From Olleya namhaensis (GTDB lineage Bacteria > Bacteroidota > Bacteroidia > Flavobacteriales > Flavobacteriaceae): DNA of 64,000 nt. Shown piece after piece: positions 1-64,000 of the stretch. Position 1 is the stretch's first letter; each line of letters opens with the position of its first letter. Location of the stretch: assembly GCF_900114005.1 (NCBI RefSeq), contig NZ_FORM01000010.1, positions 1 to 64,000 of the forward strand, written 5' to 3'. The notes beneath the pieces were generated by a model. The model saw only the letters and a program-made list of their open reading frames with translations, ran no database searches and was not told where the DNA came from. The position numbers and the translations under genes were made by a program.

Positions 1-159
1 AACAACTTCGCCATCTTTAACACTAGCACTTTGATCTTGTACATATACAGATCTAATGTTTTTAACGCTTTTAGAAGCATGCTTTACTGCTTTTTTAGTT
101 GCGTCTTCCCAGCTTTTTTCTGAGTTTGATAATACTTCAATTACTTTTAATACTGCCAT
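1..159 (-). CDS. Dodecin family protein (3' end lies outside the window)
   Basis: Reading down from the ATG at 159, the visible 53 residues begin MAVLKVIEVLSNSEKSW and continue with a lysine-rich helix and a VYVQDQSA strand. This is the beta-alpha-beta start of dodecin, a small flavin-binding hollow dodecamer that usually has about 65-70 residues. Only the last 15 or so residues are missing. Family knowledge suggests flavin storage or buffering in the cytoplasm. The gene is cut by the window edge, so the flavin-stacking residues cannot all be checked. Confidence 0.8.
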   Translation of the reverse strand, partial: MAVLKVIEVLSNSEKSWEDATKKAVKHASKSVKNIRSVYVQDQSASVKDGEVV

Positions 160-281
160 GATATTGTTTTTTTAAATTATTGATTCTTCCTTAAAATTAC
201 AAATATTAATACAATTATCAATAATTTGTGTGGGATAATAATTTAAAACAATAGATAAACAGTTTGTTTTATAGGTTGAAA

Positions 282-1184
282 TTAACCATTTATAGCAACA
301 ACCGAATCAACTTTACCTGCTAACATTTCTTTTAGCATGTTTTCGATTCCGCTTTTTAAAGTATAAGTAGATGATGGACAACCACTACAAGCACCTTGTA
401 AAATTACTTTCACAGTTTTTGTTGCTTCATCATAAGATTCAAATTGAATATTTCCTCCGTCACTAGCAACTGCAGGCTTAACATACTCTTCTAAAATGTT
501 AATGATCTCTTTAGAGGTGTCATCAAGTGTTTCAAAATGTGCTTCAACTTTTTCAATCGATTTTTCTACAACTTCAGGAGCGTCTGGAGAAACAATTTCT
601 TTTGCATCTTCAATATAAGTTCTTATAAATTCTCTTAGTTCAAAAGAGATATCACTCCATTCAGCGATATCATATTTTGTAATGGATACAAAGTTTTCAT
701 CAAAAAACACGCTTTTTACAAACGGGAAATGAAACAAAGCAGTTGCCATTGGTGATGGTTTCGCAGTTTCGATAGATGTAAATTCGTAAGATGCAGTAAC
801 TAATTTTTTGTTAGCCACAAATTTTAATACTGAAGGGTTTGGCGTGCTTTCCGTGTAAACGGTAACCGCAACTTTTTTAGTTTCAGCAGAATCAGACACA
901 ACCGATCCGCCTTCATTTAAATAAGATTCTATTTGTTCTGATACTTCATTTTTAACTGCATCCCATTCCACGATATTAAAGCGTTCAATAGCAATAAAAT
1001 TACTAGAGATATATACTTTTTTTACAAATGGTAAATAGAACAGTTGTTGGGCTAAAGGAGAATCCTTTGCTTCGTCAATGTTGTTAAATTCAAAACTTTG
1101 ATGTTTAGTTATAAACTGATTAAGTTCAAATTTAATTATAGTTGGATTTGAGGTTTCTTGAATTGAAACTTTGAAATTGCTCAT
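282..1184 (-). CDS. NifU-like iron-sulfur scaffold protein with duplicated Nfu N-domain
   Basis: A 300-residue protein. The C-terminal third is a NifU/Nfu domain with the cluster-binding CxxC in GACSGCPSS, preceded by the typical VKPAVASDGGNIQF strand. The first two thirds hold two copies of the Nfu/NifU N-terminal domain (about residues 5-88 and 106-195), each with the S/NPxxxKF start, the SPxAxxLFxxPFVKxV core and a final hydrophobic-x-E-W segment. The family carries and delivers Fe-S clusters to apo-proteins in the cytoplasm. Bacteroidota members with a doubled N-domain exist, so this is unusual rather than unique. It is a stand-alone gene on the minus strand, started at the ATG at 1184. 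Confidence 0.85.
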   Translation of the reverse strand: MSNFKVSIQETSNPTIIKFELNQFITKHQSFEFNNIDEAKDSPLAQQLFYLPFVKKVYISSNFIAIERFNIVEWDAVKNEVSEQIESYLNEGGSVVSDSAETKKVAVTVYTESTPNPSVLKFVANKKLVTASYEFTSIETAKPSPMATALFHFPFVKSVFFDENFVSITKYDIAEWSDISFELREFIRTYIEDAKEIVSPDAPEVVEKSIEKVEAHFETLDDTSKEIINILEEYVKPAVASDGGNIQFESYDEATKTVKVILQGACSGCPSSTYTLKSGIENMLKEMLAGKVDSVVAING

Positions 1185-1200
1185 AGTAACTTTTTTTTTG

Positions 1201-1208
1201 CAAAAATA
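1201..1208 (-). promoter_or_regulatory. Possible -7 element (TATTTTTG) of the NifU-like gene
   Basis: On the minus strand this is a TAnnTTTG match 17 bases before the start codon. I see no matching TTG -33 element at the usual distance, so the call rests on the -7 box alone. Confidence 0.35.
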
Positions 1209-1346
1209 CTAAAGAAAAGTGTAGGTGTCTACTATATTTGAATTTTATAGAACTGTCAATTTTTAAAATTTTTATAGTTTATTTAAGAAAACATTTTTAT
1301 CTTGAACCTTTAACTTTTAGGAGTGACGATTTAAGCAGTAAATTTA

Positions 1347-1354
1347 TATATTTG
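1347..1354 (+). promoter_or_regulatory. -7 promoter element (TATATTTG) of the porP-like gene
   Basis: Exact match to the Bacteroidota -7 consensus TAnnTTTG, about 90 bases before the ATG at 1443. No clear TTG -33 partner was seen. Confidence 0.45.
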
Positions 1355-1442
1355 AGACTGATTTGTACTTTTTAAGTTAAAAATGAGTTATAACCATAAT
1401 AGCATTGCTATTTATTGACCGACCGACCTCGAAATAAGAATT

Positions 1443-2453
1443 ATGAGATTAAAAAATGTATTTTTAATAGCAATTGTTGCTTTATTTAGCAGTCAATTTT
1501 CCACAGCCCAAGAGGGATTACCTATCTACTCTGATTATTTAACGGATAATTACTATTTAATTCACCCTTCTATGGCTGGTGCAGCAAATTGCGCCAAAAT
1601 TAGAATAACGGGTAGACAGCAGTGGTTTGGAGATGATGATGCTCCTAAACTTGTTACAGCTAGTGTTAACGGTAGGATTGGTGATACACAATCAGGAATT
1701 GGAGCTATTGTTTATAGCGATAAAAATGGGTACCACTCGCAAACGGGAGCATACTTTACGTACGCACACCATTTAATGTTTTCTAGAAGTACGACGGATT
1801 TAAACCAATTATCTTTTGGTTTAAGTGCGGGAGCAATACAATATAAATTAGACGAAACTAGCTTTTTAGCTGATGGATTTGATCCAATAATTTCTGGAAT
1901 AGAGCAATCTGCAACTAATTTTAATGTAGACTTAGGATTTTCTTATTTCTTATATAACTTTTATGCGCATGCAACTGTTAAAAACCTTTTGAAAAATGAA
2001 GGAGTTAATTTTAACGAGCAAGGGTTAAGTTATGATAATTTAAGAACGTACATTGTATCTGTAGGTAATACGTTTCAATTGGCAGGTAGCGATTGGAGTT
2101 TTGAACCGTCTGCAATGTTTATGTATAGAGATGCTACAGAAGAATCTTCTTTTGATTTAAACGTAAAAGCATACAAGCCAATGGATTTTGGTAAAGTTTG
2201 GGGAGGGTTGTCTTACAGACGTTCTTTAGATGGTGCCGAATTTGTTGATGGATCAGGAATTAGTAGTCAAAAATTACAATACATTACACCAATTTTAGGT
2301 GTAGAGGTTAATAACTTTATGTTTGCATATACTTATAGCTACCAATCTAACTCAGTAGTATTTAATAATGGTGGTTTCCATCAATTAACATTGGGGTATA
2401 ATTTTAATTGTGGTAAAGCAAGATACAGTTGTGATTGTCCTGCGATCAACTAG
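1443..2453 (+). CDS. PorP/SprF family type IX secretion system membrane protein
   Basis: A 336-residue outer-membrane protein with a cleavable signal peptide (residues 1-22, ending STAQ). The mature start, GLPIYSDYLTDNYYLIHPSMAGAANCAKIRITGRQQW, is shown here only by its key features: an early Q/YLxNxxxINPAxAG-like block followed by R-x-QW. This is the diagnostic opening of PorP/SprF proteins. The rest is alternating beta-strand sequence ending in a cysteine-rich tail (CGKARYSCDCP). PorP/SprF proteins work with the gliding and type IX secretion machinery, and several paralogues accompany surface adhesins. No adhesin gene lies next to it here, so its partner is unknown. It is monocistronic, with a strong terminator just downstream. 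Confidence 0.85.
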   Translation: MRLKNVFLIAIVALFSSQFSTAQEGLPIYSDYLTDNYYLIHPSMAGAANCAKIRITGRQQWFGDDDAPKLVTASVNGRIGDTQSGIGAIVYSDKNGYHSQTGAYFTYAHHLMFSRSTTDLNQLSFGLSAGAIQYKLDETSFLADGFDPIISGIEQSATNFNVDLGFSYFLYNFYAHATVKNLLKNEGVNFNEQGLSYDNLRTYIVSVGNTFQLAGSDWSFEPSAMFMYRDATEESSFDLNVKAYKPMDFGKVWGGLSYRRSLDGAEFVDGSGISSQKLQYITPILGVEVNNFMFAYTYSYQSNSVVFNNGGFHQLTLGYNFNCGKARYSCDCPAIN

Positions 2454-2470
2454 TATAATCCTTATATAAA

Positions 2471-2500
2471 AAAAGCCTCGATTGTATCGAGGCTTTTTTT
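2471..2500 (+). terminator. Rho-independent terminator after the porP-like gene
   Basis: An eight-base stem (GCCTCGAT/ATCGAGGC) with a TGT loop, preceded by an A-run and followed by seven T, starting 18 bases after the stop codon. The same GCCTCGA stem recurs at 62931-62965. Confidence 0.9.
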
Positions 2501-2544
2501 ATGCCCAAAAGTTAAGCATGCTTTTTATTTTTTTGCTAACAATC

Positions 2545-2599
2545 TATAATGAGTGAACGGGTATGATAAATGAGTCAGTTTGGAATGTAAATGAGTTAA
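2545..2599 (+). repeat. Three direct repeats (AATGAGT) with 21-bp period, possible LytTR-type binding array
   Basis: AATGAGT occurs at 2548-2554, 2569-2575 and 2590-2596, exactly 21 bp apart each time. The flanks are also alike (xTAAATGAGTxA). The array lies about 100 bp upstream of the LytS-like kinase whose operon ends with a LytTR response regulator. LytTR-domain proteins are known to bind direct repeats spaced about two helical turns apart. That this array is their target is inference. Confidence 0.5.
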
Positions 2600-2694
2600 G
2601 TCTACTATTTAGTTCTATTTGATGGTTGTATCAGAAAAACGCATTTTATTTAATGATTTAAAGTGCGTAAGTTTATGTTTTATAAATATATTAA

Positions 2695-4857
2695 ATGAAA
2701 AACCTTAAGTTATTACTTGCGCTTTTACTAGGTCTTATATCTCAGTTGGGAGTAGTTGCACAACAAGAGTTGGGTAAGCCCTTAGATGCCTCTTTTGAGG
2801 TGAAAGGGGTCGTGGTAGAAAGTAATAGTTTTAATCCTATATCTGGTGTTAATGTGCAAGTTAACGGAGGTGCTTATACTAGTACAACTATAAGTGGTCG
2901 GTTTAAGATTAAGGTTAAATATGAAGACGAAATCATGATAAGTCATAAAGACTTTCAAACCATTTACTATACTGTAAAAAGCAATGATGATATTAGGGTA
3001 GAGGTGGAAACGGTTGGTGATGATTCTGTGTCTTCCAAAATAGCAATTAAAGAAAGTAGTTTTAAAACAGCAATAGACTCAGCTTTATATTATAAGAAAA
3101 TTTCAGCTGAAAAAAGTATTCAATTTATAGCTGATGGTCTCCCAAAAAGTAATTCGGTACAACAAAACGCAGAAGCTTTTCAGGTTTTAGGAGATGTTTA
3201 TATGTATTGGAAACAATACGATTTGGCAATTACCAATTATAGGATTAGTTTAAATAATGTAAGCACTACTGATGTTAATTTAAAACTAGCAAAAGCTTAT
3301 TTTTATAATAACAACCATCAAGAAAGTTTAGTAATATATGATCAATTAAAGACTAATAATTTATCCGAAAATCAAAAGGTAATACGCTACGAAGGTTTAG
3401 GAGATGTCTATGCTATGATTAACGAAAACAGTAAAGCTACAAAAGCCTATACTGAAGGTTTAAAAATAGCAACAACCAATAAAATTCAATTCAAAATAAC
3501 CGATTTAAATTCTAAATTAGGTACCGTTTATAATACGGAAGGTGAAAAGAGAAAAGCAGAAGTGTTATTGGAAAACTCTGTTGTTATGGCTGCTCAGGAA
3601 AATAAAACTAGAGAAGTAGAACAGAAAGTTAAGTTTGCAGATTTCCAAAATGTAAATCAATCTTATGATGAGGAAATTGCAACTAGAAAAGAAATTATTA
3701 AAGATATAGATGTCATAGAAAAGGATTCTATTATTGCTAATGAAAGTAGTATTACCAAACAAAAGCAAAACTATAAAATTGGGAATGCTTATTTTTTGCA
3801 AAAAGACTATAAAGAAGCGATTCCGTATTTAGAAAAAAGTATAGAAGAAGCGGATAAAAAAGAAGATCTAACAGTTAAAAAGGATGCAACTAAAAAGTTG
3901 ACTGATGCCTATGTGGAATCCGGTAATTTTAGTGAAGCTAAAAAAACCTTTGACGAATATGTAAAAACGGTTGATCAACTTTATATTAAAAAGGAACAGG
4001 AAATATCTCAAGCAGCGCGCTTTAATAAAAGCATTACAGAAAAGCAAAACCGAATTACAACACTAGAAACCGATCGTAAATTAACGCTAAGTCAAGTCGA
4101 GTTATCCGAAGAAAAAAACAAGAGACAACAGTTAATTATTTATTCTTTAATAGGTGGTTTATTCTTGCTAGCTTTAACTGCGTATTTAATGTACAAGTAT
4201 ATTAAACAGCAAAAATTGGCCAACAATTTATTAGCTTTAAAGTCTTTAAGAAGTCAAATGAATCCGCATTTTATCTTCAATGCATTAAACTCGGTTAATA
4301 GTTTTATTTCTACTAATGACGAGCGTACAGCAAATAAATACCTTTCAGATTTTTCAAAATTAATGCGCGCTGTTTTAGAGAATTCTGAAGAAGATTTTAT
4401 TCCGCTTCAAAAAGAAATCGAATTGATAGAATTATATACCAAACTAGAGCATTTTAGGTTTAAGGATAAGTTTGAATATACAATAGACGTTGATAAAACT
4501 ATAGATATCGAAGCATATCAGATTCCGCCTATGTTACTTCAGCCTTATATAGAAAATGCAGTCTGGCATGGACTACGTTATAAAGAAGACATGGGGTTAT
4601 TACATATTTCGATAACCAAAAAGCAAAAAGGTGTTATTGCAATTACTATTGCAGATAATGGTATTGGACGTAAAAAGTCTAAAAGTTTAAAGACCGAAAA
4701 TCAACAAAAGCACAACTCTAAAGGCTTAGGTAATATTAAAAAACGAGTATCTATTTTAAATCAGATGTATAAAGACAAAGTAGATGTGCTTATAGATGAT
4801 AATGGGACTGAAGGAGATGTGGGAACTAAGGTGGTAGTAATTATAAAGAAGGATTAA
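2695..4857 (+). CDS. LytS-like sensor histidine kinase with TPR region and N-terminal carboxypeptidase-regulatory-like domain
   Basis: A 720-residue protein. A signal peptide (residues 1-22) is followed by a beta-sandwich of the carboxypeptidase regulatory type (about 35-105, FEVKGVVVES...SGRFKIKV). Next come TPR-like helical repeats with coiled coil (about 120-470), one membrane helix (about 479-500), a His_kinase domain with the phospho-acceptor histidine in MNPHFIFNALN, and an HATPase domain with an N-box (ENAVWHG), DNGIG and KGLGN. The sensor part is therefore outside the membrane and the kinase is cytoplasmic. Its partner is the LytTR regulator at 5233, separated by a small lipoprotein gene with a 2-bp gap. 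The signal sensed is unknown. Confidence 0.88.
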   Translation: MKNLKLLLALLLGLISQLGVVAQQELGKPLDASFEVKGVVVESNSFNPISGVNVQVNGGAYTSTTISGRFKIKVKYEDEIMISHKDFQTIYYTVKSNDDIRVEVETVGDDSVSSKIAIKESSFKTAIDSALYYKKISAEKSIQFIADGLPKSNSVQQNAEAFQVLGDVYMYWKQYDLAITNYRISLNNVSTTDVNLKLAKAYFYNNNHQESLVIYDQLKTNNLSENQKVIRYEGLGDVYAMINENSKATKAYTEGLKIATTNKIQFKITDLNSKLGTVYNTEGEKRKAEVLLENSVVMAAQENKTREVEQKVKFADFQNVNQSYDEEIATRKEIIKDIDVIEKDSIIANESSITKQKQNYKIGNAYFLQKDYKEAIPYLEKSIEEADKKEDLTVKKDATKKLTDAYVESGNFSEAKKTFDEYVKTVDQLYIKKEQEISQAARFNKSITEKQNRITTLETDRKLTLSQVELSEEKNKRQQLIIYSLIGGLFLLALTAYLMYKYIKQQKLANNLLALKSLRSQMNPHFIFNALNSVNSFISTNDERTANKYLSDFSKLMRAVLENSEEDFIPLQKEIELIELYTKLEHFRFKDKFEYTIDVDKTIDIEAYQIPPMLLQPYIENAVWHGLRYKEDMGLLHISITKKQKGVIAITIADNGIGRKKSKSLKTENQQKHNSKGLGNIKKRVSILNQMYKDKVDVLIDDNGTEGDVGTKVVVIIKKD

Positions 4858-4859
4858 AA

Positions 4860-5231
4860 ATGAAAATTATAATACTAATTTCTAGTTTCTGTTTTTTGTT
4901 ACTAGGTTGTAAATCTACCTATCAAAAAAAATGTCAAGAAACAGCATTAAGTCCACCTATTAGTATTAATTCTTATGAAGAGTTAATTAACTATGGTGAT
5001 AATTTAAACAGAAAATTAGATTTAATAATTATGGATGGTATTCTTGTAGATGAATTTTTGTTGAAAAAATTTATTTTTAATAACCCAAATTATTATTTAG
5101 TATATTTCATTAATCTAGCAGACGTTAATACAAAAATATTAGATGGACCTCCAAATAGAATTTTGATTCTCAAGTCTAACCTATGTGGTAAATTAATAAA
5201 GAGAAAAGGACAGTACATAATACAAGAATAA
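4860..5231 (+). CDS. Small lipoprotein of unknown function inside the two-component operon
   Basis: A 123-residue protein with a lipoprotein signal peptide (lipobox LLGC, lipidated cysteine near residue 17). The mature part contains DLIIMDGILVDEFLLKK and a hydrophobic strand YLVYFINLAD, followed by a basic tail. I do not recognise a family. It starts two bases after the kinase stop and ends one base before the regulator start, so it is almost certainly co-translated with them. It could be an envelope accessory to the sensor, or a rapidly evolving passenger. Context is the only guide to function. Confidence 0.7.
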   Translation: MKIIILISSFCFLLLGCKSTYQKKCQETALSPPISINSYEELINYGDNLNRKLDLIIMDGILVDEFLLKKFIFNNPNYYLVYFINLADVNTKILDGPPNRILILKSNLCGKLIKRKGQYIIQE

Positions 5232-5232
5232 C

Positions 5233-5967
5233 ATGACACTAAACGCAATACTAGTAGAAGACGAAGCCCAAAGTAGAGCAATACTAAAAAACTACTTAAC
5301 CAAATACTGCCCTAAAGTCAATATTCTGGGCGAAGCAGCTAATATTAATGAGGCTTTGGAGTTGATTCGTACATTAGATTTGGATTTAGTATTTCTGGAT
5401 GTAGAGATGCCTTATGGTAACGCATTTGATTTGTTAGACAAAGTTGGTGATCGTGATTTCGAAACAGTATTTGTAACCGCTTACAATAATTATGCAATGG
5501 ATGCTTTAAATGCACACGCATCCTATTATTTAATGAAACCGATAGATATTGACGAGTTAATTAAAGCTGTAGACTATGTTTCCGAAATTAAGTCAAAGGA
5601 AGATGCTTTGCAGGACCAGGTCTTAATCCCAAAAACCAATACCGTAGCGGGCAAAATAACCATTCCACAACAAGACGGATTTGAAGTATTAAACACCAAA
5701 GACATATTGTATTGTAAAGCAGACGATAATTACACAGAGATCTATTTAAACAACAATAAAAAGAAAGTAGTTAGTAAGACACTAAAATATTTTGAAGACG
5801 CATTAACGCCATCAGGATTTGCACGTGTCCACAAAAGTTACCTTGTTAACGTGGGCGAGGTTGTTAAATACATAAAAGGAAAAGGCGGAAGTGTTGTTTT
5901 AAGCAACGGAAAAGAAATTATGGTATCTGCCTCTAAAAAATCAGACCTATTATCTTACTTTAAATAA
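5233..5967 (+). CDS. LytTR-family response regulator
   Basis: A 244-residue protein. The N-terminal receiver domain has the acidic pair in LVEDE, the phospho-acceptor aspartate in LVFLDVEMP, a threonine in FVTAY and the lysine in MKPID. The C-terminal LytTR DNA-binding domain (about 140-244) has ILYCKADDNYTEIY and FARVHKSYLVN. LytTR domains bind direct repeats through beta-strand loops. It is the cognate regulator of the kinase at 2695. The AATGAGT array upstream of the operon makes autoregulation plausible. Confidence 0.92.
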   Translation: MTLNAILVEDEAQSRAILKNYLTKYCPKVNILGEAANINEALELIRTLDLDLVFLDVEMPYGNAFDLLDKVGDRDFETVFVTAYNNYAMDALNAHASYYLMKPIDIDELIKAVDYVSEIKSKEDALQDQVLIPKTNTVAGKITIPQQDGFEVLNTKDILYCKADDNYTEIYLNNNKKKVVSKTLKYFEDALTPSGFARVHKSYLVNVGEVVKYIKGKGGSVVLSNGKEIMVSASKKSDLLSYFK

Positions 5968-6037
5968 CCCAAGACACTAGTTTTAGTGTTTTGAGAAGCA
6001 CAAATAAAAGTATCGAGAACAATAAAATAAATAACAC

Positions 6038-6553
6038 ATGCCAATTATAAAACCAGTAAACGGTAAAGCACCACAAATAACAGAAGATTGTTACATCGCA
6101 GAAAATGCAACCATTGTTGGAGATGTCCAAATAGGTAAGCAATGTAGTATTTGGTTTAATGCCGTATTACGCGGTGATGTTAATTACATAAAATTAGGAG
6201 ATAAAGTTAATGTACAAGATGGTGCAGTTGTACACTGTACGTATCAAAAATACCCTACGATAATAGGTAATAACGTGTCCATTGGTCACAATGCTATTGT
6301 CCATGGATGTACAATTCATGACAATGTTTTGATAGGTATGGGAAGTATTGTAATGGATAATTGCGTTGTAGAAAGTAATAGTATTGTCGCAGCCGGAGCA
6401 GTTGTCACTCAAAATACAACCGTAGAGTCAGGAAGTATTTATGCAGGCGTGCCAGCAAAAAAAGTAAAAGATATTAGTCAAGAGTTAATCAATGGTGAGA
6501 TAAACCGTATTGCTGATAATTACGTCAAATACTCCGGATGGTTTAAAGAGTAG
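6038..6553 (+). CDS. Gamma-carbonic anhydrase family hexapeptide-repeat protein
   Basis: A 171-residue left-handed beta-helix protein. Hexapeptide repeats run from about residue 15 to 130, with histidines in VHCTYQKYP, IGHNAIVHGC and neighbouring turns at the positions used to bind zinc in gamma-class carbonic anhydrases. The C-terminal helix NRIADNYVKYSGWFKE packs against the coil. Relatives (YrdA, PaaY and CaiE types) include carbonic anhydrases and thioesterases, so the exact substrate is uncertain. It follows the regulator gene by 70 bp, so a separate transcript is possible. Confidence 0.85.
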   Translation: MPIIKPVNGKAPQITEDCYIAENATIVGDVQIGKQCSIWFNAVLRGDVNYIKLGDKVNVQDGAVVHCTYQKYPTIIGNNVSIGHNAIVHGCTIHDNVLIGMGSIVMDNCVVESNSIVAAGAVVTQNTTVESGSIYAGVPAKKVKDISQELINGEINRIADNYVKYSGWFKE

Positions 6554-6582
6554 TTTTTTTCCGCATTTAGCTTGCTAAAGTT

Positions 6583-6694
6583 GGGCGTTACCACAAGGGT
6601 CGCGTCGGAGTTTATCCTGAGCGTAGTCGAAGGGTTATATCTTTTTTTGCCATATATGGCAGCAAAAAAAGGATGCCATTACTACCGCTAACGC
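6583..6694. repeat. REP-like dispersed repeat, copy 1
   Basis: The element begins GGGCGTTACCACAAGGGTCG and ends GCTAACGC, so its ends are short inverted repeats (GCGTTA/TAACGC). It has a central hairpin built on TTTTTTTGCCATATATGGC and GCAAAAAAA. A second copy lies at 61452-61541. This copy carries an additional inner segment (about 6601-6640) that includes CTGAGCGTAGTCGAAG, a member of another dispersed family. The right end overlaps the last codons of the minus-strand gene at 6688. No transposase is encoded. Confidence 0.75.
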
Positions 6695-7053
6695 AGCATG
6701 TCGCAAGATTTAGATTCAATATTAAGGATTAGTTCTTCAACTGTGGATAGTGCATTGATGTCATCTTTAGATAAAAAGACGTCAAGAGTACTGTTGTTTT
6801 TGCTTAAAATAATCGGGTATTCAAAAGCGTGATTGGGGTGTTTGGTTTTAAACTCGTCCGTATGTAAAAACACAATATTTAAATTGGTTCTATTTCTAAA
6901 ATCTTTCCAAATCGTATTTTCAGAAAATGTATTAAAAGTTAATGCGCATAAATTACAAGCATATGTTTTTGGGCTAAATAATTTATGCGCAATATCTATT
7001 GCCAGATTTTTAATTCCAGAGTCAGCATTGTAAACAAAAATTAATGTATTCAT
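6688..7053 (-). CDS. Conserved hypothetical protein with a CxxC motif
   Basis: A 121-residue protein beginning MNTLIFVYNADSGIKNL, continuing with SPKTYACNLCALTFNTF (CxxC) and a strand-rich second half (NLNIVFLHTDEF, YPIILSK). Small proteins like this occur across Bacteroidota and are sometimes labelled GTPase, but I see no P-loop and no GTPase motifs, so no function is assigned. I start it at the ATG at 7053 because the family opening begins there; an in-frame ATG at 7059 is an alternative. The stop codon and last residues come from the end of the repeat at 6583-6694. Confidence 0.7.
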   Translation of the reverse strand: MNTLIFVYNADSGIKNLAIDIAHKLFSPKTYACNLCALTFNTFSENTIWKDFRNRTNLNIVFLHTDEFKTKHPNHAFEYPIILSKNNSTLDVFLSKDDINALSTVEELILNIESKSCDMLR

Positions 7054-7083
7054 ATACATTAAGTCGTTACACAATTGTAATAA

Positions 7084-7878
7084 TTACAAAATAGTTATGT
7101 TAACAACAAGTCCTTCATTACTTCTAATATTACAAACAGTATCATCCTCAAAAATCAAATATTGACCTTTAATTCCTTTTAAAACACCAGTGTAATGTGC
7201 TGTTTTTGTAAAATTTAAAGACTTCGGTTTTGTTGGGTAGCGCAATACCGGAAATTCAATATTGGTTTCTTCATTATCTTCAATATAATACTGTTGGGCT
7301 TCGTCAGGAATGTATTGTTTCAGCTTATCACGCCATTCAATTAAATTTTCATCTTTAATCTCATTTTTTAACATCGTGCGCCAATTGGTTTTGTCACCAA
7401 CATAATCTTTTAAAGCAACTTCAGTAATACCAGCAAGATATCTGTTAGGGACTTCTACAATTTCTATAGCTTCATGCGCGCCTTGGTCTATCCATCGTGT
7501 AGGGACTTGTCCTTTTCTAGTTACTCCAACTTTTACATTACTAGAATTAGCTAAATACACAATATGCGGTTTTAGTTGGACCTGCTTTTCGTAGTCTAAA
7601 TCACGCTCTTCAATACCTAAATGTGCTTTACTTAATTCGGGTTTCATGATCCAATCTGCTGCTTGCGGGATCTCAAAAAAGCAACTTTTACAAAACCCTT
7701 GACGATAAATAGGCTTGTCTAAATGGCAGTTTAAACACTCGTATTTTACAAAACTAAATTCTAAGGTTTTGTTTAATAATTGATTAAGGTTTATAAAGTC
7801 ATTTTTAAATACTAGATAGTAATTAATGGGTTTAGTAAACTCCGTTTGCATTTTTGTCAATACACCTTGGTAGGTCAT
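7084..7878 (-). CDS. DUF2797 domain-containing protein
   Basis: A 264-residue protein. A zinc-ribbon-like region near residues 48-70 (YECLNCHL...GFCKSCFF) gives four cysteines in two CxxC pairs. It is followed by the conserved block HIVYLANSSNVKVGVTRKGQVPTRWIDQGA, cited here for its VGVTR and RWIDQGA motifs, which resemble a GIY-YIG-like core. The DUF2797 family is uncharacterised. The gene lies back to back with the GH3 gene (42-bp divergent gap) and just upstream of the hypothetical protein at 6688, with which it may be co-transcribed. Confidence 0.85.
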   Translation of the reverse strand: MTYQGVLTKMQTEFTKPINYYLVFKNDFINLNQLLNKTLEFSFVKYECLNCHLDKPIYRQGFCKSCFFEIPQAADWIMKPELSKAHLGIEERDLDYEKQVQLKPHIVYLANSSNVKVGVTRKGQVPTRWIDQGAHEAIEIVEVPNRYLAGITEVALKDYVGDKTNWRTMLKNEIKDENLIEWRDKLKQYIPDEAQQYYIEDNEETNIEFPVLRYPTKPKSLNFTKTAHYTGVLKGIKGQYLIFEDDTVCNIRSNEGLVVNITIL

Positions 7879-7920
7879 AAAAAAAAGTATTATTTTTAAA
7901 ACTTAAAGATACAAATAACT

Positions 7921-9435
7921 ATGTCAATTCCTCTTGTTAATTCTATTGCTTCATGGTTTTTAAAGAAACGTTTTCATCAAATAGAGTTGTTTTTAAAGTA
8001 TCCAAATGAGGTGCAACAAGAGTTGCTATTTAGCTTATTGGACATAGCAAAAGATACCGAAGTTGGTAAGCAACACGAGTTTGCTTCAATAAAAAACTAC
8101 GCGACGTTTGCCAAACGTGTCCCCATCACAACTTACGAAGATTTTCAAGATAAGATAGAACGCTCTAGACAAGGAGAAAATAATATTTTCTGGCCTAAAC
8201 CAATTAAGTGGTTTGCAAAATCTAGTGGAACTACCAATGCTAAAAGTAAATTTATTCCAGTAAGCACAGATAGTTTGGAGGATTGCCATTATGCAGCAAG
8301 TAAAGATTTGCTTTGCATGTATTTAAATAACAATGAAGACTCCCAATTATTTACAGGTAAAAGTTTACGGTTAGGTGGAAGTAAAGAATTGTATAAAGAA
8401 AACGGTACCGTTTTTGGAGATTTAAGTGCTATTTTAATAGATAACATGCCTTTCTGGGCAGAATTTAGTAGTACACCAAGTAGTAAGGTTAGTTTAATGA
8501 GTGATTGGGAAACTAAAATGGCTGCTGTGGTAAATGAAACCATTAATGAAAATGTGACTAGTTTGGCTGGTGTGCCTAGTTGGATGTTGGTGCTATTAAA
8601 TAATGTATTAGACAAAACAGATAAAACAAGTTTGTTTGATGTGTGGCCAAACCTGGAAGTTTATTTTCATGGTGGGGTTAGCTTTAACCCATACATAGAG
8701 CAATACCGAAACATTTTACCTAAAAAAGATTTTAAATACTACGAAACCTATAATGCATCGGAAGGCTTTTTTGCTATTCAGGATCAAAACTACTCAGGAG
8801 ATTTATTATTAATGTTGGACTATGGTATTTTTTACGAATTTATTCCAATGGATAATTATGGGACATTAGATCAAAAAGTCATTCCTTTAAGTGAGGTAGA
8901 GCTTAATAAAAACTATGCGGTAGTTATTACAACTAATGCTGGTCTTTGGCGCTATAAAATAGGGGACACAGTTAGATTTGTGTCTATTAGTCCGTATCGT
9001 ATAAAAGTATCAGGTCGTACAAAACACCATATTAATGTTTTTGGAGAAGAGTTGATTATTGAAAATGCAGAAGATGCCTTAAAAAAGGTATGTAAAAAAA
9101 CAAAATCAGAGATTGTAGACTACACTGCTGCTCCCATATTTATGGATGGTAAAGAGAAAGGCGCGCATGAGTGGTTAATCGAGTTTAAAACACCGCCTAA
9201 GGACATTGATTACTTTAATGAGTTGTTTGATAATGCACTTAAAAGTTTAAATTCAGATTATGAAGCGAAGCGTTATAATAATATGACCTTAAACAAACCA
9301 AAAATACATGTTGCTAGAACGCAGTTGTTTTATGATTGGTTAAAACAAAACAATAAATTAGGAGGGCAACATAAAGTACCAAGGTTATCTAATACACGTC
9401 AATATATAGACGAACTTTTAATATTAAATAAATAA
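7921..9435 (+). CDS. GH3 family acyl-amido synthetase-like protein
   Basis: A 504-residue protein of the GH3 (auxin-responsive promoter) family, a branch of the ANL adenylating-enzyme superfamily. Visible motifs are the phosphate-binding FAKSSGTTNAKSKFIP near residue 100, YNASEGFFA, LWRYKIGDTVRF and the C-terminal VSGRTKHHINVFGEEL hinge. Plant members join amino acids to acyl hormones. The bacterial substrates are mostly unknown, so the acid and the amine used here cannot be named. It is monocistronic, with a terminator at 9593. Confidence 0.87.
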   Translation: MSIPLVNSIASWFLKKRFHQIELFLKYPNEVQQELLFSLLDIAKDTEVGKQHEFASIKNYATFAKRVPITTYEDFQDKIERSRQGENNIFWPKPIKWFAKSSGTTNAKSKFIPVSTDSLEDCHYAASKDLLCMYLNNNEDSQLFTGKSLRLGGSKELYKENGTVFGDLSAILIDNMPFWAEFSSTPSSKVSLMSDWETKMAAVVNETINENVTSLAGVPSWMLVLLNNVLDKTDKTSLFDVWPNLEVYFHGGVSFNPYIEQYRNILPKKDFKYYETYNASEGFFAIQDQNYSGDLLLMLDYGIFYEFIPMDNYGTLDQKVIPLSEVELNKNYAVVITTNAGLWRYKIGDTVRFVSISPYRIKVSGRTKHHINVFGEELIIENAEDALKKVCKKTKSEIVDYTAAPIFMDGKEKGAHEWLIEFKTPPKDIDYFNELFDNALKSLNSDYEAKRYNNMTLNKPKIHVARTQLFYDWLKQNNKLGGQHKVPRLSNTRQYIDELLILNK

Positions 9436-9592
9436 TAGAGTAACATTTAAATAAAGGGAGTGAATTTTTTTTTGTAAAGCGATTCTTTCGATTATCAAAA
9501 TAACCTGCTATTTATTTGGTTATCAGTTAAATAAATGTTAATTTAGGCTTGCTATTAATCTGGCTTAAGGGAAGGTCACATTGAGTTTAATC

Positions 9593-9631
9593 AAAAAAAC
9601 CACTTTAAACATTTGTCTAAAGTGGTTTTTT
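9593..9631. terminator. Hairpin terminator, first of two identical copies
   Basis: A 14-base stem (A-run plus CCACTTTA, pairing with TAAAGTGG plus T-run) around a 10-base loop. It can act on both strands. A stretch of about 45 bases covering it is repeated identically at 10326. Confidence 0.85.
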
Positions 9632-9709
9632 ATTGTTTTTATTTAAAATATTGTAAAATAAATTTGTTTAACTTTAACTTGGAGTTTATAATTATAAATT
9701 TTAAACATT

Positions 9710-10303
9710 ATGTCATTATTTAAAAAAATCACTTACCTATTCATAATCAGTATGTTTTTTGCTTGTTCTGATGAAAATCAAAACCAAAAAAATGAGAGTT
9801 CTATTGATAGTGTAGAGATTCAATCTAAATTCTTATTTAGAGAAGCATTGAAGGAATTAGATGCTAACTTTGAAAATTTTAAGAAAATTAATAATATAGA
9901 GCTAAGTGATGATTTAATTATTGGAAAAGAAAAAGATGGTTTTATTTTTAAAGATGATATTAAAAAACAATTAGTTATTTTTAAAACAAAGCGTATTGGT
10001 TTACTTACTGGTTACGATATAGTTGTATCGGACTTTAGTTTGTTAAAAGCAATTGACAATAACGGGTTTCCTATGTTGATAGTCAAAGGGTATTGTAATC
10101 AAACTAAAGAACCTTTAACTATCGGAATAGATGTTTTAAAATTAAAAGACGGTTACAGTTTAAGAGTGCAAGATCCAATCTCTAGTATTGTATGTAATGG
10201 ATGCAGAAGAGGTTGTAATCCTAAACGTGATAGTGCAGGAGATGGTTATTGTACAGATTGTAAAATAACAAACAGTAATTGTTCTAAAACTGAAACTTTA
10301 TAA
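9710..10303 (+). CDS. Lipoprotein of unknown function with cysteine-rich C-terminus
   Basis: A 197-residue protein. It has a lipoprotein signal peptide (lipobox FFAC near residue 19), a short acidic/asparagine linker, a strand-rich middle domain and a C-terminal cysteine cluster (CNGCRRGC, then GYCTDCKITNSNC; seven cysteines in about 30 residues). The cluster could bind metal or form disulfides. I do not recognise the family. The gene sits alone between two identical terminators (9593 and 10326), which suggests that the gene-plus-terminator unit arose by duplication or insertion. Confidence 0.72.
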   Translation: MSLFKKITYLFIISMFFACSDENQNQKNESSIDSVEIQSKFLFREALKELDANFENFKKINNIELSDDLIIGKEKDGFIFKDDIKKQLVIFKTKRIGLLTGYDIVVSDFSLLKAIDNNGFPMLIVKGYCNQTKEPLTIGIDVLKLKDGYSLRVQDPISSIVCNGCRRGCNPKRDSAGDGYCTDCKITNSNCSKTETL

Positions 10304-10325
10304 CTGGACAGTTATAATTAAAAAT

Positions 10326-10363
10326 AAAAAACCACTTTAAACATTTGTCTAAAGTGGTTTTTT
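10326..10363. terminator. Hairpin terminator, second identical copy (bidirectional)
   Basis: Same stem and loop as at 9593. It serves the lipoprotein gene on the plus strand and clpX on the minus strand, whose stop codon is 20 bases away. Confidence 0.88.
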
Positions 10364-10383
10364 ATTGTTTGTATACTCTTTAA

Positions 10384-11616
10384 TTAAGAAACTGCTTTAA
10401 GTTTTTTAATTGTTGTTTTACTAAGCCTTTGCTCTGCGTATGCTTTTGTAACATTAAGTTTTTTAATATCGCCTCCAGGAAGCTCAAACATAGCGTCAGT
10501 TAGTATTTCTTCACATAAACTACGTAGTCCACGTGCACCAAGTTTATACTCGATAGCTTTTCCTACTATAAACTCTAAAGCACCATCTGTAATACTTAAT
10601 TCAATATCATCCATTTGAAACAGTTTTTTATACTGTTTAATGATAGCGTTTTTAGGCTCAGTAAGTATCGCTCTTAATGTTTTACCATCTAAAGGATCCA
10701 TGTAAGTTAAAACGGGAAGACGTCCAATTATTTCAGGTATTAAACCAAAATCTTTTAAATCTTTTGGGATAATATATTGTAACAGGTTGTCATGATCTAC
10801 AACATCTTCTTTAATAGAAGCGCTATATCCAACTGCTTGCATGTTTAAACGTTTAGAAATAACACGTTCTATACCATCAAAAGCACCTCCTGCAATAAAT
10901 AAGATGTTTTCTGTATTAACCTCTATAAATTTTTGGTCTGGGTGCTTACGTCCTCCTTTTGGCGGAACGTTAACTACAGTTCCTTCTAAAAGTTTTAATA
11001 AGGCCTGTTGCACACCTTCTCCAGAAACGTCTCTTGTTATAGATGGATTATCACTTTTACGTGCAATCTTGTCTATTTCGTCAATAAAAACAATTCCTTT
11101 TTCTGCTTTTTCTAAACTATAATCGGCAGCTTGTAAAAGACGTGTTAAAATGCTTTCTACATCTTCACCAACATAACCAGCCTCTGTTAATACTGTTGCA
11201 TCAACAATTGCTAACGGGACATTTAACATTTTTGCAATGGTTTTAGCCATTAATGTTTTTCCTGTTCCTGTTTGTCCAACCATTATGATGTTAGATTTTT
11301 GAATCTCTATATCATCTGTAGTTGGTGGCTGTAGTAAACGTTTGTAGTGGTTATAAACTGCTACAGACATTACTTTTTTAGTGTATTCTTGACCAATAAT
11401 ATATTCGTCTAAGAATGATTTAATCTTTTTAGGCTTTTTAAGCATCATTTCTGCTGAAAGATCTTTGGAGTCTTCTTCCTTAGATTCTTCTAAAACAATT
11501 CCATGAGCTTGTTGTATGCATCTATCACATATATGCGCATCTAAACCGGCTATTAATAAGCTGGTTTCTGGTTTTTTTCTACCACAAAATGAACATTCTA
11601 ATTCTTCCTTTGCCAT
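10384..11616 (-). CDS. clpX: ATP-dependent Clp protease ATP-binding subunit ClpX
   Basis: 410 residues, normal for ClpX. The N-terminal zinc finger is CSFCGRKK...CDRC (residues 9-33). The AAA+ core shows Walker A GQTGTGKT, the GYVGED pore loop, Walker [10 protein letters not shown], the sensor/arginine region and a C-terminal small domain. ClpX unfolds tagged substrates and feeds them to ClpP. It lies directly downstream of clpP on the minus strand. The 75-bp gap holds a long hairpin (11638-11674). Confidence 0.98.
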
Positions 11617-11637
11617 CTTTTATAGTTAAAAGTGATT

Positions 11638-11674
11638 AGTTATAAGTTTCTGTGTTTTACAAAAACTTATAACT
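11638..11674 (-). other. Long hairpin in the clpP-clpX intergenic region
   Basis: A 12-base perfect stem (AGTTATAAGTTT/AAACTTATAACT) with a 13-base loop, which can be lengthened with AGTGA/TCACT across a 2-base bulge. No strong T-run follows on the minus strand, so a processing or mRNA-stability element fits better than a full terminator. Confidence 0.55.
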
Positions 11675-11690
11675 CACTATTATATAATTT

Positions 11691-12365
11691 TTACTTACGA
11701 GCTAAAATCTCGTCAATCATTCCGTACTCCTTAGCTTTATCAGCTTTCATCCAGTAATCTCTATCACTATCTTCATATACTTTGTCGTAATCTTGACCAG
11801 AATGCTTACTAATAATGTTATAAAGTTCTTCTTTTAGTATTAAGATCTCACGTGCAGTAATTTCTATATCACTAGCTTGTCCTTGAGCACCACCTAAAGG
11901 TTGGTGAATCATAACACGAGAGTGCGTTAAACCACTACGTTTACCTTTAGCTCCAGCACATAATAAAACAGCACCCATAGAGGCAGCCATACCTGTACAA
12001 ATAGTAGCGACATCTGGTTTAATAAATTGCATTGTATCATAGATACCTAATCCAGCGTAAACACTTCCTCCTGGAGAGTTAATGTATATCTGAATGTCTT
12101 TATTAGCATCTGTACTTTCTAAGAACAATAATTGTGCTTGAATAATATTTGCTACTTGATCATTAATTCCTGTTCCTAAAAATATAATCCTGTCCATCAT
12201 TAAACGCGAAAACACATCAAAAATAGCGATGTTCATTTGACGCTCTTCAATAATGTTAGGCGTTAAGTTAGTAGGATACATACTACTAATAATTTTATTG
12301 TAATATGTACTACTTATACCTTGATCCTTTATAGCGAATTTTTCGAATTCTTTTCCGTAATCCAT
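11691..12365 (-). CDS. clpP: ATP-dependent Clp protease proteolytic subunit ClpP
   Basis: 224 residues. The serine protease triad is visible: serine in [11 protein letters not shown], histidine in MIHQPLGG and aspartate in DSDRDYWM. The substrate-groove glycines (SPGGSVYAG) are present. I use the ATG at 12365 ([14 protein letters not shown]). An in-frame extension upstream would have to read through the tig terminator at 12392-12432 and looks unlike any ClpP N-terminus. It partners with ClpX next door. Confidence 0.97.
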
Positions 12366-12391
12366 AGTTTGAATAAGTGTTATTTTTATTG

Positions 12392-12432
12392 AAAAAATTA
12401 GGCGTTGTTTAGTCTTGCTAAACAACGCCTAA
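12392..12432 (-). terminator. Rho-independent terminator of tig
   Basis: A perfect 15-base stem (TTAGGCGTTGTTTAG and its complement) with a 5-base loop, followed on the minus strand by six T. It lies between the tig stop (12506) and the clpP start (12365), so tig is transcribed separately from clpP-clpX. Confidence 0.88.
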
Positions 12433-12505
12433 AGATAATGATTATTTTGTTAAACCTGTACTAATACAATCTTATCAAAATGATAAAAACAAAAAGTGAG
12501 GTTTA

Positions 12506-13834
12506 TTATTTGTCACCGTAAACTTCTTTTACAAAAGCTTCATAAGACATTTCTTTAGCCTTGATGTTTGCTTTTTCTTTGTAAAGGTTAAGTAATTTTT
12601 GACTTACAACTTGTTCAGAAATACGTCTTACTTCGTCTTGATTACCTAATACACGTGCAGCAATATCATCTAATTCTTTATCAGAAGGATTAAGTTGTCC
12701 AAACTGTGCCATTTGCATTTTGATCATGTCTTTAGCATTAGTTTTTACGTCTTCAAAGTCTACTTTAAGATCATTGTCTGCCATTAATTTACCTTCGATA
12801 AGTTGGTAACGTAAGCTTTTTTCTGACTTTTCGTATTCTTCTTTTGCAGTCGCTTCATCCATTTCCTTTTCACCTGCTACTTGCATCCATTTTGTAAGGA
12901 ATGCTGCTGGTAAATCAAATTTAGTATTGTCTACTAAGTATTCTGTAACATCGTTTAATAATTTTTGGTCAGATTGTTGTACAAATTGCTTTTCAGCATC
13001 TTCCTTAATCTTCGCTTTTAATTCTGATACAGATTTTACACCATCTTTACCAAATAATTTGTCAAATAACTCTTGGTCTAAATCTGCTAACGCACGACTA
13101 TTAATTTCGTTAATTGTAAAAGTTACCTCGATGTCTAATCCATGTGCATCATCATGTGGTACTTTTAAAGCATTCATTAACTCATGATCATCTGCGTATA
13201 ATCCTTTAGTTTTTAATGTAATAACATCACCAACTTTAGCACCGATAAATTTCTTTTCAGTTGCTTTACCTTTAAATTGATCTAAAGTTACAGTTAGCGT
13301 ATTGTCTATTTCTTTTTCTTCGTTTTTGAAGGTTCCAGTAATTTCGCTATCCTTTTTAACTTCAGTTTCAGGAGTAATTTTTCCGTATTGTTTTTGGATG
13401 CGTTCAACTTGCTCATCAATCATTTTATCATCAGCAACGATGTTATAATGTGTAATGGCTTTTTTACTTGTTAAATCCACACTGAATTCTGGAGAAAGAC
13501 CTAATTCAAATTCAAATGAAAAAGAATCTGAATCCCAGTTTATTTCGTCTTGTTGTTTAGGTAATGGTTGCCCTAACACATCTAATTTTTCTTCAGCTAA
13601 ATATTTGCTTAGTGCTTCTTGAAGTATTTTGTTTACTTCGTCAGCTAATACAGATTTACCGTATTGTTTTTTTACCATTCCCATTGGTACTTGACCTTTT
13701 CTAAATCCTGGGATGTTAGCTGTTTTTCTGTAGTCTACTAATATTTTTTCAACTTTAGCGCTATAATCTTCTTTAGCGATATCTATTTTTACTACAGCAT
13801 TTAATGCATCAATGTTTTCTCTTGTAATATTCAT
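12506..13834 (-). CDS. tig: Trigger factor (ribosome-associated chaperone)
   Basis: 442 residues. The N-terminal ribosome-binding domain has the signature IPGFRKGQVPMGMVKKQYG (about residues 41-59), where family members dock on ribosomal protein L23. A divergent FKBP-like middle region follows, then a long helical C-terminal domain. The PPIase-like middle is degenerate, as is common in Bacteroidota trigger factors. It binds nascent chains at the ribosome exit. It is transcribed from the promoter at 13898-13928 and ends at its own terminator. Confidence 0.93.
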   Translation of the reverse strand: MNITRENIDALNAVVKIDIAKEDYSAKVEKILVDYRKTANIPGFRKGQVPMGMVKKQYGKSVLADEVNKILQEALSKYLAEEKLDVLGQPLPKQQDEINWDSDSFSFEFELGLSPEFSVDLTSKKAITHYNIVADDKMIDEQVERIQKQYGKITPETEVKKDSEITGTFKNEEKEIDNTLTVTLDQFKGKATEKKFIGAKVGDVITLKTKGLYADDHELMNALKVPHDDAHGLDIEVTFTINEINSRALADLDQELFDKLFGKDGVKSVSELKAKIKEDAEKQFVQQSDQKLLNDVTEYLVDNTKFDLPAAFLTKWMQVAGEKEMDEATAKEEYEKSEKSLRYQLIEGKLMADNDLKVDFEDVKTNAKDMIKMQMAQFGQLNPSDKELDDIAARVLGNQDEVRRISEQVVSQKLLNLYKEKANIKAKEMSYEAFVKEVYGDK

Positions 13835-13897
13835 TATAAATGATATAAAGCCCTAAAATGGGCATTAACACTAGTTTTTTTTAATTAAAAAGGTGTG

Positions 13898-13928
13898 CAA
13901 AAGTACTACTTTTTTATAGTATTACAAA
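13898..13928 (-). promoter_or_regulatory. Promoter of tig (-33 TTTG, -7 TACTTTTG)
   Basis: On the minus strand the -7 element TACTTTTG (13898-13905) fits TAnnTTTG. A TTTG lies upstream at 13925-13928 with a 19-base gap to TTG, the usual Bacteroidota spacing. It is about 65 bases before the tig start. Confidence 0.7.
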
Positions 13929-13965
13929 GTTTTTAACATGTTGTGTTACAGACTATTTTTAAGAT

Positions 13966-14319
13966 TTAATTTGAATCTTTATCTGTTTTTAAAAACGATT
14001 GCAGTAACCATTGTAAAAGGGATAGTAAAATACTAAATAAAATAGCGGTCCATATACTGGATACAGCAAAGCCATCTATAAAGTTGTCTGCTAGTAAAAT
14101 AATTAGCCCATTGACTACAAATAAAAACAAGCCAAGTGTTAAAATTGTAATGGGTAATGTTAGTAATATTAATATGGGTTTGACCAATAGATTTAATAAA
14201 GAAAGTACTGCAGCCACAATTATAGCGGTTGTGTAATTATCTATGGATACACCGTTTAATATATTGGCTATAGCAAATACGGCTATAGCGTTTAGTAGTA
14301 ATCTTATAATAAGTTTCAT
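13966..14319 (-). CDS. Phage holin family protein (small four-helix membrane protein)
   Basis: A 117-residue very hydrophobic protein with about four membrane helices (residues 3-22, 27-50, 53-78, 86-110) and the internal LLNLLVKPILILLTLPITILTLGLFLFVVNGLII, seen here as the LVKPIL and TLGLF motifs of the mycobacteriophage-holin 4-superfamily / YvlD type. Despite the family name such genes are widespread in chromosomes, and no other phage gene is nearby. Its role in the membrane is unknown. Confidence 0.82.
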   Translation of the reverse strand: MKLIIRLLLNAIAVFAIANILNGVSIDNYTTAIIVAAVLSLLNLLVKPILILLTLPITILTLGLFLFVVNGLIILLADNFIDGFAVSSIWTAILFSILLSLLQWLLQSFLKTDKDSN

Positions 14320-14343
14320 AAACTAGGGTTTAGTTAATAGACT

Positions 14344-15105
14344 TTAATTTACAAAATTTGTTACAGCTTGATAAAAATCTTTTGGGTTTTCTGCATGTAA
14401 CCAATGTCCTGCATTGGCAATAGTTATAATCTTAGCTTCAGGAAAATGATTTTTAATCAGGGTTTCATCTTGATTACCTATGTATTCACTTTTGTCACCT
14501 CGCAAAAATAAAGTATCTCCGTCAAATTTGGCGTGTAATGGAAGTGCTTCTCCAACTTCAGAAACATTTTCTGTTAACACATCTAAGTTTATTCTTAAGG
14601 CTAGTTTTCCTTTTTCGATCCAATATAGATTTTTTAGTAAAAACATGCGTGTACCTGCATCTGTTACATAATTTGCAAGTTGTTTGTCTGCTTGACCACG
14701 ACTTTTTAAAGTGTCAAAATCTAAGCTGTTTAGACCGTCCAATATGGCATCATGATGGATTGGGTAAAAACGTGGAGAAATGTCAGCTATTATTAATTTG
14801 CTTACTAATTCTGGATATAGTGTTGCAAATAACATGGCTGTTTTTCCGCCCATGGAATGCCCTAAAAGTATGGCGTCCTTTATTTGGTGTGTGTCAAAGT
14901 AATTTTTTAAATCTTCGGCTAATGCTTCATAATAAAAAGCATCATCATGAAAACTACGACCGTGATTGCGCTGGTCTACCAAATGTACTTGAAAATGCTC
15001 AGCAAACTGATTACCTAACGTTTTCCAATTATCACTCATGCCTAAAAAACCATGAAGAATCACAAACGGTTTTCCTTCACCTATAATATTTGAATGTAAC
15101 ACCAT
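14344..15105 (-). CDS. Alpha/beta-fold hydrolase (YbfF-like esterase)
   Basis: A 253-residue protein with the HGFLGMSDNW oxyanion-hole segment, the nucleophile elbow GHSMGG and the catalytic histidine in NAGHWLHAENP near the C-terminus. The acid is probably the aspartate in FLRGDKSEYI. DQRNHGRS is typical of the YbfF/acyl-esterase branch. The substrate is unknown. It ends 24 bp before the holin-like gene and starts 6 bp after the pdxJ stop, so all three are likely co-transcribed. Confidence 0.85.
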   Translation of the reverse strand: MVLHSNIIGEGKPFVILHGFLGMSDNWKTLGNQFAEHFQVHLVDQRNHGRSFHDDAFYYEALAEDLKNYFDTHQIKDAILLGHSMGGKTAMLFATLYPELVSKLIIADISPRFYPIHHDAILDGLNSLDFDTLKSRGQADKQLANYVTDAGTRMFLLKNLYWIEKGKLALRINLDVLTENVSEVGEALPLHAKFDGDTLFLRGDKSEYIGNQDETLIKNHFPEAKIITIANAGHWLHAENPKDFYQAVTNFVN

Positions 15106-15111
15106 ACGTTT

Positions 15112-15825
15112 TTATTGTAATTTATTCTTGTACATATTAATCACATTTTCAACACCTAGATATAAACTTTCAGAAACCAAAGCATGTCCTATAGAGACTT
15201 CTAAAAGACCTGGCATATTTTGTTTAAAAAACTGAATGTTATCCAAAGATAAATCATGTCCGGCATTAACACCAAGTCCTAAGCTATTTGCTAATTCGGC
15301 ACAAGCCGTATAAGGTTGTATGGCGTTTTGATTACCTAAACTATACTCATGCGCAAATGCTTCTGTGTATAATTCAATTCTATCTGTTCCTGTTGCTTTT
15401 GCTCCTTCGATTTGTGCTAAATCAGGATCTACAAATATGGATGTCCTGATACCTTTTTTCTTAAACTCAGCAATGACTTCGGTTAAAAACCCTTTATTTT
15501 TAATAGTATCCCAACCTGCATTACTAGTTAATGTATCAATACTATCTGGTACTAACGTGACTTGTGTAGGTTGTAACTCTAAAACCATATCCATAAACTT
15601 TGGAATTGGATTACCTTCTATATTATACTCCGTATGTACTACCGGTTTTAAATCATAGGCATCTTGATAGGTAATATGACGTTCGTCCGGTCTAGGATGT
15701 ATGGTTACGCCTTCCGCTCCAAAACGTTGTACGTCTTTTGCAAACTGAACCACGTTTGGGGTGTTACCGCCACGAGAATTTCTTAAAGTAGCAATCTTAT
15801 TGATGTTTACGCTTAATTTTGTCAT
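15112..15825 (-). CDS. pdxJ: Pyridoxine 5'-phosphate synthase PdxJ
   Basis: 237 residues, the family length. TIM-barrel markers include LSVNINKIATLRNSRG at the start, IHPRPDERHI (substrate phosphate and catalytic residues) and VNAGHDLSL near the end. The enzyme condenses 1-deoxyxylulose 5-phosphate with aminoacetone phosphate to give pyridoxine 5'-phosphate. I start at the ATG at 15825 (MTKLSVNINK). A longer frame opening with TTG at 15858 adds residues unlike the family. Confidence 0.96.
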   Translation of the reverse strand: MTKLSVNINKIATLRNSRGGNTPNVVQFAKDVQRFGAEGVTIHPRPDERHITYQDAYDLKPVVHTEYNIEGNPIPKFMDMVLELQPTQVTLVPDSIDTLTSNAGWDTIKNKGFLTEVIAEFKKKGIRTSIFVDPDLAQIEGAKATGTDRIELYTEAFAHEYSLGNQNAIQPYTACAELANSLGLGVNAGHDLSLDNIQFFKQNMPGLLEVSIGHALVSESLYLGVENVINMYKNKLQ

Positions 15826-15918
15826 AACTATACTATAATTTAAAACACAAAAATACAAAGTATAAGAGGCTTTTTGTGCTAATTTTTAATTAATTTGCAA
15901 AACAAAAGTTTTTATAAA

Positions 15919-16578
15919 ATGAACCTTTCAGATTACGTAATAAATGATATAAAACCATTGCTAAACACGGGCTTAGTTAGTGATTTGCAACTGTTGTTTA
16001 ACCAATTAACCTACTCTCATATTCCTATTGAAAATGAAGCGGGAGTTTATTTAGGATGTATCTCAGAGAATGACGCACATTGTTTTCAAAAAGTTGAGGT
16101 TATTTCTGATTGTGGATATGCTACCGAAGGTTTTTTTGTAAGAAACGATACTAATTGGTTAGATGTTTTAGAGGCGTTTGCCCAAAACTCCACTAATATT
16201 ATGCCTGTTTTAGATAGCAGTAATAAGTATTTAGGGTATTATGAGCTTAATGATATTATTGGTTTGTTTAACGAAACACCTTTTTTTGCGGAGAACGGAG
16301 CGGTTTTAATCATAGAAAAAGGATTGATAGATTATTCGTTTAGCGAAATTAGTCAAATTGTAGAAAGCAATGATGGTAAGTTATATGGCGCTTTTATTTC
16401 TAAAATTGAAAACGATATTGCGCAAATTACTCTAAAAATAGGAAATGTTGGTTTAAGCGAAATGGTGCAAACCTTTAGGCGTTATAGCTATAATATAGTG
16501 TCAGGTCATGAGGAAGATAGTTATCTTGATGGTTTGAAAGAACGATCAGATTACCTTAATAAATACCTTAATATGTAA
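15919..16578 (+). CDS. CBS domain-containing protein
   Basis: A 219-residue protein whose first 130 residues form a pair of CBS motifs (SHIPIENEAGVYLGCISEND and IMPVLDSSNKYLGYYELNDIIGLF, recognised by the I/MPVxD...YLGxxxxxD pattern). An ACT-like tail follows. CBS pairs usually bind adenosine nucleotides. The ATG at 15919 is used. Its stop codon overlaps the nadK start by one base (TAATG arrangement), so the two proteins are translationally coupled. A regulatory link to NAD(P) metabolism is inference. Confidence 0.82.
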   Translation: MNLSDYVINDIKPLLNTGLVSDLQLLFNQLTYSHIPIENEAGVYLGCISENDAHCFQKVEVISDCGYATEGFFVRNDTNWLDVLEAFAQNSTNIMPVLDSSNKYLGYYELNDIIGLFNETPFFAENGAVLIIEKGLIDYSFSEISQIVESNDGKLYGAFISKIENDIAQITLKIGNVGLSEMVQTFRRYSYNIVSGHEEDSYLDGLKERSDYLNKYLNM

Positions 16579-17450
16579 TGGTGAAAGTTGCTGTTTATAG
16601 TCAATTTCAGAAAAAGAAACCATTAGCATCACTAGAAGTGTTATTAGATGTGTTTCAAAAAAAGAATATAGAGGTGGTTATTGAAGCTGCTTTTTATAAA
16701 GGTGTGTCGCCAAAGATTGAAGCCGATTATGCTACATTTATAACGTTAGATAACAGTTTTGACTTTCTGGTTAGTATTGGTGGTGATGGTACTATTTTAA
16801 GAGCAATAACTTTAGTTGGAGATTTAAATATCCCGATTGTTGGTGTTAATACCGGTCGTTTAGGATTTTTAGCTACGATCCAACATGAAGAGATTGAAGA
16901 CGCGATCCAAAATATTTTAGATAAAAACTATTCAATCTCAGAACGCAGCTTACTTACTATTAAAAGTTCTGAGGATAATGCCGAAATTAATACTTGTAAT
17001 TTTGCTTTAAACGAAATAGCTGTTAGTAGAAAAAATACAACTTCTATGATTACGGTTGAAACCGAATTAAATGGCGAGTATTTAACGTCGTATTGGAGTG
17101 ATGGATTGATTATATCTACACCAACAGGATCCACAGGGTATTCTTTAAGTTGTGGTGGTCCCGTAATTACGCCTAACGCAGCAAGTTTAGTTTTAACGCC
17201 AATTGCACCGCATAATTTAAGTGCAAGACCGTTAGTTATTGAAGACTCTACAGTAATAACTTTAAAAGTAAATGGTAGAGAAAAGGAGCATTTAGTGTCT
17301 ATGGATTCTAGAATTGCGACCTTAACTAACAAAACAACAATAACCATAAAAAAAGCCCCGTTTACTATCAAAATGATCGTTTTAAACAACGAAACTTTCT
17401 TGGATACACTCCGAAAAAAACTGCTTTGGGGAGAAGACAAGCGTAATTAA
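16578..17450 (+). CDS. nadK: NAD kinase
   Basis: 290 residues. It has the GGDGTILRA signature, NTGRLGFLA, the SPTGSTGYSLSCGGPV nucleotide-binding segment and a C-terminal beta-sandwich. It phosphorylates NAD to NADP in the cytoplasm. The start overlaps the stop of the CBS-domain gene. Confidence 0.96.
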   Translation: MVKVAVYSQFQKKKPLASLEVLLDVFQKKNIEVVIEAAFYKGVSPKIEADYATFITLDNSFDFLVSIGGDGTILRAITLVGDLNIPIVGVNTGRLGFLATIQHEEIEDAIQNILDKNYSISERSLLTIKSSEDNAEINTCNFALNEIAVSRKNTTSMITVETELNGEYLTSYWSDGLIISTPTGSTGYSLSCGGPVITPNAASLVLTPIAPHNLSARPLVIEDSTVITLKVNGREKEHLVSMDSRIATLTNKTTITIKKAPFTIKMIVLNNETFLDTLRKKLLWGEDKRN

Positions 17451-17500
17451 ACAATAAAATCTTGTTAAATGTGTTTTTAAGTGTAACTATTTCAATCAAA

Positions 17501-17532
17501 TTGTTATGGAGTAGTCTTATTTATTATATTTG
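17501..17532 (+). promoter_or_regulatory. Promoter for the DUF6089 gene (TTG -33, TATATTTG -7)
   Basis: TTG at 17501-17503 and an exact TAnnTTTG match at 17525-17532 with a 21-base gap. The ATG is 17 bases downstream. It probably drives the DUF6089-uppS-bamA run. Confidence 0.7.
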
Positions 17533-17548
17533 CAAACTTTGAAGATTT

Positions 17549-18238
17549 ATGAAGCAGTTTACCTTAGTCATACTAACATTTTTAAGCATACATTTTAGTA
17601 GTGCACAAATCAACGAGTTTGGGTTGTATTTGGGTGGTGCCAATTTTATAGGAGATGTTGGAGCTACAGATTATATTGCACCCAATCAATTAGCTATTGG
17701 AGCGATCTATAAATGGAATAGAAGCCCAAGACATTCTTACAGAGTGTCTTTAACTTTTGCTGACTTGGAAGGGATTGATACAAATTCTGATGATCCAAGT
17801 AGAGAAATAAGAGGTCTTGAGTTTAATAATCAAATCATAGAATTGACCGCAGGTGTCGAGTTTACTTTTTTTGATTTTAATTTGCATCAAGGCGGATTTA
17901 TATACACACCTTACTTGTTTTCGGGCGTAAGTGCAATACAACACGATAGCTTATATTATGATAGTTTAGGAGACGTGCAAACGGAGGACTCTAGCAGTAT
18001 TGCTATTGGTATACCTATGGTTGTGGGGTTTAAAGCTCTGGTTACACCTAATATTGTCTTGGCTTTAGAGGTTGGAGCACGTTATACGTTTTCGGATAAT
18101 CTAGATGGTAGTGCACCAGACTCAAAAGAATTAGCTGATAGAAGTTTTGGAAATTTAAATAATAATGATTGGTATACATTTACAGGAGTAACATTAACGT
18201 ATACTTTTGGAAAGAACCCATGTTATTGCGGATATTAA
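17549..18238 (+). CDS. DUF6089 family outer-membrane beta-barrel-like protein
   Basis: A 229-residue protein with a signal peptide (residues 1-19, ending SSA), the opening INEFGLYLGGANFIGDVG and repeated amphipathic strands. It ends in a short cysteine-containing tail (GKNPCYCGY). The sequence looks like a small outer-membrane barrel. In Flavobacteriia this family commonly sits directly before uppS and bamA, as it does here, which hints at an envelope-assembly role. That role is inference from context. Confidence 0.82.
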   Translation: MKQFTLVILTFLSIHFSSAQINEFGLYLGGANFIGDVGATDYIAPNQLAIGAIYKWNRSPRHSYRVSLTFADLEGIDTNSDDPSREIRGLEFNNQIIELTAGVEFTFFDFNLHQGGFIYTPYLFSGVSAIQHDSLYYDSLGDVQTEDSSSIAIGIPMVVGFKALVTPNIVLALEVGARYTFSDNLDGSAPDSKELADRSFGNLNNNDWYTFTGVTLTYTFGKNPCYCGY

Positions 18239-18239
18239 T

Positions 18240-18980
18240 TTGAATATAGAAGATCACATACACAAGCAAAATTTGCCAAAGCATATCGCCATAATCATGG
18301 ATGGTAATGGGCGTTGGGCAAAGCAAAAAGGAATGTTACGCGCTTTTGGCCATGAAAATGGAACTAAATCTGTGCGTCAAACAGTTGAGGCTTGTGCAGA
18401 ATTAGGTATTAAACATTTGACTTTATACGCGTTTTCTACAGAAAATTGGAACCGACCTAAGTTAGAAGTGGATACGTTAATGCGATTATTAGTGTCTTCT
18501 CTTAAAAAAGAGATAAAGACCTTTAAGGACAATAATATTAAATTAAAAGCTATTGGTAATTTAAAATCATTGCCAAAAAAAGTATATAAAGAATTACAAG
18601 AAGTTATTGAATTAACTAAGGAAAATACGCACATGGATCTGACTTTAGCACTAAGCTATGGGTCTAGAGAAGAGCTATTAAATGCTGTTAAAGAAATCAG
18701 TACTAAAGTTAAAAATAATATAATTTCTACAGAAAGTATTGACGAATCGGTATTTAATGCACATCTTTACACGCAGAGTTTACCTGATGTTGATTTACTT
18801 ATAAGGACAAGTGGAGAGCAACGTATTAGTAATTTTCTGCTATGGCAAATAGCCTACGCAGAGTTATATTTTACACCAGTACTTTGGCCAGACTTTACAA
18901 AGCAACATTTATATGAAGCTATTATTGAATATCAAAAAAGAGAACGACGATTTGGGAAAACCAGTGAACAAATTAGCTAA
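18240..18980 (+). CDS. uppS: Isoprenyl (undecaprenyl diphosphate) synthase
   Basis: 246 residues. The cis-prenyltransferase motifs are complete: IAIIMDGNGRWAKQKG with the catalytic aspartate, and RTSGEQRISNFLLWQIAYAE near the C-terminus. It makes the undecaprenyl carrier for cell-wall synthesis. No ATG lies before the MDGNGRW motif. The TTG at 18240, one base after the upstream stop, gives a normal-length N-terminus (NIEDHIHKQNLPKH). A TTG at 18207 would overlap the previous gene. The 3' end overlaps the bamA reading frame. Confidence 0.93.
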   Translation: MNIEDHIHKQNLPKHIAIIMDGNGRWAKQKGMLRAFGHENGTKSVRQTVEACAELGIKHLTLYAFSTENWNRPKLEVDTLMRLLVSSLKKEIKTFKDNNIKLKAIGNLKSLPKKVYKELQEVIELTKENTHMDLTLALSYGSREELLNAVKEISTKVKNNIISTESIDESVFNAHLYTQSLPDVDLLIRTSGEQRISNFLLWQIAYAELYFTPVLWPDFTKQHLYEAIIEYQKRERRFGKTSEQIS

Positions 18981-21567
18981 ACAATTACCATTGAAAACAA
19001 TATTAAACTACACTTTGTTAGTGATTACTTTTTTAAGTACGTTAACAATAAGCGCACAGGATTTAAGTTACGAAGACGGTAAGAAATATAATCTAGCAGA
19101 AATAACAGTTAAAGGAAATACTAGCTTTAGTGAGCAGACTATAATTGCCTATTCCGGTTTAAAAAAAGGAACAGAAATTATGGTTCCTGGTGAAGAAATT
19201 AGTGATGCCATAAAAAAATTATGGAAATCTAATTTATTTAGTGATATAGAAATGTATTTACTAAAGGTAGAAGGTGATAGTGCTTTTTTAGAAATAAGAT
19301 TGTCAGATTTGCCAGAGCTTAAAGAGATTGTTATTACTGGTGTTAAAAAAGGTAAACACGAAACTATTTTAAAAGAAAATAAACTTTTAAGAGGAACAAA
19401 GGTTACTGAAAACTTAATTACAACTACAGAAAACTATTTAGAAAGCAAGTACAAGAAAAATGGTTTTCTTAATGCTAAGGTTAATGTAAATACTATCGAA
19501 GTTGTAAATGACTCTTTAGAAAAGCCTATAGTTAACATGATTGTTGCTATTAACAAAGGTGACAAAGTAAAAATTAAAAACATAGATTTTGAAGGGAATA
19601 GCGTTTTAAGTGATAAAAACCTTAGAAAAGCTATGAAAAACACTAAGAAGAAAAATCCAATTAGAGTTTTAAAGCGTTCAAAATTTATTGAAGCAGATTT
19701 TAAAGAAGATCTTACCAGTGTAGTCAATAAGTATAAAGAAATAGGATATAGAGATGCAAGAGTAATTTCTGATTCTCTAATTGACAACAACGATAAAACA
19801 GTATCTCTAAAAATTAAGGTTGAAGAAGGTGAGAAGTACACTTTTGGAGACATGACTTTTATTGGTAACACTGTTTATTCGGATGAGGCTTTAAGACGAA
19901 AGTTAAGAATTGTAAAAGGAGATACATATAATGGTGTAGAACTTCAAAAGCGTATTGCTGATGAAACTAAACCTGACGGAGATGATTTAACTAACTTATA
20001 TCAAAACAACGGGTATTTATTTTCTACTATTAACCCAGTAGAAATTAATGCAGATGGTAATGTTATTGATATGGAAATTAGAATTTCTGAAGGTAAGCCA
20101 GTGTATTTTGACAGAGTAACAGTTGTTGGTAACCAAAAAACTAACGATCATGTTATCTATAGAGAAATTAGAACAAGACCAGGTGATTTATATAGTAAAG
20201 AAAATGTTGTAAGAACAATTAGAGAATTAAGTCAGTTAGGATTCTTTGATGCAGAGCAATTAACACCAAATTTTAAAAATCCAAATCCAGAAGAAGGTAC
20301 AATTGACATGGAGTATGCTGTTGTAGAAGCAGGATCTAGTCAGATCGAACTTCAAGGAGGTTACGGTGGAGGTGGTTTTATTGGTACTTTAGGATTGTCT
20401 TTTAATAACTTTTCTATTAAAGATATCTTTAAAAAAGATGCTTATAAGCCAATACCAACAGGAGATGGTCAAAAATTAGCATTACGTTTACAAGCAAGTA
20501 GATTTTTCCAAACATATAGCTTCTCATTTTCAGAGCCATGGTTAGGAGGTAAAAAACCAGTACAGTTTTCTACATCTATTTCTCAAACAAAGCAATTTTT
20601 ATATGATGCAACAACTGGTAATGCGGATAAGGACAGTCGTTTTAATATTACAGGTATAACATTTGGTTTAGCTAAGCGTTTATCAATTCCGGATGATTTC
20701 TTTACATTGTCTCAAGCGATAAGTTTTCAACATTACAATTTAAAAAACTATAATACAGGACTATTTACTTTTGGAGATGGGTATTCAAATAACTTGTCTT
20801 ATACGTTAGGGCTAAGTAGAAATAATACGTTTAACGATCCAATTTTCCCAATGGGAGGGTCTAGTTTTTCTGCAACAGCAAAGTTCTCGTTACCATATTC
20901 AATATTTAATAGTACAGATTATAGTGCTTTAAAATCAGAAAGAGATACTAATGAAGCTATAGCTAATGATGCAGATGCTAATACTATTTTAAGAACAGCA
21001 GCAGCTAATAGGGTAAGTGAAATTGATCAAGAGCGTTATAAATGGTTGGAGTTTTATAAAATTAAATTTAAAGGAGATTGGTACACTAGACTAGTTGGTA
21101 AATTAGTATTACGTCCAAGTATAGAATTTGGTTTCTTAGGTGCTTATAACCAAGATAGAGGTGTTATTCCTTTTGAGCGTTTCTTTGTTGGAGGGGATGG
21201 TCTAGGAAGTTATAGTTTAGATGGTAGAGAAGCTGTTGCCTTACGTGGATATTCAAATCAAGCATTATCATCTGCTGATGGTGGTACTATTTATAATAAA
21301 TTTTCTTTAGAGTTACGTTACCCTATTACCTTAAAGCAATCTGCTAAGATTTATGCGCTAGGGTTTTTAGAAGCAGGGGGATCTTATGATAATTTTAATG
21401 ATTACGATCCATTTGCACTTAAGAGATCTGCAGGTTTAGGTTTAAGAATCTTCATGCCAGCATTTGGTTTATTAGGTATCGACTTTGGTCATGGGTTTGA
21501 TCCACAGCCAGGAGAGACTTCTAAACATGGATGGGAAACACACTTTATAATTGGTCAACAATTTTAA
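18913..21567 (+). CDS. bamA: Outer membrane protein assembly factor BamA
   Basis: Up to 884 residues. Five POTRA domains run from about residue 60 to 480, followed by a 16-strand Omp85 barrel with the loop-6 motif LRGYSNQ and a terminal aromatic residue. BamA inserts barrel proteins, including PorP-like and SusC proteins, into the outer membrane. 18913 is the only upstream ATG, but it overlaps uppS by 68 bp and puts 35 residues before the signal-peptide core. A GTG at 18964 or TTG at 18991 (MKTILNYTLLVITFLS) gives a better signal peptide, so the true start is probably one of these. Two Skp-like chaperone genes follow. Confidence 0.95.
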   Translation: MKLLLNIKKENDDLGKPVNKLAKQLPLKTILNYTLLVITFLSTLTISAQDLSYEDGKKYNLAEITVKGNTSFSEQTIIAYSGLKKGTEIMVPGEEISDAIKKLWKSNLFSDIEMYLLKVEGDSAFLEIRLSDLPELKEIVITGVKKGKHETILKENKLLRGTKVTENLITTTENYLESKYKKNGFLNAKVNVNTIEVVNDSLEKPIVNMIVAINKGDKVKIKNIDFEGNSVLSDKNLRKAMKNTKKKNPIRVLKRSKFIEADFKEDLTSVVNKYKEIGYRDARVISDSLIDNNDKTVSLKIKVEEGEKYTFGDMTFIGNTVYSDEALRRKLRIVKGDTYNGVELQKRIADETKPDGDDLTNLYQNNGYLFSTINPVEINADGNVIDMEIRISEGKPVYFDRVTVVGNQKTNDHVIYREIRTRPGDLYSKENVVRTIRELSQLGFFDAEQLTPNFKNPNPEEGTIDMEYAVVEAGSSQIELQGGYGGGGFIGTLGLSFNNFSIKDIFKKDAYKPIPTGDGQKLALRLQASRFFQTYSFSFSEPWLGGKKPVQFSTSISQTKQFLYDATTGNADKDSRFNITGITFGLAKRLSIPDDFFTLSQAISFQHYNLKNYNTGLFTFGDGYSNNLSYTLGLSRNNTFNDPIFPMGGSSFSATAKFSLPYSIFNSTDYSALKSERDTNEAIANDADANTILRTAAANRVSEIDQERYKWLEFYKIKFKGDWYTRLVGKLVLRPSIEFGFLGAYNQDRGVIPFERFFVGGDGLGSYSLDGREAVALRGYSNQALSSADGGTIYNKFSLELRYPITLKQSAKIYALGFLEAGGSYDNFNDYDPFALKRSAGLGLRIFMPAFGLLGIDFGHGFDPQPGETSKHGWETHFIIGQQF

Positions 21568-21799
21568 TTAATTATAGTTTAGCCCAATAAAACCAGTAAA
21601 TTACAAACATCGTTTCTTTATTTTTTTATTTTTGGCACGATATTTTCTAATAACATTACAAGGATTTGATTAAAGAATTAATTTTTTTTAGAATTAAATT
21701 CGTTATTTTGAAAAAATTAACTCAAAAAATGACATTGGTATTATAATGTTTGTAATTAATTTGAGTTTATACTAAAGAAATATTTAAACAACATCCAAA

Positions 21800-22807
21800 A
21801 TGAAATTAAAAGTTCTTATTGTATTGGTTATGTTAGCAGCAGGTTTTTCTGCTAATGCTCAACGTGGAGTTAGAATTGGTTATATAGATACTGAGTATAT
21901 TTTAGAAAACATTCCAGAATATACAGAAGCTACAGGTCAATTAGAGAACAAAGTTCAGAAATGGAAAGCTGAAATTGAAACAAAGCTTAACGAAGTAAAA
22001 TTAAAACGTGAGTCTTTAAATAATGAAAAAGCATTATTGACAAAAGAGTTAATTGAAGAACGTGAAGAAGATATTGTTTTTGAAGAAAAAGAAATCTTAG
22101 ATTATCAGCAAAAACGTTTTGGTCCTAATGGAGATTTAATGCTTCAGAAAAGACAATTAATGCAGCCTGTGCAAGATCAGATTTTTCAGGCAGTACAAGA
22201 TATTGCAAAAGCAAAGAAATATGATTTTGTTTTTGATAAGTCAGCAGACGTAGTTATGTTATATTCTGCAGAACGTTTTGATATGAGTGAGTTAATTATT
22301 AGAACAATCTCTAGAGCATCAAAACGTACCCAGGCTAAAAATAAGGCGGAACGTAAAAATGCAAAGGCTGAAGATGTAGTAGTTGAGATTAACGAAGAAA
22401 AGGAATCACGTCAAAAAGCAATAGACGAGAAGAATGCAGAGCGTGCAACTGCAGCTGAATTAAGAAAGAAAGAGATTTTAGATGCTAGAGAAGCTAAGAA
22501 AAAAGAAGCTGCTGACAGAAGAGCTAAGATTTTAGAAGAACGTGCAAAAGCAAGAGAAGATAAGTTAAAAGAAAGAAGTGGTGATCAAACAGAAACAGAT
22601 AAGCCAAGTGTTGCTGATGATACCCAAAAAGATAGCCAAGAAGCAGCAGCTAAGTCAAGTGCTGATATTCTTGAAGAAAAAAGATTAAAAAGACTAGCGG
22701 ATAGAGAAGCAAGAAAAGCTGAATTAGAAGCTAGAAAACAAAAAATCTTAGATGACCGTAAGAAAGCTAAAGAAGAAAATCAGAGCGGAGAAGACGAAGA
22801 CAACTAA
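21800..22807 (+). CDS. OmpH/Skp family periplasmic chaperone with long charged extension
   Basis: 335 residues. A signal peptide (1-20, ending SANA) leads to the OmpH core (IGYIDTEYILENIPEYTEA...YDFVFDKSADVVMLYSAERFDMSE), a coiled-coil 'jellyfish' chaperone of outer-membrane proteins. From about residue 175 a further 160 residues are almost entirely K/E/R/A coiled coil or disordered sequence, which doubles the usual length. The gene follows bamA by 230 bp and precedes a normal-length paralogue. Confidence 0.88.
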   Translation: MKLKVLIVLVMLAAGFSANAQRGVRIGYIDTEYILENIPEYTEATGQLENKVQKWKAEIETKLNEVKLKRESLNNEKALLTKELIEEREEDIVFEEKEILDYQQKRFGPNGDLMLQKRQLMQPVQDQIFQAVQDIAKAKKYDFVFDKSADVVMLYSAERFDMSELIIRTISRASKRTQAKNKAERKNAKAEDVVVEINEEKESRQKAIDEKNAERATAAELRKKEILDAREAKKKEAADRRAKILEERAKAREDKLKERSGDQTETDKPSVADDTQKDSQEAAAKSSADILEEKRLKRLADREARKAELEARKQKILDDRKKAKEENQSGEDEDN

Positions 22808-22850
22808 GACTAATACAAATAATTTATAACACACAAATACTATTTTAAAA

Positions 22851-23360
22851 ATGAAACAATTCAAGACACTTTTATTTGCAGCAGCCTTATTTATTGGAGC
22901 GACAAGTTTTACTAACGCTCAGACTAAAGTTGCACATGTTGACACACAAAAACTTGTTGCGTCTATGCCAGCAATGAAAGCTGCTCAGTCAGAGATGGAG
23001 AAAATGGGAAAGACATTTGAAGCAGATATCCAAGAAATGGTAAAAGAATACCAAGCTAAAGCAAAATTATACGAAGCAGAAGCAGCTACAAAAACTAACG
23101 AGCAAAATCAATCTCGTGGTGAAGAGTTACAAGGAATGCAACAAAGTATCCGTCAGTATCAAGCAGACGCACAAACACAATTACAGAAAAAAGAATTTGA
23201 CTTATTAAAGCCAATTACTGAAAAAGCGAAAGCAGCTATTTTAAAAGTTGGAACAGCACAAGGTTTTAACTATGTTTTAGATTCTTCTGAAAGTTCAGGT
23301 GTAATTATGGCTTCTGGTAAAGATTTATTATCTGATGTACAAAAAGAATTAGGATTTTAA
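22851..23360 (+). CDS. OmpH/Skp family periplasmic chaperone
   Basis: 169 residues with a signal peptide (ending TNAQ), then TKVAHVDTQKLVASMPAM, a long coiled-coil hairpin and the closing strand FNYVLDSSESSGVIMASG. This is the compact form of the family and the likely main Skp partner of BamA. It lies 43 bp after the longer paralogue and ends at the terminator at 23386. Confidence 0.9.
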   Translation: MKQFKTLLFAAALFIGATSFTNAQTKVAHVDTQKLVASMPAMKAAQSEMEKMGKTFEADIQEMVKEYQAKAKLYEAEAATKTNEQNQSRGEELQGMQQSIRQYQADAQTQLQKKEFDLLKPITEKAKAAILKVGTAQGFNYVLDSSESSGVIMASGKDLLSDVQKELGF

Positions 23361-23385
23361 TTAGAATTCCTTTTAAATTAAAATT

Positions 23386-23414
23386 AAGCTGCCTAAATTT
23401 AGGCAGCTTTTTTT
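23386..23414 (+). terminator. Rho-independent terminator after the second ompH gene
   Basis: A perfect 12-base palindromic arm (AAGCTGCCTAAA and its complement) followed by a T-run ending at 23414. It lies directly before murI. Confidence 0.88.
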
Positions 23415-23426
23415 ATGCTTAATTAT

Positions 23427-24206
23427 ATGAATAAACAACCTATAGGTATTTTTGATTCTGGAGTAGGAGGGACTTCTATATGGAAGGCGATACATGCATT
23501 GCTTTCAAAGGAGAATACAATCTATTTAGCAGACAGTGCAAATGCGCCTTATGGACCAAAAGGTAAGGAGGCTATTTTAGCGCTCTCTGAAAAAAATACT
23601 GAGTATTTACTTAATCAGAACTGTAAGTTGATTGTAGTGGCTTGTAATACGGCTACAACTAATGCTATTAGCTACTTAAGGCAAAAGTATGATGTGCCTT
23701 TTATTGGCATAGAGCCTGCTATAAAACCAGCTGCTTTACAAACTAAAACAAAAGCGATAGGCGTCTTAGCTACAAGAGGGACGCTAACTAGTCAATTGTT
23801 TTGTGATACAGCACAGTTGTATAGTAATGGTATTAAGATTATAGAGCAAGAAGGAGAAGGTATTGTACAGTTGATAGAAAGTGGTCACATTGACTCTGAT
23901 CAAATGACAATGCTTCTTAAAACTTATTTAAAACCAATGTTAGCAGCTAATATAGATTATCTAGTCCTGGGCTGTACGCATTATCCATATCTAATTAGGC
24001 AACTATTGTCATTATTGCCTTCTCATGTAAAAATCATTGATTCAGGAGAAGCAGTAGCAAAACAAACAAAAGCAGTTTTAGAGCAACATAACTTATTAAA
24101 TTTAAGTGATAGCAAGTCTGTGTTACAGTTTTACTCTAATGGTAATCCATTAGTAATGGAGAGTTTATTGGGAGATCCATACAAAGTAGACTATCTTAAG
24201 TTCTAA
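23427..24206 (+). CDS. murI: Glutamate racemase
   Basis: 259 residues. The two catalytic cysteines are in VVACNTATTNA and LVLGCTHYP, and the start PIGIFDSGVGGTS is diagnostic. It makes D-glutamate for peptidoglycan. I choose the ATG at 23427. An in-frame ATG at 23415 abuts the T-run of the preceding terminator and adds four atypical residues. Confidence 0.96.
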   Translation: MNKQPIGIFDSGVGGTSIWKAIHALLSKENTIYLADSANAPYGPKGKEAILALSEKNTEYLLNQNCKLIVVACNTATTNAISYLRQKYDVPFIGIEPAIKPAALQTKTKAIGVLATRGTLTSQLFCDTAQLYSNGIKIIEQEGEGIVQLIESGHIDSDQMTMLLKTYLKPMLAANIDYLVLGCTHYPYLIRQLLSLLPSHVKIIDSGEAVAKQTKAVLEQHNLLNLSDSKSVLQFYSNGNPLVMESLLGDPYKVDYLKF

Positions 24207-24360
24207 AATCCAATCAAAATGCGACTGTATGTTTTGATTGTTAATTCTAAATTTTATGCACAACTTATTTATATCAGTTGTTTTTAATAATCGCCTGAGG
24301 TAACTTTATGTTACAATGACTAGTTAAGAAAACAATTAATGTAATATGTTTTAAACAACA

Positions 24361-24397
24361 AAAAAACCACGACATTTTAAAATGCGTGGTTTTTTTA
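24361..24397. terminator. Bidirectional terminator between murI and rpsU
   Basis: A-run plus CCACG pairs with CGTGG plus T-run, with an inner CATTTT/AAAATG stem. It serves both convergent genes. The remaining 24207-24360 stretch shows only a weak CAATCAAAA hairpin and no gene. Confidence 0.85.
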
Positions 24398-24414
24398 TAT
24401 AAAAGAAAAGTTAT

Positions 24415-24609
24415 TTATATATTCTCTGCGTCTCTAAGACCTTGAATATAACTAGCTTTTTGAATCTGACGTCTGTTCTTTACAGATGGTTTTGTAAAGT
24501 ATTGCTTGTCTCTTAAGTTTTGCATAACTTTTACATTTCTGTGCTTACGTTTGTAACGTTTTAGAGCACGTTCTATGTTTTCACCTTCTTTAATTTCAAT
24601 TCTTAACAT
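24415..24609 (-). CDS. rpsU: 30S ribosomal protein S21
   Basis: 64 residues with the S21 pattern: MLRIEIKEGENIERALKR, then a basic helix rich in lysine and arginine with KPSVKNRRQIQKAS. It is a small-subunit protein that helps initiation. Monocistronic. Confidence 0.96.
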   Translation of the reverse strand: MLRIEIKEGENIERALKRYKRKHRNVKVMQNLRDKQYFTKPSVKNRRQIQKASYIQGLRDAENI

Positions 24610-24712
24610 ATCTAAATTTTAAATCTGGTGCAAATATCAATTAAATTAAAATATAATTCAAATTAATAATGCACTTTTTTTGTTATTTAATAGACTAAAG
24701 CGTTATTTAGGT

Positions 24713-25576
24713 TTATCCTAAATACGTTTTTAGTATTTTACTCTTAGAAGTTTGACGTAAACGTCTGATTCCTTTTTCTCTAATTTGTCTTACACGCTCA
24801 CGTGTTAAGTCAAAAGTACGACCTATTTCGTCTAATGTCATTGCTGGTTGATCGCTCAATCCAAAGTTAAGTCTAATAACATCACTTTCTCTAGGAGTTA
24901 GTGTTTCTAATGCTCTATCAATCTCAGTGTTTAAAGATTCGCGCATTAAGTTGTTATCAGGGTTTGGAGACTCGTTAGAGCTAACTAAGTCATATAAGCT
25001 ATAATCTTCACCTTCTTTTAAAGGCGCATCCATAGAGACGTGTCTACTAGAGATTTTCATAGATTGCTTAACATCACTAATTGTTAAATCTAATTCTTTT
25101 GCAATCTCAGATGCACTTGGAGGTCTTTGATTGACTTGCTCTAAGTGAGAGGTTACTTTTCTTATTTTGTTTATTGATCCAATTTTGTTTAATGGAAGTC
25201 TTACAATTCTAGATTGTTCTGCTAAAGCAGATAAAATTGCTTGTCTAATCCACCATACTGCATAGGATATAAATTTAAAACCTCTGGTTTCGTCAAATCG
25301 CTTTGCTGCTTTTACTAATCCAGCATTACCTTCGTTAATTAAATCTGGTAATGTTAAACCCTGGTTTTGGTATTGCTTTGCAACAGAGACTACGAAACGT
25401 AAGTTAGCAGTGGTTAATAAATCCAAAGATTTTTGACACCCTTCTCTAATCTTCTGTGCCAATTCAACTTCCTCCTCAGCGGTAATCATGGGAAGTTTGC
25501 TTATATCTTGTAGGTATTTATCTAGTGATTTTGACTCACGGTTGGTAACTTGCTTGGTAATTTTTAATTGCCTCAT
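24713..25576 (-). CDS. rpoD: Primary sigma factor (RpoD/SigA type, short Bacteroidota form)
   Basis: 287 residues. It lacks the long acidic region 1.1. Region 1.2 ([19 protein letters not shown]), region 2 with the promoter-melting block [16 protein letters not shown], region 3 and region 4 with the helix-turn-helix [21 protein letters not shown] are all present. Bacteroidota primary sigma factors of this kind read TTG/TAnnTTTG promoters, which matches the promoters seen in this window. Confidence 0.95.
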
Positions 25577-25737
25577 TCAGTCCGGATTATTTAATGTTAT
25601 AGGTACAATGTAATGCTTTTATTGACATTTCCAAATAATTAACATATTCTTTTGAAATAAAAGCTCAAACGATTAAAATTCTGAAAAAAAAGACATAGTA
25701 ACGATAAATAATTGTTAAAATTTAAAAATCTAACGTT

Positions 25738-28401
25738 TTACTCTTTCTTTTTACCAAATAGTCCTTTTATAACGTCTTTTACTTGTGTTTTTGGTTTAAT
25801 GGAATCTGTTGATGTACTATCTTTAGGTTTGTTGTTATTTAGAATTCCTCCTAAAACATCGTTAACTACAGTGTTGGTTTGAGTGCTTGTGCTGTCTTTT
25901 GGTGTGTTTCCTCCAAGTATGCCTCCAACAACATCTGTGAGTTTGTCTTTACCTTTATTAATTAATTTTTGTTTTTCAATTTCTATTAATTGCGTGGTTA
26001 AATTTTTAACTCCGCTAGTTAAATCTGTAGTTACCTGTGGTTTTAATGTATTACCAGAAATAGATGCAGTTACGGGGATGGTTAAGGTATTTACAGCAGG
26101 GTCATTAATTTTATTTATCAGGTTGTTTACATCGCTACCTAAATATTTTGCAGGAACATCAAGTACTATTTGGTAATTCATGGTGTTGCTAAACGTATGT
26201 GATCCGCCAACCGTCATTTTAATATCTTTATATTTTATATCAAATGGCTTAACTGTTACTTGTCCGTTATCAAATGATAATTTGGTTTGCAGGTCTTTTA
26301 AATCCAGTTTGCTAAAATCTAAAAAGTTAAGCTTACTTTCTAACATAGAAAATAGTTGTTCATTTTTAGGTTCAATTTTAGTTGTAAGTAATTCCGCGAA
26401 AGCGTCACCTGTTATACTGTTTAATAACGGTGTGAAATCATCACCTAAGCTTCCTGATAAATTAATCGTACTGTTTAATTTACCTTCTAATATTTTGGTT
26501 ATCGGAGCTAATGCTTTTAGTAAATTTAAGTCATTAAACGATTGAGCGATATCAAAGTTTTTAGCACCAACATTCATATTAAAAGTTGGCTTTGTGCTTT
26601 TAGTATCCACAAGTCCTTCTAGGGTTAGGTTTCCGTTAAATATGCTAGAGGTAACGTTTTTTAGTTGTGCTTTTTCGTCTGCTATTTTAAGATCTCCTTT
26701 GACATCTTTTAATATTAGATTATCATAATAAACTGTTTTTGCATCTGCTGTTATGCTGCAGTCTAAAAAAGCGGGTATTTTTAATGCAGTTGCAGGTTCT
26801 GTACTTTGATTTACTGGGGCGTCGCTACCACCTTCTACCATAAAATCACTTATTTTAAATACATTAGATTTTACGTTAAAGTCTCCTTGTAGTTTTTTAT
26901 CACTTAATAAAAATCCTAGTAAGTTATTTATAGTCCCAGTTGCATTTAGGTCAGTATCTCCTGTTGTAGCTATAAATTGGTCTAAGGTAATCGTGCCCGG
27001 ATTAAAATTTACTGCTGCTTTTGTTATGTTTATTGGGTTAACGATATCTGCTGATGAAAACACAAAATCAGAAACACTTATAGCACCATTGTTTTTAATA
27101 CGTGTGTATGCATTTGTTTCGATTGCATTCATATCAAAATTAGTATTAAGATCTGCTTTTAAAATACCTTCTAGTTTATTGGTTAACTCTATAGGGTATG
27201 CTTTTGTCAAGTTACCTAGATTTAAAACACCATCTAAATGCGCGTCTACTAACATGTTTTTGGTTAAATTTTTAATAGTTGCAGAACTTTTGAATTCGTC
27301 TTCATCTATTTTAAAATTTAAAGTATTTATTTTAACGTACGTATCATCCGTAATACCTGTTTCGTTTTTAATTTCAACATTAATACTAATATTCTCGACA
27401 CGTTTTGGAAGGTCGTCAAACTTGAAAGACGCATTATTAGAAAGGATATTGATATCTAAGGTTGGTATTTTAGTTTCTGTAACTTCTCCTTTAATTACTC
27501 CATTGATTTTAAAATTTCCGGTAGTATCTACATTGTCTAAGTTTTTAGCGTAACTTTTAGGTATAACTGCCAAAAAGTCCTTGAAAGTAGATCCTGGATT
27601 TTCAAAAGAAATATCAATATTTTGTCCAGCTTCTATTAATTGAACAAATCCTTTAAATTCTAAAGGTAAATCATTAATTAAGGCTTTATTTTCTTTAAAA
27701 GTATATTTACTGTTTGCTAGATCTAAGTCAATTAAAGCATCTAGTTTTAAGCTATTATTACTTAAGTACTCTGTGCCATCCATGCTAAAAGAAACGTTGG
27801 CTTCTGTATTTGTATCTAGTTCTGATAAATTTCCTGAAAAGATTCCTTTTCCAGAGTGGTTTAAATTTGCGATTTTGAAAATAGTTATAGTGCTTTCGTC
27901 TAAATAATTAAAAGCGCTATTAGTAATCTTATAGCTTTCGATGTCAAAAGCAAAACCAGTGCTATCTGCATTTGTAGTACTAGTTTTGGTGTTGTTTGGT
28001 TTAGCTATGCCCCAATTTACAGCGCCAACTGCATTTGTTTTTAGATTTACAAGTGCATTGTCAATAGCTATAGCGTTTACAATTAATGGTTCTTCATCCA
28101 TTTTTTTAAACAATTCCTTAATGGACATGTCTAAAGATAAAAAATCGATTTTTGCTAAAGTATCATTTTTAAAAGGCTCGAAAGTAGTTATAGTAAGGTT
28201 GTCTAATGTGACGTTAGCTTGCGGAAAGCTACTAATAAAACTTAAATTTACATCGTCAAAAGTGACGGTAGCATTAACATTTTGATTAATGTAAGTGCGC
28301 ACCATATCCTTGATTTGGTTTTGGAAAATAAATGGACTTGCAATTAATAATGCTATTAGTATTAGTAATGATATACCTACTATTTTAAGTTTTTTCTTCA
28401 T
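25738..28401 (-). CDS. AsmA-like inner-membrane-anchored protein
   Basis: 887 residues. One N-terminal membrane helix (about residues 7-28) is followed by a long periplasmic region of repeated beta-strands. It opens with an AsmA-type segment (VTFDDVNLSFISSFPQANVTLDNLTI) and ends with a lysine-rich tail carrying two related low-complexity blocks (GGILGGNTPKDSTST and GGILNNNKPKDSTST). AsmA/TamB-like proteins are thought to bridge the envelope and affect phospholipid or outer-membrane protein transport. The first codon is the ATG at 28401. Confidence 0.85.
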   Translation of the reverse strand: MKKKLKIVGISLLILIALLIASPFIFQNQIKDMVRTYINQNVNATVTFDDVNLSFISSFPQANVTLDNLTITTFEPFKNDTLAKIDFLSLDMSIKELFKKMDEEPLIVNAIAIDNALVNLKTNAVGAVNWGIAKPNNTKTSTTNADSTGFAFDIESYKITNSAFNYLDESTITIFKIANLNHSGKGIFSGNLSELDTNTEANVSFSMDGTEYLSNNSLKLDALIDLDLANSKYTFKENKALINDLPLEFKGFVQLIEAGQNIDISFENPGSTFKDFLAVIPKSYAKNLDNVDTTGNFKINGVIKGEVTETKIPTLDINILSNNASFKFDDLPKRVENISINVEIKNETGITDDTYVKINTLNFKIDEDEFKSSATIKNLTKNMLVDAHLDGVLNLGNLTKAYPIELTNKLEGILKADLNTNFDMNAIETNAYTRIKNNGAISVSDFVFSSADIVNPINITKAAVNFNPGTITLDQFIATTGDTDLNATGTINNLLGFLLSDKKLQGDFNVKSNVFKISDFMVEGGSDAPVNQSTEPATALKIPAFLDCSITADAKTVYYDNLILKDVKGDLKIADEKAQLKNVTSSIFNGNLTLEGLVDTKSTKPTFNMNVGAKNFDIAQSFNDLNLLKALAPITKILEGKLNSTINLSGSLGDDFTPLLNSITGDAFAELLTTKIEPKNEQLFSMLESKLNFLDFSKLDLKDLQTKLSFDNGQVTVKPFDIKYKDIKMTVGGSHTFSNTMNYQIVLDVPAKYLGSDVNNLINKINDPAVNTLTIPVTASISGNTLKPQVTTDLTSGVKNLTTQLIEIEKQKLINKGKDKLTDVVGGILGGNTPKDSTSTQTNTVVNDVLGGILNNNKPKDSTSTDSIKPKTQVKDVIKGLFGKKKE

Positions 28402-28490
28402 CAAATTATCTGTTTGTTTACAATTTATTTACGCTTAATCTAGCTAAATAGTTGCCCAAACAAAAGTATTTAATAAAAGTTTAGCATTTG

Positions 28491-29195
28491 TTAAACCAGT
28501 TGTATTTCTTCGTTTGTTTTAAGCTTGAAACGTTTTCTAAAAAGGTAAACACCTAAATATAAAAACGGAGTATCTAATATGGCTATTAGTACTTTAAAAA
28601 TAAAACCGCTAATTAGTAAGCCGGCAAATCTGTCCCAACTAATCTCTCCAAACGAACACAGTAAAAATAGTACAGAAAACGTGTCTACAAATTGAGATAA
28701 AAAGGTTGAGAAGTTATTACGTAGCCAAAGGTGTTTGCCTTTAGTGATCCGTTTCCAAAAATGATATATCTGAATGTCTACTAATTGTGCAAGGAGATAC
28801 GCCATCATGCTGGCAAAAACAGCAATCATGGTGTTTCCAAAAACAGTTGAGAATAAATTATCGCCAACGGGAGACCAGCTTGTAGCGGATACGGCATTGG
28901 CGGAGTACACAATTAAAAGAGAAAAAACAGAAGCAAATATGCCACCAATTACAATTTGGTTGGCGCGTTTTTTACCATAAATCTCGCTTATTAAATCGGT
29001 AATTAAAAAAGTGATTGGGTAAGGTAGTATTCCAACGGAAATCTCAAATAGTTTAGCGCCAAAAATGTTAATATCCAATGGGTACCAATAAAAAAACTTT
29101 TGAAATATAAGGTTAGAAACGACTAGAGAGGTTATAAAAAGCGCACCTAGAAGCAGATAGATTTTTTGAGCAAGTAATTTGTCTTTTAAGGTCAT
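28491..29195 (-). CDS. Queuosine precursor transporter (YhhQ/VUT family)
   Basis: 234 residues with six predicted membrane helices and the conserved block GILPYPITFLITDLISEIYGKKRA (PxTFxxxDxxxExYGKxxA pattern). YhhQ imports queuosine precursors such as preQ1 for tRNA modification. It is divergent from the folK-dNK gene, with a 72-bp shared promoter region. Confidence 0.9.
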   Translation of the reverse strand: MTLKDKLLAQKIYLLLGALFITSLVVSNLIFQKFFYWYPLDINIFGAKLFEISVGILPYPITFLITDLISEIYGKKRANQIVIGGIFASVFSLLIVYSANAVSATSWSPVGDNLFSTVFGNTMIAVFASMMAYLLAQLVDIQIYHFWKRITKGKHLWLRNNFSTFLSQFVDTFSVLFLLCSFGEISWDRFAGLLISGFIFKVLIAILDTPFLYLGVYLFRKRFKLKTNEEIQLV

Positions 29196-29267
29196 AAAAA
29201 CTTATTAACAGATTTGATAAAGATAAGAACTAAGTGAATTTCTTTTAGTTATTTTGCTGAAGAAATT

Positions 29268-30404
29268 ATGCAAGAGATCAAAACCGTACACATAGCACTA
29301 GGAAGTAATAAAGGCGATAAGTTTAAAAACTTGCAAAACGCTGTGGATGCTATATTTGCGGAAATAGGTAACATAGTCAGTATTGCTAAAGTGTATCAAA
29401 GCAAAGCTAGTGGTTTTGAAGGTGATGATTTTTTAAATACATGTATTGCGGTAAGCACTTTGCTAAAACCTAAAAAAGTACTGAGTGTATTGTTGCAAAT
29501 TGAAAAAAAATTAGGACGAACTCCAAAACAGTCCGAAGGGTATGAGTCTAGAGTAATAGATCTTGATATTATCTTTTTTGAAGATGAAATTATAGCAGAA
29601 AAAAATCTAATTATTCCACATCCTGAAGCGCATAAAAGACGTTTTGTTTTAGAGCCTCTTCAATTAATTGCAGGAGATGTTATGCATCCAGAATTAGAGT
29701 TATCAGTTTCTGATCTGTTAGCTAATTGTGAGGATACAGTTGCATTAGAGCAGATTAAGATTTGGTTAAAGAACCCTAATAAGCAATTTGATTTTTCTAA
29801 ACATAATTATATTGCTATCGAAGGTAATATTGGTGCAGGAAAAACAAGTTTAACTACTCAGATATCTAAAGACTTTAATGCTAAACTTGTTTTAGAGCGT
29901 TTTGCAGATAATCCGTTTTTGCCAAAATTTTATAAGGAGCCGCAACGATACGCGTTTACTTTAGAGATGTCTTTTCTTGCAGATCGATATCAGCAAATTA
30001 CTGACGACTTAGGGCAATTGGATTTGTTTAAGGATTTTATTGTCAGTGATTATGATGTGTTTAAATCCTTGATTTTTTCTAAAATAACACTGCAGCCAGA
30101 CGAGTTTAAGTTGTATCGTAAGCTGTTTTACTTAATGTATAAAGACATTGCAAAGCCAGATTTATATGTGTATTTATATCAAAACACAGAGCGTTTGCAG
30201 GCTAATATTAAAAAACGTGGACGTAAATACGAAAGTGATATCGAGGATGAGTATTTAGATAAAATTAATGCGGGTTACTTAGATTTTCTTAAAAGTCAAA
30301 CCGATTTTAACGTCAAAATAATTGATATTTCTGACAAAGATTTTGTGAAATATAGAGCGGATTATTTATGGTTATTAGATCAAATTTGTAGTGATGACGC
30401 CTAA
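29268..30404 (+). CDS. folK: Fusion of HPPK (FolK) and deoxynucleoside kinase
   Basis: 378 residues in two complete domains. Residues 1 to about 165 are 6-hydroxymethyl-7,8-dihydropterin pyrophosphokinase, with GSNKGDKFKNLQ, the RxxxxxGPRxIDLDI-like ESRVIDLDIIFF and PHPEAHKRRFVLEPL. Residues from about 178 are a deoxyadenosine/deoxyguanosine-type kinase, with the P-loop IEGNIGAGKTSL, FLADRYQQI and a C-terminal LID/ERxxxRxR-like segment (LQANIKKRGRKYE). The first makes the activated pterin for folate; the second salvages deoxynucleosides. Both feed DNA precursor supply. The 3' end overlaps the next gene by 11 bp. Confidence 0.93.
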   Translation: MQEIKTVHIALGSNKGDKFKNLQNAVDAIFAEIGNIVSIAKVYQSKASGFEGDDFLNTCIAVSTLLKPKKVLSVLLQIEKKLGRTPKQSEGYESRVIDLDIIFFEDEIIAEKNLIIPHPEAHKRRFVLEPLQLIAGDVMHPELELSVSDLLANCEDTVALEQIKIWLKNPNKQFDFSKHNYIAIEGNIGAGKTSLTTQISKDFNAKLVLERFADNPFLPKFYKEPQRYAFTLEMSFLADRYQQITDDLGQLDLFKDFIVSDYDVFKSLIFSKITLQPDEFKLYRKLFYLMYKDIAKPDLYVYLYQNTERLQANIKKRGRKYESDIEDEYLDKINAGYLDFLKSQTDFNVKIIDISDKDFVKYRADYLWLLDQICSDDA

Positions 30405-30876
30405 AATAATTGCATCCGAAGCTATTTTGATTGTTGGTTTAAAAGCAGACTTGTCTTTTATGACTAATGCTCAAGGTACAGGTAATTTGGCTAGACAATT
30501 TATGCCTAAACGTAATCAGATTTTAAATCGTGTTGGGACTGATAAGTTTTCAATTCAGATTTACAATCAATTTGATTTAAAGACAATGTCTCCAAATACG
30601 GTTTACGAAAAGTGGGTGGGAGTAGCGGTGTCTGATTTTAAATCTATTCCAGAGGGTTTGGAAACATTAACTATAAATGAAGCTAAGTATGCTGTTTTTA
30701 ATTTTGAAGGAAAGCCAGAAGAGTTTCTAAAGACTTGGCAGGCTATACATACTGGTTGGTTGCCAAATTCAGGATATAAATTAGACGATAAACCTCATTT
30801 TGAAAAACTTCCAGAAGATTACCATCCCTCTAATGCTTTTGTAAAAGAGGAAATTTGGGTGCCAATTAAAGACTAG
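30394..30876 (+). CDS. GyrI-like / AraC effector-binding domain protein
   Basis: 160 residues. It carries a GyrI-like small-molecule-binding fold, recognised by the middle IQIYNQFDLKTMSPNTVYEKWVGVAVSD and the late YAVFNFEGKPEEFLKTWQAI and EEIWVPIKD segments. There is no DNA-binding domain. Stand-alone members bind or hydrolyse small toxic compounds. The target here is unknown. It starts at the ATG at 30394, inside the folK-dNK stop region, so it is translationally coupled to that gene. Confidence 0.8.
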   Translation: MTPKIIASEAILIVGLKADLSFMTNAQGTGNLARQFMPKRNQILNRVGTDKFSIQIYNQFDLKTMSPNTVYEKWVGVAVSDFKSIPEGLETLTINEAKYAVFNFEGKPEEFLKTWQAIHTGWLPNSGYKLDDKPHFEKLPEDYHPSNAFVKEEIWVPIKD

Positions 30877-30954
30877 TTTTTAAAATGTTAAGGTTGTTTC
30901 GGTTTTGTAATCTATCACAAATAAGTAAAAGGGATTGGTTAGGTAGGCGGCTTT

Positions 30955-31491
30955 TTATGCTTTAGCTTTCAGTTTACTAAACAAATCCCAAGTAACAACA
31001 CCACAACTAACACTTATGTTTAGTGAGTGTTTAGTTCCAAATTGAGGGATTTCAATAACAACATCGCTTGCTGTAACAACATCTTGAGCTACACCTTTTA
31101 CTTCATTACCAAAAACTAAAGCGTATTTTGTATTGTCTTCAACTTTAAAATCGTCTAACATTGTTGCGTTTTCAGCTTGCTCAATAGCGCAAATAGTGAC
31201 ATTTTCAGATTTTAATTTTTCAACCAAATCCATCGTATTTTCAACATATTCCCAAGCTACGGTGTCAGTGCTGCCTAAAGCTGTTTTGTGTATGTCTTTA
31301 TGTGGCGGCGTAGCAGTAATTCCGCAGAGATAAATTTTTTCAACTAAAAAAGCATCACTAGTCCTAAACACACTCCCAATATTATTTAAACTTCTAATGT
31401 TGTCTAAAACAATAATTATTGGTGTTTTTTCGGCAGATTTAAAGTCATCAACACTTAATCGGTCTAATTCGCTGTTTTTTAGTTTTCTCAT
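30955..31491 (-). CDS. SpoU/TrmH family RNA methyltransferase
   Basis: 178 residues with the SPOUT knot: motif 1 IIVLDNIRSLNNIGSVFRT, motif 2 LVFGNEVKGV and motif 3 IPQFGTKHSLNISVSCGVV. It uses S-adenosylmethionine to methylate a ribose 2'-OH in tRNA or rRNA. The exact site is not predictable. ATG at 31491 is chosen over an adjacent TTG. Confidence 0.9.
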   Translation of the reverse strand: MRKLKNSELDRLSVDDFKSAEKTPIIIVLDNIRSLNNIGSVFRTSDAFLVEKIYLCGITATPPHKDIHKTALGSTDTVAWEYVENTMDLVEKLKSENVTICAIEQAENATMLDDFKVEDNTKYALVFGNEVKGVAQDVVTASDVVIEIPQFGTKHSLNISVSCGVVTWDLFSKLKAKA

Positions 31492-31590
31492 CAAAATAAT
31501 TGTGAATAATTATCAATAACTAAACTTAAATAGACTTCTTAAAAAATCAATATTTAGTTACATTGCAAACTTAATAAAAACGTATATCCT

Positions 31591-34203
31591 TTGGCAACAA
31601 AAAGCAAAAAAGTCACTCCGTTAATGAAGCAATACAATGCCATCAAGGCTAAGTATCCTGATGCAATGTTATTATTTAGAGTAGGGGATTTTTATGAGAC
31701 CTTTGGTAAAGATGCTATAAAAGCAGCTGGAATTTTAGGAATAACACTTACTAAAAGAGGCGCAGGTAGTGAAAGCGAAATAGAACTAGCAGGTTTTCCG
31801 CATCATTCTATAAACACGTATCTACCTAAGTTAGTTAAGGCTGGAGAGCGTGTTGCAATCTGTGACCAACTAGAAGATCCAAAGCAGACCAAAACTATTG
31901 TAAAACGTGGTGTGACAGAATTGGTAACACCAGGAGTAGCTTTAAATGACGAAGTGCTGCACTCTAAAACCAATAACTTTTTATGTTCTGTATACTTTGG
32001 TAAAGTCAATATTGGGATTTCGTTTTTAGATATTTCAACAGGAGAGTTTTTAACCTCACAAGGAAATCAAGAGTATATAGATAAGCTCCTTCAAAATTTT
32101 AGTCCAAGTGAAGTTTTAGTAGCAAAACCAAAACGTAACACATTTACAGATTATTTTGGAGCTGATTTTCATACCTTTAATTTAGAAGATTGGGTATATC
32201 AAACGGATTATGCTAATGAGACGTTGTTAAAACATTTTGATACTAAGTCTTTAAAAGGATTTGGGATAGAAAATTTAAAAGAAGGTATTATTGCTTCGGG
32301 CTCTATACTTCATTATTTAGGCGAAACACAGCATAACAAACTAGAACATATATCGTCAATTTCTCGTATTGCAGAGGACGATTATGTTTGGATGGACCGT
32401 TTTACTATCCGAAACTTAGAGCTATATAATTCTACTAATAACAATGCAGTAACATTGTTAAATATTATAGACAAGACTATTTCTCCAATGGGAGGGCGTC
32501 TTTTAAAACGTTGGTTAGCGCTACCTTTAAAGCAGATTGATCAAATCAAACAACGTCATGAGGTGGTGTCATATTTAAAAACGGATGGTGTCGTATTGGA
32601 TAAGATTCAGCATCATATTAAATTAATAGGCGATTTAGAACGTTTGATTTCTAAAATAGCAACGCAAAAGGTTAGTCCACGAGAAGTAATTCAACTTAAA
32701 AATTCTTTAGAAGCTATAATTCCTATAAAGGAATTGTCTTCTAATTGCGATAATGAATCGCTTAAAGTTATTGGGGATAATTTACAGAGCTGTGATGTGC
32801 TTCGCGAAAAAATTAAAGAAACATTAAACGAGGAAGCTCCTGTAAATATTTTAAAAGGAAGTTCTATTGCTGCAGGCTTTTCTGCAGAGTTGGATGAGCT
32901 TAGAGCATTGTCTACCTCAGGAAAAGATTATTTAGATAAAATGCTACAACGCGAAAGTGAGCGTACAGGGATTACGTCCTTAAAAATTGCATCTAATAAT
33001 GTTTTTGGGTATTATATAGAAGTAAGAAATACACATAAAGATAAAGTTCCGGAAGAGTGGATCCGTAAACAGACCTTAGTAAACGCAGAGCGTTATATTA
33101 CGGAAGAGCTAAAAGAATACGAAGCTAAGATTTTAGGCGCAGAAGAGCGTATCATGGCAATCGAGCAAAAGTTATTTGCTGATTTGGTACAATGGATGAA
33201 TCAGTACATAAAGCCCGTACAACAAAACGCATATTTAATTGCTAAAGTAGATTGCTTATGTGGTTTTACACAATTAGCATCAGATAATAATTATGTGTAT
33301 CCTACTTTAGATGAGTCTCACGATTTAGATATTGTGGACGGACGTCACCCGGTAATTGAAAAGCAATTACCAATAGGCGAGCCATATATTGCTAATAATG
33401 TGTTTTTGGATAGAGAAGCGCAACAAGTGATTATGATTACGGGGCCAAACATGTCTGGTAAGTCAGCTATTTTGCGTCAAACAGCTTTAATAGTACTGTT
33501 GGCTCAAATAGGAAGTTTTGTGCCCGCAAAAGCAGCTAGAATAGGTGTGGTAGATAAAATATTTACACGTGTTGGTGCTAGTGATAACATATCGATGGGA
33601 GAGTCTACGTTTATGGTAGAGATGAATGAAACCGCATCGATCTTAAATAACATCTCAGACCGTAGTTTAGTCTTGTTAGATGAAATTGGAAGAGGAACAA
33701 GTACTTATGACGGAATATCTATTGCTTGGGCTATTAGCGAGTATCTTCATGAGCACCCAGCAAAGCCTAAAACGTTATTTGCAACACACTATCATGAGTT
33801 AAATGAAATGACGGAGACCTTTGAGCGTATTAAAAACTTTAATGTGTCCGTAAAAGAGTTAAAAGATAATGTGCTGTTTTTACGTAAGCTTGTTGAAGGT
33901 GGTAGCGAACATAGTTTTGGTATACATGTCGCAAAAATGGCAGGAATGCCACAACAGGTATTAAGACGCGCAAATCAGATCCTTAAAAAACTTGAGAAAA
34001 GTCATTCAAGCGAAGAATTGACAGATAAAGTAAAATCTATGCAAGATGAAATGCAATTAAGTTTCTTTAATTTGGACGATCCATTACTTGAAAACATAAA
34101 AGAAGAGATCTTACATATCGATATTGACACCTTAACACCGGTTGAAGCCTTGATGAAGCTAAATGAGATCAAACGTATGTTGGTGAAAAAGAAGCAAGTA
34201 TAA
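31591..34203 (+). CDS. mutS: DNA mismatch repair protein MutS
   Basis: 870 residues. The mismatch-reading F-x-E is in [11 protein letters not shown] near residue 37. The ATPase has Walker [15 protein letters not shown], the signature ESTFMVEM and Walker [15 protein letters not shown], with a C-terminal helical dimerisation region. The start is the TTG at 31591 ([16 protein letters not shown]), since no ATG precedes the conserved VTPLMKQY opening. It is monocistronic, with the tRNA pair just downstream. Confidence 0.97.
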
Positions 34204-34231
34204 ATTATTTTAAAATTTTTTCAAAAAAAGC

Positions 34232-34261
34232 TTTGTACTTCGTATAAAAGTTCTAAATTTG
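34232..34261 (+). promoter_or_regulatory. Promoter of the tRNA-Gly/tRNA-Leu pair
   Basis: TTTG at 34232-34235 and the -7 element TAAATTTG at 34254-34261 with an 18-base gap. The first tRNA base is 38 bases downstream. Confidence 0.75.
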
Positions 34262-34298
34262 CAACCGCAATACGATATTGCACGTTCATACAAAGACT

Positions 34299-34370
34299 GC
34301 GAAAGTAGCTCAGGGGTAGAGCATCACCTTGCCAAGGTGGGGGTCGCGGGTTCAAATCCCGTCTTTCGCT
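34299..34370 (+). tRNA. tRNA-Gly (anticodon GCC)
   Basis: 72 bases. The acceptor stem is GCGAAAG/CTTTCGC with the discriminator T, the D-arm is GCTC...GAGC, the anticodon stem CACCTTGCCAAGGTG carries GCC, and the T-arm contains GGTTCAAATCC. No CCA is encoded. Confidence 0.96.
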
Positions 34371-34397
34371 CTGAGACTTTCTTTATAATATACCAAT

Positions 34398-34481
34398 GCT
34401 GAAGTGGTGGAATTGGTAGACACGTTGGACTTAAAATCCAATGTCCATTAGGACGTACGGGTTCAAGTCCCGTCTTCAGTA
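34398..34481 (+). tRNA. tRNA-Leu (anticodon TAA)
   Basis: 84 bases, a class II tRNA with a long variable arm (TGTCCATTAGGACGT region). The anticodon arm TTGGACTTAAAATCCAA carries TAA and the T-arm has GGTTCAAGTCC. The acceptor stem begins with a G-T wobble pair. It lies 27 bases after tRNA-Gly, so the two share a transcript. Confidence 0.95.
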
Positions 34482-34486
34482 CTAGA

Positions 34487-34522
34487 CCTCTTGTTAATCA
34501 TAGATTTTCAAGAGGTTTTTTT
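34487..34522 (+). terminator. Terminator after the tRNA pair
   Basis: CCTCTTG pairs with CAAGAGG around a 15-base loop, followed by seven T. Confidence 0.85.
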
Positions 34523-34586
34523 ATGCAATAAACTTAACCTTTTAATAGGCGTGATATAGTTGCTTATATTTTTTAAGTAATGCCAT

Positions 34587-34623
34587 AAAAAAACCTTATC
34601 AAATATTTGATAAGGTTTTTTTT
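34587..34623. terminator. Bidirectional terminator for the repeat lipoprotein gene
   Basis: A near-perfect palindrome centred on CCTTATCAAATATTTGATAAGG with an A-run before and a T-run after. It ends the minus-strand gene at 34657 and blocks read-through from the tRNAs. Confidence 0.85.
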
Positions 34624-34656
34624 GCTTGTAAAACAAGACTGTTATTTAAAACGGTC

Positions 34657-35145
34657 TTAGTTCATTTTCTTTTTTAGGTCTTTTCCTGCTTGTTCAACAG
34701 CGCTTCCTGTTTTAGCAGCAGCTTCTTTTGTTGCATTGGCAGCATCAGTACCCATTTTTTTAGCACCGTCTACAGCGTCAGTACCCATTTGTTTTGCACC
34801 ATCAACTGCATCAGTAGCTAATTTTTTAGCACCTTCAGCTGTGTTCTTTACTGCATCACCTGTTGCATTAGCAGCATCCTTTACAGCGTCTCCTGTTGCG
34901 TTAGCAGCGTCGTTTAAAGCATCACCTGTTGCGTTAGCCGCATCTTTTACAGCGTCTCCAGTAGCGTTAGCAGCATCACCTAAAGCATCACCTGTTGCAT
35001 TAGCAGCGTCTTTTACAGCGTCACCAGTTGCGTTAGCAGCGTTTTCTAATGTGTTTCCTGCTTTCTCAGCATTCTCTTTTACTTCTCTACAAGAAGTGAA
35101 TAATACAGCAGTAACAAGAACTGCACTTAATAATACTTTTTTCAT
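34657..35145 (-). CDS. Lipoprotein made of 11-residue amphipathic repeats (LEA-like)
   Basis: 162 residues. A lipoprotein signal peptide (lipobox LFTSC, cysteine 19) is followed by six perfect-phase 11-residue units of the form ANATGDAxxDA (residues 37-102), then degenerate units (AEGAKKLATDA, VDGAKQMGTDA, VDGAKKMGTDA) and a lysine-rich end. Eleven-residue repeats rich in A, D, K, T and G resemble group 3 LEA and apolipoprotein-like helices, which protect membranes or proteins in desiccation, freezing or salt stress. That function is inference. The name 'YtxH/entericidin-like' could also apply to the N-terminus. Confidence 0.78.
   Translation of the reverse strand: MKKVLLSAVLVTAVLFTSCREVKENAEKAGNTLENAANATGDAVKDAANATGDALGDAANATGDAVKDAANATGDALNDAANATGDAVKDAANATGDAVKNTAEGAKKLATDAVDGAKQMGTDAVDGAKKMGTDAANATKEAAAKTGSAVEQAGKDLKKKMN
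34840..35037 (-). repeat. Six tandem 33-bp units inside the LEA-like gene
   Basis: The six 11-residue units are also repeats at DNA level, with mostly third-position differences. Being a multiple of three, unit gain or loss would keep the frame. Confidence 0.85.
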
Positions 35146-35513
35146 TGTTTCCTATTTTAGTGTTATAATGTCAAAATTAACAAGTTAATTGTAAAATACT
35201 ATTCTATTTATAACAAAATTTTAACATTTGGTCATTTAATGCCCGTTTTAGAGGTGTTTAGGTGGCTTTCAGAATGGATAGTTTGGCTTTGTTGCGTTTT
35301 CTGTTGTTAAATACATGGCTTTAGTGAATCTTTATGTCAAGTAAAAACGTTACAACAGCTTGATTAGTTCAATTTAATAATAATTAAAGAACTACTACTT
35401 ATTTTTGCTTAAAAGTGAGGTTTTGATATCTTTTTCAAGCGACTTATTGAGGAATAATTAGTTTTGTATACTATTTATTGAGTTTATTGTTTTATTGGTG
35501 TTATAAAATACCC
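35146..35513. other. Intergenic region upstream of the first alginate lyase operon
   Basis: About 370 AT-rich bases between divergent genes. I find no gene, tRNA or strong hairpin. Candidate -33 TTG triplets for the downstream promoter are at 35487 and 35495. Confidence 0.5.
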
Positions 35514-35545
35514 TATATTTGGTAAACCAGATTGGTAAACCAATT
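35514..35545 (+). promoter_or_regulatory. Promoter -7 element with overlapping tandem GntR operator, copy A (PL7 operon)
   Basis: The -7 box TATATTTG (35514-35521) runs directly into two operator units: TTGGTAAACCA at 35519-35529 and ATTGGTAAACCAAT at 35531-35544, with TGGTAAACCA spaced 13 bp apart. The block lies 9 bp before the ATG. FadR-type GntR regulators of hexuronate genes such as ExuR/UxuR recognise TGGTnnACCA palindromes. The regulator at 53134 is the obvious candidate. Confidence 0.8.
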
Positions 35546-35553
35546 ACTATATT

Positions 35554-36483
35554 ATGAAGAAATTACAGATTCATTTGTTGTTAATGTTAGTTTTTTGCGC
35601 TTGTAGCAGTGATGAGCAATCAGTGTCTACTGATACGATGTCGCAGCCGACATTAGTTAATGATAATGAGCCTGAAGATACTGATTCAGACGTCGATGCT
35701 ACAACCTATGCAGACATCAATTTTACTAACTGGAAAGTAACCTTACCTATAGATGAAAACAATAATGGGAGTCCGGATGAATACCAACCGTCTCAATTAG
35801 TCAATTTTGGATACCAAACTTTAGCACCTGTAATGCCTTATATGTATGATGACGAATCTGATGCGTCATTAATGTTTTATACATTTCCAGATATTTCAAC
35901 ATCAAATAGCTCTTTTTCAAGAACCGAATTAAGAGAGCTTATTAATCCTGATAGTTCTAGTGATAATTGGACGTTGCTGGAAGGAGGAGAAATGGTAGGG
36001 CGTTTAAAAGTCACGTCTGTATCAGAAAACACACAATCTAGTGATGATTATCATAAAGTAATAGTCATGCAAATTCATGGTGTTATTTCTCCGGAAGATA
36101 TGAGTGTTCATGGTTTTTCATCCAATAATGGCCCGCCTTTAATTAAAATTTATTGGAAAGATGGTTATGTTTGGTCCCATAAAAAATCACTAATAGATGA
36201 AGCCACTTCTGGTGATGATTTGTTAGAAACATCAAATAATACGTGGGCAGATATTAAAGTAAATTTAGGTTACGTGGGTAATGATGCTTTTGATTTTAGA
36301 ATTACAGCAAGTGATGCTAAAATTGTGGTTCAATTAAATACAAATACACCTCATATCTATGAAGATATTAGTTTAGACAAATGGCCTTATCAAAACTACT
36401 TTAAAGCAGGTAATTATTTAACAACTACAGATGCAGATGCATTTTCTTATGTTAAATACTACAATTTAAATGTCACACATTAA
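35554..36483 (+). CDS. Polysaccharide lyase family 7 alginate lyase (lipoprotein)
   Basis: 309 residues. A lipoprotein signal peptide ends around VFCAC, followed by an acidic serine/aspartate linker, which suggests surface or periplasmic anchoring. The PL7 jelly roll shows its three signature strands: RTELRE (arginine of the active site), QIHG (histidine; QIH is associated with guluronate-containing substrates) and YFKAGNY (catalytic tyrosine). It beta-eliminates alginate to unsaturated oligomers. It is the first gene of unit A and carries the operator in its promoter. Confidence 0.93.
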   Translation: MKKLQIHLLLMLVFCACSSDEQSVSTDTMSQPTLVNDNEPEDTDSDVDATTYADINFTNWKVTLPIDENNNGSPDEYQPSQLVNFGYQTLAPVMPYMYDDESDASLMFYTFPDISTSNSSFSRTELRELINPDSSSDNWTLLEGGEMVGRLKVTSVSENTQSSDDYHKVIVMQIHGVISPEDMSVHGFSSNNGPPLIKIYWKDGYVWSHKKSLIDEATSGDDLLETSNNTWADIKVNLGYVGNDAFDFRITASDAKIVVQLNTNTPHIYEDISLDKWPYQNYFKAGNYLTTTDADAFSYVKYYNLNVTH

Positions 36484-36497
36484 GCTATAAAAATTTA

Positions 36498-36524
36498 AGG
36501 CCTTTTAATACAAAAGGCTTTTTT
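36498..36524 (+). terminator. Hairpin with T-run between the PL7 and PL6 genes
   Basis: GCCTTTT pairs with AAAAGGC over a 5-base loop and is followed by six T. An overlapping alternative stem, AATACAAAA with TTTTGTATT (36507-36529), would exclude it. Since PL6 has no visible promoter of its own, this is probably a partial terminator or 3'-end stabiliser. Confidence 0.65.
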
Positions 36525-36562
36525 GTATTAAAAATAAATAACAACGCATTAATTATTCTTTT

Positions 36563-38869
36563 ATGAAAAAAATAGTATCCATTGTAATCTTATCCCTGTT
36601 ACTAGTTGCTTGTGGTAAAACAGAAATTGCTAGTTTAAACACCGTCTCTAATATAGAAGAGCTAAACACAGCTATAAAAGATGCTAAGCCAGGAGATAAT
36701 ATTGTTTTAGCAAACGGAACATACAAAGATTTTGAGATTAAGTTTACAGGAGAAGGAACAGAGGATAAGCCTATAACGCTAAAAGCTGAAACTGCTGGAA
36801 AAGTGTTTATAGAAGGAGAATCTAGTTTAGAAATTAGTGGAGATTATTTAGAGGTTAGTGGTTTGTTTTTTAGAAACGGACATTCTCCTAAAACCAATGT
36901 AATCGCATTTAGAACAAGTGCGAAGGACGTTGCAAATTACAGTAAAGTTACAAATTGTGTGATTTTAGATTTTAATAACTTAGAGCGCGATCAAGACAAC
37001 CTTTGGGTGCAGTTTTATGGAAAACATAACGAGTTAAGTAATTGTTATATCGCTGGAAAAACAAATGGTGGTCCAACGGTTAGAGTAGATTTAAAAGGAA
37101 ATCAAAGTATAAGAAACTTTCATAAAATTGTAAATAACCACTTCGGACCAAGACCACGTAAAGGTGGTGCTAGAGGAGAAACTATTCAATTAGGAAGTAG
37201 TTTTACATCTATGAGCCCAAGTAATACGACTATTGCTAACAACTTATTTGAAGAGTGTAATGGTGAAGTCGAAATTATTTCTAGTAAAACTAATTTCAAT
37301 ATTATTAAAAATAATGTGTTTTATAAAAGTGAAGGGTCTGTAGTTACACGTCACGGAAACTACGTTACTGTTGATGGTAATTATTTTATTGGAGATGGTG
37401 TAAACGACCAATATGGTGGTATTAGAATTATTAACACAGGACATTGGGTAATAAACAACTTGTTTTACAAAATCAAAGGGAAAAACTTTAGAAGTCCAAT
37501 TGCTATAATGAATGGAATTCCAAAATCACCATTAAACAGATACAACCAAGTTACAGATGTTGTAGTTGCTTACAATACGTTTGTAGATTCAGATTCGCCT
37601 TGGCAATTTGGAGTTGGTACTAATATCGCGCAAGCAGATGTATTGCCAAAGTCAGAAATTAGATCTGCAAGACCGTTAAGAACAGAGGTTGTAAATAATG
37701 TAATTTATAATTCTGTTGGTGATGCAAACCCAATTATAGAGCATGATAAAGCGGATGGTGTTACTTTTAAAAGTAATATTATTTACAATAACGGCGTTAA
37801 AATTGAAAACAGTCATGGTTTAATTTCTAAAGAATTAACGTTAACAGATATCGGTACAGATCTTTCTGTTCCAACGTCTGGATATGATGATGTAGAAATT
37901 TATAATGGTTTTGATTTTAAAACAATAACGGAAGATTTATTAGGAAATTCAAGAAGTAAATCAAATCAAATTGGAGCAATAGTAAATTCAGGAAGTGTTA
38001 ATTTAGACCTTTTGGATAAATCAAAATATGGTACGGATTGGTATTCAAATGTAGTTGGCGCTAAAGATCCTACGACATATACGGTGGCTAATACTTCAGA
38101 ATTAGTAGCCAAACTTAAAGCTGCAGAAAGTGGTGATATTATAGCTTTAACTGATGGTGTTTTTAATATTTCAGAATCTTTAGTTGTTGACAAAACAATC
38201 ACAATTCAATCTAAAGGAAATTCTGAAATTATATTTGAAGGAGCAGCTAATACACCAGCATTCTCTTTAAATCCTTACGGAAAATTAACTCTAAAAAACA
38301 TCAAATTAAAAGGTAATGGTTCTAATTATGCGTTTGCTAGTTTAAAAGAAAACATGTCTAATCATTTTGGTTTAGAAGTTGTGGATTCTGAAATCAGCAA
38401 TTTTAATTATGCTTTAAGGGTTTATAAGCAAGCCTATTCTGAAGAAATCACTTTCAAAAACACAGCTATTTCAAACTGTGAAAATGGTATCGAATTATCT
38501 GAAGAAACCAACGACAGAGGAGATTACAATACAGAGTATTTAACTATTAATAACTGTAATTTTGATAATGTAAAACAAAATGTTGTCGATTATTATAGAG
38601 GTGGTTATGACGAGTCTACCATTGGAGGGAATCTTTTAATCACAAATAGCACTTTTACTAATTGTGGTGCAAAAGAGAAAAACAAAAGATTACTAAACCA
38701 TAACGGAATTGTAAATGTGAACATTAACAATAACACATTTAAAAACAATAATGTAAAGTTTGTTTCTATTCTTTGGGGGGCAAAAAATAATGTAGAATCA
38801 GAAAACACAGTAACTAATTCAGGACAGATTAAGACTGAAGAAAATTTAGTTATGACATTAATGTATTAA
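36563..38869 (+). CDS. Polysaccharide lyase family 6 (two-domain alginate lyase, lipoprotein)
   Basis: 768 residues. A lipoprotein signal (LLVACG) precedes an N-terminal parallel beta-helix of the chondroitinase B/PL6 type (about residues 25-500). That helix carries the calcium/active-site stretch HFGPRPRKGGARGETIQLG and the likely catalytic lysine and arginine in EIISSKTN and VVTRHGN. From about residue 505 a second beta-helix begins (TYTVANTSELVAKLKAA). This layout matches two-domain PL6 enzymes such as the AlyGC type, which act exolytically on guluronate-rich alginate. Specificity here is inference. Confidence 0.92.
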   Translation: MKKIVSIVILSLLLVACGKTEIASLNTVSNIEELNTAIKDAKPGDNIVLANGTYKDFEIKFTGEGTEDKPITLKAETAGKVFIEGESSLEISGDYLEVSGLFFRNGHSPKTNVIAFRTSAKDVANYSKVTNCVILDFNNLERDQDNLWVQFYGKHNELSNCYIAGKTNGGPTVRVDLKGNQSIRNFHKIVNNHFGPRPRKGGARGETIQLGSSFTSMSPSNTTIANNLFEECNGEVEIISSKTNFNIIKNNVFYKSEGSVVTRHGNYVTVDGNYFIGDGVNDQYGGIRIINTGHWVINNLFYKIKGKNFRSPIAIMNGIPKSPLNRYNQVTDVVVAYNTFVDSDSPWQFGVGTNIAQADVLPKSEIRSARPLRTEVVNNVIYNSVGDANPIIEHDKADGVTFKSNIIYNNGVKIENSHGLISKELTLTDIGTDLSVPTSGYDDVEIYNGFDFKTITEDLLGNSRSKSNQIGAIVNSGSVNLDLLDKSKYGTDWYSNVVGAKDPTTYTVANTSELVAKLKAAESGDIIALTDGVFNISESLVVDKTITIQSKGNSEIIFEGAANTPAFSLNPYGKLTLKNIKLKGNGSNYAFASLKENMSNHFGLEVVDSEISNFNYALRVYKQAYSEEITFKNTAISNCENGIELSEETNDRGDYNTEYLTINNCNFDNVKQNVVDYYRGGYDESTIGGNLLITNSTFTNCGAKEKNKRLLNHNGIVNVNINNNTFKNNNVKFVSILWGAKNNVESENTVTNSGQIKTEENLVMTLMY

Positions 38870-38895
38870 TTCAATCACTTTAAATTTATTATTAG

Positions 38896-39915
38896 ATGAA
38901 GAAATCGCTATACACCTTCGTTATACTTTTAACGCTTATATCTTGTAAAGACGAAGCAAAAAAGACAGAAACAAAAGCTCAAGTTGAAACTGATGCACCA
39001 GTAAAATATCCAAGTGACGTTATTCCATTTATGGACCAGTGGAAAATCCTTTTAGGTGACGGAACCTATCAAGATAACTTAGTAGGCTTCCAGAAAGACG
39101 ATTTTTTTTATGTGGAAAACGATGGTAAAACGGATTGGGTAGTGTATAAAACACCAAATTCTGGTATTACATCAAGAACATCTAGTAATACTAGAACAGA
39201 GTTAGGTGAAAAAAAACATTGGATTCCTGAAGAAGGAGGTAAACTAACTGGAACATTAAAAGTGCAGCATGTGTCTACAACAGGGCATGCTAATGTTGCA
39301 TCGTCTTACTCGGTAGTTGTTGGGCAAATTCATAGCGACGAAGGTCATGAGAATGAACCCTTAAAAATCTTTTATAAAAAATTCCCGGGTCATACAAAAG
39401 GCTCTGTGTTTTGGAATTACGAAATCAATACGGAAGGTGATAACTCTGGAAGATTTGATTACTCAACGCCAGTTTGGGGTTATGATTTTTCAGTTAAAGG
39501 ATCTGATGAAACAACTAGTCCGGCAGAACCAAAAGATGGTATTGCTTTAGGTGAAGAGTTTAGCTACGAAGTAAATGTGCATAAAGGTATTATGTATCTA
39601 ACGTTTACAAGTAAAGGGCACGAAACTATAAAATTTACAAAAAGCTTAATTAAATCAGAATTTGCAACCAAAGCGCAAATTCCGCAACAAATTATTGATG
39701 TATATGCATCAAGAAGAGCGGTTGGCGTGGAACGAGAAATTGCTTATGCTGGCGAGATCAACTATTTTAAACAAGGCGCTTATAATCAGGCAAACGGAAA
39801 ATCTACAAAGTCTGAAACTTATGGTGGAGACATTGTAAAACAGTACGCAAACGGAAGTTATGCTGAGGTTTGGTTTAAAGAAGCAACAGTAGGCGCATCT
39901 ACAGAGCCTAAATAG
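38896..39915 (+). CDS. Polysaccharide lyase family 7 alginate lyase, second subtype (lipoprotein)
   Basis: 339 residues with a lipoprotein signal (LISCKDE). PL7 motifs differ from the first lyase: RTELGE, VVGQIHS and INYFKQGAYNQ. The last motif (YFKQGxYNQ) marks a different PL7 subfamily, often endolytic and guluronate-preferring. It follows PL6 by 26 bp and is in the same operon. The distinct subfamilies suggest division of labour rather than simple duplication. Confidence 0.92.
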   Translation: MKKSLYTFVILLTLISCKDEAKKTETKAQVETDAPVKYPSDVIPFMDQWKILLGDGTYQDNLVGFQKDDFFYVENDGKTDWVVYKTPNSGITSRTSSNTRTELGEKKHWIPEEGGKLTGTLKVQHVSTTGHANVASSYSVVVGQIHSDEGHENEPLKIFYKKFPGHTKGSVFWNYEINTEGDNSGRFDYSTPVWGYDFSVKGSDETTSPAEPKDGIALGEEFSYEVNVHKGIMYLTFTSKGHETIKFTKSLIKSEFATKAQIPQQIIDVYASRRAVGVEREIAYAGEINYFKQGAYNQANGKSTKSETYGGDIVKQYANGSYAEVWFKEATVGASTEPK

Positions 39916-39945
39916 AAACTGCATTGCACAATTTAGCATAATAAA

Positions 39946-39968
39946 TGTCTGGTTGGGTGCGGTTGAAG
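39946..39968. repeat. Short dispersed repeat of the CTGAGYGYAGTYGAAG family (degenerate)
   Basis: TGTCTGGTTGGGTGCGGTTGAAG lies 30 bp after the PL7 stop (read as TGTC, then TGGTTGGGTGCGGTTGAAG). It aligns with 45851-45873 and with the inner part of 6615-6632. Confidence 0.5.
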
Positions 39969-40093
39969 CAGCACTTTTTGAATCGCAAATGTGGTAATAA
40001 AATATTGACATGTCTATAATGGTAAATTAGTCGGACAATGCAGAGTTTGTAAAGGTGTTACATCTGAAAATTAAAAACAATAAGTATAAGCAG

Positions 40094-41977
40094 ATGAAAA
40101 AAGTTATATTCATAATGGGAGTCTCGGGGTGTGGAAAAAGCACAGTCGGGAAATTATTGGCTCAAGAATTAGATATTCCTTTTTTTGATGGAGACGATTT
40201 TCATCCAGAAGCTAACATAAAAAAAATGTCTAACGGACAACCTTTAAATGATGATGATAGACAAGGTTGGTTAGAAACACTAAATGATTTAGCTAAAAAG
40301 CAATTAACTGAAAATAGCTGCGTAATTGTATGTTCTGCTTTAAAGCAGAAATACAGAGATACTTTAAGTTTACATATTAAAACCGAAACAAAATGGGTGT
40401 ATTTGTCAGGGTCTTTTGATCAGATATTTGAAAGATTAAATAGTCGTGATAACCATTTTATGCCATCAGAGTTATTAAAGTCACAGTTTGATACATTGGA
40501 AGAACCAAAAGATGCTTTAAGAGTGGATATTGGCTTGACTCCAGAAAACATTATAAAAACGATAAAACACGAATTAATGAATACTTCGGAATTTGGATTA
40601 TTTGGTTTAGGTGTCATGGGTAAAAGCCTATGCCGAAATTTAGCTAACAACGGATTTAAAATAGCAATGTTTAATAGGCATGTTGATGGTGTTGAAGTTG
40701 ATGTAGCTAAAAATTTTAAAACTAACTATCCGGAATTATCTGAAGCATCTGCTTTTGATGATATTTCTGCTTTTGTAGCATCTTTACAAACACCTAGAAA
40801 AATAATGTTGATGGTGAATGCAGGAAAAACAATAGACTTTGTTATTGAAGATTTGTTACCTCATTTATCAAAAAACGATATTTTAATTGATGGCGGAAAT
40901 TCTAATTATTTAAAAACGAAAGAACGTTGTGATTATTTAAAAACGAAAGGCATTCATTTTATTGGTACCGGAGTTTCAGGAGGCGAAGAAGGGGCTTTAA
41001 AAGGACCATCGATAATGCCAAGTGGCGATTTAGATGCATACAATAATGTGAAGCCTTTTCTAGAAAAAATTTCGGCAAAGGATAAAAATAATTTGCCCTG
41101 TTGCACGTATGTTGGGCCGGAAGGTAGTGGTCATTTTATAAAAATGGTGCACAATGGTGTGGAGTATGTAGAAATGCAATTATTAGCAGAGGTTGTTACC
41201 ATTTTAGAAGCATCTGGTCAAAATTTAGATCAGATAGCGGATGTTTTAGACACTTGGAAAGCCACTGCAGATAGCTATTTGTTAGAAATCACTATAGATA
41301 TTCTTAGAAAAAAAGAAGGCAACGAATGGTTAGTAAAAAAGATATTAGATAAAGCAGGTAATAAAGGTACAGGAAACTGGACAACTATAGCTTCCGCGGA
41401 ACTTGGTGTACCAAGTACATTAATTGCTTCAGCTTTATTTGCTAGATATACGTCGTTTTATAAAGACGAACGTATTCAGTTAAATAATAATTTTAAAACT
41501 GAAACTACTTCAGATTTAAATCTGTCTACAACCGAAATTTTAGAAGCATATCAATTTGCTAGGATTATAAATCATTACCAGGGATTTAAGCTAATTAATG
41601 AAGCTTCAAATAAATTCTCATGGGATTTAAATTTAAGTGAAATTGCTAGAATCTGGACAAATGGTTGCATTATTAGATCAACGCTAATGGAAACATTAGT
41701 TGAGGTCTTTAAAGAAACAACAAACATTTTAACCAATCCAGAAGTTATTACTTCAATAAAAAAGTACAAGGCTTCTGCTAAAAAAGTGGTTTCGCAATGT
41801 GTACTAAATGATGTTACGGCATCTTGTTTATGTGAATCTATTCAATTTTTAAACGGAATAACTACTGTAAATTCTTCAGCAAATATAATCCAAGCACAGC
41901 GCGATTATTTTGGAGCGCATACTTACAAAAGAATTGATGATGATGGAGTCAAGAGCCATCATACCAATTGGAATTAA
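40094..41977 (+). CDS. Bifunctional gluconokinase / 6-phosphogluconate dehydrogenase (decarboxylating)
   Basis: 627 residues from the ATG at 40094. Residues 1-165 are a GntK gluconokinase: P-loop MGVSGCGKST, DGDDFHPEANIKKM and a closing IGLTPENIIKTI. Residues 167-627 are a full-length 6PGDH: NADP site LFGLGVMGKSL, DGGNSNY, the substrate loop GVSGGEEGALKGPSIMPSG, the catalytic lysine in GHFIKMVHNG, and the C-terminal RDYFGAHTYKR. One chain could thus turn gluconate into ribulose-5-phosphate, CO2 and NADPH. Neither step lies on the alginate-KDG route, although the gene is in unit A. The reason is unknown; NADPH supply for DEH reduction is one idea. Confidence 0.93.
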   Translation: MKKVIFIMGVSGCGKSTVGKLLAQELDIPFFDGDDFHPEANIKKMSNGQPLNDDDRQGWLETLNDLAKKQLTENSCVIVCSALKQKYRDTLSLHIKTETKWVYLSGSFDQIFERLNSRDNHFMPSELLKSQFDTLEEPKDALRVDIGLTPENIIKTIKHELMNTSEFGLFGLGVMGKSLCRNLANNGFKIAMFNRHVDGVEVDVAKNFKTNYPELSEASAFDDISAFVASLQTPRKIMLMVNAGKTIDFVIEDLLPHLSKNDILIDGGNSNYLKTKERCDYLKTKGIHFIGTGVSGGEEGALKGPSIMPSGDLDAYNNVKPFLEKISAKDKNNLPCCTYVGPEGSGHFIKMVHNGVEYVEMQLLAEVVTILEASGQNLDQIADVLDTWKATADSYLLEITIDILRKKEGNEWLVKKILDKAGNKGTGNWTTIASAELGVPSTLIASALFARYTSFYKDERIQLNNNFKTETTSDLNLSTTEILEAYQFARIINHYQGFKLINEASNKFSWDLNLSEIARIWTNGCIIRSTLMETLVEVFKETTNILTNPEVITSIKKYKASAKKVVSQCVLNDVTASCLCESIQFLNGITTVNSSANIIQAQRDYFGAHTYKRIDDDGVKSHHTNWN

Positions 41978-42014
41978 AAAACAAACTAACCAACCCTTAA
42001 ACTAACTACATATT

Positions 42015-43289
42015 ATGGATGCAACAACGCCAAATAAATCACTAATCAAAAAAATCATAGCACTAGTATTGGGCTTTGGTCCTGGAATTTTTGCAATAGG
42101 TTACACTATTGGAACAGGTAGTGTTACCTCTATGATTGTTGCGGGAAGTAAGTTTAATATGCAATTACTTTGGGTGTTATTATTAAGTTGCTTGTTTTCG
42201 GGTATTTTAATGTTTGCATATGGTAATTATGCTTTGTTAACAGGCGAAACTGCACTTTACGGATTTAAAAAACATTTTAAATATGGTAAAATATTAGCAA
42301 TTCTAATTATTGTAGGTATTACGTTTGGGCAATGGAACTCCTTAATGGGGATCTTGGGAATTTCTTCTAATATTATTTTTGAAATTTTATCCGTAAACTT
42401 TGAAGGCTTGGCTGCTTATAAATATGAAACCGTTTTAATTACAGCTATAGTGATTATCGTTACTTTTTACCTATTAATGTTAGTTGGTAAGTATACCTTC
42501 TTTGAAAAAATACTTGTGATTTTTGTAACCTTAATGGGGTTATCTTTTGTGTTATCTTTATGCTTTGTACAGCCGCTTCCATTGGATGTTGTAAAAGGGT
42601 TAATACCTACAATACCAGATGTTGTTGGTGGTAAAATGTTGGTTGCTGCTTTTGTTGGTACAACTATGGCTTCGGCTACATTTTTATCGCGCCCTCTTTT
42701 TGTGAAAGGTAAAGGATGGACAATTAAAAATTTAGATCAACAAAAAAAGGATGCTATTACTGCTGCAATTTTAATTTTTATAATTAGTGGTGTGATAATG
42801 GCTGTTGCTGCAGGTGCTTTGTTTTATCAAGGTAGAGAAGTAACACATGTCTTAGATATGGCAAATACTTTAGAGCCAGTTGCTGGTAAATGGGCTGTGA
42901 CAATCTTCTTTTTTGGGGCTTTAAGTGCAGGTTTATCTTCTATTTTTCCATGTTTGTTAATTGCACCATTATTAGTTGCAGATTATCAGTCTGGAGAATT
43001 AGATACCAATTCTCGTCAGTTTAGAATAATTACTGCTGTAGCATGTTTGGTAGCTTTAATAGGTCCAGCTTTTGGAGCTAATCCTATTGAGATTCAAATA
43101 CTGTCTCAAGTCTTTAATGTGTTTGTATTACCTCTAGTAATTATTGGAATTATAATGATGGTAAACAACAAAAAAATTATGAAGTCTTACAAGACAAGTC
43201 TTTTTGTAAACATTGGTTTGTTTGCGGCTTTACTTTTTTCTTTAGTGATTTCTTATAACGGTATTGTTGCACTAACAGAGTACTTTTAA
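42015..43289 (+). CDS. Nramp-like carrier lacking canonical metal-binding motifs
   Basis: 424 residues with 11-12 predicted membrane helices and an overall Nramp/LeuT-fold layout. In helix 1 the metal-binding DPGN of MntH/DMT1 is replaced: the aligned stretch reads AIGYTIGTGSVTSM. In helix 6 the MPH motif is replaced by MAS in GTTMASATFLSRP. A typical manganese/iron transporter needs these residues. The operon (alginate lyases and gluconokinase-6PGDH) suggests an organic acid such as gluconate or a uronate as cargo. That is inference; a divalent-ion role is not excluded. Confidence 0.82.
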   Translation: MDATTPNKSLIKKIIALVLGFGPGIFAIGYTIGTGSVTSMIVAGSKFNMQLLWVLLLSCLFSGILMFAYGNYALLTGETALYGFKKHFKYGKILAILIIVGITFGQWNSLMGILGISSNIIFEILSVNFEGLAAYKYETVLITAIVIIVTFYLLMLVGKYTFFEKILVIFVTLMGLSFVLSLCFVQPLPLDVVKGLIPTIPDVVGGKMLVAAFVGTTMASATFLSRPLFVKGKGWTIKNLDQQKKDAITAAILIFIISGVIMAVAAGALFYQGREVTHVLDMANTLEPVAGKWAVTIFFFGALSAGLSSIFPCLLIAPLLVADYQSGELDTNSRQFRIITAVACLVALIGPAFGANPIEIQILSQVFNVFVLPLVIIGIIMMVNNKKIMKSYKTSLFVNIGLFAALLFSLVISYNGIVALTEYF

Positions 43290-43377
43290 GATAACCAGTC
43301 TTTTGGGTTATTATCAAAATAGTATAGATTAGAGTTAAATGTGAATATGTTTTTTTTGGTTAACAGTAAAAACCTCG

Positions 43378-43408
43378 TATATTGGTAAACCAATTTGGTA
43401 AACCAATT
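43378..43408 (+). promoter_or_regulatory. Promoter -7 element with overlapping tandem GntR operator, copy B (PL17-kdgF)
   Basis: TTG at 43356-43358 and a near-consensus -7 TATATTGG (43378-43385) with 19-base spacing. Two TTGGTAAACCAAT-type units (43382-43394 and 43395-43408) again have a 13-bp period. Unlike copy A, the ATG is about 150 bp downstream, so the mRNA has a leader. The leader shows no obvious structure. Confidence 0.8.
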
Positions 43409-43560
43409 TTAATTAGTGATGTGATTTATCATAATAACTAAGTTAAAACACAAGGGTTTCTCTAGAATGATGTTAAGAGTATTTACAATTATAATTTTAA
43501 TGACATTGCTTTAAGCTAAGTCAACAATTAATAAATAGGAATTATTACTTATAACTAATT

Positions 43561-45840
43561 ATGAAGTTAACACAAAATATTATTTTAAAGTTTGCTACAG
43601 TTGCACTTGTTTTTACGATGTATTCATGTAAAAAAGAAACTAATGCTGTATCCAAAAATAATGCTACTACACAAACAGATCAAGCACATCCTAAGCTTAT
43701 TTTAACAGCGCAAGGTGTTAAAGATATTAGAGCGCAATTGGGTGATATTCCAATTTTTGATGCCACTTTAGAAGCTGTTAAAGAAGAAATAGATGCTGAA
43801 ATTGCACTAGGAATTGATACGCCAATACCTGTAGATTATTCTGGTGGATATACGCATGTACGTCATAAGCGTAATATGATAGTTATGCAAAAGGCTGGAG
43901 TGTTATACCAAATTTTAGACGACGAAAAATATGCTAAATATGTAAAAGACATGTTGATGCAATATGAGGCGTTGTACAAAACATTACCATTACACCCTAA
44001 AACAAGATCTTACGCTAGAGGTAAACTATTCTGGCAATGTTTAAATGATTCTAATTGGTTAGTGTATGTGAGTCAGGCTTATGACTGTGTTTACAATTAT
44101 TTGTCTGAAGACGAACGTGTCAAATTAGAAACTAATTTATTCAAACCATTTGCAGATCATATTTCAATAGATAGTCCTCAGTTTTATCAAAGAGTACACA
44201 ATCATAGTACTTGGGGTAATGCTGCGGTTGGAATGATTGGTTTAGTTATGGGTGATGAAGAGTTGTTAGACCGCGCTTTGTACGGTATTAAAGGTTTAAA
44301 ATTAGATACAAAAGAAAAAGATGATGATGGTGGTTTTTTAAATAAAGATGGTAAAGCAGGATTCTTAGCAAATATCGAGGAGCCTTTTTCTCCAGACGGT
44401 TATTATAATGAAGGGCCATATTACCAACGCTACGCGATGTATCCTTTTTTAATTTTTGCTGAAGGTTTGCATAACGTCAAACCAGAATTGAAAATATTTG
44501 AATATAAAGAAGGGGTTTTACTTAAATCTATAAATACATTATTGAATTTGTCTGATGCAGATGGAGATTTTTTTCCACTTAATGATGGTCAAAAGGGAAT
44601 GTCTTATTATACAAGCGCTTTAGTTACAGCAGTTGATATTTCGTATCATTTTGGAATTCAAGATGCAGGATTATTATCAATAGCCTCTAAACAAGATCGT
44701 GTATTATTAGACGATTCAGGGTTGGCGGTTGCATTAGGTATTAAGAATGGTAAATCGGAACCTTTCAATAAACAATCTATTAACCTGTCTGATGGACCAA
44801 AAGGGACACAAGGAGGTGTTGCTATTTTGAGAAACGACGATGTAGAGTTGGTGTTTAAGTATGCTGCTCAAGGGTCAAGTCACGGGCATTATGATAAGTT
44901 GTCGTATTCTTTATACGAAAAAGGAGAAGAAGTTATTCAAGATTATGGTTTAGCGCGTTTTGTTAATATCGAACAAAAAGGAGGTGGTAATTACCTAAAG
45001 GAAAACAAGACTTGGGCAAAACAAACTATTGCACACAATACGGTAACACAAAATGAAACATCTCATTTTAATGCCAAATATGAAATAGGTAGTAAGCATC
45101 ACTCGGTGTTAAACTATTTTTCTTCAGAAAATCAAAATGTGCAAGTTGCAAGTGCTAAAGAAGTTAATGCTTATCCAGGGACGGAAATGCTGCGTACTAT
45201 GGCAATTATTAAAGACGAAGATTTTGAAAAACCATATGTGTTAGATATTATGAAGGTGACTTCGGATAAAGCTAATAAGTATGATTTTCCATATTACTTT
45301 TTAGGACAAGTAGTGCAAACAAATTTTAAGTATAGCGTACCTAAGGTATTAACTGCTTTGGGGGATAAAAACGGATATCAACATCTATTTGTAGAAGGGA
45401 CTGCAAAAGCGTCTAGCGATAATAGTAAATTATCATGGTTAAATAAAGGTAAGTTTTACACTTTAACATCTGTAACTAATGATAAAGATCAATTGCTTTT
45501 TACTAGAATTGGAGCAAACGATCCAGAATTTAATTTAAGAAGAGAGGCAGCATTAATGTTGAGACGCAAAGATTCTAAAAACACAATTTTTGTATCTACT
45601 ATCGAAGCGCACGGAAGTTATAGTCCAGTTACAGAATCTGCAATAAATTCTAACAGTAACATAAAAGAATTAAAAGTGGTTTTAGATTCTGCAGATTATA
45701 CGGCAGTGCAGATTACTAATATAAAAGGTAAGGTCAAACTGTTTATAACATCAAATGAAGAAGACTCTAAAAAAGTAAAACATAATGTAAAAATTAATGA
45801 TAAGAATTATGAGTGGTCAGGTTCTTATTATTTTGAATAA
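43561..45840 (+). CDS. Polysaccharide lyase family 17 oligoalginate lyase (lipoprotein)
   Basis: 759 residues. The lipoprotein signal ends MYSCKKE. The N-terminal alpha-barrel holds the VHNHSTWGNAA pair (asparagine-histidine, as in the active site of Alg17c) and the GYYNEGPYYQRY tyrosines. The heparinase II/III-like beta domain starts near residue 410, with SSHGHYDKLSY and QDYGLARF. PL17 enzymes act exolytically on alginate oligomers to release unsaturated monomer, most likely in the periplasm. First gene of unit B. Confidence 0.95.
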   Translation: MKLTQNIILKFATVALVFTMYSCKKETNAVSKNNATTQTDQAHPKLILTAQGVKDIRAQLGDIPIFDATLEAVKEEIDAEIALGIDTPIPVDYSGGYTHVRHKRNMIVMQKAGVLYQILDDEKYAKYVKDMLMQYEALYKTLPLHPKTRSYARGKLFWQCLNDSNWLVYVSQAYDCVYNYLSEDERVKLETNLFKPFADHISIDSPQFYQRVHNHSTWGNAAVGMIGLVMGDEELLDRALYGIKGLKLDTKEKDDDGGFLNKDGKAGFLANIEEPFSPDGYYNEGPYYQRYAMYPFLIFAEGLHNVKPELKIFEYKEGVLLKSINTLLNLSDADGDFFPLNDGQKGMSYYTSALVTAVDISYHFGIQDAGLLSIASKQDRVLLDDSGLAVALGIKNGKSEPFNKQSINLSDGPKGTQGGVAILRNDDVELVFKYAAQGSSHGHYDKLSYSLYEKGEEVIQDYGLARFVNIEQKGGGNYLKENKTWAKQTIAHNTVTQNETSHFNAKYEIGSKHHSVLNYFSSENQNVQVASAKEVNAYPGTEMLRTMAIIKDEDFEKPYVLDIMKVTSDKANKYDFPYYFLGQVVQTNFKYSVPKVLTALGDKNGYQHLFVEGTAKASSDNSKLSWLNKGKFYTLTSVTNDKDQLLFTRIGANDPEFNLRREAALMLRRKDSKNTIFVSTIEAHGSYSPVTESAINSNSNIKELKVVLDSADYTAVQITNIKGKVKLFITSNEEDSKKVKHNVKINDKNYEWSGSYYFE

Positions 45841-45850
45841 ATAAAATAAA

Positions 45851-45873
45851 TGTCAGACTGAGTGCAGTTGAAG
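45851..45873. repeat. Short dispersed repeat of the CTGAGYGYAGTYGAAG family
   Basis: TGTCAGACTGAGTGCAG followed by TTGAAG, 10 bp after the PL17 stop and just before kdgF. It is related to 39946-39968 and 6615-6632. Confidence 0.55.
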
Positions 45874-45899
45874 TGCTCAAAAAATTAAATATAAATATT

Positions 45900-46271
45900 A
45901 TGAAAAGATTTAGCGAAAAGTACATAGTAACAAAAGACATGGAATGGGAAGTGCTTGGTGGAGGAGTATCAAGAAAATTTTTAGGTTACGATAATCAAAT
46001 AATGATGGTGAGTGTTAAATTTGATAAAGGGGCTTTAGGAGCGCCACATCAACATTTTCATACGCAAGCGACTTATTGCGTGTCAGGTAAATTTGAATTT
46101 GAAATTGATGGTGTAAAGCAAATAGTAGAAGCCGGAGATGGTGTTTATATTGAGCCTAATTTACTACATAGTGCGGTTTGTTTAGAAGAAGGACAGTTAA
46201 TAGATACATTTAGTCCTGTAAGAGAAGACTTTTTAACTGGCGTTGGTCCATCTTATTTTGCAGATAAATAA
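45900..46271 (+). CDS. kdgF: KdgF cupin, unsaturated uronate ring-opening enzyme
   Basis: 123 residues from the ATG at 45900. A single cupin domain has metal ligands in PHQHFHTQATYCVSGKFEFEID (two histidines and a glutamine) and a later histidine in PNLLHSAV. The arginine in SPVREDFL is conserved. KdgF converts the 4,5-unsaturated uronate released by PL17 into the linear keto sugar DEH. Unit B thus couples monomer release with ring opening. Confidence 0.93.
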   Translation: MKRFSEKYIVTKDMEWEVLGGGVSRKFLGYDNQIMMVSVKFDKGALGAPHQHFHTQATYCVSGKFEFEIDGVKQIVEAGDGVYIEPNLLHSAVCLEEGQLIDTFSPVREDFLTGVGPSYFADK

Positions 46272-46428
46272 ATAAAGCATTTAGTTGTTTTATTGTTTTC
46301 TAGTCTAGATGTTACTAAATACTAGTAAATCAGCAATACAACGCGCTAATGTTTGCTATTTTAACACCAATATCCTCTATTTTAACATTTAAAAATTACG
46401 AAAACGTTGTAATTAACAAAATTTTATA
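46272..46428. other. Intergenic region between kdgF and the susC promoter
   Basis: About 155 AT-rich bases with no gene and no strong terminator. It contains the -33 TTG (46407-46409) of the susC promoter. Confidence 0.4.
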
Positions 46429-46460
46429 TATATTTGGTAAACCAGATTGGTAAACCAATT
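46429..46460 (+). promoter_or_regulatory. Promoter -7 element with overlapping tandem GntR operator, copy C (susC operon)
   Basis: -33 TTG at 46407-46409, 19-base gap, and the exact -7 TATATTTG at 46429-46436. The operator (46434-46460) is identical over 27 bp to copy A, with two TGGTAAACCA units 13 bp apart. Confidence 0.83.
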
Positions 46461-46649
46461 CCTATCAGGTGTTTAACCACAAAAAAAGGATAGGTTTTAA
46501 AGCCTACCCTTTTAATAAAAATACTTCTTCGACGGGAAGTAATTATGTTAAAAACATAACATTACAAAAGTAGCAAACATATTGATACTTGCCTAATAAT
46601 TGTGTTTTTAGTAAAACAAATTAATTAACTAATAACTTAAAAATTAATT
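46461..46649 (+). other. Structured 5' leader of susC
   Basis: About 190 bases between promoter and ATG. It contains several small inverted repeats: TAGG with CCTA (about 46490-46508), ACTTC with GAAGT (about 46526-46541) and TATGTT with AACATA. No known riboswitch is recognised. Confidence 0.35.
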
Positions 46650-49600
46650 ATGAATTTAAAAGCTAAATCGGCACTATTTGCAATGCTCTTCATGTGTATT
46701 GCTGCTTTTGCGCAAGACAGTGTAACAATAAAAGGAGCAGTGGTTGATGCAGAGTACAGCATGCCATTGCCTAATGTAAATGTTATTATTGTAGGAACTA
46801 GTACTGGGGCAAGTACGGATTTTGATGGTAACTATCAAATACAAGCCAAAAAAGGAGATGTTATACAATTCTCATATATTGGATATACTGCAAAGACCGT
46901 TATTGTTGGTGCTCAAACAACCGTTAATGTAGCTCTAGGTGTAGATGCTAATACTTTGGAAGAAGTAGTAATTGTTGGGTACGGAACACAAAAGAAAAGT
47001 CATTTAACAGGTTCTATATCTAAAGTAACAAACGAAGATTTAGATCAGATTGCTGTTTCTAGAGTAGATGATGCTTTAGTAGGACAAGTTTCTGGTGTAA
47101 ATATCGCAGCAACACAAGGGGAAGCGGGTTCTGCTCCTACGATTAGAATTAGAGGTACAGGTTCTGTATCTGGTAGTTCTGATCCATTAATTGTTGTTGA
47201 TGGTCTTGTTGTTGATAATGATTACTTAGGGTCGTTAAATATGAATGATGTTGCTTCTTTTGAGGTGCTTAAAGATGCAGCTTCTGCTGCTATTTATGGT
47301 TCTCGTGGAGGTAATGGAGTTATCATGATTACAACTAAAGAAGGTAAATCAGGAAAAACAAAATTCACATATAATACGTTAACAGGTTTTAAAGAAGCAA
47401 GACAAAGTGAAGATTACTATTTTTCAGTAGCAGAAACTGCTGCTGCAGAATTAGCTGCAACTGGAACATTGTCTGATAGAACAAAATACAAGCAGTTAAT
47501 AGGTATTGATAACGACTGGCAAAATATTATTTTTGATGGTGGAGTTATTACTACACACTCATTTAGTGCTAGAGGTGGAGATGATAAAACTAAATTTAGT
47601 ACATCTTTAGGGTATATTCATGATGAAGGTGTATTATTAACTGATGAAGTTAAAAACTATAGTTACAAATTAAGATTAGATACTAAGTTAACAGATAAGC
47701 TTTCTATGGGGATTAATCTTAACCCTTCTTTTAATGATAAAAGACGTTTTGATGGATCAACTCATGATATTTTAAGACAGACCTCTTGGTTACCTGTTTA
47801 TCATGATGAAAACACAATTAGATTTGTAGACAGAGGGACTTATCCTGATGTTCAAGTTGGTGATTACGCAACACAACGTCATTTTGATAATTATGATTTA
47901 TATGGAGACGGTAGTACATTAGTAGATATTAGTAATACGTCTAATACAAATCCAGCTGCAAAAGTTTTAGAGCGTCAAAGAAACGAGTACAAGCTTAAAT
48001 TAAGAGCTAGTTTATATGGTAAATATGACTTTAATGATAATTTATCATTTAAAAGTACAATTGGAGGAGATTACCAAAATACAGTTAGAGAAAGAAATCA
48101 AGGTCCTTTAGCTAGTCGTAATGGTGAGTCTGCAGTTCAATATGATGAAGAAGTACTTAACGTATCTAGATTAGTTTCTGATAATTTCTTATCATATAAT
48201 AAAGGATTTGGTAATCATGATGTTTCTGCAGTATTAGGGGCGTCTTCAGAATTACAAAAAGGAGAGTATAAAGCAACTAGATTAACAGGTTACAACTCTG
48301 AGTTAGAAGGTACTTTAGGTGGTACTACAACTGTTGGAGCTGGTAACCAATTTGAATATAAGCAAGCTTTGTTTTCTTATTTTTTAAGAGTAAACTACGC
48401 ATATGATGATAAGTATTTAGCATCAATCAGTTTAAGACGTGATGGAAGTTCTGTTTTTGGAGAAGACAATAAATATGGAACATTTCCAGCAGCATCTTTA
48501 GGTTGGAATATTTCTAAAGAAGACTTTTTGTCTGAAAGCGAAGTAGTTAATAATCTTAAATTTAGAGTGAGTTATGGTGTTACAGGTAACAATGCACTAA
48601 GAATAGCTTCTAACTCTGTGTTAGATAACAATGCATTAATTAACTATTACCCATCATTATCTTTAGCGTCTAATTTTAGTTATGCAGGAGATTCGGCTAT
48701 AAGTGCAATTAATATTGCTAACCCTGATTTAAAATGGGAACGTTCTGTCGAAATAAATCCAGGTATTGATTTTGGTCTTTTTAATAATAGAATTACAGGT
48801 TCTGTAGATGTGTACAAGCGTACAAGTGATCAATTATTATTATCTAACCCTATATCTAACACAACTGGATTTAGTGAAGCTTTAGTAAATATTGGTAAAG
48901 TGGAAAACAGAGGTATTGAATTAGAACTTAGAACTAAGAATGTTAATACTCAAGATTTTAAATGGACATCAACAATGTTGGCTTCTAGAAATAAAAATGA
49001 GTTAATTGACTTTGCAGATTCTAATGGTCAAATTTTAAATGTAGATTCTAAAAGAGCTGCAGAATGGATAAATCAAGTTGGTCAGCCAATATCTTCATTT
49101 TACGGTTGGGTAGTTGAGTCTGATATTCCATTAGAGTATATCGCTAATCCATACCATCCAATCGGAGGGGAAGCACAAGATGTTTATGTAAAAGATTTAA
49201 ATGGTGATGGTGTAATTGATGATGATGATAAAACTAAATTAGGAGATCCTTACCCGGATATTGTATGGAGTTTTACAAACGATTTCCAATTTGGAGATGT
49301 GGATTTAAGCTTTATGTTTCAAGGTAGTCATGGTGCAGAGGTGAGAAATATGGGAGATCAATATTTATTTAACCATTTTAATTCTTCTCAAGATTTTATT
49401 TCTTCAACACCAAACCAACAATTTATAAAGCAGAAAATATTTACTGATGATATTATTCAAGACGCTTCATACGTAGCTTTAAGAACTGTAAGTATTGGGT
49501 ATAATTTTACTGATAAATTATTAGATAAAACATTATTTTCTAAAGCAAGAGTGTATGCTACAGGGCAAAACTTATTGTATGTAACAGCAAGTGATTATAC

Positions 49601-49712
49601 AGGTTTTAACCCAGAGTCTGTAGATAATACGTCGGCTACTACTTACGGGTATCAAAGAGGAGGTTCTCCTATTCAAAGAACAATTTCTGTTGGATTAAAC
49701 CTAGAATTTTAA
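46650..49712 (+). CDS. susC: SusC/RagA family TonB-dependent oligosaccharide importer
   Basis: 1020 residues. It has a signal peptide (ending AAFAQ), a carboxypeptidase-regulatory-like domain (VTIKGAVVDAEYSMPLPNVN), a TonB box-like EEVVIVGYGTQ, a plug domain (GQVSGVNI...LIVVDG...YGSRGGNGVIMITTK) and a 22-strand barrel ending in LNLEF. With SusD it forms the outer-membrane pedal-bin importer. The neighbours indicate alginate oligomers as cargo. First gene of unit C. Confidence 0.96.
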   Translation: MNLKAKSALFAMLFMCIAAFAQDSVTIKGAVVDAEYSMPLPNVNVIIVGTSTGASTDFDGNYQIQAKKGDVIQFSYIGYTAKTVIVGAQTTVNVALGVDANTLEEVVIVGYGTQKKSHLTGSISKVTNEDLDQIAVSRVDDALVGQVSGVNIAATQGEAGSAPTIRIRGTGSVSGSSDPLIVVDGLVVDNDYLGSLNMNDVASFEVLKDAASAAIYGSRGGNGVIMITTKEGKSGKTKFTYNTLTGFKEARQSEDYYFSVAETAAAELAATGTLSDRTKYKQLIGIDNDWQNIIFDGGVITTHSFSARGGDDKTKFSTSLGYIHDEGVLLTDEVKNYSYKLRLDTKLTDKLSMGINLNPSFNDKRRFDGSTHDILRQTSWLPVYHDENTIRFVDRGTYPDVQVGDYATQRHFDNYDLYGDGSTLVDISNTSNTNPAAKVLERQRNEYKLKLRASLYGKYDFNDNLSFKSTIGGDYQNTVRERNQGPLASRNGESAVQYDEEVLNVSRLVSDNFLSYNKGFGNHDVSAVLGASSELQKGEYKATRLTGYNSELEGTLGGTTTVGAGNQFEYKQALFSYFLRVNYAYDDKYLASISLRRDGSSVFGEDNKYGTFPAASLGWNISKEDFLSESEVVNNLKFRVSYGVTGNNALRIASNSVLDNNALINYYPSLSLASNFSYAGDSAISAINIANPDLKWERSVEINPGIDFGLFNNRITGSVDVYKRTSDQLLLSNPISNTTGFSEALVNIGKVENRGIELELRTKNVNTQDFKWTSTMLASRNKNELIDFADSNGQILNVDSKRAAEWINQVGQPISSFYGWVVESDIPLEYIANPYHPIGGEAQDVYVKDLNGDGVIDDDDKTKLGDPYPDIVWSFTNDFQFGDVDLSFMFQGSHGAEVRNMGDQYLFNHFNSSQDFISSTPNQQFIKQKIFTDDIIQDASYVALRTVSIGYNFTDKLLDKTLFSKARVYATGQNLLYVTASDYTGFNPESVDNTSATTYGYQRGGSPIQRTISVGLNLEF

Positions 49713-49729
49713 TTTTAAAAAAAGATAAA

Positions 49730-51157
49730 ATGAAAAAATATATAAAAATATCGACGGTTTTATTGGTCGTTTTATTAGCCTCTTCTTGTGAAGATTTTTT
49801 ATCACCAGAACCAACATCTGTATCAAATGCAGAAACATTTTTTGAGTCTGAAGCTGATTTAGAACTGGCAGCAATAGCAATGTATGATGCTATGCAAGGA
49901 GTAAACTCTACATCAACAAATGACAATCACGGTGCGCAGGTTGATTTTTACGTTCAAGAAATGTTAAGCGATAATACAAGATCAAAGAATGTAGGGGGAG
50001 AAGGAGAGTCTGCTCAATTTGAAAGCTTTACTGTAGAAGCAACAAATGGTATTGTAGATGATTATTATAGAAGTAATTATCAAACTATTTATAGAGCTAA
50101 TGTTGTTTTAGAAAACTTAAGTGTAGCTGGTAGTGCTGCTTCTAGATTTGAAGCAGAAGCTAAATTTGTTAGAGCATATGCTTACTTTAATTTAGTACGT
50201 TCATTTGGAGATGTGCCTTTAGTAACAAGTGTAATTGGTATTGCTGATACAGCAATCCAATTTACAAGAGTAGATTCTGATTTAATTTACGATGTAATTA
50301 TTGATGACTTAACAACAGCAGTTGCTGGTTTAGATAATACGTATAAAACTAGAGCGTCTAAAGCTGCAGCGCAAGCTTTATTAGCTAAAGTGTATTTAAC
50401 AACAGGTACTAATTATGGTTTAGCACAAACATTATGTGAGTCTGTAATGGGTGCAGGGTTTGTTTTAGAACCAAATTTTAAAGATGTGTTTTATTCTGAA
50501 TTAAATAACGAGATTATTTTCGCTATAGACTATGTAGGTGATTCTTCAGCAGATAGTCAAAACTTTTCTGCAGAATGGTTAAATGCAGTAGGTAGAACAG
50601 CAGGTGTTAATTATACAACTCAAGAAGTTAGAGATGCATTAGATGCTCTAGGAGGAGACAGAACATTATATTCTTATAGACAAGATCCTTTATTATTATC
50701 TCAATTTCAGGTAGCTAAATTTATACCAAATGGAGATGATACATTAGGTATTGCAGCGACTTCAAGTAATCCAACGTTAGCAGGTAATGATTTAATAGTA
50801 CTTAGGTATGCAGATGTTTTACTTATGCATGTTGAAGCTATTATGGCAGGACAGCAATCAACATCAGCACAAGCAGCTTTAGATTCTTTTGAAGAAGTAA
50901 GATTACGTGCAGGATTAGTTGGTGATGCGGATGGTACAATTACTAAACAAGAATTACTAGATGAAAGACGTGTAGAGTTAGCTTTTGAAAATCAGCGTTT
51001 TTTCGATTTAGTTCGTTTTAATGTAGCTCAAGATGTACTTTCTACTTTTTCAGATAATAACGGTTATAATTTTAGTGTTTCAGATTTGTTATTACCAATC
51101 CCACAAAGAGAAATAAACTTAAGTCAAGGTGCTTTAGGGCAAAATCCTGGTTATTAA
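49730..51157 (+). CDS. susD: SusD/RagB family substrate-binding lipoprotein
   Basis: 475 residues with a lipoprotein signal (LLASSCEDF), the SusD N-terminal helix-turn pattern (PEPTSVSNAETFFESEADLELAAIAMYDAM), TPR-like helices (AEAKFVRAYAYFNLVRSFGDVPLV) and the C-terminal RRVELAFENQRFFDLVRF block. It lies 17 bp after susC and caps the importer on the cell surface. Confidence 0.95.
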   Translation: MKKYIKISTVLLVVLLASSCEDFLSPEPTSVSNAETFFESEADLELAAIAMYDAMQGVNSTSTNDNHGAQVDFYVQEMLSDNTRSKNVGGEGESAQFESFTVEATNGIVDDYYRSNYQTIYRANVVLENLSVAGSAASRFEAEAKFVRAYAYFNLVRSFGDVPLVTSVIGIADTAIQFTRVDSDLIYDVIIDDLTTAVAGLDNTYKTRASKAAAQALLAKVYLTTGTNYGLAQTLCESVMGAGFVLEPNFKDVFYSELNNEIIFAIDYVGDSSADSQNFSAEWLNAVGRTAGVNYTTQEVRDALDALGGDRTLYSYRQDPLLLSQFQVAKFIPNGDDTLGIAATSSNPTLAGNDLIVLRYADVLLMHVEAIMAGQQSTSAQAALDSFEEVRLRAGLVGDADGTITKQELLDERRVELAFENQRFFDLVRFNVAQDVLSTFSDNNGYNFSVSDLLLPIPQREINLSQGALGQNPGY

Positions 51158-51175
51158 TTTTAAAAATATTGTAAG

Positions 51176-52048
51176 ATGAAAAAACAAGTAAAAAAAATAA
51201 TTTGGATTGCAACCTCTATAGTAATGGCAGCGTCAATCCAATCATGTGACGAATTTGAAAAATTTGAGCCTATAGGTGCTAACTCTATTGCAGATGCTAC
51301 ACCTCCTACAGCTAGTTTTTCTTATTCGCAAGGAGAAGGTACAAATGGAGATGAATGGATGAATTATTCTTTCGGAAATTTATCTGCTAGCTCAACAACA
51401 TATAGTTGGGATTTAGGAAACGGAACAACATCAACAGAGTTTGAACCAACAACAGTTTATCCAGCAGAAGGTATGTATACTGTTACTTTAACTGCTTCAG
51501 ATGATTTAGGAGTTTCAAGTACATTTACAGAAACAATTGAAGTAGTTGAACCAGAAGTGCCTTTAGCTATAGTACCTACTATCGGAGAACAAGGTTTCGA
51601 AGATGGAAGTGACGCTTGTGGTACTGCTGCAGACGGACGTGATTGTTGGAGAAATAGTGATTTAGGAGGTGTTATTCAGATTACTTCAAGCCCTGTTCAC
51701 GAAGGTTCTCAAGCAGCTAAGTTTCCTTCAGCAGGAGATCGTGTTGCTTACCAAGAGTTAACTGTTTCACCTAATTCAGATTACACTTTAACGTATTTTT
51801 ATACTTTAAAGACTAATAATCCTGGTTCTATAACTGTTTCAGTTTTAGCAGGAGGTGGTCATACAGATTTAACAACTGCATTAGCTGCAACTATTGAAGA
51901 TTTCGAAGGTTCAGATCAAACAAGTTCTAATGACTATGTTGCTGCGAATGTTATGTTTAATTCAGGAGCAAATTCTACAATTTCAATTCTTGTAACAAAT
52001 CAAGGAGAAGAAGCTAGAATTGATAATTTTGCTATCATGGCAAACTAA
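51176..52048 (+). CDS. PKD-domain surface glycan-binding lipoprotein
   Basis: 290 residues. A lipoprotein signal (IQSCDEF) is followed by a PKD domain (about residues 40-125; YSWDLGNGTTSTEFEPTTVYPAEGMYTVTLTASD). The C-terminal beta-sandwich (about 135-290) resembles family 4/9/22-type carbohydrate-binding modules. Genes in this position, directly after susD, usually encode surface glycan-binding proteins. Alginate binding is inferred from context. Confidence 0.85.
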   Translation: MKKQVKKIIWIATSIVMAASIQSCDEFEKFEPIGANSIADATPPTASFSYSQGEGTNGDEWMNYSFGNLSASSTTYSWDLGNGTTSTEFEPTTVYPAEGMYTVTLTASDDLGVSSTFTETIEVVEPEVPLAIVPTIGEQGFEDGSDACGTAADGRDCWRNSDLGGVIQITSSPVHEGSQAAKFPSAGDRVAYQELTVSPNSDYTLTYFYTLKTNNPGSITVSVLAGGGHTDLTTALAATIEDFEGSDQTSSNDYVAANVMFNSGANSTISILVTNQGEEARIDNFAIMAN

Positions 52049-52080
52049 TAATTTAATAAAACATTTAAAGACTGAAACAT

Positions 52081-52986
52081 ATGCGTATAAAACTTAAATT
52101 AATTGTCTTGTTTGTGTTTGTTTCAGTTTTAAATGCTAACTGTCAATCTAGTAAGGTTGTTACAGAAGATGATACAGAAACTAAAACTAAAAAGAAGAAG
52201 AAAAAAAAGAAGAAGTTTAAACTTCCGGAAATAGATTTAACACATTGGAAAGTAACGACACCTGCGGGTGATGGAAAAAAACCTCAAGAGGTTTCTCCTC
52301 CAGAGATAATGGATTATGCCACTAATGAAGCTTTAAAGCCTTATATGTATAATGATTCTACAAGAGGAGCTATCGTTTTTTATGCTTTTCCTAGTAAAGC
52401 AACTACTGCCAATACAAAATATTCTAGATCAGAGCTTAGAGAACAAATGGTGTCTGGTGAGAATAATGTTAATTGGACATTTAAAGAAGGTGGTTACATG
52501 AAAGGAAAACTAGCTATTGATGATATATCAAAAGATAGTAAAGGTAAATATCACCGTGTCATAATCATGCAAATTCATGGTAGATTAACAAATGAACAGC
52601 GAGACTTAATAGGTGAAAAAGATAATAATGCACCTCCAATGCTTAAAATTTATTGGGATAAAGGTAAAATTAGAGTTAAAACTAAGGTGCTTAAAAATCT
52701 AAATGCTACGCCAGAACAAATGTTACATGAAGATGCATGGGGCGATGATGAAGGTTTTAATTTTGAACAGGAAGTTGGTTTTAGGAAATTTACATTAGAA
52801 GTAGAAGTTTCGGATGGTAAAATGGTTGTTATTTTAAATAAAAATGAGTTTAAAGTATATGATAATATCCATATGAAAAAGTGGGGCATTTTTGAAAACT
52901 ATTTTAAGGCAGGAAACTATTTGCAAACTAGAGATGAAGGTGCGTTTGCTAAGGTTAGATATTATGACCTAGAAGTAAAACATTAA
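52081..52986 (+). CDS. Polysaccharide lyase family 7 alginate lyase, third copy
   Basis: 301 residues. PL7 motifs are RSELRE, QIHG and YFKAGNY, closest to the lyase at 35554. The signal peptide (1-20) ends LNANC. The residue before cysteine is asparagine, so lipidation is uncertain. Residues 37-48 are almost pure lysine. No serine/aspartate linker is present. It is the last lyase of unit C and probably acts at the SusCD complex or in the periplasm. Confidence 0.92.
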   Translation: MRIKLKLIVLFVFVSVLNANCQSSKVVTEDDTETKTKKKKKKKKKFKLPEIDLTHWKVTTPAGDGKKPQEVSPPEIMDYATNEALKPYMYNDSTRGAIVFYAFPSKATTANTKYSRSELREQMVSGENNVNWTFKEGGYMKGKLAIDDISKDSKGKYHRVIIMQIHGRLTNEQRDLIGEKDNNAPPMLKIYWDKGKIRVKTKVLKNLNATPEQMLHEDAWGDDEGFNFEQEVGFRKFTLEVEVSDGKMVVILNKNEFKVYDNIHMKKWGIFENYFKAGNYLQTRDEGAFAKVRYYDLEVKH

Positions 52987-53015
52987 TAATATTTTGATTA
53001 GTCTTTTTAATTAAG

Positions 53016-53058
53016 TTAAGCTTTGGAGGTCTTATATAGACCTTTAAGTTTAGCTTAA
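53016..53058 (+). other. Large imperfect hairpin between PL7 and the regulator gene
   Basis: Outer stem TTAAGCT/AGCTTAA and inner stem AGGTC/GACCT, separated by internal loops. No T-run follows. It may be an mRNA 3'-stabilising or partial termination element that reduces expression of gntR relative to susCD. Confidence 0.45.
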
Positions 53059-53133
53059 TAATTATTAAAAGAATATTGTTAAGTTTTTAGTAAATTTACC
53101 AATGATAAATGATACTTAAAATATATAATTTAT

Positions 53134-53835
53134 ATGAAGTTAGAGGTCCTTACAAAAAATGAAAATTTTAGTATTCAGAAGCAAATTATTGCCAATATAA
53201 GAGATTTAATAAATGTTAAAAATCTTGAGCCAGGGGATAAATTACCAGCGGAACGTGTACTGTCAGAAAAATTTGAAGTTTCTAGAAGTAGTGTAAGGGA
53301 AGCAATTCAAAAATTAGAATTTTATGGGTTATTAAAGTCTATTCCTCAAAGTGGGACGTTTGTCGCAAATATTGGGGTTATTGCATTAAATGGAATGATC
53401 GAAGATATTTTAAGATTGGAAGATCCTGAATTTAAATCGTTAGTAGAAACTAGAATTCTTTTAGAACTTAAAACAGTAAAGTTAGCTGCTTTAAGACGTA
53501 CAGAAGAAGATTTAATTAAATTGAAAGAAGCTTTAGATGCTTACAGTAATAAAGTAAAAAACAAAGAGGATGCTGTTCAAGAAGATTTATTATTTCATCT
53601 GGCAATAGCAAGAGCAAGTGGTAATAGTTCTATGAATACGTTCATGTTAATTATTACGCCTGAAATTATAACAAATTTTGAAAAGTATCATGTTTGTCAT
53701 AAAGGGTTATCAGCAAGTGCAATTACTGAGCATCAATTAATTTTTGATGCGATAAAAAAACAAGATCCGGTTGAAGCTAAAAAAGCAATGAAAAACCATT
53801 TTAACGAATTATACAAATACTGTTATAATTTATAG
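53134..53835 (+). CDS. FadR-subfamily GntR transcriptional regulator of the alginate locus
   Basis: 233 residues. The N-terminal winged helix (about 10-75) shows the GntR pattern LEPGDKLPAERVLSEKFEVSRSSVREAIQKLE...SGTFV. The C-terminal all-helical FCD ligand domain has the metal-site pattern: aspartate in EEDLLFHLAIA (D-x3-H-like) and later histidines (EHQLIFDAI, MKNHF). FCD members respond to uronate-type acids. It most likely represses units A, B and C through the TTGGTAAACCA operators until an alginate-derived acid such as KDG or DEH binds. No such operator precedes its own gene. Confidence 0.9.
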   Translation: MKLEVLTKNENFSIQKQIIANIRDLINVKNLEPGDKLPAERVLSEKFEVSRSSVREAIQKLEFYGLLKSIPQSGTFVANIGVIALNGMIEDILRLEDPEFKSLVETRILLELKTVKLAALRRTEEDLIKLKEALDAYSNKVKNKEDAVQEDLLFHLAIARASGNSSMNTFMLIITPEIITNFEKYHVCHKGLSASAITEHQLIFDAIKKQDPVEAKKAMKNHFNELYKYCYNL

Positions 53836-53977
53836 AAAAAATAAATAATAATTTAAGATATAAGGACTTAAATTACAATAAATCAAAATTTTAGAAAAAT
53901 AGTCTATTAGACTTATAGTTAGTGTTTTACTATCTATAGGCTTAGAATTTGTATTTTAAAATTTTTAAAAAAAGGAT

Positions 53978-55279
53978 ATGAAAACAAAAGGATTAAGATG
54001 GTGGGTAGTAGGACTTGTGGCTTTGGCTGCAGTTGTTAATTACATAGATAGACAAGCTTTTGGAGCACTATGGCCTGACATTGCAAATGACTTATTTCCA
54101 GAGATGGATAAAGATGGACATAAAGTTATTTTTGGAACCATATCTACAGTTTTTATACTATCGTATGCTGGTGGTCAAGCGCTTTTTGGAAAAATATTTG
54201 ATTGGATTGGTACAAGAATGGGTTTTGCACTTTCTATTGGTGTGTGGTCTATTGCAACGATGTTGCATGCCTTTGCTCAGGGAATGTTAAGTTTTTCAAT
54301 TTTCAGATCAATATTAGGTTTAGCAGAGGCAGGTAATTGGCCTGGAGCTGCTAAAGCAAATGCAGAGTGGTTTCCAACAAAAGAAAGAGCACTTGCACAA
54401 GGTGTTTTTAATTCTGGAGCAGCAATTGGAGGTATAGTAGCGTATCCAGTTATTGGATTACTATCTGCTTATTTAGAGTGGAAAGCTATTTTTATAGTTG
54501 TGGGAGCGCTAGGATTATTATGGTTATTACCTTGGTTATATATTGTGAAATCAGGACCAAAAACACATCCTTGGTTATCGGATGATGAAAGAAAGTATAT
54601 TCTTTCTGGACAAAAAAATCAAGATATTGATGAAGATGGTAATTATGATGACGGATATGTACCTACTACAACTGAGTTATTAAAACATAAAGAAAGTTGG
54701 GGAGTTATTATTGCTTCTGCAGCATTAGATCCTATTTGGTGGTTATTTATAGTTTGGATACCAATCTACTTGTCTGAAGTATTTGGTTTAAATGTTAAAG
54801 AGATTGCATTTTCTGCATGGTTACCTTATGTTGGAGCTATGATTGGTGCATGGGCAGGAGGGCTTATTGCACAAAATAGACTTACGGCTGGTTGGTCAGT
54901 AGATAAGACAAGAAAAATGGTTATTACTTTAGGGTGTTTAATTATGATTCCTTGTTTCTTTTTATTAAAAGCACCTGGATCAGCAACAACAGCAGTTATT
55001 ATTATGGCAGTATTGCTTTTTGGTTTCCAAATTGCTATTGGTAACATACAGACACTGCCTAGTGATCTTTTTGGAGGAAAAATAGTTGGTACGCTATCTG
55101 GTTTTGCAGGTATGGCAGCTAAGCTTGGTGCAGCAGGATTAACTCTTTTAGTGACGTTTATTACTACAGGAGGTAATTATACACCTGCATTTTTAATAGG
55201 AGGAGCATTAGCAATAATTGCGTTATTATCGGTTTGGGTATTATGTCCTAAAATCGAACCATTAAAACCTAGAAATTAA
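53978..55279 (+). CDS. MFS transporter, ExuT-like hexuronate/DEH carrier
   Basis: 433 residues with 12 predicted membrane helices. The opening WWVVGLVALAAVVNYIDRQAFGALWP contains the NYIDRQ motif of the anion:cation symporter branch (ExuT/GudP type), and the helix 2-3 loop has GKIFDWIGTRMGF. Its place between the regulator and the DEH reductase indicates uptake of unsaturated uronate or DEH across the inner membrane. The exact substrate is inferred. Confidence 0.9.
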   Translation: MKTKGLRWWVVGLVALAAVVNYIDRQAFGALWPDIANDLFPEMDKDGHKVIFGTISTVFILSYAGGQALFGKIFDWIGTRMGFALSIGVWSIATMLHAFAQGMLSFSIFRSILGLAEAGNWPGAAKANAEWFPTKERALAQGVFNSGAAIGGIVAYPVIGLLSAYLEWKAIFIVVGALGLLWLLPWLYIVKSGPKTHPWLSDDERKYILSGQKNQDIDEDGNYDDGYVPTTTELLKHKESWGVIIASAALDPIWWLFIVWIPIYLSEVFGLNVKEIAFSAWLPYVGAMIGAWAGGLIAQNRLTAGWSVDKTRKMVITLGCLIMIPCFFLLKAPGSATTAVIIMAVLLFGFQIAIGNIQTLPSDLFGGKIVGTLSGFAGMAAKLGAAGLTLLVTFITTGGNYTPAFLIGGALAIIALLSVWVLCPKIEPLKPRN

Positions 55280-55343
55280 ATAAGAATAGTTAATCTATTT
55301 CAATATTAAAACAAGAATAAATTAAAATTAAACACATATAAAA

Positions 55344-56108
55344 ATGAGTAATACAAACGGAAAAGTAGCTATAGTAACAGGTGCCACAGGAGGAATCGGT
55401 TTTGAAGTAGCAAAAAGATTAGGAAAAGATGGATATACTGTAGTTTTAAACGGTATTGATGATAAAGCTGGAGCTGAAAAATTAGCGCAATTAAAAGCTG
55501 ATGGGATCACTGCAGAATATTACGGTTTTGATGTAACTAGCGAAGAGCAAGTAACAGCTAACATCGTTAAGATTGGTGAAAAATATGGTAGAATTGATGT
55601 GCTTGTAAACAATGCAGGTGGATTAGGTGGTCGATCTAGATTTGAAGAAATGACAACTGAGTTTTACAGAAATGTAATGGCTTTAAACTTAGATTCAGTA
55701 TTTTTTGCTTCAAGAGCAGCTATCCCTTTCCTTAAAAAAGGAGAGCACCCTTCAATAATTAACTATACATCTAATGCAGGATGGACTGCAGGTGGACCAG
55801 GTGCAGGTATTTACGGTACGTCTAAAGCAGGTGTACACGCAATTACTAGAGCTTTAGCTAAAGATTTAGCTGAATATGGTATTAGAGTTAATGCAGTGTC
55901 TCCAGGGACTATTGATACACCTTTCCATGCACAGATTAAAGCAACTAAGCCAGAGGTTTTTGCTTCTTGGGCAAACAATATTATGTTAGGTAGATTAGGT
56001 CAGCCAGAAGATGTTGCTGGAGTAATCTCATTCTTAGCAAGTAAGGATGCGTCTTTCATTACAGCTGAAACGATCCAAATTGGTGGTGGTCAAGCTTTAG
56101 GAATTTAA
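55344..56108 (+). CDS. SDR-family oxidoreductase, probable DEH reductase
   Basis: 254 residues with the Rossmann TGATGGIGFEVA, NNAGG, the catalytic tyrosine and lysine in IYGTSKAG, a serine in NYTSNAG, and the VSPGTIDTPF loop. In alginate pathways an SDR reduces 4-deoxy-L-erythro-5-hexoseulose uronate to 2-keto-3-deoxygluconate using NAD(P)H. The annotation rests on the fold plus position between the carrier and KdgK. NADH versus NADPH preference is not obvious. Confidence 0.87.
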   Translation: MSNTNGKVAIVTGATGGIGFEVAKRLGKDGYTVVLNGIDDKAGAEKLAQLKADGITAEYYGFDVTSEEQVTANIVKIGEKYGRIDVLVNNAGGLGGRSRFEEMTTEFYRNVMALNLDSVFFASRAAIPFLKKGEHPSIINYTSNAGWTAGGPGAGIYGTSKAGVHAITRALAKDLAEYGIRVNAVSPGTIDTPFHAQIKATKPEVFASWANNIMLGRLGQPEDVAGVISFLASKDASFITAETIQIGGGQALGI

Positions 56109-56322
56109 TTTTAAGTATCTTAGTTAGAAATAAATCAGACTTAGTTCATTATTACAAGTAATGAGATAATAGATTTAACTAACTAATGTTATAAGTTATA
56201 GTAAACTGGATAGTTTTATTTTTTGTACAATTTTTTTTTAACGTCTATTGATTGTTAAAAAAAGGTTTTAAAAAATAAAACTATTTGGTTTTTTTAAATA
56301 GAATAGTAATCAAATTTATAAA

Positions 56323-57345
56323 ATGAGTAAAATTGTCACATTCGGAGAAATTATGTTAAGGCTCTCGACAGAGCGTCACTTAAGATTTTCTCAAGCAAAT
56401 AAATTCGCTGCTTCCTATGGTGGTGGAGAGTTTAATGTAGCAGTATCATTAGCAAATTATGGTATTCCTGCCGAGTTTGTTACCAGGTTACCTGATAACG
56501 AAATTGGCGCTTGCGCGTTAAAAGAAATGCGTAAATTTAATGTAGAGTCCAAAAACGTGATTTATGGTGGTGACCGATTAGGTATTTATTATCTAGAAAC
56601 GGGAGCTGGTACACGTGGTAGTAATGTAGTTTATGATAGAGCACATAGTTCTATGTCAACAATTACTAAAGGCGCTATAAACTGGGAAGACGTCTTAAAA
56701 GATGCAACATGGTTTCATTGGAGTGGGATTACCCCTGCAATTTCTCAATCTGCTGCTGACGAATGTCTAGAGGCTATAAAAGTTGCTCATAAATTAGGGA
56801 TTACTATTTCTTCAGATTTAAATTATAGATCTAAATTATGGCAATATGGTAAAGAACCAAATCAAATAATGCCAGAGCTTTTAAAATATAGTAATATTAT
56901 TTTAGGAGATATTGATACAGCATTTTTCATGCTAGGTAAAGATAAGGTTAATCCTAATTACCAAAATGAAAAATCATTACCCATCTTATACGATCAAATA
57001 TTTAAATCGTGTCCTAATCTAAAAACAGTAGCGACGACCTTAAGGTATTCTGTTAGTGCATCTCACCAGCGTATTGGTGGTATCTTGTATGACGGAAAAT
57101 CTGTGTATAATGCAGATGTTAAAGAAGTGACACCGGTAGTCGATAGAGTTGGTAGTGGAGATGCTTTTATGGGAGGATTAATTTACGGATTAGTAAACAA
57201 TGATAACGATAAACAGCGTGCTTTAAATATTGCAGTAGCAGCTTGCTGCTTAAAACACACCATTTCTGGTGATTGTAATTTAATAACACTAGCTGATATC
57301 GAAAAATTATTAAGTGGAGATTCCTCAGGGAAAGTTTCCAGATAA
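56323..57345 (+). CDS. kdgK: 2-keto-3-deoxygluconate kinase (PfkB family)
   Basis: 340 residues. The PfkB start KIVTFGEIMLRLS and glycine pair YGGGEFNVA, and the ATP/anion-hole motif VDRVGSGDAFMGGL with the catalytic aspartate, are present. It phosphorylates KDG to KDPG. It lies 215 bp after the SDR gene without the tandem operator, so it probably has its own promoter. A CTATTTGG at 56281 may be part of it. It is followed 10 bp later by eda. Confidence 0.92.
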   Translation: MSKIVTFGEIMLRLSTERHLRFSQANKFAASYGGGEFNVAVSLANYGIPAEFVTRLPDNEIGACALKEMRKFNVESKNVIYGGDRLGIYYLETGAGTRGSNVVYDRAHSSMSTITKGAINWEDVLKDATWFHWSGITPAISQSAADECLEAIKVAHKLGITISSDLNYRSKLWQYGKEPNQIMPELLKYSNIILGDIDTAFFMLGKDKVNPNYQNEKSLPILYDQIFKSCPNLKTVATTLRYSVSASHQRIGGILYDGKSVYNADVKEVTPVVDRVGSGDAFMGGLIYGLVNNDNDKQRALNIAVAACCLKHTISGDCNLITLADIEKLLSGDSSGKVSR

Positions 57346-57355
57346 AAAATACAAA

Positions 57356-58021
57356 ATGGCAAATTTTACAAGAATACAAGTAGCAGAAGTTATGAAGCAA
57401 ACAGGATTAGTTCCTTTGTTTTATAATGACGATATAGAAATTAGTAAATCAGTCGTAAAAGCTGTTTATGATGGTGGTGCACGTTTATTAGAGTTTACAG
57501 CTCGTGGCGATTTTGCTCACGAAGTTTTTGACGCTTTAAGTAAGTATGTAGCAAAAGAATTACCAGGAATGATAATGGGAGTTGGGTCTGTTACAGACGC
57601 TGCTTCAGCATCTAGATATATGGCTTTAGGAGCTAATTTTATTGTTACCCCAGTTTTAAGAGAAGACATAGCATTGGTTTGTAATAGACGTAAAGTGATG
57701 TGGTCTCCGGGTTGTGGAACTTTGACTGAGATTTGTCGTGCTGAAGAATTAGGTTGTGAGATAGTAAAACTGTTTCCGGGTGGAACATACGGTGCTGATT
57801 TTGTAAAAGCTATTAAAGGTCCGCAACCATGGACAAGTATAATGCCTACAGGTGGTGTCTCTCCAACTAGAGATAGTTTAGAAGCTTGGTTTAAGGCAGG
57901 TGTAACTTGTGTAGGGATAGGTTCTAAGCTTATCGCAAAGGGTGCTGATGGTAGTTATGATTTAGATAAAATAAAATCTACAACAGAAAGTACTTTAAAA
58001 ATTATAGATTCGTTAAAATAA
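57356..58021 (+). CDS. eda: KDPG/KHG aldolase (Entner-Doudoroff aldolase)
   Basis: 221 residues. The class I aldolase shows LLEFTARGDFA, the GVGSVTDAASASRYMALGANFIVTP strand-loop, seen as the GVGSV and GANFIVTP motifs, and the Schiff-base lysine in EIVKLFPGG. It splits KDPG into pyruvate and glyceraldehyde-3-phosphate, the last step of the alginate route. The ATG at 57356 is used; a longer frame overlaps kdgK. Confidence 0.94.
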   Translation: MANFTRIQVAEVMKQTGLVPLFYNDDIEISKSVVKAVYDGGARLLEFTARGDFAHEVFDALSKYVAKELPGMIMGVGSVTDAASASRYMALGANFIVTPVLREDIALVCNRRKVMWSPGCGTLTEICRAEELGCEIVKLFPGGTYGADFVKAIKGPQPWTSIMPTGGVSPTRDSLEAWFKAGVTCVGIGSKLIAKGADGSYDLDKIKSTTESTLKIIDSLK

Positions 58022-58046
58022 TACGTTATTTAGCGCTATTAAATAT

Positions 58047-58080
58047 ATCCCTTCAATATTTTTTATTGAAGGGATTTTTT
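58047..58080 (+). terminator. Rho-independent terminator ending the alginate locus
   Basis: An 11-base stem ATCCCTTCAAT/ATTGAAGGGAT followed by a T-run, 26 bp after eda. Confidence 0.88.
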
Positions 58081-58088
58081 ACTTGAAA

Positions 58089-58928
58089 ATGAATTATAAT
58101 AAGTCCATCATATTTATGGTTGTAAGTGCATTAGCTTTTGCACTTATGAATTTGTTAGTCAAATATCTAAATGGGTTTGGTGTGTATCAAATTGTTTTTT
58201 TTAGAGCCATCGGTACATTAGCTTTTACAACGCCATTAATCTTAAAAAATAAGATTCCTTACTTTGGTAAAAAGAAGCAATTAATGATAATAAGAGCCAT
58301 AGTAGGTGTGATATCTTTGACCTGTTTCTTTCAATCTTTAAATTATATTGCTGTTGGTACTGCTGTGTCTTTACGGTATACAGCGCCAATTTTTGCAGCA
58401 ATTTTAGCTGTGTTTTTACTTAAAGAAAAAATCAAATTATTGCAATGGTTTCTGTTTGCGTTAGCCTTTTCAGGAGTTTTAATTATCAAAGGGTTTGGTC
58501 AGGATATAAATACATTAGGATTAGTTTTAATCTTTGTTTCGGCTTTTTCTAATGGATTAGTTTTTGTTTTAATTAGAAAAATTGGAAAGGATGAAAGCCC
58601 ATTGGTTATAATCAATTACTTTATGCTTACAGCCTTAATATTTGGAGGTGTAATGAGTATTGGAGACTGGAAGACGCCAAATCAAATAGAGTGGCTAATA
58701 CTGCTTAGTTTAGGTGTTTTTGGCTATGTTGGACAACTCTATATGACCAAAGCTTTTCAAACAGGAAAAACTAGTGTTGTCGCACCGTTTAAATACGTTG
58801 AAGTAATTTTTACAATTATAGTAAGTACATTCTGGTTTTTAGAATCCTATAGTGCTATGGTATTATTAGGAATAGCTATAATAATAGCGGCTTTAATAAG
58901 TAACACCTTGTATGCTGCTAAAAAATAG
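58089..58928 (+). CDS. DMT-family (EamA) transporter
   Basis: 279 residues with ten predicted membrane helices in two EamA halves (each with the A-x-x-W/F-x-P-like segments, e.g. VSLRYTAPIFAAILAVFLLKEKI and SVVAPFKYVEVIF). It is a metabolite exporter of unknown substrate. The ATG at 58089 is used. It follows the terminator directly, so it is not part of the alginate operon. Confidence 0.85.
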   Translation: MNYNKSIIFMVVSALAFALMNLLVKYLNGFGVYQIVFFRAIGTLAFTTPLILKNKIPYFGKKKQLMIIRAIVGVISLTCFFQSLNYIAVGTAVSLRYTAPIFAAILAVFLLKEKIKLLQWFLFALAFSGVLIIKGFGQDINTLGLVLIFVSAFSNGLVFVLIRKIGKDESPLVIINYFMLTALIFGGVMSIGDWKTPNQIEWLILLSLGVFGYVGQLYMTKAFQTGKTSVVAPFKYVEVIFTIIVSTFWFLESYSAMVLLGIAIIIAALISNTLYAAKK

Positions 58929-58936
58929 TACTGTTT

Positions 58937-60172
58937 TTATTGCTGTAAATAGGTCATCACGGTAGTTGTAGCACCTTTGTTTTTTGCTATAAAATCTAAG
59001 TTTTTTAATCCCGTCGTTTTTCTAAAATCCGTATCATTAATAAGACGGTTTAAATTAGTGGTAAGTAAATCTATGTTAGCAATAGAAAACACACCACCAT
59101 TGTCAATCATGTCAAAAGCTTCAGGAAATTTACTATAGTTTTTTCCAATCAGTATTGGTACACCAAATACAGCAGGCTCTAAAATGTTGTGCAGACCAGT
59201 GTTACCCATAGCGCCACCAACATAAGCAATATCTGCATAGCTATATGCTTTATTTAATAGCCCAATAGTATCTAAAATAAACACATCAAAATCTTGTAAA
59301 TTCTGTCCTTCTTTTTTTGAAAATAAGACGGAAGATTTAATTAATCCAGACTGTATGTTTTCAATCTGTTTGGATTTAATATTATGTGGTGCAATTATAA
59401 ACTTAACTGGTAGGCCTTCATAATCGTTGATAAAATCAATTAAAAGCAATTCGTCTTCCGGCCAAGAACTACCAACTACAATACATAATTTGTCGTCTTT
59501 AAAGGCTTTTATAAATGGTAAGTTGTTATCAATTAGTAATTGGTTAGAAACGCGATCAAATCTAGTATCTCCAGATATGGTTGCATGCTTATAACCAATA
59601 GTTTCTAAAAGTGTTTTTGAAGTTTCGTTTTGTGTAAAAATATGGTCAAAAGCAAATAGCGCTTTTTTAGTTTCCTTACCATACCATTTAAAAAAGGATT
59701 GGTCTTCTCTAAAAGCTGCTGATATTAATATAGCTTTCAGCCCTCTGTTTTTTATTTCATTTAAGTAATTAGGCCAAATTTCATATTTAACAAAAACAGT
59801 TAACTCTGGGTTAATCATAGTTATAAAACGTTTTGCATTTTGTTTACTATCTAAAGGCAAGTAAACAACGATATCCGCAAAAGGGGCGTTTTTTCTTATT
59901 TCAAAACCAGAAGGAGAGAAAAACGATAACACAATTTTATGATCGGGATAGTTTGTGCGTAATTGGTTAAAAATTGGTAAACCCTGCTCGTACTCTCCCA
60001 AAGACGCACAATGAAACCATAGTGTTTTATCACCAGTATTTAACGCTTGTTGTAGTTTTTTAAAAGTTTCAGCACGCCCAATAACCCCTAATTTAAGCTT
60101 GTTATTAAATAAACTTAGACCTTTTAAAGCTAAATTAGCTACTATAATGGTTGTGTTATAAAGTGTTTTCAC
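58937..60172 (-). CDS. waaA: 3-deoxy-D-manno-octulosonic acid (Kdo) transferase
   Basis: 411 residues. An N-terminal membrane helix is followed by a GT-B glycosyltransferase. Motifs are WFHCASLGEYEQGLP (catalytic glutamate region), FVKYEIWPNYL, GDTRFDRV, APHN and YVGGAMGNTGLHNILEPAVFGVPILIG. It adds Kdo to lipid A precursor at the inner membrane. The start codon is GTG at 60172. Confidence 0.94.
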   Translation of the reverse strand: MKTLYNTTIIVANLALKGLSLFNNKLKLGVIGRAETFKKLQQALNTGDKTLWFHCASLGEYEQGLPIFNQLRTNYPDHKIVLSFFSPSGFEIRKNAPFADIVVYLPLDSKQNAKRFITMINPELTVFVKYEIWPNYLNEIKNRGLKAILISAAFREDQSFFKWYGKETKKALFAFDHIFTQNETSKTLLETIGYKHATISGDTRFDRVSNQLLIDNNLPFIKAFKDDKLCIVVGSSWPEDELLLIDFINDYEGLPVKFIIAPHNIKSKQIENIQSGLIKSSVLFSKKEGQNLQDFDVFILDTIGLLNKAYSYADIAYVGGAMGNTGLHNILEPAVFGVPILIGKNYSKFPEAFDMIDNGGVFSIANIDLLTTNLNRLINDTDFRKTTGLKNLDFIAKNKGATTTVMTYLQQ

Positions 60173-60292
60173 GTATCTATTTTTGCTAAAATAAACAATT
60201 CATTGCTTAGCGTTTGGTATTTTTGTAAATTCGATAATTATAAATTAAAAGTAAAACTAAGTTTCTAACATTAGTTTACCACATATACAGCG

Positions 60293-61444
60293 ATGAAAAA
60301 AATACAAATGGTTGATCTTAAAGGTCAATACGCAGCTATAAAAAATGTTGTAGATTCTTCAATTCAAGAAATTATAGACAACACCAGTTTTGTAAATGGG
60401 CCTAAGGTGCATGAGTTTCAAAAAAATCTTGAAGATTACTTAGATGTAAAACACGTAATCCCTTGTGCTAATGGTACAGATGCATTGCAAATTGCAATGA
60501 TGGGATTAGGTCTGGAGCAAGGAGATGAAGTGATCACAGCCGATTTTACCTTTGCTGCAACTGTAGAGGTTATCGCATTATTAAAACTTACACCTGTTTT
60601 AGTAGATGTAAACCCTGACGATTTTAATATCAGTATTGAAGCCATTAAAAAGGCAATTACACCAAAAACCAAAGCGATTGTACCTGTACATTTATTTGGG
60701 CAATGTGCCAATATGGAAGCAATCATGCAAATAGCAGAAGAGCATAATTTGTATGTTATAGAAGATAATGCACAAGCAATTGGCGCAAACTATAAGTATA
60801 GCAATGGGACAAAAGCAAAAGCGGGTGCCATAGGTCATGTGGCTTCAACATCCTTCTTTCCTTCTAAAAATTTAGGATGTTATGGAGATGGAGGCGCTAT
60901 TTTTACTAACGATGATGCGTTAGCACATACTATAAGAGGAATAGTAAATCACGGAATGTACGAGCGTTACCACCATGATGTGGTAGGGGTAAACTCGCGT
61001 TTAGATTCTATACAAGCAGCAGTTTTAGATGCAAAATTACCTAAGTTAGATAGTTATAATAATGCACGTCGTAATGCCGCAAGAAAATATAGTGCAGCAT
61101 TGGCAGGCGTACCGCAAATAACAACTCCAAAGACGGTAAATAATTGCGAAGGTATTTGTGATACGTGCGACTGTCACGTGTTTCATCAATATACTTTAAA
61201 AATCCAAAACGCAGACAGAGATGCTTTAGTGAAGCACTTAAATGATAACGGAATTCCATGTGGTGTGTACTACCCAATCCCGTTACATTTACAAAAAGCA
61301 TACAAAGATGAGCGTTATAACGAATCTGATTTTCCTGTTACAAACCAATTAGTAAAGCAAGTAATATCATTACCAATGCATACCGAGTTGGATGACGAGC
61401 AAATCGAATTTATAACAACAACAATTAAAAATTTTTTAGCCTAA
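60293..61444 (+). CDS. DegT/DnrJ/EryC1/StrS aminotransferase with a cysteine-rich insertion
   Basis: 383 residues. It has PLP-enzyme motifs ANGTDALQIAMMGL, the aspartate/glutamine in IEDNAQAIGA, the PLP lysine in FFPSKNLGCYGDGG and the closing SLPMHTELDDEQ. Family members make nucleotide-linked amino sugars for surface polysaccharide. Residues 285-295 read CEGICDTCDCH just before the conserved HVFHQYT strand. This Cys4 cluster is not a general family feature and could bind metal or form disulfides. galE follows, consistent with sugar-nucleotide synthesis. Confidence 0.9.
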   Translation: MKKIQMVDLKGQYAAIKNVVDSSIQEIIDNTSFVNGPKVHEFQKNLEDYLDVKHVIPCANGTDALQIAMMGLGLEQGDEVITADFTFAATVEVIALLKLTPVLVDVNPDDFNISIEAIKKAITPKTKAIVPVHLFGQCANMEAIMQIAEEHNLYVIEDNAQAIGANYKYSNGTKAKAGAIGHVASTSFFPSKNLGCYGDGGAIFTNDDALAHTIRGIVNHGMYERYHHDVVGVNSRLDSIQAAVLDAKLPKLDSYNNARRNAARKYSAALAGVPQITTPKTVNNCEGICDTCDCHVFHQYTLKIQNADRDALVKHLNDNGIPCGVYYPIPLHLQKAYKDERYNESDFPVTNQLVKQVISLPMHTELDDEQIEFITTTIKNFLA

Positions 61445-61451
61445 ACCATTA

Positions 61452-61541
61452 GGGCGTTACCACAAGGGTCGGGTTATCCGCTAAAATCTTTTTTTGCCAT
61501 ATATGGCAGCAAAAAAAGGATACCGCTTCTATCCCTAACGC
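61452..61541. repeat. REP-like dispersed repeat, copy 2
   Basis: Begins GGGCGTTACCACAAGGGTCG and ends CCCTAACGC, with the same central TTTTTTTGCCATATATGGC hairpin as 6583-6694 but without its inner insertion. It fills most of the 109-bp gap between the DegT gene and galE, ending 12 bp before the galE ATG. Confidence 0.78.
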
Positions 61542-61553
61542 ATATAACCACAT

Positions 61554-62573
61554 ATGAAAATACTAGTAACAGGCGGTTTAGGGTTTATAGGGTCACACAC
61601 CGTTGTCGAGCTTCAAAATAAAGGATACCAAGTTGTAATAATAGATAATCTCTCCAATGCCTCATTAGACGTTTTGGAGGGTATTGTTTCAATTACAAAT
61701 CAGGCGCCTATTTTTGAAAAGCTAGATTTAAAAGATAAGTCAGCAGTTCAAAACTTTTTTAAAGCACATCAAGACATTCAAGGTGTTATCCATTTTGCAG
61801 CAAGTAAAGCAGTAGGAGAGAGTGTAACCAATCCTTTAATGTATTATGAGAATAATATCAATACCTTGGTTTACGTACTACAAGAACTAATAAAATTAGA
61901 AGTGTCTAATTTTATCTTTAGTTCTTCGTGCACCGTTTATGGGCAGGCAGACGTAATGCCAATAGCAGAAACTGCACCAGTAAAACTAGCAGAATCACCC
62001 TACGGAAACACAAAACAAATTGGAGAAGAAATAATAAAAGACACATGTAATATCAATGCTAAATTAAACAGTATTGCTTTGCGTTATTTTAATCCAATTG
62101 GCGCACACGATTCTGCAAAAATAGGCGAGTTACCAATTGGTGTGCCTCAAAATTTAATACCATATATAACGCAAACTGCCATAGGACAAAGAGCACAATT
62201 ATCTGTGTTTGGAGATGATTACCCAACTTCGGACGGCACTTGTGTTAGAGATTATATTCATGTTGTAGATTTAGCAAAAGCGCATGTTGTGGCATTACAA
62301 CGCTTATTAAATAAGAATAATCAAACTAATTTTGAGGTCTTTAATTTAGGGACAGGAACAGGTAGTACAGTATTAGAAGTCATTAAAGCATTCGAAAAAG
62401 TTTCAGACACAAAACTTAATTATAAGATAGTAGACAGACGTCAAGGTGATGTTATTTCTGCTTATGCAGATACGTCAAAAGCTAACGCAGAATTAGGATG
62501 GAAATCAGAGCATACATTGGAAGATGCTATGCTATCTGCTTGGAAATGGCAAAAAGTGTTACACTCTAATTAA
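61554..62573 (+). CDS. galE: UDP-glucose 4-epimerase
   Basis: 339 residues. An extended SDR with the N-terminal TGGLGFIGSHT, the serine in FSSSCTVYG, the catalytic YGNTKQIGE (Tyr-x3-Lys) and C-terminal NLGTGTGSTVLEV. It interconverts UDP-glucose and UDP-galactose. The upstream aminotransferase suggests a role in surface polysaccharide precursors. Confidence 0.94.
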   Translation: MKILVTGGLGFIGSHTVVELQNKGYQVVIIDNLSNASLDVLEGIVSITNQAPIFEKLDLKDKSAVQNFFKAHQDIQGVIHFAASKAVGESVTNPLMYYENNINTLVYVLQELIKLEVSNFIFSSSCTVYGQADVMPIAETAPVKLAESPYGNTKQIGEEIIKDTCNINAKLNSIALRYFNPIGAHDSAKIGELPIGVPQNLIPYITQTAIGQRAQLSVFGDDYPTSDGTCVRDYIHVVDLAKAHVVALQRLLNKNNQTNFEVFNLGTGTGSTVLEVIKAFEKVSDTKLNYKIVDRRQGDVISAYADTSKANAELGWKSEHTLEDAMLSAWKWQKVLHSN

Positions 62574-62736
62574 CATATTAGGTGCCAGATGTTATTCTAG
62601 TTGTCAATCTTATAATTATAACGGAACATAGTTAACACATTTGTATTAATTATCTGATTAACACTATTTTAGTTTTTTAAATTCGTTGTTGGTCATTATT
62701 CTTTATTCCTTTGCAACTAATGCAAATGATAAAACA

Positions 62737-62928
62737 ATGAAATTGATCACAGTAAAACGTCAGACAAGACAGGAAAACAGATTTGCTCCCAAAATGGGGA
62801 GACTTAGTGCCAAAGTAACGTACATTAAAAAACAAGTGCTTGGCATACCAATTAAAACGCTTCACAAGTATCGCGAAACGTATTACGGAGAAGTTAAAGA
62901 TTGCAGTGCATGTAATTTAGCTAGATAA
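62737..62928 (+). CDS. Small basic conserved hypothetical protein
   Basis: 63 residues from the ATG at 62737 (MKLITVKRQTRQENRF). It contains KVTYIKKQVLGIPIKTLHKYRETYYGEVKDC and ends with CSACNLAR (CxxC). It is very basic, with no signal peptide. The end-to-end use of a single ATG and the strong terminator directly behind it support a real gene. Function unknown. Confidence 0.65.
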   Translation: MKLITVKRQTRQENRFAPKMGRLSAKVTYIKKQVLGIPIKTLHKYRETYYGEVKDCSACNLAR

Positions 62929-62930
62929 AT

Positions 62931-62965
62931 AAAAAAGCCTCGATAAATATCGAGGCTTTTTTTTT
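62931..62965. terminator. Bidirectional terminator between the small protein gene and lspA
   Basis: A-run plus GCCTCGATA pairs with TATCGAGGC plus T-run over a two-base loop. Its T-run reaches the lspA stop codon. Confidence 0.9.
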
Positions 62966-63449
62966 ATGCTTTTTTAGTATTAAAACTGCCCACTATCAAA
63001 CAGCCCATTCCAACCATAACAGATACATCTGCTAGATTAAAAATTCCTGTTCTAAACACACCACCTAAGTCAATGTGTAAAAAGTCGGTTACAGAGCCAT
63101 ATACAATACGATCGTATACATTGGCTATTCCACCACCTATTATACAACAAAACCCAACTAAGGTCATTGTATTCATCGTTTTGTCTTTAATAATATGTCT
63201 TAAAACTAAAGCTAAAACTATTATAGGTAATACTAAAAGTAACCCAATACGCAGCGCAGGACTAAAGTCACTACCCATACCTAAAAAGGCACCTTTATTC
63301 TCTACATTATGAAGTGTAAAATATTGTCCAAAAATTTCAGTTTCAGTACCTGCAATAACATCAACTCTAACAATGATTTTAGAGACTTGATCCAAAATTA
63401 TATTTAAAACAATTAAGCCTAGAATAAGTATATTTCTACTACTCATCAT
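62964..63449 (-). CDS. lspA: Lipoprotein signal peptidase II
   Basis: 161 residues with four membrane helices. The catalytic aspartates are in GGGIANVYDRIVYGSVTDFL and FNLADVSV (NxxD and FNxAD). LspA cleaves lipoprotein signal peptides, of which this window encodes many. It overlaps the 3' end of fabD by 11 bp. Confidence 0.95.
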   Translation of the reverse strand: MMSSRNILILGLIVLNIILDQVSKIIVRVDVIAGTETEIFGQYFTLHNVENKGAFLGMGSDFSPALRIGLLLVLPIIVLALVLRHIIKDKTMNTMTLVGFCCIIGGGIANVYDRIVYGSVTDFLHIDLGGVFRTGIFNLADVSVMVGMGCLIVGSFNTKKA

Positions 63450-64000
63450 TTTTTAGATCTAAGGTTGCAGATGCCGTCTGTGCGTCTCTGTTAATCTTTT
63501 TTACCAACCCTTGTAATACTTTTCCAGGTCCAACTTCAGTAAATAAAGTTGCCCCATCTGTTATCATTTGCTGCACAGATTGTGTCCAACGCACAGGTGC
63601 AGTTAATTGAGAGATTAAGTTTGCTTTTATTTCGTTTTCATCAGTAATTGCAGTTGCAGTTACATTTTGATAAATTGGGCAATGTGGTGTGCTAAATGTT
63701 GTGTTTTCAATAGCTGCTGCTAATTCTTCTCTTGCAGGCTCCATCATTGGTGAGTGAAATGCGCCTCCAACAGGAAGCATTAATGCACGTCTTGCTCCTG
63801 CTTCTTTCATTGCTTCACAAGCTTTTTCTACTGCACTAACTTCTCCAGAGATTACTAATTGTCCAGGACAATTGTAATTTGCTGCAACAACAACACCATC
63901 TATATTAGCACAAATATCTTCAACAACTTTGTCTTCAAGACCTAATACTGCAGCCATTGTACTTGGTTGTATTTCGCAAGCTTTTTGCATGGCTTGTGCA
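63439..64000 (-). CDS. fabD: ACP S-malonyltransferase FabD (5' end outside the window)
   Basis: The frame is open to the window edge. The visible 186 or so residues hold AAVLGL, VVAANYNCPGQLVISG, the catalytic histidine in GGAFHSPMM and the closing EVGPGKVLQGLVKKI. The nucleophile GHSLGE segment lies beyond 64000. FabD loads malonate onto acyl carrier protein for fatty-acid synthesis. Confidence 0.94.
   Translation of the reverse strand, partial: AQAMQKACEIQPSTMAAVLGLEDKVVEDICANIDGVVVAANYNCPGQLVISGEVSAVEKACEAMKEAGARRALMLPVGGAFHSPMMEPAREELAAAIENTTFSTPHCPIYQNVTATAITDENEIKANLISQLTAPVRWTQSVQQMITDGATLFTEVGPGKVLQGLVKKINRDAQTASATLDLKNDE

Follow-up and report, generated by a model that had tools for sequence, protein, structure and literature searches.

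Probable AusR-type tandem operators and a predicted antisense RNA at susC in an alginate locus of Olleya namhaensis

Among the major polysaccharides of brown algae is alginate, and in the sea the Flavobacteriaceae rank with its main consumers. The DNA analysed here, referred to as the window, is a stretch of 64,000 nt from Olleya namhaensis (assembly GCF_900114005.1, contig NZ_FORM01000010.1, positions 1 to 64,000 of the forward strand), and it carries an alginate PUL. Genes were assigned by Pfam scans, and genome-wide scans covered 3,522,968 bases (3.52 Mb). Three units were distinguished, each of which is probably a single transcript, judging from gene order and strand. Unit 1 comprises a PL7 gene, a Chondroitinas_B-family protein, which we take to be PL6-like, a second PL7, a fusion of a P-loop kinase with a 6-phosphogluconate dehydrogenase, and an Nramp transporter. 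Unit 2 consists of a PL17-type lyase gene and a cupin gene. Unit 3 runs from susC and susD through a PKD protein, a further PL7 and the regulator gene at 53134 to an MFS transporter, an SDR, a PfkB kinase, a KDPG-aldolase family protein and EamA. The names PL17 and KdgF, as well as DehR for the SDR, KdgK for the PfkB kinase and Eda for the KDPG-aldolase family protein, are presumed from context. The coordinates of all features are collected in Table 1.

Table 1 Genes, promoter elements, operator blocks and predicted RNA features of the alginate locus (window positions)
Feature	Position	Strand	Remarks
PL7 −33-like TTG	35495..35497	+	16 nt before −7 box
PL7 −7 box TATATTTG	35514..35521	+	last two bases common to operator unit 1; predicted start ~35526
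Operator block 1	35519..35545	+	before PL7; TGGTAAACCA units at 35520 and 35533
PL7-type alginate lyase gene	35554..36483	+	opens unit 1; Pfam Alginate_lyase2
PL17 −33-like TTG	43356..43358	+	
Operator block 2	43382..43408	+	before PL17; units at 43383 and 43396
PL17-type oligoalginate lyase gene	43561..45840	+	unit 2; Alginate_lyase and Hepar_II_III_C
Cupin gene	45873..46271		unit 2, after PL17; KdgF-like
susC −33-like TTG	46407..46409	+	19 nt before −7 box
susC −7 box TATATTTG	46429..46436	+	overlaps operator unit 1; predicted start ~46441
Operator block 3	46434..46460	+	before susC; units at 46435 and 46448
Terminator hairpin and U-tract of antisense RNA	46481..46513	−	
Predicted antisense RNA	46481..46560	−	~80 nt, read from 46560 down to 46481; complementary to susC leader
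Middle hairpin UACUUC/GAAGUA of antisense RNA	46522..46541	−	
5′ hairpin of antisense RNA	46542..46560	−	begins at predicted start
Antisense −7 box TACTTTTG	46565..46572	−	TAnnTTTG type
susC-type TonB-dependent receptor gene	46650..49712	+	opens unit 3
ausR-like gene	53134..53835	+	233 aa; GntR winged helix and FCD; candidate repressor

Each 27-bp block is built of two TGGTAAACCA palindromes at 13 bp spacing. An earlier note on this DNA had described three such blocks, before PL7, PL17 and susC, as a shared operator; all three were recovered (Table 1), and its reading of the copies was borne out, blocks 1 and 3 being the same in sequence and block 2 deviating only in the 2-base spacer. With up to three mismatches allowed, TTGGTAAACCANNTTGGTAAACCA matched the window three times, against 0.00 expected from 100 shuffles. 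The genome-wide scan for 13-bp pairs that had been proposed returned the same three exact TTGGTAAACCANNTTGGTAAACCA matches and one further match with three mismatches, which falls within a 127-aa ORF. That the block occurs nowhere else in the window holds for the paired form and fails for single TGGTNNACCA units, which were also found at 14972, 41404 and 59156, in all three cases within ORFs. At up to one mismatch, single units showed no genome-wide enrichment (267 per strand vs 284 for the reversed pattern); therefore information was ascribed solely to paired units and to perfect sites within promoters, and single units were rejected as evidence. A literature search by operator sequence gave unrelated primers only, among the matches listed.

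The genome holds four PL7 genes, the fourth of which lies on a separate contig (C14), unlinked to the cluster, and is preceded by one perfect operator, TTGGTTAACCAA, starting 97 bp upstream of the ATG. Perfect copies of the 12-bp TTGGTNNACCAA occupy 20 places in the genome, 4 in the blocks and 16 elsewhere. Since 13 of these 16 lie within ORFs and only three do not (before the fourth PL7, before a histidine-kinase gene, and 85 bp from a 427-aa ORF), the site at the fourth PL7 is unlikely to be a chance match, yet a lone site proves little. The proposal of a compact alginate regulon was accordingly kept as to the regulon and given up as to full compactness, an unlinked PL7 carrying a single operator. 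The place before the histidine-kinase gene has a degenerate second unit.

The protein encoded at 53134 scored above the Pfam cut-off for both GntR (68.9 bits) and FCD (90.3 bits) and no other GntR protein with an FCD domain was found in the genome. Its setting is an alginate PUL with PL7, PL6-like, PL17, SusC/SusD and KDPG aldolase genes. For comparison, AusR loci were collected from other genomes, 80 (1.52 Mb) being kept of 351 found; named relatives of the protein in the kept loci share 74–88% identity with it, the closest being AusR of Olleya marilimosa (88%). By its domains, its PUL setting and the operator copies it is the apparent counterpart of Zobellia AusR, which is described as belonging to the GntR family and repressing the alginate system (PMC7874173, PMC8286568). 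The earlier nomination of this regulator for the blocks is supported by its being the only FCD-type GntR protein and by the 13-bp pairs at 74 of the 80 AusR loci. The regulator part is largely known, i.e. a regulon of the AusR kind, to which the locus adds one member.

Among the 80 loci, perfect TGGTNNACCA pairs were spaced by 13 bp (99 times), 26 bp (28 times) or 39 bp (twice), and other spacings up to 200 bp were represented by four distances, one each. Arrays of 2–4 units in 13-bp phase were present in 74/80 loci. The six loci without an array were L030, L059, L064, L074, L090 and L094, of which four are short contigs. With the window included, 102 arrays were obtained, 62 of two units, 36 of three and 4 of four, none of them (0/102) inside a long ORF. 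The perfect pair was found in 59 of 249 genomes of the family and the reversed control pattern in 0/249, which supports the blocks as a genuine operator set. Near the genes of distant AusR relatives from other families, 15-bp pairs were seen in two of the three loci read.

Flavobacterial primary-sigma promoters are described as carrying TAnnTTTG at −12 to −5 (PMC9723704), and starts were predicted, after the same source, as the end of the −7 box +5. In the window, PL7 and susC show an overlap of this box with the operator, and the box at PL17 is imperfect (TATATTGG at 43378). In 89 of the 101 arrays with enough upstream sequence, the box and operator unit 1 share a TG, the first of the unit, and a TTG stands 17–21 nt upstream of the box in 57/101, at exactly 19 nt in 41. 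The overlap places unit 1 of susC roughly between −6 and +4 and unit 2 roughly between +8 and +17; further units in relatives extend downstream. Such a geometry fits a roadblock or occluding repressor, acting by promoter occlusion.

The susC leader measures ~209 nt from the predicted start and contains a conserved element, which was read as a gene for a small RNA on the minus strand. Over its whole length the predicted RNA is the complement of leader positions ~+41 to ~+120, and its terminator ends ~20 nt short of operator block 3. The 80-nt RNA of the window folded at z −4.1 into three hairpins. The sense strand of the same stretch gave z −5.3; it folds well as the complement of a hairpin does. 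Predicted lengths at 45 loci ranged from 72 to 106 nt (median 88). In the susC leader, no Rfam family was matched at cut-off, and a known RNA family was discarded as an explanation, a relaxed threshold having given only sub-threshold matches to unrelated families.

A predicted promoter box of its own accompanies the element. Downstream of the middle hairpin as read on the plus strand, CAAANNTA (the reverse of TAnnTTTG) was found in 37/51 leaders, against 3.9 in shuffles, and the exact antisense box was absent from 14/51. At the strong matches of the covariance model introduced below, the box was present in 39/48 (shuffled mean 5.5, maximum 11; other strand 0). A −33 TTG for the antisense promoter stood at 17–21 nt in only 1/37. 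The 5′ hairpin was assessed at the 72 of 81 loci in which the box could serve as anchor; it opens no more than 6 nt from the predicted start in 71/72 segments, the sequences of which differ widely. A reading of the sense strand as a long hairpin enclosing the antisense box had also been considered and was rejected, as the alignments lent it no support and part of it is the antisense 5′ hairpin.

Structure was evaluated on a minus-strand alignment of 50 loci (A1), from which locus L077, although it matched the hairpin pattern (51 matches), had been dropped for its differing terminator. In the middle and terminator hairpins 98.6% of cells were paired, five pairs had changed on both sides, and 0/500 shuffles were as good on any of five measures. 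Five of the six pairs of the middle hairpin are invariant, and it carries little covariation because its pairs hardly vary. The strand was read from wobbles: in the terminator stem of the 50 rows, 54 were G·U on the minus strand (A·C on the plus strand) and 2 the reverse, a bias with a two-sided binomial p of 4e-14 when relatedness is ignored. Thirty further matches paired in 100% of cells, in an alignment fitted to the structure, and the 24 rows among them lying outside A1 had 21 wobbles in both stems favouring the minus strand and 0 the plus strand. Among 64 distinct 5′ segments, the minus strand folded better in 61 and the plus strand in 2.

A covariance model was built from A1 and used to scan the 249 family genomes at E up to 0.001. 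In the genome of the window it gave one strong match of 70.1 bits, the next scoring 33.7. Across the family 89 matches were obtained: a strong group of 48, scoring 53 bits or more and spread over 46 genomes, and a weak group of 41 that reached 45.4 bits at the most. A 13-bp operator pair (up to two mismatches) lies within ~320 nt, on the expected side, of every one of the 48 strong matches, that of the window among them; A1 drew on some of the scanned genomes, and 24 of the first 30 strong matches lay outside it. In 29 of 30 strong matches a long ORF lies on the opposite strand. Of the 41 weak matches 20, all below 46 bits, were inspected, five of which adjoin an array and 15 of which do not. 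The 15 without an array resemble ordinary terminators.

In the 80 AusR loci the model matched 55, always antisense (55/55) and adjoining an array in 54/55. The exception, L074, has its match beside a decayed array only. As the remaining 25 of the 80 loci gave no match, several of them on cut-short contigs, the antisense RNA is not essential to the regulon. A class-wide draw with stricter filters matched 2 of 295 genomes, the one from which the window comes and another in that family; the family-wide figure is therefore not a phylum-wide one.

Taken together, we consider it probable that AusR-type operators and, at susC, an antisense RNA as a second layer explain the locus. AusR-type dimers on the blocks would shut RNA polymerase out of the PL7, PL17 and susC promoters: since unit 1 overlaps the −7 box and the start, and the first transcribed bases hold unit 2, bound dimers should exclude the polymerase. 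The unlinked PL7 would be blocked in the same way through its single unit. Release of AusR would be brought about by an alginate breakdown product; the effector is reportedly KDG. At susC, a separate promoter on the opposite strand would yield the ~80-nt RNA, which may reduce whatever susC messenger leaks through or is left over, either by pairing or by transcriptional interference, in the manner of DonS. Lying outside the operator, the antisense promoter should remain active while AusR is bound, and its RNA could meet any leaky susC leader; with alginate present, AusR would leave, and strong convergent transcription of susC would override the antisense unit. Because the RNA does not extend over the start codon of susC (46650), it could hinder translation only indirectly, and duplex cleavage or transcriptional interference appears more likely than a direct block of the ribosome.

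Four other explanations were weighed. The one that survives best, at what we regard as a small probability, is that the main action of the antisense RNA is in trans, with its CCUCC loop pairing with other messengers and the susC leader being its nursery. The middle hairpin, often with a CCCUCC loop, is kept across genera, which cis complementarity would not need; however, the loop varies in several rows, and the sense leader shares with the rest of the window no word longer than 12 nt, that one being A-rich. Improbable as well is that the repressor alone matters and the minus-strand element is a terminator with a weak promoter, shielding the operator and the upstream genes from stray antisense transcription. 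Its terminator hairpin is indeed the most conserved part, the U-tract stops just before the operator, the −33 TTG is absent and 25/80 loci do without the element, but the fixed promoter box, the 5′ hairpin held at the start (71/72) and the near-invariant middle hairpin exceed the needs of a terminator. Some FadR-type regulators activate, and the 53134 protein might then be an activator, of which a pair of dimers recruits the polymerase; with unit 1 on the −7 box in 89/101 arrays and the units running downstream, where they would obstruct polymerase, and with AusR termed a repressor (PMC7874173, PMC8286568), we hold this to be very improbable. A sense-strand attenuator or riboswitch in the susC messenger leader, suggested by the good fold of the sense strand and by a hairpin followed by four U, was rejected as scarcely credible in view of the wobbles (54 vs 2 and 21 vs 0), the better minus-strand folds (61/64), the lack of an Rfam family at cut-off and an RNAalifold run on 24 of 37 aligned leaders that gave five pairs and no covariation.

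If control by AusR-type operators with an antisense RNA on susC is true, alginate loci of Flavobacteriaceae have, besides a repressor released by a small molecule, a conserved antisense RNA at their uptake gene, and the present locus supplies exact coordinates, the promoter box and a covariance model of which the strong matches lie at AusR arrays (48/48). A bolder version, to which we give an even chance, is that alginate-eating flavobacteria share a dedicated family of three-hairpin antisense RNAs spread over dozens of genera and transcribed, each from a promoter of its own, in the direction of the tandem operator. AusR would then block initiation and the RNA clear the leak, a double lock on the uptake gene with a sharp threshold, to which the CCUCC loop may add trans targets.

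The closest known system is the AusR regulon of Zobellia galactanivorans, in which the GntR gene likewise lies inside an alginate PUL and most alginate genes are controlled (PMC7874173, PMC8286568, PMC8073546). Operator copies at the Zobellia promoters are described as single, double or triple (PMC7874173, PMC8286568); here each block of the window has two, the unlinked PL7 has one and relatives have two to four. The organism differs, and an antisense RNA does not appear in the accessible parts of the three accounts (PMC7874173, PMC8286568, PMC8073546). The earlier note had likened the sites to those of ExuR and UxuR. UxuR is the better comparison, because its sites have 2 nt between GT and AC, as here, and those of ExuR 3 nt (PMC4494728). 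UxuR-type sites of the FadR subfamily also share the TKGT/ACMA boxes, although the study, in the sections available, includes no Bacteroidetes regulator of that subfamily and does not mention 13-bp tandem phasing (PMC4494728). NanR of E. coli, which is among the closest solved relatives of the 53134 protein by sequence, is another GntR/FCD repressor on closely repeated sites, (GGTATA)3; these are direct repeats, bound with the help of a 32-residue N-terminal extension for cooperativity (PMC8012715), whereas the units here are palindromic, and no NanR-type N-terminal extension was found in the 53134 protein, the GntR domain of which starts at residue 15.

The predicted minus-strand RNA gene between the susC operator and susC is the new, apparently unreported part; searches of open-licence PMC papers gave, among the matches listed, no antisense RNA from an alginate locus of a flavobacterium. 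A transcriptome study of Flavobacterium psychrophilum cites the antisense RNAs of Bacteroides PULs and presents its own antisense list as a starting point for comparable studies in flavobacteria (PMC9723704). Among small RNAs that repress susC messengers, FopS of B. thetaiotaomicron is described as a multicopy family that targets start codons in trans (PMC11697453), whereas here there is one strong copy, fully complementary in cis. The nearest likeness is to DonS, one of the cis-antisense RNAs of 78–128 nt at Bacteroides susC homologues that lower their expression (PMC7366714); like the RNA predicted here, it is antisense at a susC homologue and has an intrinsic terminator (PMC7366714, PMC9723704). 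DonS also has its own promoter (PMC7366714, PMC9723704); for the RNA predicted here one is suggested by the −7 box (39/48), with a −33 TTG at 17–21 nt in 1/37. The sizes correspond, with 80 nt in the window and a few of the 45 loci slightly below the range. No descent from DonS is claimed. The RNA predicted here differs in belonging to Flavobacteriaceae and to an alginate locus, and in adjoining tandem repressor operators.

Directly upstream of ausR, the GntR/FCD gene encoding the candidate repressor, a two-unit operator array was found near position 9953 in five Aquimarina loci (L042, L085, L086, L087 and L092), an arrangement that, judged from sequence, suggests autoregulation in these loci; the ausR gene of the window has no operator array before it. 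On contig C13 of the same genome as the window, a perfect operator is followed 13 bp further by a degenerate unit, with a histidine-kinase gene downstream, and this site is possibly a further member of the regulon or possibly a chance occurrence.

The first alginate operator is preceded, at a distance of approximately 1.1 kb, by two tRNA genes, and the pair possibly marks the entry point of the cluster. Inside the PL7 operon, a single fusion protein combining a P-loop kinase domain (SKI/AAA, gluconokinase-like) with a full 6-phosphogluconate dehydrogenase is encoded, the next gene being that of an Nramp-type transporter; both are unexpected neighbours for alginate genes. The window also contains a Flavo-1 RNA, a motif that is widespread among flavobacteria and has no assigned function.

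Locations of the features described
Feature	Location	Strand	Score
tRNA gene	window 34299-34370		
tRNA gene	window 34398-34481		
Kinase-6-phosphogluconate dehydrogenase fusion gene	window 40055-41977		
Nramp-type transporter gene	window 42015-43289		
Flavo-1 RNA (RF01705)	window 61463-61547	(-)	53.2 bits
Operator with degenerate unit	L005 1501-1525 (contig C13)		
TTGGTTGACCAA units, 15 bp spacing	L184 12126-12150		
TTGGTTGACCAA units, 15 bp spacing	L185 9636-9687		

The predicted antisense element is present in two copies in three genomes, G026 (L192, L225), G236 (L193, L204) and G248 (L139, L201), where the copies are separated by a few kb to approximately 14 kb and each is adjoined by its own operator array. 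At L216 (G087), where the covariance model match likewise adjoins an operator array, a hairpin of different sequence (GACATAC/GTATGTC) occupies the position of the middle hairpin, and the terminator hairpin is retained despite this exchange.

Near the genes of two AusR relatives (L184, L185), which belong to other families of the class at 49-50% identity, the operator units are spaced by 15 bp, not 13 bp; on these sequences, operator spacing may have changed along with the AusR protein.
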